A stretch of DNA of 41,111 nt, taken from an uncultured Candidatus Poseidoniales archaeon (GTDB lineage Archaea; Thermoplasmatota; Poseidoniia; Poseidoniales; Thalassarchaeaceae). The stretch spans positions 1 to 41,111 of the forward strand of contig CACOAW010000010.1 of assembly GCA_902625325.1 (NCBI GenBank), in the 5' to 3' direction. This document shows, one piece after another, positions 1-41,111 of this stretch; position 1 is the first letter of the stretch; each line of letters starts with the position of its first letter. A program made the position numbers and the translations under genes. The notes below the pieces were generated by a model. The model saw only the letters and a list, made by a program, of their open reading frames with translations, did no database searches and had not been told where the DNA came from.

Positions 1-441
1 CACAAGATTGCTGACTATGGCAGATTCAAAAACTGGTGTGATGAGTACTTCTACAACTCCCACAGGAAGGAAGGGCGAGGAGTGGGCGGAATTTTCTTTG
101 ACGAGCTCAGGGAAGGGGGAAAAGATGACTGCTTCGCCTTCGTTGAGGATTGCGCATCGGGATTCTTGGAATCATACATACCGATACTGGACCGTAGGAA
201 GGATATGCCTTTCGACCAGGCCCAGGAAGATTGGCAGAGAATAAGGAGAGGCAGATATGTGGAGTTCAACCTCATACACGACAGAGGCACGAAGTTCGGC
301 CTAAGGACTGATGGCCGTGTAGAGAGCATACTGATGTCATTACCACTCGAGGCGAGGTGGGAGTACTGCCACGAGGTGACCGAAGGCAGCGACGAGGCCC
401 GGATGGTCGCAGTCCTTAGGGAACCGAGGGACTGGATCTAG
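1..441 (+). CDS. hemF: Oxygen-dependent coproporphyrinogen III oxidase, C-terminal part (5' truncated)
   Basis: HemF oxidatively decarboxylates coproporphyrinogen III to protoporphyrinogen IX using O2, in the cytosol. Frame 1 is open from base 1 to the TAG at 439-441, so the N-terminal half lies outside the window. The visible 146 residues carry family signatures: YGRFKNWCDEYFY, then RGVGGIFFDEL, then RRGRYVEFNLIHDRGTKFGL, and ESILMSLPLEARWEY near the end. A GTG at 82 lies inside the conserved GVGGIFF motif and is not the true start. The hemY-type oxidase follows after 13 bp on the same strand and uses HemF's product, so the two are probably cotranscribed. The family call is secure. Confidence 0.95.
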   Translation, partial: HKIADYGRFKNWCDEYFYNSHRKEGRGVGGIFFDELREGGKDDCFAFVEDCASGFLESYIPILDRRKDMPFDQAQEDWQRIRRGRYVEFNLIHDRGTKFGLRTDGRVESILMSLPLEARWEYCHEVTEGSDEARMVAVLREPRDWI

Positions 442-454
442 GCTTGGGTTGAAG

Positions 455-1735
455 ATGTACACCTTAGAGGACTGGGTTCGTCACGGTGATGAGCTTCGGA
501 GGCCTCTTCTTGTTAGTGATGGGTTGGTTGGCTCCGAGTCTGTTGGAATCGTTGGAGGGGGCCTCTCCGGGCTTTCATTGGCCTACCGCATAGGGACAGC
601 GAGGCCGGACCTCCCAATCAAACTCATAGAAAAGACTGGGCGACTGGGAGGAGTAATCGAAACATGGAGGGAAGGCGAGTGGGTTTGCGACTTATCGGTC
701 AACGCAGTGCGGCCCCACCCATCCTTCTGGAGATTGGTGGATGACCTCGACATGGGCGGCTCATTCCACCCCTCCAGAACTACTGCATCCTCCAGGTGGG
801 TTATTTTGAGGGACGGAAAACACATGATCTCCCCTGCCACCATCCTCAAAATAGGAGCACTTGGTTTACTTAGGGGCGCATTGAATTCGAGGAAGAGTGA
901 CAGCTCGGTCCTGGATGTTATCCAGAACAGTGCAATCGCGGATGCGATGACTTTGGGGATAGTCAACGATACGGCTGCTGAGGTTGATGCAAACTTTCTG
1001 TTCCCAAGTTTGACCGGATTCGGGCCGAAAGCCCCAATCAGTAGGAGACGTTTGAGGAGGAAGATATCGAAATCATATCCTATATTCACCCCTCGAAAGG
1101 GAAGTCTTGCATCACTAGAAGGAGGTATGGAGGAGATAATTCAAGGTCTCCATAACGCGATTTCTAAGATGGGGAATATAGAGATAATCATGGAAAGTGG
1201 AGAGGGGAGTCCGGACGAATTATCCTCCGCGTACAATATTCCAATATCTTCGATGATTTGGGCCTCAAAACTACCTGGGAGGAACTACGGGCAGACCACT
1301 CTATCCGTTTTCGTGGTTGGTTACCCAGAAGAAGAAGTATCAGGAGTGGAAACAGGATACGGGACGTTGATACCAGACTCTAAATTACCGATAAGTGGCA
1401 TCTTACATGAGTCAGACATCCATTACTCTAGCAGAGCGCCGGAAAGTCACAGACTGTTCCGATTAATGGTCCCTCACAGTCGCTGGGATGGTAACGAGCA
1501 GTCAGTGAGGGAGGCGCTTAGGAAAATAGACGGTTTTTCAGGAGAGCCAGCAATACTCCAAAAAATCGGAGAGAGGGAAATACCTAGATACCCTCCGGGA
1601 TATCTCTCCTCACTGATGAATTACAGTGGAGACCTTTCGCTCTCTGGATGGACTGGAAGCGGGGTGTCCGTGACTCACGTTGTAGATGAGGCCGAACGGA
1701 TATCGGAGCTATTCACACAGGCACGGAAAGACTGA
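455..1735 (+). CDS. hemY: Protoporphyrinogen oxidase, HemY/PPOX-type flavoprotein
   Basis: This probably oxidises protoporphyrinogen IX to protoporphyrin IX, the step between HemF and HemH. The N-terminus has an FAD-binding Rossmann motif, VGIVGGGLSGLS at about residues 30-41, followed by IEKTGRLGG, the usual amine-oxidase/PPOX arrangement. The C-terminus has SGWTGSGVSVTHVVDEAERI, resembling the second FAD-contact region of PPOX enzymes. Length is 426 aa, normal for the family. ATG at 455 is preferred; an in-frame TTG at 449 would add two residues. Its 3' end overlaps the convergent hemH by 23 bp. Sequence alone could also fit another FAD amine oxidase, but lying between hemF and hemH supports PPOX. 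Confidence 0.88.
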   Translation: MYTLEDWVRHGDELRRPLLVSDGLVGSESVGIVGGGLSGLSLAYRIGTARPDLPIKLIEKTGRLGGVIETWREGEWVCDLSVNAVRPHPSFWRLVDDLDMGGSFHPSRTTASSRWVILRDGKHMISPATILKIGALGLLRGALNSRKSDSSVLDVIQNSAIADAMTLGIVNDTAAEVDANFLFPSLTGFGPKAPISRRRLRRKISKSYPIFTPRKGSLASLEGGMEEIIQGLHNAISKMGNIEIIMESGEGSPDELSSAYNIPISSMIWASKLPGRNYGQTTLSVFVVGYPEEEVSGVETGYGTLIPDSKLPISGILHESDIHYSSRAPESHRLFRLMVPHSRWDGNEQSVREALRKIDGFSGEPAILQKIGEREIPRYPPGYLSSLMNYSGDLSLSGWTGSGVSVTHVVDEAERISELFTQARKD

Positions 1736-2753
1736 ATTTTTGCTCCACCATTTCCGTGAGCCCGGCAATCCAATCTGGATTATCATTCAAGCACTTGATT
1801 ACTGTGAGATTTTCCCCACCATGCTCCTCGAACTCCTCACGAATCCCTATGTCCAGTTCCTCCAGTGTCTCGAGGCCGTCTGCCAGAAACGCAGGCGCAA
1901 CGATCGCCAGGTTCCTCACACCTCTCTCGACCAGGGTCCTCACCATATCTGAGGTAGAAGGAGTGAGCCATTTCACCGGTCCCAGCCTACTTTGGAAGCT
2001 GATAGACCACCTGTCAGATGATAATCCCAGTTTTTTGGAAACTGCAATACTTGTTTCCATGCAGTGATGCCCGTAACAAAGCTCGTTAGCATCACAGGAT
2101 ATGCTGCAACAACCATCTACTTTCTGGCAGTGTTTTTTCGACCTGTCCACCCTCTTTACGTGAGAAACAGGTAGACCATGGTAGGAGAAGAGTAGGTGCG
2201 TGTCATCATCGAGGTGTGGCTCAATTGAACCTGCCAATGGGGTAATGTAATTATCATCCGTTTGGAAATTGCCCATTTCGATTATGTTAGGTTGCCACCC
2301 TAAATCCTTGAGTTCTCTATATGCGTGTTTCAAAGCTGTTTCAGTAGTTGCTTGAGCGTGGTGTGGGAACATCGGTAGAAGGAGCAAATCGTCCACTCCG
2401 GATTCCATCAACTTCTGCAAACCGATCTTTATGCTCGGATTGCCATATCTCATCGCGTGTTCTATTTTTATGTCATCAAGAATTTCTGAGGCAGACTCGG
2501 CTATTCTTTCAGAATATACTCTGAGAGGAGACCCTTCCTCCATCCATATTTTCTTGTAAAGGGGAGCAACCTTACCCGGCCTTACGCGCAATATTATTCC
2601 TCTCACCAAAAGTTGCCTTATTAGATAGGGCGCGTCAATGACATCCGGATCTAGTAGGAATTCTCGGAGGTAGCTTCTAACTGATTCAACCGTAGGTTCG
2701 TCCGGCGTTCCAACATTAATCATCAGAACACCTCTCTTAGACACAGTTATCAT
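1713..2753 (-). CDS. hemH: Ferrochelatase with cysteine-rich insertion
   Basis: Inserts Fe2+ into protoporphyrin IX to make haem b. Residues 7-16 (RGVLMINVGT) match the conserved N-terminal strand. FSYHGLP at 189-195 holds the catalytic His192, and ADGLETLEEL at 291-300 supplies the conserved acidic residues. The 346-aa length is typical. Straight after the catalytic loop lies a Cys-rich stretch with C209, C215, C216, C220, C226 and C231. This resembles ferrochelatases that coordinate a [2Fe-2S] cluster through internal cysteines; a cluster is inferred, not seen. ATG at 2753 fits, since the second ATG would cut into the first strand. The gene is convergent with hemY and overlaps it by 23 bp, completing a hemF-hemY-hemH cluster. 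Confidence 0.95.
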   Translation of the reverse strand: MITVSKRGVLMINVGTPDEPTVESVRSYLREFLLDPDVIDAPYLIRQLLVRGIILRVRPGKVAPLYKKIWMEEGSPLRVYSERIAESASEILDDIKIEHAMRYGNPSIKIGLQKLMESGVDDLLLLPMFPHHAQATTETALKHAYRELKDLGWQPNIIEMGNFQTDDNYITPLAGSIEPHLDDDTHLLFSYHGLPVSHVKRVDRSKKHCQKVDGCCSISCDANELCYGHHCMETSIAVSKKLGLSSDRWSISFQSRLGPVKWLTPSTSDMVRTLVERGVRNLAIVAPAFLADGLETLEELDIGIREEFEEHGGENLTVIKCLNDNPDWIAGLTEMVEQKFSLSVPV

Positions 2754-2866
2754 GATTAAAACTCTCCACTTAATTATTTGTAATCTAAATCATGAGTCAG
2801 ATTTCGGGAGTTGATAAATCGAAATATATCACATAGAACTCCCTGTTGAGACGGTAATGAAGTGGT

Positions 2867-3259
2867 CTAAACGAACAAAAAAGAGATGTTTATGATAAGT
2901 ATCACGAAAGTGGAAGTGACACTTATTCTATGTAGAATCGAGAACTTTTTTTGGTTGCCCTCATCAGTGGCTCTATTTGTTGCCGGGATTATTAGGTAAC
3001 AAATTACTGAAAGAAAGACGGTTGTCAATCCGATGTAGTAATGCAGTGTATTCGAATCATCCTCCAAGTACGATGATGCAGATGAAAGCAAGCCAATCAC
3101 AATCAGGGCAAGAAAAAATTTAGGCCACAGATCTCTTATTGCCCTACCGAAATCGTCAATATTTAGGTTTCTAAATAAACTAGGCGCAACTATCGCAGTT
3201 TGCAACAGAATAAGCCCAACAGCCATTCCAGGGAAGTAGTAATGCAAAGTACGTCTCAC
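2867..3259 (-). CDS. DUF4149/TMEM205-like four-helix membrane protein
   Basis: A 130-aa integral membrane protein with about four hydrophobic segments (roughly residues 9-28, 46-62, 73-92 and 111-129). The motif VAPSLFR after helix 1, the PKFF segment, and KFSILHRISV before the last helix resemble the DUF4149/TMEM205-like family, whose biochemical role is not established. The start is uncertain: GTG at 3259 gives the longest product but sits very close to an AGGAG, and a TTG four codons on is possible. hemH lies 113 bp downstream on the same strand. I considered the four-helix protoporphyrinogen oxidase HemJ and did not find its typical N-terminal pattern. Confidence 0.65.
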   Translation of the reverse strand: MRRTLHYYFPGMAVGLILLQTAIVAPSLFRNLNIDDFGRAIRDLWPKFFLALIVIGLLSSASSYLEDDSNTLHYYIGLTTVFLSVICYLIIPATNRATDEGNQKKFSILHRISVTSTFVILIINISFLFV

Positions 3260-3346
3260 TCCTGTTAACCCTCAATCACACTAGATTTATGATATATTGT
3301 ATCGGTTATCCGTGAGGTTGATTGGGAATAACAGGGTGACATCATC

Positions 3347-5170
3347 ATGAGCTATGCGGGGCGTGCCCCATTGTTGCCCTTGCTAATCTCGTTTCTCATG
3401 CTTTTGTCCTCCTTGACGGGCTGTATTTCCGGAAATAAGGGACAAAACACAGGTGATTCTGATTCTATTTATCCTTCAATTTGGGACCGTCACAATCTTG
3501 ACTGGGAAATGGACCATACGTTCTCCTATGTCTTGGAAAAAGGGCCGTATACTCACTTAGAGGTTCGTGAAGCCTATATTGAGGTCGATACTAGTGAAAT
3601 TTGGGAGATAGGTCCTGAGACCTCTGAGGTCCACTTATCATATTGGCTCCCTAGCAACACATTAGAGGGGGATACTGTACCCGTGATAGCCGTCATAAGT
3701 CCATATTTCTCTTACGGTCCGCCGGGTAGCGAGTCCTCGGCTACAAACGTTGTGAGTTCCGGTCGTGGAGAGTTCATATTCGAGAATTTCGTTCCTCACG
3801 GGTATGCCTTTGCACAAGTCAGCGTTTTCGGAACTGAGATGTCTTCTGGGTGTTTCGACTATCGAGGGGCGGGAGAAGGACTAGGGATACACGAAGCTGT
3901 GGAGTGGCTAGGATCTCAGGAATGGAGCAACGGCAATGTTGGTTTGTACGGAAAGTCATACGAAGGGGCAACACAATGGGAAGCTGCTGCGATGGGAAGT
4001 GAGTACCTGAAGACTATTGTCCCTGTCTCCGGGACGACCGCACTTCATCCATTATTGTACAAAAACGGCAGCGCTGAGGCTAGGAGCCAAATCATGCACA
4101 TGAATTACTTCTCAAGCACAGTGGATTACGATGCGGATGATCTGGACAATGTCTGTCCCGATATCGTGGAGGGTCTGTTCGCTGGTCCAGTGACCTACGT
4201 CGGAGGCGAGATGGACCCTTACATGCAGAACTACTATGAAGAAAGGAGCCACATAGACAAGGCCTTCCGGAACTGGAACGGTTCGATATACTGGGTCCAA
4301 GGGATGCAAGACTGGAACGTTGATCCTCATCAAGTGTTTAGTGGCCCTCCAGGAACGAACTGGTACACTGACTATTTAGAAGCCGGTTATGCTGTTAGGG
4401 GAATGCTTGGTCAGTGGGGTCACGACTATCCCGACCAGTGGGAGAAGCACGAGAATCTGGGGGAAGGTTTCGGGGCCGAAGCACTCGAAAATATGACGAG
4501 GTGGGACTGGGCACAGGACCTTTTCGAGTGGTTTGAGTACTACCTGAAAGGTACTGGCGATGAACCAGATATGATTGCGCAGATACAGAGAAATGATGGA
4601 CAATGGAGAATCGAGGAGGTTTGGCCGCCTCGTGACGCAGAAGTCTACAAGGTTCCTTTGGGGTCATGCACCTACAGCGGAGTGTTTGTTGGAGGAGCGC
4701 CTATTGTCGGTGGAGCAGTCCCAGGTATCGGTGGCGAACAGTCAATCATAGTTGAATGTCCAGATATTAATCCCGACTTCGACATGCACATCTCTGGACT
4801 GGCCACGGTACACCTATCAGCGGTGCCTACATTTGACGGAGGGCAAGTATTCATTCTAATGGAAGATATGATGACGGGGGTTCGGATCGGGCATGCGACC
4901 ATGGATGTTAGATACCATGAGGGAGGTTCAGAACCTCAAACGGTGACTCCAGGGCAAGAGGTTACAATGATGATGGAGTTCCAAGCAATAGACGCTCTCG
5001 TCCCAGCCGGGCACGGAGTTAGGCTAATCATGTCTGATACTGGGATGGACTACTTAGCTCCGGCTTGCGGTAACGCTTGTGTCTTGCACGTTCTTCCCAG
5101 CCTTTCAGAAATGGGGTTACCTCTGATTCAGAGGAATGAGACATCAGTCCTAACCGTCCCTTCTGCCTAA
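3347..5170 (+). CDS. Exported lipoprotein hydrolase of the S15 / CocE-NonD family
   Basis: Probable alpha/beta-fold serine hydrolase (Xaa-Pro dipeptidyl-peptidase or acyl esterase type) anchored outside the membrane. Residues 1-26 form a lipoprotein signal ending in LTGC, with Cys26 as the lipidation site. The catalytic Ser204 lies in GKSYEGAT, the GxSYxG motif of S15 enzymes. The likely acid is Asp322 in GMQDWN, and the likely base is His359 in GQWGHDYPD. The region after about residue 430 looks like the beta-sandwich C-terminal domain of this family. At 607 aa the length is normal. It ends 4 bp inside the convergent haem-degradation gene. Exact substrate (peptide or ester) cannot be read from sequence; scavenging of extracellular peptides is an inference. 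Confidence 0.85.
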   Translation: MSYAGRAPLLPLLISFLMLLSSLTGCISGNKGQNTGDSDSIYPSIWDRHNLDWEMDHTFSYVLEKGPYTHLEVREAYIEVDTSEIWEIGPETSEVHLSYWLPSNTLEGDTVPVIAVISPYFSYGPPGSESSATNVVSSGRGEFIFENFVPHGYAFAQVSVFGTEMSSGCFDYRGAGEGLGIHEAVEWLGSQEWSNGNVGLYGKSYEGATQWEAAAMGSEYLKTIVPVSGTTALHPLLYKNGSAEARSQIMHMNYFSSTVDYDADDLDNVCPDIVEGLFAGPVTYVGGEMDPYMQNYYEERSHIDKAFRNWNGSIYWVQGMQDWNVDPHQVFSGPPGTNWYTDYLEAGYAVRGMLGQWGHDYPDQWEKHENLGEGFGAEALENMTRWDWAQDLFEWFEYYLKGTGDEPDMIAQIQRNDGQWRIEEVWPPRDAEVYKVPLGSCTYSGVFVGGAPIVGGAVPGIGGEQSIIVECPDINPDFDMHISGLATVHLSAVPTFDGGQVFILMEDMMTGVRIGHATMDVRYHEGGSEPQTVTPGQEVTMMMEFQAIDALVPAGHGVRLIMSDTGMDYLAPACGNACVLHVLPSLSEMGLPLIQRNETSVLTVPSA

Positions 5171-6024
5171 TCATTCGCGCCTGGGGTCTGATTCGACTTC
5201 ATCCGTGCCTCTTTGACGAGTTTTACAATCTCAATTCTGGCTTCTTCTGAGGTGGTCGCCTGTTTGTCGAAGGCTAGCCTTATCGGTCGGGGCCCATCTT
5301 CAGTGACCGCAGACATCTCGAAGCCGTACCTGTCTATTCCGGTCATCACTGCGTCAGAAGTATCAGTCGCTTTGCTAAAACTGGTACAGCATACAACCAT
5401 TGCATCTCTATGATCTTCGTTCATGTGCTCGATGATTCCTGCCGCGGATTCCGAAAGAGGGTCTGGCTCAGCACTCTTCCAATCCTGTCCCTCTATCCAT
5501 GACATCCTTCCGAAGCCGCCTATATACCGAGCTGACTGAACCCTTAATTTGTAGTAATAGAAGTCCTTGAAATCTGCGTAAAAAGCTGAGTCTGGATGAG
5601 CCTCTACAAACACTGCCTTCGCAGAGTCTCTTTCCGTCGCCGCCATCTTCTCGCACCTTCCAATTAGCGTCGTTCTTCCTAGAGCCAGAGGATTTCCCTC
5701 CCCTGCTTCTGCTATCAGCAATGATGCCTCTGGTGAGTCCTGAAGATTCTTAGTGTGCTCAGCCAATGCACTAATCAGAAAGATCGGTTCATCCTCATGA
5801 AGAGCAAATGTCACAAAGGACCCATAAGGATAACCGGCGGGATCGGTCGAAAGAGTACAAAGGGTCCCAGTTCCTATCCTGCTCACCATTGTCCTAGCGT
5901 GTTCGGAGTGACTGGGAGTCGGTATATTCGAGTCATAGAGTAGTTCTTGTCTGCTGGTATCTGACCCCTTTGGCGGGAGGTGGCGGGGTATGTCATCCAT
6001 GTTTCCTTTTTTTTCTGCCATCAT
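5167..6024 (-). CDS. HugZ/HutZ-like haem-degrading protein (PPOX split barrel + DUF2470)
   Basis: Likely a cytosolic haem oxygenase-like protein that releases iron from imported haem. Residues about 40-165 form the FMN-binding-type split barrel (RIGTGTLCTLST early; ARYIGGFGRMSWI at 165-177 is typical of HugZ/HutZ). Residues about 195-275 are a DUF2470 domain beginning IIEHMNEDHRDAMV (His200, His205), as in HugZ-type proteins. The start is a tandem ATG at 6022-6024, one base after the stop of a 41-residue ORF. It is the last gene of an ABC importer operon, which strongly supports a role in using imported haem. PPOX-fold proteins also include flavin oxidoreductases, so the reaction needs testing. 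Confidence 0.82.
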   Translation of the reverse strand: MMAEKKGNMDDIPRHLPPKGSDTSRQELLYDSNIPTPSHSEHARTMVSRIGTGTLCTLSTDPAGYPYGSFVTFALHEDEPIFLISALAEHTKNLQDSPEASLLIAEAGEGNPLALGRTTLIGRCEKMAATERDSAKAVFVEAHPDSAFYADFKDFYYYKLRVQSARYIGGFGRMSWIEGQDWKSAEPDPLSESAAGIIEHMNEDHRDAMVVCCTSFSKATDTSDAVMTGIDRYGFEMSAVTEDGPRPIRLAFDKQATTSEEARIEIVKLVKEARMKSNQTPGAND

Positions 6025-6025
6025 A

Positions 6026-6151
6026 TCACTCCTCGATCCATCTCTGAAGCGGTTGTCCAGGACTCGCTTTAATTATCCTATTACCCCCAATTGAAAATGG
6101 CGTGGTAATAGTTTCATTTAGGTTCATTATCGGTTTGTCTTTCTCGTTCAT
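6026..6151 (-). CDS. Small 41-aa protein inside the haem/iron uptake operon
   Basis: A short ORF fills the gap between the ATPase and the HugZ-like gene. It begins with ATG at 6149-6151, four bases after the ATPase stop, and ends with TGA at 6026-6028, one base before the next ATG. A GGAG lies about 8 nt upstream of its ATG, a good ribosome-binding site. The product begins MNEKDKPIMNLNET and ends GQPLQRWIEE; it is soluble, with no signal peptide or membrane segment. I do not recognise the family. It does not match the small HemP/HmuP proteins of bacterial haem operons, although the position is similar. The tight fit on both sides is the main evidence that it is translated. Confidence 0.6.
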   Translation of the reverse strand: MNEKDKPIMNLNETITTPFSIGGNRIIKASPGQPLQRWIEE

Positions 6152-6155
6152 TTTC

Positions 6156-6995
6156 TCATTCTCCTTGTTTTACTCGTTCTCCAATTATTATATTCATGGG
6201 GGAGTTTGACGAGGATTGCGCAATCTCGGAATCAACCCCGAAAACCGTAGCAATGTTACTTCGTGTGATGACCTCCGAAGGAGTCCCATCCGCCAATATT
6301 CTACCCTCATGCAGCAGGATCACCCGATCCGAGAATCTCGCGGCTATGTTAATGTCATGTATCGCGAAAACAACAGACTTAGAGCCGCCGCTATTTCTCA
6401 CAATGTCTGTAACTGCTTCCATTACGAGCAATTGATGTTGTAGGTCTAAGTCGCTAGTTGGCTCGTCTAGGAGATAGACTCGAGGATTTTGAACCACAGC
6501 CTTCGCTATAATGACCCTTTGCCTTTCGCCCCCGGAAAGCCTGTCGAACCTTCTGAACGCGAGGTCTTCGAGTCCGAATTTCCTCAAAGTTTCGCTGACG
6601 GCTTCCAGGTCTCTTGGTGAGGTCATCCAGGAAATGTGAGGCCTCCTACCCAGCAGTAGGACGTCGAAAACATCCATCGGAAAGCTTGTCCTAACGGACT
6701 GGGGCACATAAGAGACTGATTTCGACAATTCGATGAGGCTCTGTCTCGATATATCCTTGGAACAGATCTCTACCTTCCCATTTTGGGGGATCTGAACTCG
6801 GTTCAGACATTTTATCAGTGTGGTCTTTCCCGCTCCATTCTTTCCCAGGATTGCAACAATTTGACCACTGATGATTGTAAAACTAATCTCGTCAAGGACT
6901 GTTTTCTCACCCCAGCAGAACCCTAGGTCTCTTACCCTAACGAGCTCATGGTCAGAGCTCCCTGGGTGTTCCTTTCCCGAGTTTGAATTATTCAC
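6156..6995 (-). CDS. ABC transporter ATPase, FecE/HmuV/BtuD type (haem or iron chelate)
   Basis: Cytosolic ATPase powering the FecCD-type permease encoded just upstream. Walker A is GKNGAGKT at residues 51-58, the signature LSGGERQRV is at 153-161, and Walker B VYLLDEP is at 173-179. A Q-loop (VPQSVR) and the H-loop region (VFAIHDINIAAR) are also present. Length (279 aa) fits the family. The start is GTG at 6993-6995, sharing a GTGA overlap with the permease stop, which indicates translational coupling. Family members move haem, ferric siderophores or cobalamin. Haem is favoured because a HugZ-like protein ends this operon and no cobalamin gene is nearby. Confidence 0.9.
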   Translation of the reverse strand: MNNSNSGKEHPGSSDHELVRVRDLGFCWGEKTVLDEISFTIISGQIVAILGKNGAGKTTLIKCLNRVQIPQNGKVEICSKDISRQSLIELSKSVSYVPQSVRTSFPMDVFDVLLLGRRPHISWMTSPRDLEAVSETLRKFGLEDLAFRRFDRLSGGERQRVIIAKAVVQNPRVYLLDEPTSDLDLQHQLLVMEAVTDIVRNSGGSKSVVFAIHDINIAARFSDRVILLHEGRILADGTPSEVITRSNIATVFGVDSEIAQSSSNSPMNIIIGERVKQGE

Positions 6996-8029
6996 ATCAC
7001 CCCTCCCCTATGTCTCATCAGAAGATACATGAAAACCGGTCCACCGATTATTGATAGCATGATTCCAACAGGAATTACGACAGGTGCAAAGAGAGTCCGC
7101 CCAGCGGTATCGGCAAATAGCATCAGGAGTGAACCAGAAACAGCAGAACACGGTATCAGCTTCCTGTAGTCGTTTCCTATGATTAGCCGGCTCATATGGG
7201 GAGCAGCAAGGCCTACAAATCCGATAAGTCCCGTGAATGAGATAACGACAGATGTGAGTAGTGCAGAGAGAATCAGAATGTTTCGCCTGGTCCTCTGAGG
7301 GTCGACACCGGTCGAAATTGCAAAGTCATCCCCTCCCAGGGACATTGCGTTCAGATCCCACGCGAAGATTAGTACCGTCGGCATCAGACATAGGACTATG
7401 GCTCCAATCCAGATGGTATCCTCGAGAGTTGGTCTGGAAAGGCTTCCAAATGACCAGTGAGTCAGTTGCGAGAGCTGTGCGTCAGTTGCAAAGTATGTTA
7501 GTGTGGAAACTATAGCCCCGGAAATGAAAGTTATCGCAATTCCAACCAGTATGTAAGACTCGGCCGAGACAGAGCGCATGCTGCCCAGCTGGATTATGAT
7601 CGCGACGACTAGAAGAGAGAAGGCAAAGGCGTTTGCGACTATGGCAACATCCGGGTAAACAGAGAAGCCCAGTATTATCGCGATTGCCGCGCCTAGAGCG
7701 GCTCCCGATGCGACGCCTAGGGTTAATGGCGAGACCAATGGGTTGCCAAGGCAACCCTGCATTAGTGCTCCCGCAGTGGCCAGTGCTGTACCGGCAATTA
7801 TTGCCATTAGGACTCTTGGCAACCTTAGACCCCATATTATGTCGGACTGGAGCTCAGATGGCGTTTGAATTCCGAACATAATCTTCATTGTTGTTTTTAC
7901 GTCTAAAGTCTCTGAGGATCCAGTTCCCATCGAGAAGACAGCGAATAAGAGCGTCACCATACAAAGAGAGACGACCATCACTAATTGGCGGCTTGCCTTT
8001 TCCTGATGTTCTTTGGTAATCTCATCCAT
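6992..8029 (-). CDS. ABC transporter permease, FecCD/BtuC family
   Basis: Integral inner-membrane permease of about ten helices, forming the channel for haem or iron chelate. Family landmarks include IIAGTALATAGALMQG in the N-terminal third, PLVSPLTLGVASGAALGA, and FTGLIGFVGLAAPHMSR near the C-terminus. The frame is open upstream to 8119, but that would overlap the binding-protein gene by 80 bp. The ATG at 8027-8029 (MDEITKEHQEK) has a GAGGG just upstream and lies 10 bp after the previous stop, so it is chosen, giving 345 aa. It overlaps the ATPase start by 4 bp. Substrate preference is inferred only from operon context. Confidence 0.9.
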   Translation of the reverse strand: MDEITKEHQEKASRQLVMVVSLCMVTLLFAVFSMGTGSSETLDVKTTMKIMFGIQTPSELQSDIIWGLRLPRVLMAIIAGTALATAGALMQGCLGNPLVSPLTLGVASGAALGAAIAIILGFSVYPDVAIVANAFAFSLLVVAIIIQLGSMRSVSAESYILVGIAITFISGAIVSTLTYFATDAQLSQLTHWSFGSLSRPTLEDTIWIGAIVLCLMPTVLIFAWDLNAMSLGGDDFAISTGVDPQRTRRNILILSALLTSVVISFTGLIGFVGLAAPHMSRLIIGNDYRKLIPCSAVSGSLLMLFADTAGRTLFAPVVIPVGIMLSIIGGPVFMYLLMRHRGGVM

Positions 8030-8039
8030 TTGCTTCCCT

Positions 8040-9125
8040 CTATGGGGAGCAGACGAATTTTCCGATTCGCTCAACTCCGTGATATTTGGAGAAGTAATCA
8101 TCCAGATACGACTCCGCATCTACATCGGAAAACAGCTCAGGATGCATTATCTTAGCAAGCGTTGGTAGCCCGTGGATCATCATCGGGCCAGCGAACTCTC
8201 CAGACATTATGGCCATCCTATTGTCAATGACCGCTTCAACATTGTCGAAGCCAGTCCTTTCGATGATGTAATCGAAGTGCGTTGGACATTTACCCCCTTC
8301 ATCATATGAATTAAAGCCAATGTCGAAGACTATCCCGTCGAACATTAAAACGTCGGGATTCGCATTCAAAATCTCCTCCATGTCGACGTGTGTGGTGTGT
8401 CCTGGCAAATCGGCGAACACATTGTCTCCACCCGCCATAGAGACTAAATCGGTCCATTGCGATGTCCCAGTTAATACAACCGGATCGCGTACCAGTGAGG
8501 CATGGTGCTCGATTACCACTGAGGGCCTGTCTGATCTTTCCAACGATGAAACACGATTGGAGACAATCTCCTCAATAGCATCGAACTCATTGAATAGATC
8601 ATCAGCTTCGGATTGCTTGCCGAATATCTCTGCTAGCACTCCTATCTCTTTCCTTAGTGTGTCATATTTGTAAAAGTCCAGTGCCAGAACTCTGACCCCG
8701 ACTGGTTCTAGTTTCTCCCGAATTGCGTTTGTATCCACCATCCCGTTTGTGGCAAAGACGATGTAGATCTCCGGCCTAGTGTCCAAAAGTGCTTCAAAGT
8801 CTATTTCCGAATGGGCGGACTGTTGGACCATGTCCTTCTTGGAGAGTTCGGGCCACAAGCGCTCGTCATAGAAGTCTCCTGAAACTCCAACTATAACCTG
8901 GTTGTCAATGTCGAGCATCCTCATTACGCTCGCAGCATAAGTGTTGGTCAGAACCACCCGCTGGGGAGCACTAGAAAATTTATGCGTCCTGTCATTCGAA
9001 TCTACCACTACAAGGCTGCCACTCTGCGATGACTCTTCGATCCTTTCAGAGACCTGCCAAGCGGCCATTACAGTGACGAGAAAAACTGCGACTTGGAATA
9101 CGGCTAGGTTTTTTGTTCCAACCAC
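8040..9125 (-). CDS. Membrane-anchored substrate-binding protein, FecB/BtuF-like (PBP class III)
   Basis: Extracytoplasmic receptor for the FecCD importer. Residues about 9-23 form an uncleaved-looking hydrophobic anchor with no lipobox. The mature part has the TroA/BtuF-like layout: RVVLTNTYAASVMRMLDID in the first lobe, then EIDFEALLDTRPEIYIVF, then a long linking helix and a second lobe including VSMAGGDNVFADLP. These are typical of ferric-siderophore, haem and cobalamin receptors. It starts with GTG at 9123-9125, sharing one base with the TAG stop of the preceding surface protein. The ligand is not readable from sequence; haem is inferred from the downstream HugZ-like gene. Confidence 0.87.
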   Translation of the reverse strand: MVGTKNLAVFQVAVFLVTVMAAWQVSERIEESSQSGSLVVVDSNDRTHKFSSAPQRVVLTNTYAASVMRMLDIDNQVIVGVSGDFYDERLWPELSKKDMVQQSAHSEIDFEALLDTRPEIYIVFATNGMVDTNAIREKLEPVGVRVLALDFYKYDTLRKEIGVLAEIFGKQSEADDLFNEFDAIEEIVSNRVSSLERSDRPSVVIEHHASLVRDPVVLTGTSQWTDLVSMAGGDNVFADLPGHTTHVDMEEILNANPDVLMFDGIVFDIGFNSYDEGGKCPTHFDYIIERTGFDNVEAVIDNRMAIMSGEFAGPMMIHGLPTLAKIMHPELFSDVDAESYLDDYFSKYHGVERIGKFVCSP

Positions 9126-11440
9126 TAATGTGCCCTCCTTCTGGCGAACATAGGGGCTGAGAATAAAATCAGCAGGGTTGCAATCGAAGACTGGAATGGT
9201 AGGCTGTAGTCTTCCTCTGTTTCCTCGGGCATCGTGATGAAAATTGAGTCTGAGTACTCAGAGGTCACTCCATCGCTGAGTGTTGCCATAACGCGTATAC
9301 GATTAATTCCCGGTTCCAAGACATTTACGGTGATGCTGTTTTCAGCACCCTCGTACGCAATTGAGGACGTTCCATCCCCGTACATGACGAGAACCGTGTA
9401 TTGGACCTCTCCCTCAACTGTGGTCCAGGAAACTTCTGACGAAGTGCCTTCAATGGAGTGAGAATCCGTTAAGAAAATCGGTGGCTGAAGCACGAAAGAG
9501 ACTCTAACGCCTATCATTTCTCCATCTATCGTTGTTCCAGTGTCCATTATCGCCCTAAGCCCATATGTATACTCACCATCTGCTTTATCGAAAATACTGA
9601 AATTCGTGTCCTGACCAGCGTAAATCAGTTTTCCGTTTTCCGTTAGCTCATATGAACTAGCGCCCTGAAAGTTGGCCCACTCGATTGCGAAATCGTCATC
9701 GGTGAATTTTGAGTCATCCTCGGTGATGAATTGTGGTGTAACCGGGACTTCGAATGATGTCAGCTCCCAAGAAACGACATCGGAGTGGGAGCCGGGAATT
9801 CTATCAATGACCTTGACCCAGTTCCTCACAGTCTCGTTATACCACATCTCCCATGATACGACCCCATCGTTATCGTCTGTGATTCTCAGGTATGTTGTTT
9901 CGAAGATCCCCGCTATGGTTTCGATTTCGTAATTATGCGTTATTTGCACTTTATTGGTCGTATCGTCGTAGCCGTTAGGGTGGCCGGGGACACCGATAAT
10001 ATTGGTCCTATTGAAATGTAGATTTATTTCCTCTTCCCCACGATATTCAAGCGGATTGACGCTATTTCCTGAAGAATCAGTAAATTCCCATCCTAGGAAT
10101 CCCTCTTGATAATATGAGGAAACAGATGGGGAGTCAACCCAGTATGTGTGTGTTGTCATTAGGTTGTTTTTATTCACCCAGCGGAAAGCCTTCTCGCCTT
10201 CTTCGTAGTCCTCATCGGAGATTCTCAGCAAATAGGCCTCTACCAGATTACCATATGCGTCTTGAATAGATTCAGTTCCTATGGTGGTGTAGGTTTTGTT
10301 CTGTTGGTAATATGGCGTGTGTAAAATTGTGTAGTTCCAGCTCATTCCTGTTGACCATAAATCGGAGTCGGACTGTATTGGAAGAATCACCACTCTAAGT
10401 TCTTGGGGATTCCTCTTTGATCCGTTGGAGTTTGATGCCTCCACGGAGAAATAGTAGTTTCCAGGTTCTTGAGGATCAAAAACATAGGACTCTTGCTCAC
10501 CCCTGTATACTAAATCGCCGTCCAAATATAGTGAGTAGTAATCAGTATAATTTCCTCCTGACCAGTGGATGGCAACGTTCTCTAGAGATGAAGTGATAAT
10601 TTGTGTCGAGAAATTAGCAAATTCCGGCATGTTCTTCTCAGCAGTTGCGGTTAGATTGGTCCACCCATGACCGTCCGTTATCCCCACTGGGGTAGACTGC
10701 ATAAGTTCGTTACCCCAAAACGTTGCTGTGACATTCTGAGTAGTGCCGATTTCGAGATTTTGGAGAAGGTAAAATCCATCTGAGTTAGTCAGAGAGGATC
10801 TTTCTCCCGCACTTACTACAACGCCTGGCACTGGATCTCCATCTAAATCAGACAAGAAGCCGTAGATACTGTTGTGCCCATGACTGAGTTGGAAATGATT
10901 TGGGCTAGGATTCGAGGATGATCCTGCTTCCATCCTAAAGTGAACATATTGAGTGGAGCTGTTATGATCGTCATACGTTGCCACCAGAGTGAAGTATCTG
11001 CCTATTTCATGAGGGCCAAACTCACCGATGTTGGAATATTCTTGGAGGGTTTCAGAGGTTTGTATCAATTCTACCGCGACCGAGTCGTAATTCTCGTTTT
11101 CTTCTTGCTCGAATGTAACCCAGTTTTTGTGAACGTGCCAATCAATCTCTAAGTCAGATTGAATAGAGATTTTCCGGTACACCACTGTATGACCGTCGTT
11201 CATGAAATACGCTCTTGCAGTGTGTTCCCCCGGAGAAATACTGTCGAATGAGTATACTCCATCTGTTGACCAAATTGAATTCATTGAGCCGACCTTTATC
11301 GAAGTGGCTCCGGCTAAGTCCCCCTCAGAATCGTATACATTTCCTGATATGCTAAACAGATTCTGCTCAGAATCCTGCGCCAATGACGCCCCTGATAACA
11401 AAGGCAGTAACATCAGCAGTACAACTGTAAGTTCTCTCAT
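9125..11440 (-). CDS. Large exported surface protein, first gene of the haem/iron uptake operon
   Basis: A 771-aa exported, membrane-anchored protein. It begins with a signal peptide of about 21 residues ending in GASLAQ. Two segments resemble carboxypeptidase-regulatory-like beta folds: ISGNVYDSEGDLAGA at about residue 31, and IYGFLSDLDGDPVPGVVVSA further on. Fibronectin-like stretches follow, with a central beta-rich domain at about residues 350-570 that I do not recognise. The C-terminus has one membrane helix and the tail ARRRAH, so nearly all of it faces outward. It directly precedes the binding protein (shared base at stop/start) and may capture or present haem at the surface; this is inference. 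A TATA-like CTATATTTTG lies about 25 nt upstream of the ATG, consistent with a short or absent leader. Confidence 0.8.
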   Translation of the reverse strand: MRELTVVLLMLLPLLSGASLAQDSEQNLFSISGNVYDSEGDLAGATSIKVGSMNSIWSTDGVYSFDSISPGEHTARAYFMNDGHTVVYRKISIQSDLEIDWHVHKNWVTFEQEENENYDSVAVELIQTSETLQEYSNIGEFGPHEIGRYFTLVATYDDHNSSTQYVHFRMEAGSSSNPSPNHFQLSHGHNSIYGFLSDLDGDPVPGVVVSAGERSSLTNSDGFYLLQNLEIGTTQNVTATFWGNELMQSTPVGITDGHGWTNLTATAEKNMPEFANFSTQIITSSLENVAIHWSGGNYTDYYSLYLDGDLVYRGEQESYVFDPQEPGNYYFSVEASNSNGSKRNPQELRVVILPIQSDSDLWSTGMSWNYTILHTPYYQQNKTYTTIGTESIQDAYGNLVEAYLLRISDEDYEEGEKAFRWVNKNNLMTTHTYWVDSPSVSSYYQEGFLGWEFTDSSGNSVNPLEYRGEEEINLHFNRTNIIGVPGHPNGYDDTTNKVQITHNYEIETIAGIFETTYLRITDDNDGVVSWEMWYNETVRNWVKVIDRIPGSHSDVVSWELTSFEVPVTPQFITEDDSKFTDDDFAIEWANFQGASSYELTENGKLIYAGQDTNFSIFDKADGEYTYGLRAIMDTGTTIDGEMIGVRVSFVLQPPIFLTDSHSIEGTSSEVSWTTVEGEVQYTVLVMYGDGTSSIAYEGAENSITVNVLEPGINRIRVMATLSDGVTSEYSDSIFITMPEETEEDYSLPFQSSIATLLILFSAPMFARRRAH

Positions 11441-11451
11441 TTACTGGTAAC

Positions 11452-11509
11452 TCCCAAACAAAATATAGTATTAAATCAACTGACGATTTCTGACACGATT
11501 TTGTTGGGA
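11452..11509. promoter_or_regulatory. Interrupted inverted repeat between flavodoxin and the uptake operon
   Basis: TCCCAAACAAAAT at 11452-11464 is matched by ATTTTGTTGGGA at 11498-11509, a 12-nt complementary arm with one extra base, separated by 33 nt. It lies just after the flavodoxin stop and covers the promoter region of the 771-aa surface-protein gene, including the TATA-like box. It could be a transcript-end structure for flavodoxin, a regulator site for the operon, or chance. Confidence 0.3.
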
Positions 11510-11533
11510 AGTTCTGCCCATGACTGACAAGAA

Positions 11534-11989
11534 TTACGATATTTCTTTCATCAGTCCCAAGGTGGCCTCCAACCACTCCTCGGCGTAGTCATCATAATCT
11601 GTGTCACAATCTATTCTGTCGTTGACTCTGTTCCCTCCCTTTTCCTCCAGAATTGTGTCCCACTCTTTGCCGGATTCACAGAACAATTCGAAAGCAGTAT
11701 CTCCTAAGGCGAGAACTGCGAAATTGACGCCTTCCATGCTTCCTTCTTCCGTCTCTTCAACAGCATCGTAGAGGTCCTGGGCATTAACTGGCTGTTCCCC
11801 TTCCCCCCATGTACTACAAACTACGATCAGTCTCTTGGAAGTTGAGATGTCATCTGGTTCTATGTCTTCCATGTCCATTACGGTTGCTTCTAAGTCGAAG
11901 CCCTTCGCCATGTTGGCGGCATCTTCAGCCAATTCCTCGGCATTACCGGTTTCTGTACCAAATATCAGTAGTAGACTATTGTCGCTCAT
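11534..11989 (-). CDS. Flavodoxin
   Basis: Small FMN-binding electron carrier (151 aa), commonly substituting for ferredoxin when iron is short. The FMN phosphate loop FGTETGNAEE is at residues 9-18. CSTWGEGEQP and LALGDTAFELFC follow as the two loops around the isoalloxazine ring. The frame is open to a TTG at 12004, but the ATG at 11987-11989 has a GGAGG 8 nt upstream and is clearly the start. It sits between the FEA1-like lipoprotein and the haem uptake operon, all on the same strand, which fits an iron-limitation gene set. An alternative is a sulfite-reductase-type flavoprotein domain protein; the single-domain size favours flavodoxin. Confidence 0.9.
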   Translation of the reverse strand: MSDNSLLLIFGTETGNAEELAEDAANMAKGFDLEATVMDMEDIEPDDISTSKRLIVVCSTWGEGEQPVNAQDLYDAVEETEEGSMEGVNFAVLALGDTAFELFCESGKEWDTILEEKGGNRVNDRIDCDTDYDDYAEEWLEATLGLMKEIS

Positions 11990-12085
11990 GATATAGTCCT
12001 CCAAATTAATGAAATTAAATGATTGTTTTTTCCAACCAGAGTGTTGTTGACGGGGGACCGGTAGTACGGTACCGAAAATGATGCT

Positions 12086-12103
12086 GGGGGTGATGCGCCC
12101 CCC
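12086..12103 (-). terminator. GC-rich hairpin after the FEA1-like gene
   Basis: GGGGG at 12086-12090 pairs with CCCCC at 12098-12102 around a seven-base loop, 14-31 bp beyond the stop of the FEA1-like gene. There is no T-run next to it, so transcription termination is only a guess; mRNA 3'-end protection or attenuation before flavodoxin is equally possible. Confidence 0.35.
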
Positions 12104-12116
12104 GCCAACGTTACTC

Positions 12117-13373
12117 TTACTGTAGAGTTCCTATGTCATCTGCGGTTATTCCGAATGCATCCCAAACAGGCTGCAGGTACATTCGAACATGCGCTTCGTA
12201 GTCAGCATCTGTGTCGCCGTCATTCTTCAAGTCGAAGATTTCGACGATCTTGGATGCACCATAATCAGCGTAGTATCCGGGCATGCCACTTCCAGGGAAT
12301 ACTGAGGCGAATCCTTCGCAAATCGTCTCATTTACCCCTTCTGGAGCGTACACTATGTGTACAGCGGTGTTGTAGCAAACATCAGAGCCTTGATAATTTG
12401 TCCACGTAAACGCATCACAAGTGCTGGCCTCGCTCGCCCCGATGTATGCCATACCATGGGTCTTGTTGTTGTAACAAGAATCTGTGTAATCTGCTACATA
12501 CGCCTCGATTACCCTGAAGAAAGCGTGTCCTTCAGCTTGGTGCTTATCGTAGTCGCCGTTTGCCTCATCCAGATCTACGGTCATCTTGGAGGCGTACCTC
12601 ACAGAGGCCTGTGAGTAGACGATTACGACGTTCTTCAGAACCTCATCGCGAGCGTCCACCACTCCCTGCATGTCCTCAGCCACAAGTGCTGCTAGTCCAG
12701 CTTTCATCGCTGCTAGGGTAGCGTCGTTGGTTGCATCTCCAGTTCCGAAGTTGCCGCCTCTCTTTGCAGCTGTTGCGAATGGGCCGCATCCGTCGTAGTC
12801 GTGGCCTGAATCATCTGGGCCATGGTAGAAAGCCCATCCCTCGTCCCAGGCGTGCTGAGCATCATCTGGGCCCCAGTTGCCTGCTTCTGCCTTGATGATT
12901 GCTGCGTTGAGCTCGTGTATTGCGTAGGCGGTCATGACGCCGTTTTGGATACCCTTCTCTACCGCTTGATCTCTAACAGTGTTGGATTCACCAGCAAATG
13001 CACCGGTTCCGCTTATCGCAGCGCTGACGAAATCGTTCCAAGATCCGTCCGCTCCGTAATAGGCGTCGTAGGCATGATTCTTTCCGGAAGCATCTGCAAA
13101 GCCCTGCAGTGTCCTGAATGATCCATCGGACTTCTCAGCGTATTTTCCGTTCTCGTAGATATCTGAGACCTCATCCCAATCATATGCGCCGGAGAGGTCT
13201 TTGATGTCGCAAACGTCTCCCATTAACATTCTATGGTTGTCAACGTTTGAGGCGTAGTTGTAGCCTCCATCCTCGTCATCTAGGTCAACATCAACATCGT
13301 TTCCCGCGCAACCCGCTAGGGCAGAGGCAATCATCAGTGTAGTCATCATTAAACTGGTTAGTCTACCATTCAT
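12117..13373 (-). CDS. FEA1-like iron-assimilation lipoprotein
   Basis: A 418-aa lipoprotein: the signal ends in LAGC, making Cys22 the lipidated residue, followed by an Asp-rich linker. The body resembles the FEA1 (low-iron-inducible periplasmic protein) family of algae. It has HAWDEGWAFYHG at about 174-185, RGGNFGTGDATND at about 205-217, and a second helical unit with HQAEGHAFFRVIEAYVA at about 278-294. These His, Glu, Asp and Tyr clusters could contribute to metal binding; that is inferred. The frame is open to a TTG at 13382, but ATG at 13371-13373 is preferred. A TATA-like TTATAA at 13410-13415 abuts a TTTAGG-N4-CCTAAA inverted repeat, suggesting iron-type repression. Neighbours are flavodoxin and two iron-type ABC importers. 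Family call is by motif only. Confidence 0.75.
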   Translation of the reverse strand: MNGRLTSLMMTTLMIASALAGCAGNDVDVDLDDEDGGYNYASNVDNHRMLMGDVCDIKDLSGAYDWDEVSDIYENGKYAEKSDGSFRTLQGFADASGKNHAYDAYYGADGSWNDFVSAAISGTGAFAGESNTVRDQAVEKGIQNGVMTAYAIHELNAAIIKAEAGNWGPDDAQHAWDEGWAFYHGPDDSGHDYDGCGPFATAAKRGGNFGTGDATNDATLAAMKAGLAALVAEDMQGVVDARDEVLKNVVIVYSQASVRYASKMTVDLDEANGDYDKHQAEGHAFFRVIEAYVADYTDSCYNNKTHGMAYIGASEASTCDAFTWTNYQGSDVCYNTAVHIVYAPEGVNETICEGFASVFPGSGMPGYYADYGASKIVEIFDLKNDGDTDADYEAHVRMYLQPVWDAFGITADDIGTLQ

Positions 13374-13417
13374 TTTGGTCAACTCTTACACGACCGCAAT
13401 AGGTATGTCTTATAATT

Positions 13418-13433
13418 TTTAGGCAACCCTAAA
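13418..13433. promoter_or_regulatory. Putative iron-box operator upstream of the FEA1-like gene
   Basis: TTTAGG-CAAC-CCTAAA, a perfect 6-bp inverted repeat with a 4-bp spacer. It lies 45-60 bp upstream of the FEA1-like ATG and directly beside the TATA-like TTATAA at 13410-13415, so a bound protein would block promoter recognition. The same architecture recurs at 15371-15386. TTAGG half-sites resemble those bound by DtxR/IdeR/MDR1-type metalloregulators, though the spacing differs from the bacterial IdeR box. Confidence 0.65.
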
Positions 13434-13533
13434 TGTCAGCATTTAGAACAAGATTTTCCTCAAATCCAATACACTAACAGATTGAATTTGCGTGGAAAAT
13501 AATATGAGACACTGAGACTTGGTGATTTCCTGG

Positions 13534-13541
13534 TATTTTTA
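13534..13541 (+). promoter_or_regulatory. TATA-like box for the winged-helix-like gene
   Basis: TATTTTTA centred about 22 nt before the ATG at 13560, the spacing expected for an archaeal leaderless transcript that starts at or near the ATG. No Shine-Dalgarno motif is visible. Confidence 0.4.
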
Positions 13542-13559
13542 CGATATACCGCACTTATT

Positions 13560-13820
13560 ATGGGACATTTTGAATTGTCCAACCCCTTGGTGCAGCCAAT
13601 GGCGCTTGTCGATTTGACTGATTTCGAAGCGAGGCTTCTGAAATGGATTTCCGCATCAGACTTCGTCGAAGTTGCTTGGTCGACTAAGAGAGCAGCGGAA
13701 GCCTTCAACGTCAAGGAGAAAGAAGTCTACGAGGCATTAGCGTCCCTTACTGTCAAAGCCAAAGACTACATCCAGATTTTTTACGACGGTGGATCGATTA
13801 GAATTGTCGCGGATTATTAG
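13560..13820 (+). CDS. Small winged-helix-like protein (86 aa), possible regulator
   Basis: The product has an order consistent with a winged-helix fold: LTDFEARLLKWISASD as helix 1, TKRAAEAFNVKEKEVYEAL as a helix-turn-helix candidate, then KDYIQIFYDGGSIRIVAD as the two wing strands. I cannot assign a family. ATG at 13560 has a leaderless-type TATA box and no ribosome-binding site. It lies between the FEA1-like and PhnE-like genes, and its last 23 bp overlap the convergent permease gene. A role in controlling neighbouring iron genes is possible but unsupported beyond position. An opposite-strand ORF at 13460-13714 has low-complexity Ser/Lys-rich content and is judged spurious. Confidence 0.6.
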   Translation: MGHFELSNPLVQPMALVDLTDFEARLLKWISASDFVEVAWSTKRAAEAFNVKEKEVYEALASLTVKAKDYIQIFYDGGSIRIVADY

Positions 13821-14667
13821 ACCTTGGAGGACCTACAGTTTCCTTAGGAGGCAAAATCAGGCCCGACCAGGAAGGCTTTGTCTTCTCAGAGTCATCAACG
13901 AAGAAGGAGCGCAGGTATATGGAAACCATATCAATAATTAGGACTACCAAGAAAATAATCACCAGGTAAGCTGCAACTCTCTCATATTCTAGAAATTTAA
14001 GATAGAGATTGATGTAATATCCAATTCCTCCTGCTCCCACTATGCCGATAACAGTGCCCGATCTAACATTGTATTCGAACATAAAAATCATCTGAGCGAT
14101 CAGATGGTTTGCTGCTTCGGGAATCACGACCCATAGCGAAATTTCAGCTTTGGTAAGCCCCATCGCGTTGGCAGCCTCCAGTGGATCGCTGTTCATACCC
14201 TCAATTGATTCGTATTGCATCTTCCCGAGATACCCCACCGTATAGATTGACATCGCCAAAACTCCCGCTGTAGGGCCTAATCCGACGATAATAACGAAGA
14301 CAATGGCCCAGATTAAGCTGGGCAGGCTTCGACAAGCCGAAACAATGGCTCTAGAAGGGTATGTTATGTAATTTGGGAATAGATTACGAGAGCTTAGCAA
14401 GCCCAAGGGGAGTGATAGTAACATTCCGAAGAATGTTGCAAGTATCGCGATTTTTATTGTTTCAATCATACCAATCCATGCTGTTGAGCATGTGAACTGA
14501 AGGAAATTGTTAACCTCACAGGGAGGATAGGATTGGGGCTCTAGGGCCTTCCATCCATTCCAATCCCAAATTAGACCAGAAGTAAGTTGAACAATCGTCC
14601 AGAAACCGATGATTACTATTGTAACCGAAATCAGTAACTCTTTGAATTCACGATCCATTCCAGCCAT
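13798..14667 (-). CDS. ABC transporter permease, PhnE family; probable ferric-iron import role
   Basis: Integral membrane permease of 289 aa with about six hydrophobic segments. The coupling-helix (EAA-like) motif EAANAMGLTKAEISLWVVIP is at residues 164-183, and SRAIVSACRSLPSLIWAIVF at 105-124 matches the PhnE-type core. A GGAGG 7 nt before ATG 14667 lies inside the end of the ATPase gene, three bases away, so the two are coupled. PhnE permeases normally serve phosphonate or phosphate-ester importers. Here the only binding protein in the cluster is transferrin-like, so a ferric substrate is proposed. It overlaps the convergent 86-aa gene by 23 bp. Confidence 0.87.
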   Translation of the reverse strand: MAGMDREFKELLISVTIVIIGFWTIVQLTSGLIWDWNGWKALEPQSYPPCEVNNFLQFTCSTAWIGMIETIKIAILATFFGMLLSLPLGLLSSRNLFPNYITYPSRAIVSACRSLPSLIWAIVFVIIVGLGPTAGVLAMSIYTVGYLGKMQYESIEGMNSDPLEAANAMGLTKAEISLWVVIPEAANHLIAQMIFMFEYNVRSGTVIGIVGAGGIGYYINLYLKFLEYERVAAYLVIIFLVVLIIDMVSIYLRSFFVDDSEKTKPSWSGLILPPKETVGPPRSNNPRQF

Positions 14668-14670
14668 GAT

Positions 14671-15345
14671 CTATACCTCCAAAATCGAAGTGTCAGTTAT
14701 GAATGGATTCAGTCGGCCGTCGTCTATTATGAGGAGTCTATCGGAAATTTCCTTAGCTCTAGCGATATCGTGTTCCACTAATATCATTGCAGCACCGCTC
14801 GCTGACACGTAATTTGTCACTGCTTTGGTGACTTTCATCGATGTTTTTTCGTCTAACTCACTAAGGAATTCATCTGCCAAGATTAGTTTCGGTCGCTGCG
14901 CCAGAGTTCTGGCTATTGCAACCCTTCTTTGTTGGCCTCCAGACAGACGTTTTACTGACTCGTATTTTTTTTCCTCCAACCCCATTGCTATAATGGAATT
15001 AATTGCTCTTTCTTTGGAATCTGAACTACTCCTCGCCGCTCTTGATCCGAGCATAACGTTGGCCCATACACTCGAGTGTCTGACAAGACCGAGTTTCTGA
15101 GGAATATATCCGATTGTCCCTCTCCTAGGCCTTTCTGGAGATCTAACTCCGTCCACTTGAACCAAACCTGATATAGGCCTCAGAAGTCCTGAAATCGTCC
15201 TCAGAAGAGATGTCTTTCCTATTCCAGAGGGCCCTGTAATTGCCAATATTTCACCAGAGCTGATTTCTAATTTTTCAATGGATAGTAGGGTCGAGCGAAA
15301 ACCGACCTCTAAATTTTCCAATCTAACTACCGCTGGCACACCCAA
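14671..15345 (-). CDS. ABC transporter ATPase, PhnC family; probable ferric-iron import role
   Basis: Cytosolic ATPase for the adjacent PhnE-type permease. Walker A is GPSGIGKTS at residues 38-46, the signature LSGGQQRRV is at 134-142, and Walker B LILADEF is at 154-160, followed by the D-loop SELDEKT. At 224 aa it is a compact PhnC-like subunit. No ATG is available: the start is TTG at 15343-15345 or GTG at 15337-15339, both plausible for a leaderless message from the divergent promoter. The iron-box-like repeat at 15371-15386 lies just upstream, shared with the transferrin-like binding protein. Substrate assignment rests on that partner, not on this protein. Confidence 0.87.
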   Translation of the reverse strand: MGVPAVVRLENLEVGFRSTLLSIEKLEISSGEILAITGPSGIGKTSLLRTISGLLRPISGLVQVDGVRSPERPRRGTIGYIPQKLGLVRHSSVWANVMLGSRAARSSSDSKERAINSIIAMGLEEKKYESVKRLSGGQQRRVAIARTLAQRPKLILADEFLSELDEKTSMKVTKAVTNYVSASGAAMILVEHDIARAKEISDRLLIIDDGRLNPFITDTSILEV

Positions 15346-15370
15346 ATGGCGGATGCTTATTCTTTTGATG

Positions 15371-15386
15371 TTTAGGTAGGCCTAAA
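15371..15386. promoter_or_regulatory. Putative iron-box operator in the divergent transferrin-like/PhnCE promoter
   Basis: TTTAGG-TAGG-CCTAAA, the same perfect 6-bp inverted repeat with 4-bp spacer found upstream of the FEA1-like gene. It is centred in the 71-bp gap between divergent genes. On the plus strand it abuts TTTATCAATA at 15387-15396, a TATA-like box about 25 nt before the ATG at 15417. On the minus strand an AT-rich box at about 15355-15365 lies between it and the ATPase start. One bound repressor could shut both promoters. Confidence 0.7.
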
Positions 15387-15416
15387 TTTATCAATAATAT
15401 CCAATCCGGTGAGTTT

Positions 15417-16493
15417 ATGACCTCAATGATTGACAAAGTAAGAGAGCTATCTCAGGGAAAGACGGTTCCAATTGCATTGGCTGGAATTATACTTTCTGCC
15501 GCGGTGCTGTGGGCCTTATTTACAGTAAGCTACGACGAGTGTGGGGATGATGATGACTGCGTTAGGATCGCCTATGAGGTAAAGGACACATACCTATTTT
15601 GGGAGGCGAACCCACAGGAGATGGCAGACAAACTTAGCGAATTGACTGGAATGAAGGTTGTAGTCTACCCAGTTTCGAATGAGGTTGCGGCAATTGAGGC
15701 TGTGGCCAATGGAAATGCCGAGATTGCCATGGTAGATGGAGCGGCAGGTTGGTTGGGTTACCAGGTTTACGACCTCGACGTTGTGGCAGTTGAGAAGAAG
15801 CCTGACGGCAGGGTTTTCTACAACGCGGCGGCTTGGGTCAAGGCTGATTCAGAAATCGCAGCAGCACACTTGGACGACGACCCTGATACGGATCCGTTCG
15901 AAATTATGAGAGGAAAGAAATCATGCCATACAGGCTGGTTGAAAAGCGCTGGAATGCTAATCCCCATGGGCTACCTCATCGGTAATGGATATGCGGAAGT
16001 GGTCGGGGATCCAAACGAAATCGAGTCATTGAGGGCGACTGTGACTAACTTCTTCAACGAGGACTCCGAAATACCAGAAGGCGGAACACAGTATTCAGGC
16101 TACAAAGGTGCCATGAAGTGTATGATGACGGGCCATGGAGACATTGCACTAGTCAAGGATACAGCTTATCGCCTGTATTGCGATGAAAACGATGATGGAA
16201 TCGCAGACGGACCAGATTGGTGTCTCGAGCTCGATGAGTTGGTAATGCTTCCTTCCTTCGGACAGGCTCCCAGCCATCCAGTTATGTACGATCCTGCCAG
16301 GATGGACCAAGAGACAATGCTTGTAATCCAGGAAGCCCTACTCGCTCTCGACGATGATGCTGAAGGGCGTGAAATTCTCAACGACGTTCTCAACACGGCA
16401 GGGATGGTCGCTAGTACTGGAGATGAGCATCTGGGTACTTATTCAGACGCGGTTTCAAATGTACCAGGGATTCAGGCCTACATAGAGAAGTAG
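15417..16493 (+). CDS. Transferrin-like single-lobe substrate-binding protein of an ABC importer
   Basis: A membrane-anchored (helix at about residues 17-36) extracytoplasmic protein of 358 aa. By fold it belongs to the PhnD/transferrin group of binding proteins. It contains GKKSCHTGWLKSAG at 166-179 and GYKGAMKCMMTGHGDIALVK at 228-247, close to transferrin's GKKSCHTGLGRSAG and [20 protein letters not shown]. All four transferrin Fe3+ ligands are in register: Asp107, Tyr135, Tyr229 and His287 (APSHPV). The anion-site Thr172 is kept, and the anion Arg is Lys176. Cys170/Cys235 and Cys255/Cys269 match two transferrin disulphides; the second pair has identical 14-residue spacing. It is divergent from the PhnC/PhnE-type genes and shares their operator. 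It probably delivers ferric iron, not phosphonate; this is inference from ligands. Confidence 0.85.
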   Translation: MTSMIDKVRELSQGKTVPIALAGIILSAAVLWALFTVSYDECGDDDDCVRIAYEVKDTYLFWEANPQEMADKLSELTGMKVVVYPVSNEVAAIEAVANGNAEIAMVDGAAGWLGYQVYDLDVVAVEKKPDGRVFYNAAAWVKADSEIAAAHLDDDPDTDPFEIMRGKKSCHTGWLKSAGMLIPMGYLIGNGYAEVVGDPNEIESLRATVTNFFNEDSEIPEGGTQYSGYKGAMKCMMTGHGDIALVKDTAYRLYCDENDDGIADGPDWCLELDELVMLPSFGQAPSHPVMYDPARMDQETMLVIQEALLALDDDAEGREILNDVLNTAGMVASTGDEHLGTYSDAVSNVPGIQAYIEK

Positions 16494-16501
16494 GGTCCTA
16501 A

Positions 16502-17680
16502 ATGAGAAGTTGGTTAATTGTCTCTTTCCTGGTGATGACCTGTCCTTTTGCTGGTTGTCTTGCTGGCGAGGACGAGTTTGTCTGGCCTGAGCCTGATAAT
16601 TGGGATTGTTCCATTGAGCCAAGTTACAACTTATCCTGCAGCGTGTACTTAGAGGGATTAAGCAGCCCAATATTCTCCCTAAATCATCCAGAGGACGATG
16701 AGTTGTGGATAGTTGAATTATCAGGTCGAATTAGCTCATGGAACGGAGAAGTAACTTCTGAAGTTGCAGACCTAGGCACGATAGTCAGCGACTGTCACGT
16801 GGAACAGGGGCTCCTCGGCATGGCATTCGCCCAATCTTCCAATAGCAGCCATTCTGTACTTCTATCCTACATAGAGGAGGGAAGCTGCGATGGCCCAAAT
16901 GATTCCGACCTTTTGCTGTCCTCCGCCTCGATTAGTTCTGACGGGACCATAGACATGGCAAGCATTACCAAACTCAAGACTGTTGAACAACCCTTCAGAA
17001 ACCACAATGGAGGCCATCTATTGAACATAGGGGATAATCAGTATCTTTGGGGTCTAGGCGATGGTGGAAGCGGTTATGATCCGGATGGAAATGGACAGGA
17101 TCCATACACCGAACTGGGCTCCATACTCTACTTTTCCTTCACGGACGGGGAAGTTAATCCTGTTCTGCAAGATGGTTTAGGGGATCCTTTCGTTCTCCAT
17201 TACGGATTGAGGAATCCTTGGAGATTTGACTTGGATAGTGAAGACAGACTATGGATCGCGGATGTAGGCCAGAGCTGCTGGGAAGAAATCAATCTAGTGT
17301 CCATGGATATTCAAGCAAACTTGGGTTGGGCCGATATGGAGGGAAGCAAGCCTATGAGTGGTGATCCATGCAACACAGAGTATGCGAATTACACCGTCGA
17401 TGAGGAGTACACAATACCTGTGGCGTCATACCCACACACCGGCGGGAACTGCTCAATTACTGGTGGATTCTGGATGGACTGGGGGCCGGAAGATCTCAGA
17501 GATGGTTATCTGTACGGGGATTTCTGTAGTGGTTCAATTTGGATTCTCAAGGAGGAAAATGGGGGCTGGATGCAGAATTACGTTGGTTCGAGCGGTGGGA
17601 TGATTGTCGGATTTGGCCAAGGATTGAATGATGAGCTTCTCGCCTTCCACTGGACGGGGGAAATTGTCCAAATTGGTTGA
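16502..17680 (+). CDS. PQQ-dependent sugar-dehydrogenase-like lipoprotein (GSDH/HHIP beta-propeller)
   Basis: A 392-aa exported lipoprotein; the signal ends in FAGC with Cys19 lipidated. The body is a six-bladed propeller of the soluble glucose/sorbosone dehydrogenase family. It shows EQGLLGMAF at 101-109, RNHNGGHLL at 166-174 (His168 matches the usual catalytic His), LGDGGSGYDP at 185-194, YGLRNPWRFDLD at 234-245 and LWIADVGQ with EEIN at 250-263. PQQ binding is likely but not proven, and no PQQ-synthesis genes are seen. It begins 8 bp after the transferrin-like gene, so the two are probably cotranscribed from the iron-box promoter. The physiological substrate is unknown. Confidence 0.85.
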   Translation: MRSWLIVSFLVMTCPFAGCLAGEDEFVWPEPDNWDCSIEPSYNLSCSVYLEGLSSPIFSLNHPEDDELWIVELSGRISSWNGEVTSEVADLGTIVSDCHVEQGLLGMAFAQSSNSSHSVLLSYIEEGSCDGPNDSDLLLSSASISSDGTIDMASITKLKTVEQPFRNHNGGHLLNIGDNQYLWGLGDGGSGYDPDGNGQDPYTELGSILYFSFTDGEVNPVLQDGLGDPFVLHYGLRNPWRFDLDSEDRLWIADVGQSCWEEINLVSMDIQANLGWADMEGSKPMSGDPCNTEYANYTVDEEYTIPVASYPHTGGNCSITGGFWMDWGPEDLRDGYLYGDFCSGSIWILKEENGGWMQNYVGSSGGMIVGFGQGLNDELLAFHWTGEIVQIG

Positions 17681-17694
17681 GAAGCCAATTTTTA

Positions 17695-19731
17695 ATGCCA
17701 ACCATGATGTCCTATGGATTCGGGATGATTACAGTGGACAGGAAGGCGTTTAGGTCTACAGGATTGATTTTTGCATGTATTGCGATGTTCATTTCCTCGA
17801 CACATCTCCCTTTCGAACATCTCCAAATTGATAAAACAAAAATGGAACAGTTCGGCGGTGGGGGATCACTGGAAGAGCAATGCGGCTCGATAACATTCGA
17901 GGATATTTTCATTTATAATCAAGCAATTTTCGAAGTTCGGGTGAACGATGACTGGCAGACTGCTGAAGTGGATGCCAGAGCATGGATTAACTGGTCCTTG
18001 GCCGATGACATCAGATCCGATCTAGATGCATTCCTAGAGGGGATCGTGCCCTCTGGAGGTGATGGCTGGTTGTCATCGGATGAGATTGAAGCCATGGTCT
18101 CAATTGCCGCGGACTGTCTTGAGTACAGTATCACTCGTATTGGGATCAGAGACGGCTCCCCCCATAGAGGAGGAGTTGGTGTGGACTGGATGAACACCTC
18201 ATGGGAGAGCGACCAAACCACCATAGGTCACTTCAACGGAGTTCCCGAGAGGCATTCAGAAATTAGAGACTGTCAGGGATTCAGCCAGGAGGGTTGTTTC
18301 GAGGTTCCAGTTGTTCCATCGAGCACTAGAGACTGTGACGTCGGGATCGACCAGTCGGCAGGAGCAGATGAGTGCAGGATCGAGCTGTGGCTAAATGCGA
18401 CTATGGTGATAGGGGGGGTCTCGGACCCCAATGACTTCACTGTAGCATTCAACTCATCCAATATGAGTAATGCTAGACTAGACTTCACCTTCCCGGTCAT
18501 GCCCGAATTGAGGATGAGCATGTGGGAAGAGTGCGAGGGGAGATTCGTGGGTCCAGACGAGGACAACCCGCAAACCGATGCCGCACCGATCAGAGGGAGT
18601 TGCATAGGAGACGGGTCAGCAAGTTACGATCTTCGAACCAATGATGACGGGAGCCTCACTTACAGGATAGATTCGAACTTCTCTAGGGAGAATTGGCCTT
18701 TGGGCGAGGACGTCTTCGCTGACTTCACAACTTCTCCGGTCCCAACTAATGAACCCCCTGAATGGACCCAGAATGCACCTGTTAACGGAAGCTGGTTCCC
18801 TGTCTTCGAAGATGGCCCCAACAAGTTGTCAACATGGGAAGAAATTGCATCTTGGTTTGATGATGAATCCGGAGTAGCGAGCCTGCAGATTTCCTGCGCC
18901 TCTGGACAGACTGAGCTATCCCAGAGTATCGATGGGTCATTATGGATTAACGTTGATGGGATCACTCAGGTTACCTGCCAAGCCTTAGACTCCTCAGGAA
19001 AGACTTCCGGGAACAGGACATGGATAATCGGGGTGCCTGTTTCGATTTCCACAGCAAGCCTGCTTCTGGATGGGGAACACCCCCTAACGATTACGCGCTC
19101 CGAATCATGGGAACCGGAAACTACCGTTCGTCTGGCTTTGTCGCAAGATGGGCAACTAAGACAGGCAATAGAGTATAGTGGACAGAGCACGGGCACTCAT
19201 GAAGTACTAATGCCGTCCCAGGGTATTGTCCCTGGTCCGGTACATATTTGGGTTGAAGTAGTGGTTGACGAACGGTCTTTCGAAAGAACGTTCGATCTTG
19301 GAATTGTTAAGGAAAGCGAACCCCCGCTACTCACACTGGGAATAGCCACTTTCGATGGATGGATGTGGAAGGTGGAAGGTCACTACAGCGATCCAGATGG
19401 AGAGGTGGTAACTTTCACAATCGAGATTGCAGATACCGTTCACCAAGTCGAGGTCATGGGAAATACATGGGAGACTGAATGGGTGGACCTAACACCTCTC
19501 GCATTAGGTGGAGGGTATGACCAGATGATTATTGACGTGGAGATTACCGGTTGTGATCAGTCTGGGAAGTGTACCACTATTCAGACATCTATAGACACTT
19601 CAATGATCGATATCCCAGAAGTTACGGACCCATCTGAAGGTGGTGCATCTGAAACCAGCCTTCCAGCCGCAGGCATCCCCTCACTGTTGATTGCATTCTC
19701 GATCGCTATTCTCTTCAGAAGGAGATCCTAG
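17695..19731 (+). CDS. Large exported protein with C-terminal membrane anchor and RRRS tail
   Basis: About 678 aa, with an N-terminal hydrophobic segment (STGLIFACIAMFISS) as signal or anchor and a C-terminal helix (AAGIPSLLIAFSIAILF) followed by RRRS. The body is outside the cell: an N-terminal domain including WLSSDEIEAMVSIAADCLEY and repeated paired cysteines, then Ig/fibronectin-like beta domains from about residue 370. I do not recognise a catalytic motif. Start is uncertain: ATG at 17695 is taken, ATG 17704 and 17725 are in frame, and a TTG at 17677 would overlap the previous stop. It follows the PQQ-type lipoprotein closely and precedes gar1 by one base. Confidence 0.75.
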   Translation: MPTMMSYGFGMITVDRKAFRSTGLIFACIAMFISSTHLPFEHLQIDKTKMEQFGGGGSLEEQCGSITFEDIFIYNQAIFEVRVNDDWQTAEVDARAWINWSLADDIRSDLDAFLEGIVPSGGDGWLSSDEIEAMVSIAADCLEYSITRIGIRDGSPHRGGVGVDWMNTSWESDQTTIGHFNGVPERHSEIRDCQGFSQEGCFEVPVVPSSTRDCDVGIDQSAGADECRIELWLNATMVIGGVSDPNDFTVAFNSSNMSNARLDFTFPVMPELRMSMWEECEGRFVGPDEDNPQTDAAPIRGSCIGDGSASYDLRTNDDGSLTYRIDSNFSRENWPLGEDVFADFTTSPVPTNEPPEWTQNAPVNGSWFPVFEDGPNKLSTWEEIASWFDDESGVASLQISCASGQTELSQSIDGSLWINVDGITQVTCQALDSSGKTSGNRTWIIGVPVSISTASLLLDGEHPLTITRSESWEPETTVRLALSQDGQLRQAIEYSGQSTGTHEVLMPSQGIVPGPVHIWVEVVVDERSFERTFDLGIVKESEPPLLTLGIATFDGWMWKVEGHYSDPDGEVVTFTIEIADTVHQVEVMGNTWETEWVDLTPLALGGGYDQMIIDVEITGCDQSGKCTTIQTSIDTSMIDIPEVTDPSEGGASETSLPAAGIPSLLIAFSIAILFRRRS

Positions 19732-19732
19732 A

Positions 19733-20227
19733 ATGAGCTTCTCGGGAAGAGTGGATCGTGAGTCTCATGAGGGAGGCCTGCTGATTTCCTTCGAAGGGAG
19801 GCCTCCTCGTCTCGGTGCCAGAATGAGAGTTAGGGGCGGTAAGATATTGGGAAAGGTGGAGACTGTTTTAGGCCCCATCCAGTCTCCTCTGATTCACGTA
19901 TATCCCCTTTACGACGGAATAGACTCGAGGGCATCTGTAGGATCCCCCGTCGAGATAGCCCCTCGGGAAAATTCACGAAAGAGTCGCCCAAGGGGAAACT
20001 ATGGCAGAGGAAACAGGAACAATAAGAGCCCCAGGGGAAAATCTGGAGGACGAGGGAGGCATGATTCAAGGGATAGCAAGAGGGGAGGGAATTCCGGTAG
20101 AGGAAACAATCACTACAGAAGAGGGAGAAAGGGTAAACCGAGGATTTCCGGTAAATCAGGACGGAGGTCACACAGTCCCGGCAGGAGGAGAGGACCCAGG
20201 AGGGAAGGTAGGGGCAAGAGGCGTTAG
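19733..20227 (+). CDS. gar1: H/ACA RNP protein Gar1 with Arg/Gly-rich C-terminal tail
   Basis: Gar1 is a core protein of H/ACA guide RNPs that pseudouridylate rRNA. Residues 1-78 form the Gar1 beta-barrel: MSFSGRVDRES at the start, PPRLGARMRVRG, then GKVETVLGPIQSPLIHVYPL at 40-59, where the G-P-x-x-S-P motif is diagnostic. Residues 79-164 are a strongly basic, low-complexity tail rich in Arg, Gly, Asn and Ser (for example RPRGNYGRGNRNN). Most archaeal Gar1 proteins are short and lack such a tail, whereas eukaryotic Gar1 carries GAR domains. The start is ATG 19733 with GGAG about 9 nt upstream, one base after the previous stop; the longer frame from 19691 lies within the preceding gene. Confidence 0.85.
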   Translation: MSFSGRVDRESHEGGLLISFEGRPPRLGARMRVRGGKILGKVETVLGPIQSPLIHVYPLYDGIDSRASVGSPVEIAPRENSRKSRPRGNYGRGNRNNKSPRGKSGGRGRHDSRDSKRGGNSGRGNNHYRRGRKGKPRISGKSGRRSHSPGRRRGPRREGRGKRR

Positions 20228-20271
20228 CCCAGCACCCGAGCATTCTTCATCGAGGGTATTCTGCGAATCTC

Positions 20272-21255
20272 ATGACGGAGAGTGCCGAGATGATGTGGCT
20301 GGATGCCATAGAAGCCAATGAGGCGGGAGATAGGACGACTGCTCTATCTCTCGCCGAAGATGTGGTTTCTATTGACGAGAGTCACGCAGATGCTTGGTTT
20401 GCTATCGCTCAGTGGGTGCTGCCAGTAGACTCTAGGGGGAAGCAGCAGATGCCTGACATGATTCAGTCATCCAAGTCCATGGCTGCAAGCAGTAAGGCTG
20501 TCGAGCTGGATCCCGATAACGAGCATGCATGGAGGATTGGGGGAGAAATCATAGTCGCTCACTTGGGAATGCTGGAACACGGACTAAAATGGTGGGAAGA
20601 CCGGAAGGGGGTTGCTCCAAGTGATGTCCTTCCCTACTTCGAACAGATTTCCATTCTCATAAGGATGGGGTGCTTCGAGCAAGCTGGAGAATTTCTGGAA
20701 GTCCTAGATAGAATGGTAGAAAAACAACCCAGCAAGTCTCTCGAGACTAGGGCAAAGAGACTCAGAATAATCTACGAGGAGCAGAGTTCTATGGAGGAGG
20801 AGCTGTCTTTCGAGCCACAGAACAGCAATGATGAATCGTGGGGGCTAATCAGCAGGATGAGGAAGAAGAAGCCACTGACTGAGACTTACTTCCTGCTGAT
20901 GTTCGTCATGCCAATAGTGTTCTTGTTGGGATCACTTGCGTCTTATTTGTTCGCAGGTATACCATATGCCACTGTGATTGTGATGCTGACTGTTGTTACC
21001 CTGTACTTCGTTGTGATTAACCTCTCTAGGAGGCTCTTGCTGAAGCTGAATCGTCCAGAGTCCTTCCTCAATAGGGCAATAGACACGGAGAGCTCCAGCG
21101 GAAAGGTCTGCGTACCCGAAGAAATCAGGTCATCCAAGCTTTACACGTACGTCATAGGAAAGAGGACCCCTGCCTTCCAAGAAAGGCTGAAGCTAATCGA
21201 GGAGTCGGGGGAGGCCCTGCCACGGAAGTGGAGGCCCTCGGTACCCGAACTCTGA
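20272..21255 (+). CDS. TPR-like membrane protein
   Basis: A 327-aa protein of unknown function. Residues about 4-165 are helical TPR-like repeats, e.g. MWLDAIEANEAGDRTTALSL, then AVELDPDNEHAWRIGGEI, and CFEQAGEFLEVLDRMVEK. A charged linker follows, then two membrane helices at about 206-227 and 231-251, and a soluble C-terminal segment of about 75 residues. There is no signal peptide, so the TPR domain is predicted to be cytosolic. Start is ATG 20272; no clear Shine-Dalgarno is visible. It ends exactly where the convergent giant surface gene ends. Such proteins usually scaffold protein complexes; the partner cannot be read here. Confidence 0.75.
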   Translation: MTESAEMMWLDAIEANEAGDRTTALSLAEDVVSIDESHADAWFAIAQWVLPVDSRGKQQMPDMIQSSKSMAASSKAVELDPDNEHAWRIGGEIIVAHLGMLEHGLKWWEDRKGVAPSDVLPYFEQISILIRMGCFEQAGEFLEVLDRMVEKQPSKSLETRAKRLRIIYEEQSSMEEELSFEPQNSNDESWGLISRMRKKKPLTETYFLLMFVMPIVFLLGSLASYLFAGIPYATVIVMLTVVTLYFVVINLSRRLLLKLNRPESFLNRAIDTESSSGKVCVPEEIRSSKLYTYVIGKRTPAFQERLKLIEESGEALPRKWRPSVPEL

Positions 21256-24200
21256 TCAGCCACCGCCTCCCTTATTCTGCTGCGAGTAGTACTGCGCATA
21301 GTATTGCGTGGCATACTGCCTTGCCATCTGCTCTTCATATCCCTGTGCCACGAGCTGTTGCACGTAAGCCTCAACTGGGTCCATCTGCTCAACTCCACCG
21401 AATGACTCCACGGAATCCTGCTGATCAGACCCCCCGCGCCCTCTCATGAACATCATCGTGGCTCCGAGAACGGCAATTAGCAGTAGTGCCCCTATTCCAG
21501 CAAACATCAGAGTGGATGCACCCCCACTACTTCCCTCATTGCCATCCTGTTCCTCATTGGACCTAGGGACGGTATACAGAGTGATTTGGTCATCGACGAC
21601 GTAAGCACCCTCTGTGAGCTTGATGTGGATGACACCTACGTTCCCTTCTGTTTCTAGATACTTGTGGGATATGTTGAGTGTCAGGAAATACTGATCGCCG
21701 TCGCATAGCCCTTCCTGCCAGTCGAACCTTCCTAACGCCTTCTGGGCGGTCTTGATTCCATCGCTCTTACCGAATATCGAGAGGTCATCCAATGAGGCCT
21801 CTACCTTGACGTCGCAATCCGCACTAGCGTCGTTGTCGACTACGGTTCCCGTGATGTTGATTATGTCAGACTCCAATCCGTTGAATGACTCTCCGTCTGC
21901 CGTCGCGATGCTATCGAACTGAACCTCTGGGGGAGCATCTCCGAACATCTCTCCAACTACCTCGAAGAAGACTCTAGTTGGTTGCTCGTTCCTCTGGTCC
22001 CTCTTATCGTAAACGGTAAGTTCGACCATTATGGTGTTCTCTCCTGCAGTTAGATTCCTGAATGTGTAGGTCCACTCTACTTGGCTGCCTGGCAACTCGT
22101 AAGACTGCACGTTGTCACCGTCTCCATTTACTGACCAAGTGAACTTTCCAATTCCAGTTCCGATATCGCTACTCTTGGCAGAGGAGAATCGAATGCTAGT
22201 GTCTCCGGTGTCAGATAGCCTGACTCGGTACTTGGGAGAATCGACCATTATCCAGTTGCCGTTTTCATCCTGCTTTCCTGTCGGTGTCTGCTGATATCCG
22301 ACGAACTCGACGAAATCGGTGAAGGATGAGTCCTCCACGATCTCGATATGAGCTTCTGGAGGCGTGCTGTCAGCGTTGATATCGTTAGTGTACAAGGAGA
22401 TGTTGGTTATCCTTGTATTCCCGTAGGAGTCGTGAAGGAACAACCAGATTCTCCACTCTGCATCGATCTTGCACCCTAGTTCGGCATTCTCATCTGGGAC
22501 GCAGAATATGGCTGTAGCAGGCTGCGAGGAGTTCGAACTGTGCACGTGGTTGTTTTCGCTTCCCAGGGACTGTCCGTCCCAACCAGTTACTGCCTCACCG
22601 TTAGCAGACTCAATCAACCAGTCTGCATGAATCCCTGGCACGTCCGTCTCAAATCCGAACTCCAGCTCCGCAGAGCTCTTGATTGCCTTCCTGGCGTAGG
22701 CTCCGGTGAGTACGTCGATGGATTGGACTTCACCGTCAATAGTTAGCTCGAAGCCTTCTCCTGCTATTTCTAATCCATCTGGGTATGGGGTCAGGTGGAA
22801 GTCAAGGAGGTTAGACAGCATTGCGAAGTTTGGGCCTCCGAATGGCTGTGAGACAGCGGGATTTTCTACATCTATTGTAGTGATAATCATCCCTCCCTCC
22901 TGTACATTGCAAGTCGAAAGAAGAGATTGGCTGGGGTTATCCGAGTCGCGGATTATCGTATGGAAAGTACCCCCGTCACTTATTTTCCCGCCTTCAGTTC
23001 CGCCTGGAGCTCCGTCCGCACATACCTGTGGTATGTTATCTGGTTTGACTTGATTCAGGTCAAGTGCCGACAATGCTACGTGCGTCCCCCCATTTATTCC
23101 CGACAGGGATGATGGGTCGATTCCAGACATCAGGGGATGATAGGGATCTATCAGGCTCACGTTCTCCGATAACACCCTATGATCCACCGTGTCATTATGG
23201 TGGTCCCTCATCACTACGTTCATTCCAAATGGTAGCCGGTCTGGGGAATTCGGATTCTGTATGTCTTCGTAGTCCGAATAGTATGGCCCTAGATGTACCT
23301 GAAGAGTTCCTCCCTTTTGCATGAAACTGATTAGAGTCTCAGTCATTGTGAGGTCTGCGTTATCAGGGTTGGGAGTGCCCAGAAGCTCGTAGTAGTCGCC
23401 GTACTCGACGTTGTAATCAGTCTGCCATGGAAGCAGAACCTTGGAGTAGTGCTCAAGCCAGTCCTCCATTCCGTAAGTGTTCCAGTCCACCACTTCGAAT
23501 TGTGTGTATGTCTTGTTCATCGAGGATAGGTCCTGCTTGACCCTTTGCAGTCTGTTCTGGTCAGTGGGGTTGGAGAGGATTGCGACGTCAATGTTGTCGA
23601 GGAACTCGATCGAGAAGAACCTCTCATTACCAGAGAGCTCTCCAGTCCCTACCAATGTGGATTGGAAGCTGATGTTGTAGGTATGGGAATCGAACCACAA
23701 GTCATAGGGAGCCGTCCAGTTAGCCTGGTCCCTCTGGTGCGGGTCTAGAACGAAAGGTCCATTGTCGGATGGCTCCTCATATACGGTCTGACCCGTGTCC
23801 TCGTCCACTATCTTCATGGTCACCTCGTAGATTCCCTCTATTACACCGTTTAGCATTGGAACAGCAAAGTTGTGCGATTGCTGGCCTTGCGGGTTGGTAG
23901 AGTATACGCAGGAGTAGACCGCATCGGCGACGCAGTCGAGAACATCCGCCTGGAGCAGCGTGATGTCAGCATTAGCGATCTCGAACAGAATGGTAGATAC
24001 GTTGTTCGCCTGGCTGATTTCCGGCTTGTCGAACCAATTGGTACTATTGTCCGTGTTGTTGTATATGGTCATGAGGTCAATCCTGTAGAGTCCACTCTCG
24101 AAGTCATGGACCCCCATGTCAATGACTCTCTTCTGAGCAGCATCCATTCCAGTTACTGTCTCTGTGTATGTACCATCATCATCGAAAGTGTAATCATCAA

Positions 24201-27200
24201 CCCTAATGTTGTCGATTCCGAATCCGGCGTATCCGGCGTTTCCATTTACTCCGTCGTCATTGGAGTAGAACCTCCACGTGAAGGTGACCTCGGCTCCGGC
24301 CAGTGATGTACACTCGTTTGTCCACGCGATCGAATCCTCGGCTGTCGTGTTGAGGATATGAACATGGGTCAGATCAATCCTAGCCGTGTTCACCAGGTTG
24401 TCGGAGTCGAACCATGTGACGAAACCATCTTCACCGATGCCACCCGAGTGATCCCCGACATACTGGACCTCCTCGAAAAGGCCATTCTGGTCGAAGTCCT
24501 CGCAATAGTTGTAGACGGTTTCGGTGTAAGGATTGTACGCGTACCTCAGACCGTTGTCGTTCAAGTCTGTCCAACTGCCTCGTATCGTTCCATCGAATAC
24601 CTCTCCATTCTTGACCCAGGTTATCTCAAGGTAAGTGAAGTCTCGAACTGATTGGACGTTCCCGTTTCTGTCAGAAATATGATCACCCTCGGCGAAGTAG
24701 TCGAAGCTGAGGAAAGTGAAGTCCGCTCCGTTGTCTGTAAGTTCAATCGGCTCGAGTGTCAGGGTTTCGTTCCAGTTGTCACCATAACCATCCGAAGGGT
24801 GTCCTAGCCAATATGCTTGGTTCTTGAACACGCCTTGATTTTGGGGTAGCATATCGTTTGTCCCTGTACTATCATCCATTCTAGTACCGTTCTCTTCGCA
24901 GTCTGGCTGGTCGGGTTCGCAATCTTTGTCCTCACTCCAAATCGATAGTCCTGATCCGGAATCGGATGCGAAATCCTCCACTGCAATCAGTTCTGGCAGG
25001 GCATTCCGAACCTTCGCCTCCACATCGAAATCCACGAACGTATTACCCCAGTTCTGCACACCAACAGTGATGGGCATCTCCCCGGACGCATACCTTTCCC
25101 CATTGAGAAGGTTGAGCCATGGCTCCTCGAATAGGCCCGGATCGTACAGGTTCCTGACCGTAAGCTGGAACCGAGTCTCGTCATTGGTGCTGTCTTGGTC
25201 TGCCTGCCCCGAACCCAAATTGAAGTTAGAAAGAACGGTCGAGATGTAGTACGTGGTGTTGTCCAGGAAGTCGGCCGTCAGTTGGACCTGAAGGGACTCG
25301 CCAGCGAGAAGATCCAGATTCTCTAGCTGTTGGCTCTCGAAAGTTGAGGCGCCGAAATTTACGTCCCTGGTCCTGATGGATATGTTGTCAATTGCGAAAC
25401 CGTCCAGTCCCGAGTAGTCCAGGGATCCTTCTGGGCCAACGGTTCCCTCCAAGCCGCTCCTGAAACGGAATCTGATGTCGATGGTCTGTCCGGCATACGG
25501 AGTTAGATCGATCGAGTCTGCCATCTGGTCCTGGCCCCCGTCTTCCCAACATCCATAGAGAAGAGCGCAGGAATCTCTGATTCCCCCGGAGTCTGTGTAG
25601 TTGTTCCACATAGTGCTGTGGTAATCCCCGAAGTAGTTGAAATTGTAATCATTGTATTCGGGGTCGGGCGCGCTCGAGACTCTCTCTTCGATTTTGTACT
25701 TCCTCTCGTTGTCCCAGCCGCCATACCTCCAGACGGTCTCCCATCCACTGCCATCACTCCAAACCTCGATGCTGCAGGAGTCCTCGTACAGCCATCTCTC
25801 GATGACGTCATATGGTTCGTTCAAGAATAGTTCGAAGAAGCCAGCAGTGCATATTGCATCCATGTCCAAGAATGCTGCATCAGCACCGGATAGATCGATG
25901 CCCTCCAATATCAGGGCCTCGTCCATGTGGTTGTAGTAACCGGTATCGTCGGTGGTATTGCCGTCATCTAACTCGTAGGTGTGAGTTACTCCGGACCAGA
26001 AGTAGTTAGTTGGGTTGGTCTCAGCCTCCCAGTATGGATACGCAACGGGTCCATCCCAGGATTCGTTGTTTTCCTCGGGGTTGCCGTCCGCGGCGAGGCA
26101 TGTGTCAGTCCCGTTTGGCATGCATTGGTAGTCACTGTTGTTGAAGTGGACAACATCGTACTCTTCGTAGTCTTGGCTTATCCAATATCGATCATCGTTT
26201 ATGTGCCACGAGGAGTTCCCTAACTCATATTCGCCCGTGTACGAGTACTTGTTCAGAGTGGCTCCCCCATCGTTGATATTGGGCGAGTCGGTCTCGAAGT
26301 CGTTGAAGTAGACAACAGTGTCAGTACCGCCAAGTACCTCCCTGACCTCAAGGTCGACATCGAAGCTTCCACTTGATATGGGCATCAGACCTGTGTTCTT
26401 CACGGTGACGTTGACCCATCGATTACCCTCGCCGACGATGCTCTGGAATGTCGCAGGATCGGTTACAGACGGTTCAATCTCAACCCTGGTAATTCCGAGA
26501 TCATAATTATCTAAAACCAATACAGAAAGATAGTCACCCTGACCAGCATACCCCTGGGTATCCAACCACATGGCATTGTTAGAGAATCTGTATGTGTAGT
26601 CCTCCTGGCCGATTACAACCTCCAGTGCGCTGTTCTCGCCTCCCTGGAGCTGCCCTGGCATAGCCATGGTAGGCCTCCTTCCTACATCGAAAGAGAGAGG
26701 TGGCAGGTATCCGTCAGTATTTGGGTCTGCAAGCAGAATCTGCACGGTGTTCAGGGCTCTCAGGTTAGGCCTGAGAAGGAAGGTCTGGTTCTGAACCGTT
26801 GACTCCTGGGTATCCAAGAGGGTGAGGGATGTCGGGACGAAGAAGTCCAACTCCCCGTCCTGGTTAACGTCTGCAATGGTTACGGATGCTCCGAGGAAGT
26901 CTCCGAAGGCAACGTAGTTCTGCTTGTCCCATCCCGAGGATGTCTTGGTGGCGTATGACACGTTTCCTGTGATGCCGTCTACTGTCGCGATGATGTCTAT
27001 CTCATTGACCTCATCGTCGGGGTTGGAGTCTGCTATGTCGAACCCGTACATTGGGTAGTCGTGTTCAGCATCGAGTTTGAACTCGTGAATTGTCCCTGAG
27101 CCGGTTGGGTCCATCGGGTTGGGGAACTGTCCAGTGACGCAATCGTACTCGAGCACGGTCACATTGTCGAAGGTCCCCGCGGAGTATCCAACACCTGCAT

Positions 27201-28017
27201 TGAACGGGGGAGTTCTCAGAAGCCAGATGTCCAGATCCTCGCATTCTCCTGGAACCGGATCCCCGGTGAGAGGATTCGTAAGGAGGTCCTCGTTCCAATT
27301 ACCCAACTTGAGGTACTGATAGTAGCCGCTTGTGAGAGGAACCGAGATGGGCGTGTGCTGATTGGAGGGGAGGCTGTAGTCAGGCCCCTTGTATATCTGA
27401 ATGAACTGGTTGGCGAATGTAGCGTCAGTAGACGAGAATACAACATCGGTGTATCCGTCGTCATTGATGTCTCCGACATCGAAACCCGCGAGATATGGGT
27501 TGATTACGGTGATTGTTTCGAACATCTCCTCCCATTCGTTGACCCTCTTGTCGCATTCTCCCTTGAGAACAGTGAGGTTCGCTGGTCTGATGAACGATTC
27601 ACCGACGAACCTAACGTTCTGTTGGTAGTAGATGATGTCGTTAACATCGTCGCCGTCAACATCGGCTATCTCCACGCGATTTCCGTCGGCGACGTCTCTG
27701 AAACCTGCCCTGTACGAGTCGTTGTTGGATATCTGGACGTCCTGCCTATCCGCGAAGCCGCCGTTTCCATCGTTGTACAGGAAGCTAATGAAGTGTCCAA
27801 AGCCGCTGCCGGAGCCTATGTCATTATCCCCATCGCAGTCCAGATCTCCAATCGTGATGTAGAGGGGATCTCTCTGCACTGCGTATTGAGTAGTGTGGGA
27901 AGCAGAAGCATAGGGCACTGCCGAGACGAACAGTGAAGTCAGCATGAGGAACACCAGTCCTACTGCCCTCCTGCCGCTTCCATGCTTACGGTTTCCATTC
28001 ATACTTACGTTCATCAT
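21256..28017 (-). CDS. Giant cell-surface protein (2253 aa) with FG-GAP-like repeats and cytosolic tail
   Basis: A signal peptide (hydrophobic GLVFLMLTSLFVSAVPYASA) leads into several Ca-binding, FG-GAP/VCBS-like units in the first 400 residues: DLDCDGDNDIGSG, DVDGDDVNDIIYY, DINDDGYTDVVFS, DVNQDGELDFFVP. CARDB-like beta domains follow, e.g. WVNVTVKNTGLMPISSGSFD. Two MAM/jelly-roll-like domains end in FAIDNISI and FGIDNIRV. Next come an alpha/beta segment resembling GATase-like folds (NIDVAILSNPTDQNRLQ) and Ig-like repeats. One helix at about 2168-2191 precedes a 62-residue tail ending QNKGGGG. It is probably an adhesin or surface-layer-associated protein; function is inferred. Start is a tandem ATG at 28017; the in-frame ATG at 28002 is possible. 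Confidence 0.85.
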   Translation of the reverse strand: MMNVSMNGNRKHGSGRRAVGLVFLMLTSLFVSAVPYASASHTTQYAVQRDPLYITIGDLDCDGDNDIGSGSGFGHFISFLYNDGNGGFADRQDVQISNNDSYRAGFRDVADGNRVEIADVDGDDVNDIIYYQQNVRFVGESFIRPANLTVLKGECDKRVNEWEEMFETITVINPYLAGFDVGDINDDGYTDVVFSSTDATFANQFIQIYKGPDYSLPSNQHTPISVPLTSGYYQYLKLGNWNEDLLTNPLTGDPVPGECEDLDIWLLRTPPFNAGVGYSAGTFDNVTVLEYDCVTGQFPNPMDPTGSGTIHEFKLDAEHDYPMYGFDIADSNPDDEVNEIDIIATVDGITGNVSYATKTSSGWDKQNYVAFGDFLGASVTIADVNQDGELDFFVPTSLTLLDTQESTVQNQTFLLRPNLRALNTVQILLADPNTDGYLPPLSFDVGRRPTMAMPGQLQGGENSALEVVIGQEDYTYRFSNNAMWLDTQGYAGQGDYLSVLVLDNYDLGITRVEIEPSVTDPATFQSIVGEGNRWVNVTVKNTGLMPISSGSFDVDLEVREVLGGTDTVVYFNDFETDSPNINDGGATLNKYSYTGEYELGNSSWHINDDRYWISQDYEEYDVVHFNNSDYQCMPNGTDTCLAADGNPEENNESWDGPVAYPYWEAETNPTNYFWSGVTHTYELDDGNTTDDTGYYNHMDEALILEGIDLSGADAAFLDMDAICTAGFFELFLNEPYDVIERWLYEDSCSIEVWSDGSGWETVWRYGGWDNERKYKIEERVSSAPDPEYNDYNFNYFGDYHSTMWNNYTDSGGIRDSCALLYGCWEDGGQDQMADSIDLTPYAGQTIDIRFRFRSGLEGTVGPEGSLDYSGLDGFAIDNISIRTRDVNFGASTFESQQLENLDLLAGESLQVQLTADFLDNTTYYISTVLSNFNLGSGQADQDSTNDETRFQLTVRNLYDPGLFEEPWLNLLNGERYASGEMPITVGVQNWGNTFVDFDVEAKVRNALPELIAVEDFASDSGSGLSIWSEDKDCEPDQPDCEENGTRMDDSTGTNDMLPQNQGVFKNQAYWLGHPSDGYGDNWNETLTLEPIELTDNGADFTFLSFDYFAEGDHISDRNGNVQSVRDFTYLEITWVKNGEVFDGTIRGSWTDLNDNGLRYAYNPYTETVYNYCEDFDQNGLFEEVQYVGDHSGGIGEDGFVTWFDSDNLVNTARIDLTHVHILNTTAEDSIAWTNECTSLAGAEVTFTWRFYSNDDGVNGNAGYAGFGIDNIRVDDYTFDDDGTYTETVTGMDAAQKRVIDMGVHDFESGLYRIDLMTIYNNTDNSTNWFDKPEISQANNVSTILFEIANADITLLQADVLDCVADAVYSCVYSTNPQGQQSHNFAVPMLNGVIEGIYEVTMKIVDEDTGQTVYEEPSDNGPFVLDPHQRDQANWTAPYDLWFDSHTYNISFQSTLVGTGELSGNERFFSIEFLDNIDVAILSNPTDQNRLQRVKQDLSSMNKTYTQFEVVDWNTYGMEDWLEHYSKVLLPWQTDYNVEYGDYYELLGTPNPDNADLTMTETLISFMQKGGTLQVHLGPYYSDYEDIQNPNSPDRLPFGMNVVMRDHHNDTVDHRVLSENVSLIDPYHPLMSGIDPSSLSGINGGTHVALSALDLNQVKPDNIPQVCADGAPGGTEGGKISDGGTFHTIIRDSDNPSQSLLSTCNVQEGGMIITTIDVENPAVSQPFGGPNFAMLSNLLDFHLTPYPDGLEIAGEGFELTIDGEVQSIDVLTGAYARKAIKSSAELEFGFETDVPGIHADWLIESANGEAVTGWDGQSLGSENNHVHSSNSSQPATAIFCVPDENAELGCKIDAEWRIWLFLHDSYGNTRITNISLYTNDINADSTPPEAHIEIVEDSSFTDFVEFVGYQQTPTGKQDENGNWIMVDSPKYRVRLSDTGDTSIRFSSAKSSDIGTGIGKFTWSVNGDGDNVQSYELPGSQVEWTYTFRNLTAGENTIMVELTVYDKRDQRNEQPTRVFFEVVGEMFGDAPPEVQFDSIATADGESFNGLESDIINITGTVVDNDASADCDVKVEASLDDLSIFGKSDGIKTAQKALGRFDWQEGLCDGDQYFLTLNISHKYLETEGNVGVIHIKLTEGAYVVDDQITLYTVPRSNEEQDGNEGSSGGASTLMFAGIGALLLIAVLGATMMFMRGRGGSDQQDSVESFGGVEQMDPVEAYVQQLVAQGYEEQMARQYATQYYAQYYSQQNKGGGG

Positions 28018-28093
28018 AATAGTTCGGACTTTCCGACCACTCTTATGTATTACCGAGACGTGTTTTTTTGGTGCATTAAGGAATGTCGCCGAA

Positions 28094-28549
28094 TTACTTC
28101 ATCTCGAGCCAGCTTGGATTGGGGGAATAACTAACCTCTTCGCCACCGTAAACCTTCTCCAGCCTGCCCATAAGCCAAAGCCTATCCAGGAAAATCTCGA
28201 GATCGATTCTTTCTCTGTTCATTCTCTCTCCCAATAGAAGTTCAATTGTCCCGACATCCAAAGATGATTGCCCATGCTCCCTTACGATTAGTGTCAGGAG
28301 AATTTGGAGCCAGGACTCTGCCATCGGGTCGCCGGAGAGATTGTTATTGAGGGGTTCAGGGTCCTCAATCTCGTCCAGGAATTCCGTGATTGCCTTGATA
28401 TCCGGCTGAGTCTTCTTTGAGATTCCGTGCTCTTCGGCCTTAGACGCCAGATTGAGTTCGCCGACCTTCCTTACTATGGACGGGATTCTGGACGGATCAG
28501 GTGGGGGTCCGGGAAGTCCATTATCCGATTCGAGTTCGTCTTCTGCCAT
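28094..28549 (-). CDS. Conserved-looking hypothetical protein (151 aa)
   Basis: Not recognised. It is a soluble acidic protein with a Pro-rich N-terminus (LPGPPPDPSRIPSIV). A mostly helical middle follows, with AESWLQILLTLIVREHG and TIELLLGERMNRERIDLEIF. The last part, WLMGRLEKVYGGEEVSYSP, could be a wing of a winged-helix domain. No signal peptide or membrane helix is present. It begins 31 bp after the aconitase stop on the same strand, so it may be cotranscribed with it, and is followed by the giant surface gene. Start is ATG 28549. The sequence is non-repetitive with coherent amphipathic helices, supporting a real gene. Confidence 0.65.
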   Translation of the reverse strand: MAEDELESDNGLPGPPPDPSRIPSIVRKVGELNLASKAEEHGISKKTQPDIKAITEFLDEIEDPEPLNNNLSGDPMAESWLQILLTLIVREHGQSSLDVGTIELLLGERMNRERIDLEIFLDRLWLMGRLEKVYGGEEVSYSPNPSWLEMK

Positions 28550-28580
28550 TCTATAACCTCGATGCTTTGCGTGAGTGAAT

Positions 28581-31268
28581 TCAACCTTTTGCCAGATTCC
28601 TGAGGACCGTTTGCAGGATTCCTCCGTTTCTGTAGTACTCGACCTCTACTGGCGTCTCCAATCTGACAATGACCGGGAAGCTGACCACTGTCCCGTCCCC
28701 CTTCTTCGCTGTTACGATTATCTCAGAGAACGGAACGAGATCACCGGATGCGGGGATGCTGTAGAGCTCGGTGCCATCGAGGCTCAATGATTCTGCATCG
28801 CTCCCATCCGAGAATGCTAGTGGGAGAACTCCCATTCCCACCAAGTTGGACCTATGAATCCGCTCGTATGACTTTGCAATAACGGCCCTGACGCCGAGAA
28901 GAAAGGTACCTTTTGCAGCCCAGTCCCTGCTGCTTCCAGAGCCATACTGAGAGCCTGCCAATACCACTAGTTGCGTAGATTCCGATTGGTACCTCTCACT
29001 GGCTTCGTGTATGGAAACTACCTCGTTGGTTGGGAAGTGTGTTGTGAGTCCGCCCTCGGTTCCGGGTGCGGTCTGGTTCCTCATCCTGATGTTGGCGAAT
29101 GTCCCCCTGATCATTACTTCATGATTACCCCGACGGCTCCCGAAGGAGTTGAAGTCTCGAGGTTCGACTCCCTTGCTCATCAGGTACTTGCCCGCTGGTC
29201 CACTGCTCGGGAAGGCGCCAGCGGGACTGATGTGATCGGTAGTAACCGAGTCGCCAACCTTCACCAGGACCCTCGCATCCTCTATCGGTTCTACAGGAGA
29301 CGGTTCGGGTTCTATGCCCTGGAAGAAAGAGGGGAGTCGTATGTATGTGGAGTCTTCGTCCCAAGGGAAAAGTTCGCTTTCTTCACTAGGAATCGAGTTC
29401 CATCTGGGCTCACTCAAGACGTCTGAGTAACGTCTGACGAACATCTCCGGTCCAATGGCAGCTTCAACGGTTCTGCGAATCTCATCATCACTGGGCCAGA
29501 TTTCTGACAGCATAACAGGCTCTCCAGCAGTATCAAGGCCAAGGGGTTCCTTGCTGAAATCTATGTCCAATGTTCCTGCTAGAGCGTAGGCCACTACCAA
29601 AGGAGGGCTAGCTAGGTAGTTTGCCTTAATTTTCTGATGTATCCTTCCTTCGAAGTTTCGATTCCCGGAAAGGACACTGCCAACAATCAAATCTCCATCG
29701 TCTATTGCTTCCTCAATCTCAGGGTCGAGAGGTCCGGAGTTTCCTATGCAGGTGGTGCATCCGTAGCCAACTACACTGAATCCCAGAGAGTCTAGGTCAT
29801 CGGAAAGACCCGATGCGTCGTAGTACTCGGTAACCACTCTGCTGCCGGGAGCTAGACTGGGCTTAACCCAAGGCTTGATACTCAGTCCTTTTGATCTGGC
29901 GTTCCTAGCCATCAAACCTGCTGCAATCATTACACTTGGATTGCTGGTGTTGGTACAGCTTGTTATGGCCGCGATAACCACGTCTCCGTGATTTAATTCA
30001 CATCCTCTACCCTCCACGGGTGACGAGTCTGAGTTCCTACTGGGATCAATCCCATGACCCTGATGGCCCGTATCAGCATTTAGGCTAGTTCTCCAGTGAG
30101 TCTTCATTTCTGAGAGTGAGACTCTGTCTTGAGGCCTCTTTGGTCCAGAGAGTGAGGGCTCTACAGTACTCAGGTCTAATTCGAGATTCGATGTAAATTT
30201 GGGAGTAGTCGATGATTGTTCATAGAATAGTCCCTGCGCTGACAGGAATCGCTTGACATCCTCTACGTGGTCGGGGCCTCTTCCTGAGAGTATCATGTAG
30301 TCAAGAGTGGTCTGATCAACGGGGAAGAAGCCGCATGTTGCCCCGTACTCGGGCGCCATGTTTGCAATAGTGGCCCTATCTGGTAGACTCAGGCTAGCGA
30401 GTCCTTGACCATGGAACTCTACGAATTTTCCGACACAGCCGTGCTCCCTTAGCATCTCTACAATTCTCAGAGTCATGTCTGTCGCAGTGACTCCTGGTTG
30501 TAGTTCTCCTCTTAGGCTGAAACCTACAACCTCAGGGAGCAGCATGTAGATTGGTTGTCCTAACATAACGGCTTCTGCCTCTATTCCACCGACTCCCCAA
30601 CCAAGAACGCCCAATCCGTTAATCATGGTAGTGTGGGAATCGGTTCCCACTAGGGAGTCGGGTATCCAGGTTCCACCTTCCTCCCTAGCCACGCTAGCAA
30701 TCCATTCGAGATTCACCTGGTGGACTATCCCCCTTCCAGGAGGAACTGCCCTGAAGTTATCAAGGCTTAACTGTCCCCATTTCAGGAACTTGTACCTCTC
30801 TGAGTTTCTCTCATATTCTATCTCCAAGTTGCGCTCTCTTGCATCGGGAAAAAGTCCCGAAACGTCCACTTGGACGGAGTGGTCTATCACTAGGTCCACA
30901 GGAACTTGGGGGTTCACCTTCGCTGGGTCTCCACCTAGATCCTTCATTGCATCTCTGAGTGCCGCAATATCCACTATTGCTGGGACTCCCGTGAAGTCCT
31001 GTAGAATGACCCTACTTGGGCTGAATGGAATCTCCTCTGGCTTCATTTCTGGTGACCATGAGGCTATTCTCCTGACGTCTTCCTCGTTTATCAGGAACCC
31101 ATCACATTTTCTGAGGGCGGACTCAAGGAGGATCCTTATCGAGAAAGGTATCTCGTCTAACTTGCACAATCCCTCTTCCTCAAGGGTATGCAGGTCAATG
31201 AATCTGGCCATCGTGCCATCGGACTTGCTGAACTCTGACGCGGCACTGAATGGACTGCCATCCCCCAT
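28581..31268 (-). CDS. acnA: Aconitate hydratase, AcnA/IRP type
   Basis: A 4Fe-4S enzyme interconverting citrate and isocitrate in the TCA cycle. At 895 aa it is the full single-chain AcnA/IRP form. The three cluster ligands are Cys438 in TSCTNTSNP and Cys504 and Cys507 in YGCTTCIGN. Other signatures include QDFTGVPAIVD and DLVIDHSVQVD near the N-terminus, GVLGWGVGGIEAE in domain 1-3, and the domain 4 swivel region with YGSGSSRDWAAKG. Start is ATG 31268; a shorter start at residue 20 (MARFIDLHTLEEEG) is possible because the first 19 residues are not conserved-looking. No iron-responsive element can be claimed from the flanking sequence. Confidence 0.95.
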   Translation of the reverse strand: MGDGSPFSAASEFSKSDGTMARFIDLHTLEEEGLCKLDEIPFSIRILLESALRKCDGFLINEEDVRRIASWSPEMKPEEIPFSPSRVILQDFTGVPAIVDIAALRDAMKDLGGDPAKVNPQVPVDLVIDHSVQVDVSGLFPDARERNLEIEYERNSERYKFLKWGQLSLDNFRAVPPGRGIVHQVNLEWIASVAREEGGTWIPDSLVGTDSHTTMINGLGVLGWGVGGIEAEAVMLGQPIYMLLPEVVGFSLRGELQPGVTATDMTLRIVEMLREHGCVGKFVEFHGQGLASLSLPDRATIANMAPEYGATCGFFPVDQTTLDYMILSGRGPDHVEDVKRFLSAQGLFYEQSSTTPKFTSNLELDLSTVEPSLSGPKRPQDRVSLSEMKTHWRTSLNADTGHQGHGIDPSRNSDSSPVEGRGCELNHGDVVIAAITSCTNTSNPSVMIAAGLMARNARSKGLSIKPWVKPSLAPGSRVVTEYYDASGLSDDLDSLGFSVVGYGCTTCIGNSGPLDPEIEEAIDDGDLIVGSVLSGNRNFEGRIHQKIKANYLASPPLVVAYALAGTLDIDFSKEPLGLDTAGEPVMLSEIWPSDDEIRRTVEAAIGPEMFVRRYSDVLSEPRWNSIPSEESELFPWDEDSTYIRLPSFFQGIEPEPSPVEPIEDARVLVKVGDSVTTDHISPAGAFPSSGPAGKYLMSKGVEPRDFNSFGSRRGNHEVMIRGTFANIRMRNQTAPGTEGGLTTHFPTNEVVSIHEASERYQSESTQLVVLAGSQYGSGSSRDWAAKGTFLLGVRAVIAKSYERIHRSNLVGMGVLPLAFSDGSDAESLSLDGTELYSIPASGDLVPFSEIIVTAKKGDGTVVSFPVIVRLETPVEVEYYRNGGILQTVLRNLAKG

Positions 31269-31326
31269 AAACTCACCAAACTACACCGATAGTAAGGAGT
31301 ACATGAAGTTCACTAGGTTAAGTGAA

Positions 31327-32376
31327 TCAGTTGATTACGTTGGCAGATAGGATTCTGACCGGGTCCACGGGCCTATTGGAATTTGTATCCACCTTGCTGA
31401 TAGCATCGACGTGGTTCTGTCCGTCAATTACGTATCCATACACTGTATGACAACTCTCCCTGCTGCAATCCTTTCCTGCCTCCCAATCGAGATGGCCAGC
31501 AGATCCATCAGAAGGTACGATGTAGAACTGACTTCCGTCCGTGTTTACACCAGCGTGAGCAGCGGCCAGTGCTCCAGCGGTGTGCTTCAGGCCGTTCTCG
31601 TGTTCTTGGGGTATAGTGTAGTCCGTCTTGTCGGGACACTGTGACTCCGGCATCTGCTCGCCGTTGCACCAACCATAGTAGTGTGCAGCATATCCCCCAG
31701 AACCACCCATGCTCTCGATATCCCCTCCCTGAATCATGAATTCTGAGATCACTCTGTGGAACTCTATTCCGGCATAAGCACCGTTTTCTACATGGGAGAG
31801 GAAACTCTCAACGTGCATAGGTGCCTCGGCCTCGTACAACTCGACCTGTATCTCCCCCGTAATGGTCTGACCGTTCTGGACGTACTGCACCTCCATCGAA
31901 ACCGTAGGATTGTTCGTGTCATCTAAGAATTCGGAGACCAGCTTGACCGAGACCAATAGTCCCGCTAGAGAGATTATCATCACGAGCAGACCCAATGGGG
32001 TGGGGTTTCCCTGGTCAAACATCTGGAATCCGAGCCCCAATGAAATTGACTCTTCGTCCATCATTGAGGCAAGCTTGTTCATCTTTATCCGTGTTTCTTT
32101 GTTCTTTGAGTTTATCGAGAGAGCGTTGTTGTAGTTTCGATACGCCTTCTGCCAGTGGGCCTTTCGATTCTTGACGTCTATCAATCCTAATTCTGTCCCT
32201 GCATCTGCAGCCAATGCTAGGGTCTTTGCCCTCTGAGATTCGTTTTCGATACTCCCCCATGCAGACCTCAGCGCATTCAGGGCTGCTTCTGGGTCGTTCT
32301 TTTCACCGACAAAGGCCTCTGCATTGTCCCAAGCCTTCTGTAGTTCCGATGGTGTAGGCACGAGCCGTCGAAACAC
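31327..32376 (-). CDS. TPR - transmembrane - cyclophilin peptidyl-prolyl isomerase fusion
   Basis: A 349-aa protein. Residues about 10-112 are helical TPR-like repeats (AWDNAEAFVGEKNDPEAALN, AYRNYNNALSINSKNKETR). One membrane helix lies at about 126-148 (PLGLLVMIISLAGLLVSVKL). The rest is a cyclophilin-type PPIase: VELYEAEAPMHVESFLSHVE, then GIEFHRVISEFMIQGGD with the catalytic-type FHRVI...MIQGGD, then DGSQFYIV and VYGYVIDG. There are extra cysteines (YGWCNGE, SQCPDK, KDCSRESC) as in exported proteins. With no signal peptide and one helix, the TPR part is predicted cytosolic and the PPIase outside, where it could help fold surface proteins. Start is GTG 32374-32376; GTG at codon 6 is an alternative. 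Confidence 0.85.
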   Translation of the reverse strand: MFRRLVPTPSELQKAWDNAEAFVGEKNDPEAALNALRSAWGSIENESQRAKTLALAADAGTELGLIDVKNRKAHWQKAYRNYNNALSINSKNKETRIKMNKLASMMDEESISLGLGFQMFDQGNPTPLGLLVMIISLAGLLVSVKLVSEFLDDTNNPTVSMEVQYVQNGQTITGEIQVELYEAEAPMHVESFLSHVENGAYAGIEFHRVISEFMIQGGDIESMGGSGGYAAHYYGWCNGEQMPESQCPDKTDYTIPQEHENGLKHTAGALAAAHAGVNTDGSQFYIVPSDGSAGHLDWEAGKDCSRESCHTVYGYVIDGQNHVDAISKVDTNSNRPVDPVRILSANVIN

Positions 32377-32512
32377 CTCTCATTGAAAACCCCAGCGGAA
32401 GGGCTCCAGTACTAGATTGGTTGATTCCCTCATGGTAATGCATAAGACCCAGCGTCATCGCGGGGATTATGCGAGTAGCCGTTTTGTGAGAGCACTGGGG
32501 ACCAAGAGAGAA

Positions 32513-34294
32513 ATGGAAAAAATCGTAAACGATTTCGTAATTAACGTCGCAACCGCCAACGGGACGGGGTCTCAATCTTCTAATCTCATTATTCTGCATT
32601 CTATGTTTGAGATGGGAGTGCCGGTCAGCGGTAAGAACCTCTTCCCTAGCAACATCTCTGGCTTACCTACATGGTTCATAATCAGAGCTAGCGATAAGGG
32701 GTATCAGGCTCCTGGAGATGGTACGAACATCCAAGTTCTGATGAACAAAGATACGTGGATCAAAGACCTCGAAGCCCTCGAGCCTGGTAGCATAGTTATT
32801 TTCAATCAAGATGTCAAGTTGCCTGTTGATAGGCATGATTGTACCCTGTTGGGGATGCCGATGACAAAGATGGCCAGGAAAATAAACGCCAAATTAGGCA
32901 AGCTAATCGCCAACATGTACTATGTCGGGGCTCTTGCGTACTTGTTGGATATTGATGAGGACGCAATCGCTAGAGCCTTGGAGGCCCAGTTCAGCGGAAA
33001 AGAAAAGGCCATAGAAATCAACAGTCAGGCTATTTTGGAAGGCAGGGAGTTTGCAGAGGAGAATTGGGAATTCGATTGTCAGTTTACTGTCGAAGCGCGG
33101 GAAAAAGATCCCAACTCTTTCCTCATAGAGGGTAACGAAGCCATCGCCTTGGGATCTATCTACGGGGGGATAACCATGCTATCCTGGTACCCAATAACCC
33201 CATCATCTTCAGTGGCTGAAGGGATAATCAAATGGCTTCCGAAACTAAGAGTTGACGCCGATGGAGGGAGTACTTGCGCTGTGATACAGGCAGAGGACGA
33301 GTTAGCGGCCGCAGGAATGGTATTGGGTGCTGGTTGGGCAGGAGGGAGAGGAATGACATGTACCAGTGGCCCAGGGATATCCCTTATGTCTGAGTTCATC
33401 GGACTCTTTTATTTCTCCGAGGTTCCAGGGGTAATTTGGGACGTCAACAGGGTTGGGCCTTCGACAGGGTTGCCCACGAGGACACAACAGGCTGATCTCT
33501 CCATGCTATACGAGGCAAGCCATGGGGATACACAGCACATTGTCCTGATTCCTGGCACGATTGACGAGTGCTTCGAGTTTGGATGGCGTGTGTTTGATTA
33601 CGCAGAGAGGTTCCAAACCATGGTTTTCGGATTCAACGACCTTGATTTGGGGATGAATCGATGGAAAACATCTGGATTCAAGTATCCGGATATGCCTATG
33701 GATAGAGGGAAGGTTATCAAAACTCAGAAAGAGATGGATTCAATACCTAACTACGGAAGGTATCGTGATGTCGATGGAGATGGGGTTGCGTACAGAACCC
33801 TTCCTGGTAGTGGTCTAGATCCTATACTTTACAGAGGCACCGGACACGATGAAGACGGGATCTATTCTGAGGACCCTCAAGTTTACAACGATGCAATGGC
33901 CAGATTAAAGAGGAAAATAAACGGCGCGAGAAATCACTTGCCTGCCCCGGTTGTCAGGGAGGAAGAGCAAAAGGAGCTTGGTGTGATTTTCTATGGTTCT
34001 ATGGAGAACACTATAGTTGAAATCGATGATTTACTGGGGGAATCTGGGCTTTCTGTTAGCACATGCAGGGTTAGAGCACTTCCCCTTCACTCAGATGTTG
34101 AGGACTTTGTCAGAAGACATGACAGGACGATTGTTCTGGAAATAAATCGCGATGGACAGTTGTATGGCATAATTAGAAAGGAGTTCCCCGTTGACTTGAT
34201 ACATAAGATACACAGCGTTGCGTACAGCGATGGCATGCCACCGAGAGCCAGGGTGTATACGGAAATGATTTTACGAGTTTTGGAGGATAATTGA
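32513..34294 (+). CDS. korA: 2-oxoacid:ferredoxin oxidoreductase, fused gamma-alpha subunit (KorA type)
   Basis: With KorB this oxidatively decarboxylates a 2-oxoacid, probably 2-oxoglutarate, to acyl-CoA while reducing ferredoxin. Residues about 1-185 are the gamma domain (NGTGSQSSNLIILHSMFEMG). From about 210 comes the alpha domain, with WYPITPSSSVAEG (Tyr226 onward), IQAEDELAAAGMVLGAGWAGG and TCTSGPGISLMSEFIGL, all family hallmarks. The frame is open to a TTG at 32417, but the preceding segment is not family-like. ATG 32513 (MEKIVNDFVINVATANG) fits the family N-terminus and gives 593 aa. KorB follows with a TGATG stop/start overlap. Fused gamma-alpha two-subunit enzymes are typical of aerobic archaea and some bacteria. 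Confidence 0.9.
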   Translation: MEKIVNDFVINVATANGTGSQSSNLIILHSMFEMGVPVSGKNLFPSNISGLPTWFIIRASDKGYQAPGDGTNIQVLMNKDTWIKDLEALEPGSIVIFNQDVKLPVDRHDCTLLGMPMTKMARKINAKLGKLIANMYYVGALAYLLDIDEDAIARALEAQFSGKEKAIEINSQAILEGREFAEENWEFDCQFTVEAREKDPNSFLIEGNEAIALGSIYGGITMLSWYPITPSSSVAEGIIKWLPKLRVDADGGSTCAVIQAEDELAAAGMVLGAGWAGGRGMTCTSGPGISLMSEFIGLFYFSEVPGVIWDVNRVGPSTGLPTRTQQADLSMLYEASHGDTQHIVLIPGTIDECFEFGWRVFDYAERFQTMVFGFNDLDLGMNRWKTSGFKYPDMPMDRGKVIKTQKEMDSIPNYGRYRDVDGDGVAYRTLPGSGLDPILYRGTGHDEDGIYSEDPQVYNDAMARLKRKINGARNHLPAPVVREEEQKELGVIFYGSMENTIVEIDDLLGESGLSVSTCRVRALPLHSDVEDFVRRHDRTIVLEINRDGQLYGIIRKEFPVDLIHKIHSVAYSDGMPPRARVYTEMILRVLEDN

Positions 34295-35319
34295 TGTTGA
34301 GATTGAATGTTCTGGAACTAGAGAAATCTGAATACACTGGTGGGAAGTCATCTCTGTGCCCGGGATGTGGACACGATCAAATTTCAAACAATATCATACA
34401 AGCGGCTTGGGAAAACGGGGTACACCCTGAAAAAATAGCGAAGATGAGCGGTATTGGGTGCTCGTCAAAGACCCCGGCATACTTCCTCGGTAAGAGCCAT
34501 GGATTCAACACGGTTCACGGTAGAATGCCATCCGTTACCACGGGAGCGAATATGGTAAACAAGGATTTGACATTCCTGGCCGTCTCCGGCGACGGGGATA
34601 CAGCAAGCATAGGAATAGGACAGTTCGTTCACGCGATAAGGAGGAACCTGGATATGGTCTACATTGTCGAAAACAATGGTGTTTACGGCCTTACAAAGGG
34701 ACAGTACAGCGCGACGGTGGAGAAGGGTTCGAAAAAGAAGAAGGGAGTGGCAAATGAACAGGCCCCCATAGACCTCTGTGCGATGGCAATTAACCTCGGC
34801 TGTAGTTTCGTTGCACGTTCTTTTTCTGGAAGCAAGAAGCAATTGACGGCGCTAATTAAAGCGGCGATAAGTCACAGAGGAATGGCCCTGATTGACGTCA
34901 TCTCCCCTTGTGTAACATTTGCTAATAATGATGAGTCCTACCGGTCGTATAATTATGTCAAGAAGAATGACGAAGTATTACACATCTTAGACTATATCCC
35001 CCATTTCTCCCCAATCGAGGAGGTTGAGGTCCCGGAAGGCGAATATGAGGAGGTTAGCCTCTTTGACGGCTCTACCCTTAGGCTTGAGACATTGGCTGCG
35101 GACCATGACTACACTGATGCAGTCTCGGCTCTGAGTGCGATCCACCAGTCTGAAAAGGATGAAAGACACGTCACAGGACTTCTTTACTACAACGAGAATG
35201 TGCCTACCGCAACCGACACACTAGGCTTATCTGAAACTCCGCTTGTAGAACTTACGGAAGAACTTCTGCGTCCTAGTCCAGACAGCTTAGACGAAATAAA
35301 CTCAGGCTTCCGTTCTTGA
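34294..35319 (+). CDS. korB: 2-oxoacid:ferredoxin oxidoreductase, beta subunit (KorB type)
   Basis: The thiamine-diphosphate and Fe-S subunit of the same enzyme. Cys22 and Cys25 in LCPGCGH plus Cys56 in GIGCSSK are cluster ligands. The TPP/Mg motif runs from SGDGD (98-102) to IVENNGVYGLTKGQ (124-137). The usual fourth cysteine appears within ISPCVTF further on. ATG 34294 shares one base with the korA stop and has a GGAGG about 8 nt upstream; a TTG three bases earlier is not preferred. The C-terminal stretch of about 120 residues after the core (FSPIEEVEVPEGEYEEV onward) is acidic, as in the soluble two-subunit type. 2-oxoglutarate versus pyruvate cannot be settled here; aconitase nearby favours the TCA cycle. 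Confidence 0.9.
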   Translation: MLRLNVLELEKSEYTGGKSSLCPGCGHDQISNNIIQAAWENGVHPEKIAKMSGIGCSSKTPAYFLGKSHGFNTVHGRMPSVTTGANMVNKDLTFLAVSGDGDTASIGIGQFVHAIRRNLDMVYIVENNGVYGLTKGQYSATVEKGSKKKKGVANEQAPIDLCAMAINLGCSFVARSFSGSKKQLTALIKAAISHRGMALIDVISPCVTFANNDESYRSYNYVKKNDEVLHILDYIPHFSPIEEVEVPEGEYEEVSLFDGSTLRLETLAADHDYTDAVSALSAIHQSEKDERHVTGLLYYNENVPTATDTLGLSETPLVELTEELLRPSPDSLDEINSGFRS

Positions 35320-35378
35320 ATTCAGAATCCATATTATTCGGTTTTCTTGAAATATCTAAGCCCGGTCCGTATGACGCA

Positions 35379-35454
35379 AGTCCCTTGGTGTAGCGGTCCA
35401 TCATATGGCACTCTGGATGCCATGACCCTGGTTCGAATCCGGGAGGGACTACCA
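35379..35454 (+). tRNA. tRNA-Gln (anticodon CTG)
   Basis: A complete cloverleaf of 76 nt. The acceptor stem AGTCCCT pairs with AGGGACT, followed by A and an encoded CCA. The anticodon stem TGGCA/TGCCA encloses the loop CTCTGGA, with CTG at 35413-35415 reading CAG. The T arm is CCTGG-TTCGAAT-CCGGG with one T-G pair. The D arm closes with GTG/CAT. There is no intron. An AAATATCT about 25 nt upstream is a plausible TATA box. Confidence 0.93.
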
Positions 35455-35459
35455 TATCA

Positions 35460-35645
35460 CTAAACGTACTGGAACATAAGTTGGGAGACCCAACTAACCA
35501 TCATGACGATCATGAACCACCCTAATGCAGCTCTTGCCCATTTCGTGGGCTCTTTTCTTGGCGGGAAAGGATCGATTCCCGCCTCTAATGCCAGAGATAT
35601 TATCTCCAGTTCCTCCTCTATGGTCTCCGGAGCAGTCTTGGCCAT
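35460..35645 (-). CDS. Small single-helix membrane protein (61 aa)
   Basis: The product has an acidic N-terminus (TAPETIEEELEIISLALEAG), a short basic and proline-containing hinge (FPPRKEPTKWARAA) and one C-terminal membrane helix (LGWFMIVMMVSWVSQLMF). The positive charges just before the helix predict a cytosolic N-terminus. I do not recognise a family. It lies between the tRNA and the NUDIX-MBL gene, divergent from the latter, with 74 bp between starts. The coherent architecture suggests a real tail-anchored protein, but such short ORFs are hard to prove by eye. Confidence 0.5.
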   Translation of the reverse strand: MAKTAPETIEEELEIISLALEAGIDPFPPRKEPTKWARAALGWFMIVMMVSWVSQLMFQYV

Positions 35646-35719
35646 ATTTTACGAAAGTGAGCTTGCATATTCAATCGTTATCATAGCGAGGTTGAAGCCC
35701 CGTATCCCCTCGAGGCTTC

Positions 35720-37258
35720 GTGGATGAGTTACCGGAAGGTGTGAAGATTCCCGAAATAGAGACCAGGCCTTTCGTCCAGTCGGCGTCAGTAATGCTCAGT
35801 AGGGTTTACGAGGGTAAGCATGAGGTTCTACTGGGGCACCGGAGCCCGGAGCTGCCCGCCTTTCCGGACCTCTGGTCCTTTCCCGGAGGAGGGGTGAGTA
35901 GAGTCGATAGAAAGGCGGCGGAGGCCCATCCTGAATGGTTGAAGGATAGGACCGGGGATAGACTACTGGTTTTCACCCTCCTGAGGGAGATGCTGGAAGA
36001 GATAGGGGTAACGCCGGATGGCGAGGGAGGGTTCATGGAGGTCAGCGACCGAATTAGAGAGGCCGTCTGCAAGGACAAAACCGGATGGCTCGAAGTAGCC
36101 GAGGCCGGAGATATATCCATTGAAAATTTCGATTGCCAGGTCATCACAGAGAGGATAACTCCGCCGCAGTCTCCGACCAGATTCCAAAACACATTCTTCC
36201 ACGTTGCATTGGGAGAATCGGGGGTGGAGGCGTCGTTCCCACCTGGAAGAAGTGAATTTGACAGATTCCAGTGGTGGAGGCCACAGGACATAATCGAGGC
36301 GTGGGAGACTAACAATCTGCACCTCCCGCCTCCTATACTTACCATCTTCAGGGATCTGATGGAGGCGATGGAGGGAAGGGACCTTGTCGCTGCCTGTGAT
36401 GTGATGGCCGAAGATCCCCCATCGGGACCTCATAGATTCGAGTACGGCCCAGGAGTGGAGTGCATTCTAATTCCCACAATGACCCTTCCTCCATCTACAC
36501 ACACTAACTGCTTCATTCTAGGCGAGAGAGGCGGCCAGAGAATAATAGTTGATCCAGCAATAAGGGATGAGGAGGGATACAATCTGCTCAAGGACAAGGT
36601 GGAGGAGATAAGGGGGGATGACAGCGATATCATGTGTACTGTCTTCACACACAGGCATCAAGACCACCTTGGGGACTTGGATATGATTTCTCAGCTTTAT
36701 CAGGCCCCTGTTTGGGCCAGCGGAGAGACTCTAGCCGCACTCCCAGAAATTAAGGGAACCAGGGAACTAATGGAGGGCGATACGATATATGTTGACGGGC
36801 CTACCGGAGTAGCGAAATGGGAAGTTATTGAGACCCCGGGTCACTGCCCTGGGCAGATCTGTCTGGTTGGTGAGCCAGGGATCGTGGCTGCGGACAATTG
36901 CACGATGGTGGGCACCATACTAGTTCCATCGAGTGATGGTGACATGGGGGCTTACATATCTGGACTAGAGAGGCTTAGAGACCTCAGGCCGCATACACTC
37001 TTCGTAGGTCATGGTCCGCTTGTTCCGAACCCCGAAAGAACGCTCTCCCAATATATCAATCATAGAAAGGCTAGGGGCGCAAAGGTCCTGCAGGCTGTGA
37101 AATCCGGATGCTCGACTCTCTCAGATATTGCAGGATTAGCATACTCTGACACGCCTGGTGCCATTCCAGCTCTAGCGGAAGATCAGGCCCTTTCGCATCT
37201 GAAAGAGTTGGTCAGAGTGGGGGAAGTCAAGAGGTCAAGTGATGGATTCGTTATCTGA
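35720..37258 (+). CDS. NUDIX hydrolase fused to metallo-beta-lactamase-fold hydrolase
   Basis: Two enzymes in one 512-aa chain. Residues about 15-225 are a NUDIX domain with an expanded box: FPGGG at 54-58 and REMLEEIG at 89-96, with a long insert between, as in NUDT19-like proteins. Residues about 245-510 are an MBL-fold hydrolase: HRHQDH at 311-316, His375 in TPGHCPGQ, Asp392 in AADN and His431 in VGHGP form the dinuclear metal site. A helical C-terminal segment resembles the LACTB2/MBLAC2-type tail. It probably hydrolyses a nucleoside-diphosphate or CoA compound and then a thioester or phosphoester; the substrates are not known. Start is GTG 35720. Confidence 0.85.
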   Translation: MDELPEGVKIPEIETRPFVQSASVMLSRVYEGKHEVLLGHRSPELPAFPDLWSFPGGGVSRVDRKAAEAHPEWLKDRTGDRLLVFTLLREMLEEIGVTPDGEGGFMEVSDRIREAVCKDKTGWLEVAEAGDISIENFDCQVITERITPPQSPTRFQNTFFHVALGESGVEASFPPGRSEFDRFQWWRPQDIIEAWETNNLHLPPPILTIFRDLMEAMEGRDLVAACDVMAEDPPSGPHRFEYGPGVECILIPTMTLPPSTHTNCFILGERGGQRIIVDPAIRDEEGYNLLKDKVEEIRGDDSDIMCTVFTHRHQDHLGDLDMISQLYQAPVWASGETLAALPEIKGTRELMEGDTIYVDGPTGVAKWEVIETPGHCPGQICLVGEPGIVAADNCTMVGTILVPSSDGDMGAYISGLERLRDLRPHTLFVGHGPLVPNPERTLSQYINHRKARGAKVLQAVKSGCSTLSDIAGLAYSDTPGAIPALAEDQALSHLKELVRVGEVKRSSDGFVI

Positions 37259-37350
37259 AGGTCCTCTGCTGAGGAGAAAATATCCTCCCACGGGCGGAGA
37301 ATAAGATCCCCCTGGAGAAATCTGATACAAAGAGGCCCCTCCATTAGTTC

Positions 37351-38208
37351 ATGAAAGAGTACTGGGAAGGGGTTCCCGAACTCGATGGAGCCCATGCTGT
37401 GGAAATGTGGGTTGAGGTTGAACCAAAGGTTTCCATCAGAGTGGTTGTTTGGAAACCAAAAGAGGTCAGCGAGAATTACGATGGGACGGTAGTTATGGTT
37501 CCGGGGTGGGGTTCATTGTTCGAGGGCTGGCGCCCTTTGATTTCTGAGTGGGCCAGGCATAGGCACCTTGTCTACATCGAGACCAGAGAAAAGGCGAGTT
37601 CTAGAATTACCAGGAAGATATCCAAGTCTGATTTTTCTATTGAGAGGCACTCAGAGGACATTGGTATAGTCCTTGAGAGTCTGAATATCGATCAATCAAT
37701 GGTCGACTGGTACTCCTCTTCCCTTGGTTCAACATTGCTGATAGATGCATATCAGAGACGCGTTTTGGGCGGAAGGAGCTCCGTTCTCCTAGCTCCGAAT
37801 CCTGACTTCAAATTTCCACTGTGGTCTCGAGCGTTAATCTACTCTCCACTCCCCATGTCTGTTTTCAGGAAGATGGTGGGTTTCGTAGCATGGGCCGTTG
37901 ACAAGCGGACAAAAGAAGACGGTCAGAAGGTTCGTTATCGCAGGGCACTATTGTCTCAGGATGTTCCTCGGATGCTTCTATCAGCGAGATTTAACCTCGG
38001 ATATAGATTACCAGATGATCTGTCGCAAATAGAGGTCCCATGCGCTGTAATGACGGCCAGCTCTGATACTCTTCATGACTTCAGCAAGGTACAAAGGATC
38101 GCGGACTCGATTCCAAATTGCCAGATGATAGAGGTCCCCTCAAATCAATATGCACATGAGCCAGAAGTCCTCCGTGATATCAAAAAATTCCATTCTTCGA
38201 TAGACTAA
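37351..38208 (+). CDS. Alpha/beta-hydrolase fold protein
   Basis: A 285-aa cytosolic protein with the alpha/beta-hydrolase order. The oxyanion-type loop is VVMVPGWGSLFEGW at about 47-60. The nucleophile elbow is WYSSSLGST, with Ser124 as likely nucleophile in SxSxG where the first Gly is replaced by Ser. The acid is likely in TASSDTLHD, and the base is His in NQYAHEPE. A helical cap lies between (FPLWSRALIYSPLPMSVFR). The substrate cannot be predicted. Start is ATG 37351. It lies 92 bp after the NUDIX-MBL gene and 61 bp before the NFACT gene on the same strand. Confidence 0.78.
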   Translation: MKEYWEGVPELDGAHAVEMWVEVEPKVSIRVVVWKPKEVSENYDGTVVMVPGWGSLFEGWRPLISEWARHRHLVYIETREKASSRITRKISKSDFSIERHSEDIGIVLESLNIDQSMVDWYSSSLGSTLLIDAYQRRVLGGRSSVLLAPNPDFKFPLWSRALIYSPLPMSVFRKMVGFVAWAVDKRTKEDGQKVRYRRALLSQDVPRMLLSARFNLGYRLPDDLSQIEVPCAVMTASSDTLHDFSKVQRIADSIPNCQMIEVPSNQYAHEPEVLRDIKKFHSSID

Positions 38209-38269
38209 ATCGCCCCTTTTTCCATCGATTGCCTGATGAAGGGGGCCGGGCCGGGCGGTATCGAGTAAC

Positions 38270-40411
38270 ATGCGAGAACAGTCGTCTTCGTTCGAAATCG
38301 CACGCATTGTGCAAGAGCTTTCCGAAATGGTCGGAGCGAGAGTCAGAAAATCATACCAGCCACACTACGAGCAGATTGTGGTCAGGCTGAACCGGAAGGG
38401 AATGCCATCTACTGACCTGGTTATTGTTAGGGGGCTTAGGGCTTACTGCTCGAATCGAGATAGGCCCATGCCCACACAGCCTTCTCAATTTGCAATGATT
38501 CTAAGGAAGCATCTAAACAACTCCAGATTGATCGGAGTAAGGCAATATGGATTCGACAGGGTGATCCAGATGTACTTCGAGCATGGAGGAGGACGATTGA
38601 GCCTGATTATCGAGTTATTCCGAGATGGCAACGTTCTCCTTCTAGATCAGGAGGGAGTAATCATCAGACCCTTGACTCATGCCAGGTATGCAAGTCGGTC
38701 ACTAAAGAAGGGCGTGGCTTACACGCCCCCTCCGGAGGCAATAGACCCAAGAGAGCTCTCTGGAGAGTCTCTGAACGAGATTCTTGAGAGTAGTGATCAT
38801 GCCTTGATTAGGACCCTTGCATCAAGAGTGAATCTTGGAAGAATCTACGGAAGCGCTGCATGCTCAATAGCAGGAATTGACGAAGATACCGAATCCAATT
38901 CCCTTACTGAGGAACAGAAGTCTTCACTGGGCGTCGCCCTCTCGAAGATGCTCGGCAATCTGGATGAGGGAGAGGGAGGCAACATCTGGCTATCTGACCC
39001 TAAGTCCAAGGATGCATGGAACTCGGCAGAGAACGAGTCTGATAGAGACTCAGCAGCTGCTGGAATCATCGAGTTCTCCCCCATAGACCTCCCCTCGATG
39101 GATGAACATATGAGGGAGCCGACCGCTAGCTTGTCAGATGCATACGACTTCATCTTCGGCTCGCACGACGCTGCAGCATTCATTCGCAGGGAAGAAGAGA
39201 AGCTCGTAGAAACGGGTGATAGAGCAGAGGACGACCGTTCTAAGCTTTCGAGGAGAGCATTTCAGCAGAGGAAGGCAATTGAGAAGTTTAATCATAGGGC
39301 CGCGATAACGCAAGAGCTAGGGAAGTCTATTCAGGATAACTGGGGCCATGTTGACAGCATTCTGACCCAACTAAACAATGCCGTCGAGGAGAGGGGGTGG
39401 CTGGACATAGCAGATATCGCTCATGAGGTTGAGTGGGTGGATAGCGTGGATCCAGCAAGACACACGGTGGTGGCTTTCCTCCCGGATGAGGACGGAGAGC
39501 CCGGTGCCAGTGTCACTCTGGAGGCCTCAAAGACTGTGCATCAGAACGCACAGAGGTACTTCGAGGAAGCCAGGTCTCAAAAGAACAAGGCCAAGGGAGC
39601 CATTGTAGCGCTCGAGGAGACCGAGAAGTCGAAGAAGAGTGCAGACAAGAGGGCTGCAAAGGAGGTCGCTTCGGGGAAGCTCAGGGGGAGGAAGAGAACG
39701 AGGAGATTCTGGTTCGAGAAGTATCGCTGGGCAGTTCTATCTGGTGGGCACCTGCTTATCGGGGGGAAGGATGCAAAGGGTAACGACGTACTAGTGAGGA
39801 AGCACCTCTCATCGAGTGACCTGTACTTCCACGCTGATCTCCACGGCGCTCCCTCATGCTCACTAAAGCTCAAGGAAGGTTTGGTTCCAAGCAATTCGCA
39901 GGAGGGGCTTATTCCCAAAGGGGTCGCTTCCATGCAAATTTCCCAGACACTGGGAGAGGGTTTCAATGACGCGCGCGAATTGGACGCTTCAGTTATTTCC
40001 GAGGCTGCTCAAATGGCTGTTTGTTGGTCTAGAGCATGGGGGGGAGGTGGAGCTGCAGCAACTGCATTCCACGCCAGATCCAGCCAGGTTTCCAAAACCA
40101 CGGAGACTGGGGAGTCATTGGCGAGGGGCTCCTTCGTCGTAAGAGGCGAGAGAAGTTGGCACAAAGACGTCCCTCTTGAGATAGCAATAGGACTGGCAGT
40201 AGTGAATGGTGTCCCGATGCCTGTTTCAGGAGTTCCAAGTACCATCTCAGAGATCTGCGAAAGATGGGCCAGAATATCTCCGGGGAGAGAGAAGAAGGAG
40301 GCAGTGGCGAATCGGATTTCCAAATCAACGGGACTATCTCATGAGGATGTACTGTCCTGTCTTCCGCCGGGAGGCTGTTCAATAGATGATAAAGGACTAA
40401 TTAGCCCCTGA
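38270..40411 (+). CDS. NFACT-family ribosome quality-control protein (Rqc2/NEMF/RqcH homologue)
   Basis: A 713-aa protein expected to bind obstructed large ribosomal subunits with peptidyl-tRNA. The NFACT-N part opens with SFEIARIVQELSEMVGARVR, then PSQFAMILRKHLNNSRL and IIELFRDGNVLLLD. A coiled-coil-like middle runs about residues 300-480. The NFACT-R domain is marked by RRFWFEKYRWAVLSGGHLLI, VRKHLSSSDLYFHADLHGAP and later ARGSFVVRGERSWH. These match archaeal and eukaryotic Rqc2/NEMF. Whether it adds C-terminal tails, as bacterial RqcH does, cannot be decided from sequence. Start is ATG 38270. The 3' end overlaps the convergent acetyltransferase by 15 bp. Confidence 0.92.
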   Translation: MREQSSSFEIARIVQELSEMVGARVRKSYQPHYEQIVVRLNRKGMPSTDLVIVRGLRAYCSNRDRPMPTQPSQFAMILRKHLNNSRLIGVRQYGFDRVIQMYFEHGGGRLSLIIELFRDGNVLLLDQEGVIIRPLTHARYASRSLKKGVAYTPPPEAIDPRELSGESLNEILESSDHALIRTLASRVNLGRIYGSAACSIAGIDEDTESNSLTEEQKSSLGVALSKMLGNLDEGEGGNIWLSDPKSKDAWNSAENESDRDSAAAGIIEFSPIDLPSMDEHMREPTASLSDAYDFIFGSHDAAAFIRREEEKLVETGDRAEDDRSKLSRRAFQQRKAIEKFNHRAAITQELGKSIQDNWGHVDSILTQLNNAVEERGWLDIADIAHEVEWVDSVDPARHTVVAFLPDEDGEPGASVTLEASKTVHQNAQRYFEEARSQKNKAKGAIVALEETEKSKKSADKRAAKEVASGKLRGRKRTRRFWFEKYRWAVLSGGHLLIGGKDAKGNDVLVRKHLSSSDLYFHADLHGAPSCSLKLKEGLVPSNSQEGLIPKGVASMQISQTLGEGFNDARELDASVISEAAQMAVCWSRAWGGGGAAATAFHARSSQVSKTTETGESLARGSFVVRGERSWHKDVPLEIAIGLAVVNGVPMPVSGVPSTISEICERWARISPGREKKEAVANRISKSTGLSHEDVLSCLPPGGCSIDDKGLISP

Positions 40412-41005
40412 TTGGACATTCCACTCTGGCGCGGTTATCGCGAACATTACGGAATCAGTGAAGCGATTATACAACCATTCTCTGTCCTTTGAAATTCCCT
40501 CCAAGCGCAAACCCAGCCTCTCTGCTACTGCTCGACTAGGATGATTGTCGACTGCAACCTCAATAACTGATCTGTGTAATTTCAAATCAGCAAAGCAGTG
40601 TTCAATGACCCTCCTGCATGACTTAGTAATGATTCCCCTGCCTGATGAGGACTCTGAGACCCAATATCCCAATCCAAAGCTCCTGTTGTCCCAATCTACC
40701 CAATTTAGACTGACCACGCCCACGAGTTCGCCATATTCACGAATCAAGTAAAGCCAGTTGAAGTTCTTGTCATCTCTTATCCGACGAATCATCGCTAACT
40801 CGTCATCCACTGAATTGACGTCATCCAACCATGGAAGCCACTCCCTGAGGTATTCTCGGTTCTCATCAACAATAACGAACAGTTCTCTGGCATCTCCCTC
40901 AATGGGAGCAAGCAATTCTAGCCCTTCTTCGACCATCAATAAGCTGGCAGGAAGAGGAGGGGGGGAGTCAGGGTCATCCGGCCATCCGATTGGATCATGC
41001 ATCAT
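40397..41005 (-). CDS. GNAT-family N-acetyltransferase (RimJ/RimL-like)
   Basis: Transfers an acetyl group from acetyl-CoA to an amine, probably a protein N-terminus or small molecule. The sequence shows ELLAPIEGDARELFVIVDEN and YLREWLPWLDDV at the start, then YGELVGVVSLNWVDWDNRS and LGYWVSESSSGRGIIT (acetyl-CoA loop region). It ends with RSVIEVAVDNHPSRAVAERLG and a C-terminal strand, the RimJ/RimL pattern. The frame is open to 41083, but the extra N-terminal part is Arg-rich and unlike the family. The tandem ATG at 41003-41005 (MMHDPIGWPDD) is preferred, giving 202 aa. It is convergent with the NFACT gene. The substrate is unknown. Confidence 0.85.
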   Translation of the reverse strand: MMHDPIGWPDDPDSPPPLPASLLMVEEGLELLAPIEGDARELFVIVDENREYLREWLPWLDDVNSVDDELAMIRRIRDDKNFNWLYLIREYGELVGVVSLNWVDWDNRSFGLGYWVSESSSGRGIITKSCRRVIEHCFADLKLHRSVIEVAVDNHPSRAVAERLGLRLEGISKDREWLYNRFTDSVMFAITAPEWNVQSGAN

Positions 41006-41111
41006 CCCCCGCAATGAATCGGGTGTTTTAGTGGTTCTAATCCAGCGGCAACGCTTCAAGTGGACTGCCTCCTGCGAGGCCATGAGCGGAAACGGAGGGT
41101 CCGTTAACTGG

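Follow-up and report, generated by a model that had tools for sequence, protein, structure and literature searches.

The stretch of DNA analysed here (the window) comprises 41,111 nucleotides of a Marine Group II (MGII) archaeon of the Candidatus Poseidoniales and contains, as an earlier note on this DNA had claimed, an open reading frame for a 358-aa protein, TF1, that adjoins genes for a PhnE-type permease and a PhnC-type ATPase (Table 1). Because the latter two lie on the minus strand, the TF1 gene points away from them, 71 bp separating it from the PhnC gene. The permease narrowly clears the equivalog cut-off of TIGR01097 (218.6 versus 216.7 bits), and the best NCBIfam match of the ATPase, TIGR02315 (PhnC), stays short of its cut-off (134.4 versus 266.1 bits). 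Beyond PhnE lie a gene for a FEA1-related lipoprotein, a gene for flavodoxin, an iron-sparing electron carrier, and FecCD permease and Peripla_BP_2 receptor genes, which form part of the locus context and are predicted to encode an importer of the siderophore/B12/haem type.

Table 1. Genes and candidate regulatory sites around the TF1 gene (positions within the window).
Feature	Position	Strand	Evidence or remark
FecCD permease and Peripla_BP_2 receptor genes	6992..9125	-	PF01032 283 bits, PF01497 80 bits
Flavodoxin	11534..12004	-	PF00258 109 bits; context gene
FEA1-related lipoprotein, probable iron-assimilation protein	12117..13382	-	NF038033 348 bits (cut-off 250); PF07692 69 bits
DtxR-like palindrome TTTAGGGTTGCCTAAA (minus-strand reading)	13418..13433	.	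35 bp upstream of FEA1 ORF
PhnE-type permease	13798..14667	-	TIGR01097
PhnC-type ABC ATPase	14671..15345	-	TTG start; PF00005 107 bits
DtxR-like palindrome TTTAGGTAGGCCTAAA	15371..15386	.	Divergent promoter: 25 bp to PhnC, 30 bp to TF1
TF1, single-lobe transferrin-like receptor	15417..16493	+	PF00405, PF12974, phmmer, invariant residues
GSDH-family lipoprotein adjoining TF1	16502..17680	+	PF07995 70 bits; synteny

TF1 scored above the curated Pfam cut-offs of two families, Transferrin (PF00405; 59.6 bits, cut-off 20.3) and Phosphonate-bd (PF12974; 80.6 bits, cut-off 27), and these were its only Pfam matches at E<=1. In the profile comparison put forward in the earlier note the transferrin assignment held, but Phosphonate-bd scored higher; the note had made such a lead one half of a joint, two-part ground for giving up its reading, and this half is what we found for TF1. 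Among 8 intact proteins that were scanned, 7 (TF1 included) scored higher with PF12974, the exception being a two-lobed relative (L172; 144.3 versus 146.8 bits). A phmmer search of the PDB with TF1 revealed that the best 60 of 97 matches are all transferrins, headed by lactoferrins (3e-20), and a profile built from 44 sequences reached lactoferrin at 1e-44, the best 60 of its 109 PDB matches being transferrins or saxiphilin. These matches, the Pfam scores and the conservation across the 44 rows (see below) rule out a chance or motif-only likeness of TF1 to transferrins. At the structural level, TF1 has the transferrin fold in its predicted (AF2) model (pLDDT 89), for which Foldseek retrieved melanotransferrin (8e-15) and transferrin N-lobes (TM about 0.5-0.6) and also AioX of the PhnD superfamily (7e-15, TM 0.55-0.70); these matches fail to separate transferrin from the PhnD superfamily. 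The model of a two-lobed relative was poor (pLDDT 66) and was left out of the analysis. A predicted helix at residues 16-39 would serve as an N-terminal membrane anchor for TF1.

The residues that the earlier note had singled out are indeed found where it placed them. Asp107, Tyr135, Tyr229 and His287, which we take to correspond to D63, Y95, Y188 and H249 of human transferrin, are invariant in 44/44 aligned single-lobe sequences, TF1 included, as are Cys170, Cys235, Cys255, Cys269, Thr172 and Lys176, the last two being presumably the counterparts of the anion-site residues T120 and R124 (usual in transferrins, not defining). In HMMER alignments to lactoferrin the columns of the TF1 ligands coincide with the animal ligand motifs. 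Of 80 unique single-lobe proteins, 77 have the full D, Y, Y, H set and all 80 carry the anion-site Thr; the position of the animal anion Arg is occupied by Lys in 75 and by Gly in 5. Two-lobed forms make up 38 of the 118 unique proteins, and here the set is complete in 30/38 N-lobes and 27/38 C-lobes. In all 8 two-lobed proteins whose N-lobe departs from the set, the C-lobe departs from it too, and each of these proteins is accompanied by a ligand-complete transferrin-like protein (TF), encoded at the same locus in 7 cases and elsewhere in the genome in the eighth (L066, with L065; both G032). As for the cysteines, Cys170 and Cys235 align with transferrin disulphide positions, as claimed, and would form the bond that we equate with C118-C194. 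The second pair, which we compared with C227-C241 on the assumption that the two correspond, is present, but its supposedly identical 14-residue spacing is not a family trait: since the spacing varies from 6 to 14 among the 156 lobes (14 in 10, 12 in 90, pair not found in 2) and the columns miss the lactoferrin cysteines, the match in TF1 is a coincidence of its subclade.

The higher PF12974 scores and the permease that just clears TIGR01097 would fit an importer of phosphonate or phosphate in which the transferrin-like residues reflect shared fold ancestry without iron binding, as would the presence in PhnDs of the first Tyr (4/4), the Thr (3/4) and a His aligned with H287 (2/4), and a passage of Tully 2019 (PMC6336850) that names phosphonate transport as part of the MGII core. 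We consider this reading very improbable, as all 4 PhnDs aligned are without the Asp, Tyr229, Cys170 and Cys235, none of the 3 true PhnDs scanned matched PF00405, and TF1 reached only 22.7 bits against the PhnD equivalog TIGR03431 (cut-off 261.1) and 41 bits against TIGR01098 (cut-off 112.05). The PhnD of a C-P lyase operon (L198) scored 93.7 and 120.9 bits against the same two models; because it also misses the TIGR03431 cut-off, TIGR01098 alone separates TF1 from PhnD. With the NCBIfam cut-offs missed by TF1 and part of the residue set wanting in the PhnD controls, TF1 as a plain PhnD was rejected. The company of C-P lyase is usual for PhnCDE importers, not obligatory, and PhnJ, the sole phosphonate enzyme searched, was found in 0/60 genomes, source genome included, with a positive E. 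coli control. Moreover, the boxes described next, common to FEA1, ZIP and suf genes, are of an iron type. In 40 genomes all places above the PF12974 cut-off were transferrin-like genes, bar one 148-aa fragment (G013), a result that counts for the ferric-iron importer proposed below.

The palindrome TTTAGGNNNNCCTAAA, which we take to resemble DtxR sites, occurs in exactly 3 copies in the whole assembly (79% complete), and these precede the genes for TF1, the FEA1 lipoprotein and a ZIP-domain protein; no exact copy lies upstream of the flavodoxin gene. Across 21 genomes we counted 34 palindrome sites versus 4 for a control pattern. Within TF-centred loci the sites lie almost always upstream of TF or FEA1 (108/111 and 96/100), 93 of 115 unique TF genes have the palindrome, and one copy in a relative precedes SufC homology of a sufC-sufB-sufD cluster. 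The shared operator-like palindrome, together with the one DtxR-family protein encoded in the assembly, points to an iron (DtxR-type) regulon with that protein as its putative regulator; the box may instead be under manganese (MntR-type) control.

The clustering of TF with PhnC and PhnE recurs: a PhnE gene lies within 2 kb of TF in 71/80 named loci and in 53/69 further loci from the same genomes. PF00405 scored above cut-off in 48/60 genomes, source genome included, and was without a match in 12, among them 7 of the 22 genomes at least 90% complete, and thus the transferrin-like gene is not universal in the group. Such genes are widespread in this archaeal order and were also detected in 3 genomes of other Thermoplasmatota families, a spread that rules out a one-off transfer or contamination. 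Outside the phylum the search covered 14 control genomes, collections of plasmids and of viral contigs, and one scan of genome contigs guided by a pattern (best 80), and no relatives were found among the viral contigs. A haloarchaeal relative, a broken gene lacking the Asp and the two cysteines (by eye), is flanked by a DtxR-family gene and by ATPase and PhnE genes; a tblastn search of plasmids with this piece returned that piece alone. One locus (L164) is labelled Deltaproteobacteria, probably in error: the relatives listed for its genome have their matches at contig coordinates identical to those of Poseidoniales genomes.

TF1, the copy present in the window, is a divergent paralogue, and in other genera TF1-type genes lie mostly beside a GSDH gene and away from PhnCE (L053, L065, L074, L078 and L109). 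In addition, a second TF, two-lobed and adjoining PhnE, is found in five genomes of the same genus (G003, G006, G009, G014 and G023). Both observations would suit a TF1 that acts as a surface iron collector with its GSDH neighbour, PhnCE using another transferrin-like receptor missed by the incomplete assembly. This arrangement appears rather unlikely to us, since the second TF of those five genomes has altered iron ligands, TF1 is the sole PF00405 gene, beside PhnCE, in the source genome and in G002, G007, G020 and G026 (72-85% complete), and at L064, in another genus, the TF1-type gene lies downstream of PhnC-PhnE on one strand. TF1 presumably serves the adjacent PhnCE.

Taken together, the sequence, a gene order recurring across the order and the iron-type boxes support the proposal of the earlier note that a transferrin lobe is the receptor of a PhnCE-type ferric-iron importer, and we hold it highly probable that Marine Group II/III archaea possess a ferric-iron ABC importer in which a transferrin lobe with putative iron binding, anchored in the membrane, acts as the extracellular receptor. 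The metal would be Fe3+, held in the cleft with a synergistic anion by Asp107, Tyr135, Tyr229 and His287; Thr172 and Lys176 would bind the anion at the beginning of a helix that derives from an anion receptor of the PhnD type. Once closed, the lobe would dock on PhnE, with import driven by PhnC, and an iron-loaded DtxR-family regulator at the TTTAGGNNNNCCTAAA boxes would repress expression. The anion could also be phosphate or phosphonate, bound with Fe3+ at Lys176 and the PhnD-derived helix start, so that iron and phosphorus are imported together. The prevalence of Lys (and the occasional Gly) in place of Arg, the position of the family between PhnD and lactoferrin profiles (see below) and the usability of phosphate by ferric-binding proteins, as described in PMC2860717, count for such co-import, but we judge it unlikely, given that PhnJ is missing from the 60 genomes and that the boxes indicate metal control only.

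Archaeal lobes match a profile of PhnD as well as one of lactoferrin, although there is hardly any match between these two, and on small profiles of this kind the window protein scored about equally (57.6 versus 54.3 bits). The suggestion of a living intermediate between periplasmic binding proteins and animal transferrins is therefore sound as a statement on sequence distance in profiles, but not as one on a rooted phylogeny. Our tree comprised 43 rows, namely 35 of the 156 archaeal lobes (taken if >230 aa and <68% identical to rows already taken), 4 pieces of lactoferrin lobes, all mammalian, and 4 plasmid-borne PhnDs; it yielded PhnD (98/96), lactoferrin (99/95) and archaeal (72/87, unstarred) groups, which it cannot root, and it drew a warning of meeting long branches. 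The strong PDB similarity to animal lobes might be taken to signal acquisition of a transferrin by archaea from eukaryotes. This is most improbable, as the archaeal forms are highly diverse (32% identity between the window protein and L100), are present in further families of Thermoplasmatota and, in the form of a broken gene, in a haloarchaeon, share with the PhnD profile a similarity that is wanting in lactoferrin, and sit in an ABC cluster. On a prokaryotic origin we are evenly divided: transferrins may have begun as prokaryotic ABC receptors, when a PhnD-type anion receptor gained Asp and further ligands at the anion site and became an iron receptor, which in marine archaea works with PhnC/PhnE to this day; animal transferrins would descend from this lineage, two lobes would have arisen independently in archaea and animals, and the 'phosphonate transport' of MGII would be transferrin-based iron uptake. 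Kinship of transferrins with periplasmic binding proteins has so far been based on fold likeness; because the sequence of this family bridges both sides and still sits in an ABC cluster, the origin of transferrins is now testable.

Accounts of transferrins usually treat them as proteins of animals (and some algae). Among the literature matches listed, with subscription papers and preprints outside the scope, no title or abstract opening named an archaeal transferrin. If true, our reading assigns an iron-uptake system to an archaeal group that is abundant in the ocean and suggests that the MGII trait read as phosphonate transport (in the passage of PMC6336850 cited above) merits re-examination.

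With animal transferrin and lactoferrin lobes, TF1 shares a PF00405 score above cut-off, the four ligands, the anion Thr and the aligned cysteines of the first disulphide, and the two-lobed form is also frequent among its archaeal relatives. Unlike them, the TF family is prokaryotic, membrane- or lipid-anchored and encoded alongside the ATPase and permease of an ABC system, has Lys for the anion Arg and spaces its second cysteine pair otherwise. PhnCDE importers resemble the system in permease and ATPase type, in neighbourhood and in the PF12974 match of the receptor, whereas TF1 falls far under the PhnD equivalog cut-off (TIGR03431), has the full transferrin ligand set and is associated with iron-type boxes in genomes devoid of PhnJ. 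FbpA, called bacterial transferrin, belongs to another family of binding proteins, whose iron site arose by convergence. The FbpABC ferric importer offers an analogy in outline, as Fe3+ and an anion would likewise be held in a cleft and passed to an ABC pump, but TF1, which matches only PF12974 and PF00405 in Pfam, falls outside FbpA-type families. Finally, the FEA1-related gene that shares the locus and the palindrome of TF1 links the system to the algal phytotransferrin ISIP2a/FEA1 (PF07692), which is a protein family distinct from the TF1 lobe and whose member ISIP2a is described in PMC7676907 as endocytosed.

As the earlier note had described, a 358-aa ORF encoding a transferrin-like (TF) protein, TF1, lies beside PhnC- and PhnE-type genes. 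Both of these are located on the opposite strand (see table). TF1 yielded the transferrin match that the note had predicted (Pfam PF00405, 59.6 bits; curated cut-off 20.3), but the phosphonate-binding model scored higher (PF12974, 80.6 bits; curated cut-off 27). With the window protein included, PF12974 outscored PF00405 in 7/8 intact proteins scanned (window, L067, L099, L100, L101, L110 and L139; not L172), and it did so in a Natronococcus piece; this ranking counts against an iron importer. The NCBIfam PhnD models remained under cut-off on TF1 (22.7 vs 261 and 41 vs 112), as did the PhnC model on the window ATPase (134 bits vs 266), while the PhnE model was narrowly over cut-off on the permease (218.6 vs 216.7). 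With an E-value limit of 10, a phmmer search of TF1 against the PDB found 97 sequences; the 60 matches listed were all transferrins, led by horse lactoferrin (3e-20). A 44-sequence profile found 109, of which the 60 listed were all transferrins or saxiphilin (best 1e-44). The underlying alignment combines the window protein with 43 others, each an ORF from a different locus among the 80 kept as the best of 283 encoding stretches in a single scan of contigs for relatives. Overall, the reading that we favour, and consider highly probable, is an importer of ferric iron whose receptor is a transferrin lobe.

HMMER alignments matched Asp107 to the aspartate of lactoferrin LDGG, Tyr135 to the first Tyr of YYAVAV, Thr172 to the CHTG threonine, Tyr229 to the tyrosine in GYSGA and His287 to the histidine in PSH. 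The proposed iron ligands and anion Thr thus fall on lactoferrin motifs and are invariant in 44/44 single-lobe sequences, as are C170, C235, C255, C269 and Lys176, which indeed occupies the position of the lactoferrin anion Arg. Of 80 unique single-lobe proteins (window included), 77 have all four D, Y, Y, H ligands; two exceptions are pieces from a gapped assembly (L036), and in the third (L100) Asn replaces the second Tyr. At the aligned columns, with an alignment that is unsure at such distance, four PhnDs carry neither the Asp nor the second Tyr nor either of the cysteines (4/4), but they do have the first Tyr (4/4), the anion Thr (3/4) and, in the column of H287, a histidine (2/4). This pattern would fit an iron site added around an older anion site.

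The AF2 model of TF1 is of good quality (pLDDT 89, pTM 0.81). In Foldseek, melanotransferrin (8e-15) ranks together with AioX (7e-15), a PhnD-superfamily protein that acts as a receptor for arsenite, so the fold does not separate the two families: the anticipated likeness to transferrin was borne out, but a PhnD-superfamily protein ranks just as high. Among the 50 matches listed, identity to the model was 19-25% for transferrins and 15-17% for AioX, ArrX and PtxB.

The 71-bp gap separating PhnC and TF1 contains the palindrome TTTAGGTAGGCCTAAA, and a second box, TTTAGGNNNNCCTAAA, lies 35 bp upstream of the ORF for FEA1, a lipoprotein of a family linked to algal iron assimilation. We take these boxes to resemble DtxR/IdeR operators, and one DtxR-family protein is encoded in the assembly. 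The window holds two exact boxes (shuffled expectation 0.08 even with one mismatch allowed) and the whole assembly (1.42 Mb, 79% complete) three, compared to none for the reversed control pattern. Across 21 genomes, 34 boxes spread over 18 genomes were found (control pattern, 4), 32 of them within TF/FEA1 loci. The other two are the ZIP site (see table) and a G012 site (L205:4710, G012:C19:44709) that is inside a called ORF yet precedes the SufC homology with which a sufC-sufB-sufD cluster opens, which suggests that the regulon of that genome extends to Fe-S assembly. In loci centred on TF, 108/111 boxes precede TF in the named set (80 loci), and in the other set (69 loci sharing genomes with the former) 77/100 precede TF and 19/100 FEA1. 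Exact boxes accompany 93/115 unique TF genes, 41 of which have two or more. By gene class, boxes occur at FEA1 (10/10), TF (126/152), PhnC (14/128), PhnE (0/126), flavodoxin (1/18), GSDH (0/15), unlabelled neighbours (12/684) and other window-type neighbours (56/334, where the intergenic gap with TF may be common to some).

Features of the TF1 locus and of related loci
Feature	Position	Strand	Remark
FEA1-related lipoprotein	12117-13382	-	shares TF1 locus, carries same palindrome
PhnE-type permease	13798-14667	-	divergent from TF1
PhnC-type ATPase	14671-15345	-	divergent from TF1
TF1 transferrin-like receptor	15417-16493	+	ORF, 358 aa
GSDH-family lipoprotein	16502-17680	+	recurs beside TF1-type gene in several genera
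M28 peptidase + ZIP metal-transporter protein, 773 aa	L204:7353-9674 (G000:C5:67352-69673)		third box 29 bp upstream
Natronococcus occultus cluster	L197:7087-10465 (NC_019976.1)		DtxR-family gene (PF02742, 97.9 bits), apparently broken TF, then ATPase and PhnE

PhnE lies within 2 kb of TF in 71/80 named loci, and most loci have TF-PhnC-PhnE in this order on one strand; eight of the remaining nine have no recognised PhnE in the stretch (several end at a contig edge) and one has no intact ORF. The count for the other set, which shares genomes with the named set, is 53/69 (the L099 and L101 TFs were missed by ORF calling). By length, 38/118 unique proteins are two-lobed. The archaeal and lactoferrin lobe doublings look independent in the sequence tree, because the N- and C-lobes of L057 are sisters (support 96/96) and those of lactoferrin group together (99/95). 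Eight two-lobed TFs have changed ligands in both lobes; a ligand-complete TF is present in the same locus for seven (L034, L037, L040, L044, L050, L067 and L152) and elsewhere in the genome (L065) for the eighth, L066. Glu replaces Asp in the C-lobe of three more (L057, L059 and L079).

TF1 belongs to a subclade (support 99/93) with a membrane anchor instead of a lipobox and an adjoining GSDH gene, whose lipoprotein product may take part with TF1 in releasing or reducing iron. TF1-type genes of other genera are mostly away from PhnCE (L053, L065, L074, L078, L109), and in L064 such a gene is downstream of PhnC-PhnE on one strand. In its own genome and in G002, G007, G020 and G026 the gene is the sole PF00405 gene and is divergent from PhnCE. 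TF1 likely feeds the adjacent PhnCE. Elsewhere in the window, the 2253-aa product of an ORF at 21256-28017 (-) has a hydrophobic stretch near its C-terminus.

In the contig scan, the best matches bear the names Ca. Thalassarchaeaceae, Ca. Poseidoniaceae and Marine Group III, which puts the window in Marine Group II. PF00405 was over cut-off in 48/60 genomes (own included; 15/22 of those at least 90% complete), in 112/389 genomes of the phylum (24/203 near-complete), three of the 112 being outside the window's class, and in 0/14 control genomes. L164 (JAOMAZ010000020.1), labelled Deltaproteobacteria, is probably mislabelled, as its relatives seem to be Poseidoniales genomes. A plasmid relative in N. 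occultus (33.5% identical over two pieces that together cover 87%) is apparently a broken gene and, by eye, lacks the Asp and both cysteines while keeping the Thr, Tyr and His motifs. An iron-sulfur repair gene lies near that cluster.

The most interesting alternative, in which iron would be carried together with phosphate or a phosphonate, keeps the iron part of the main reading, and we hold it to be rather unlikely; the confidences given to rival readings overlap and are not meant to add up to 1. Two results count against a phosphonate importer. Over 40 genomes (own included), the places that exceed the PF12974 cut-off are TF genes, apart from a single 148-aa fragment in G013, where PF00405 gave no match, and PhnJ was found in 0/60 genomes (E. 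coli control positive). Tully 2019 (PMC6336850) lists phosphonate transport as Marine Group II core, an entry that may correspond to the TF-PhnCE system.

With regard to known systems, bacterial PhnDs gave a PF00405 match in 0/3 scanned, and a horse lactoferrin piece scored under cut-off on PF12974 (17.6 bits). On a small profile of four PhnDs, the median score of the 80 single-lobe proteins was 52 bits, against 9 for lactoferrin pieces; on a profile of four lactoferrin pieces (incomplete lobes), single-lobe proteins scored 71 bits, three PhnDs had a median of 10 and the fourth no match. The archaeal profile gave 70-89 bits with lactoferrin pieces and 24-40 with the four PhnDs. The tree shows three groups without a root, and TF1 may, as the note suggested, be a living intermediate between binding proteins and transferrins. 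In sequence, the scores of the window protein on these small profiles (57.6 bits for PhnD, 54.3 for lactoferrin) place it between the two families.
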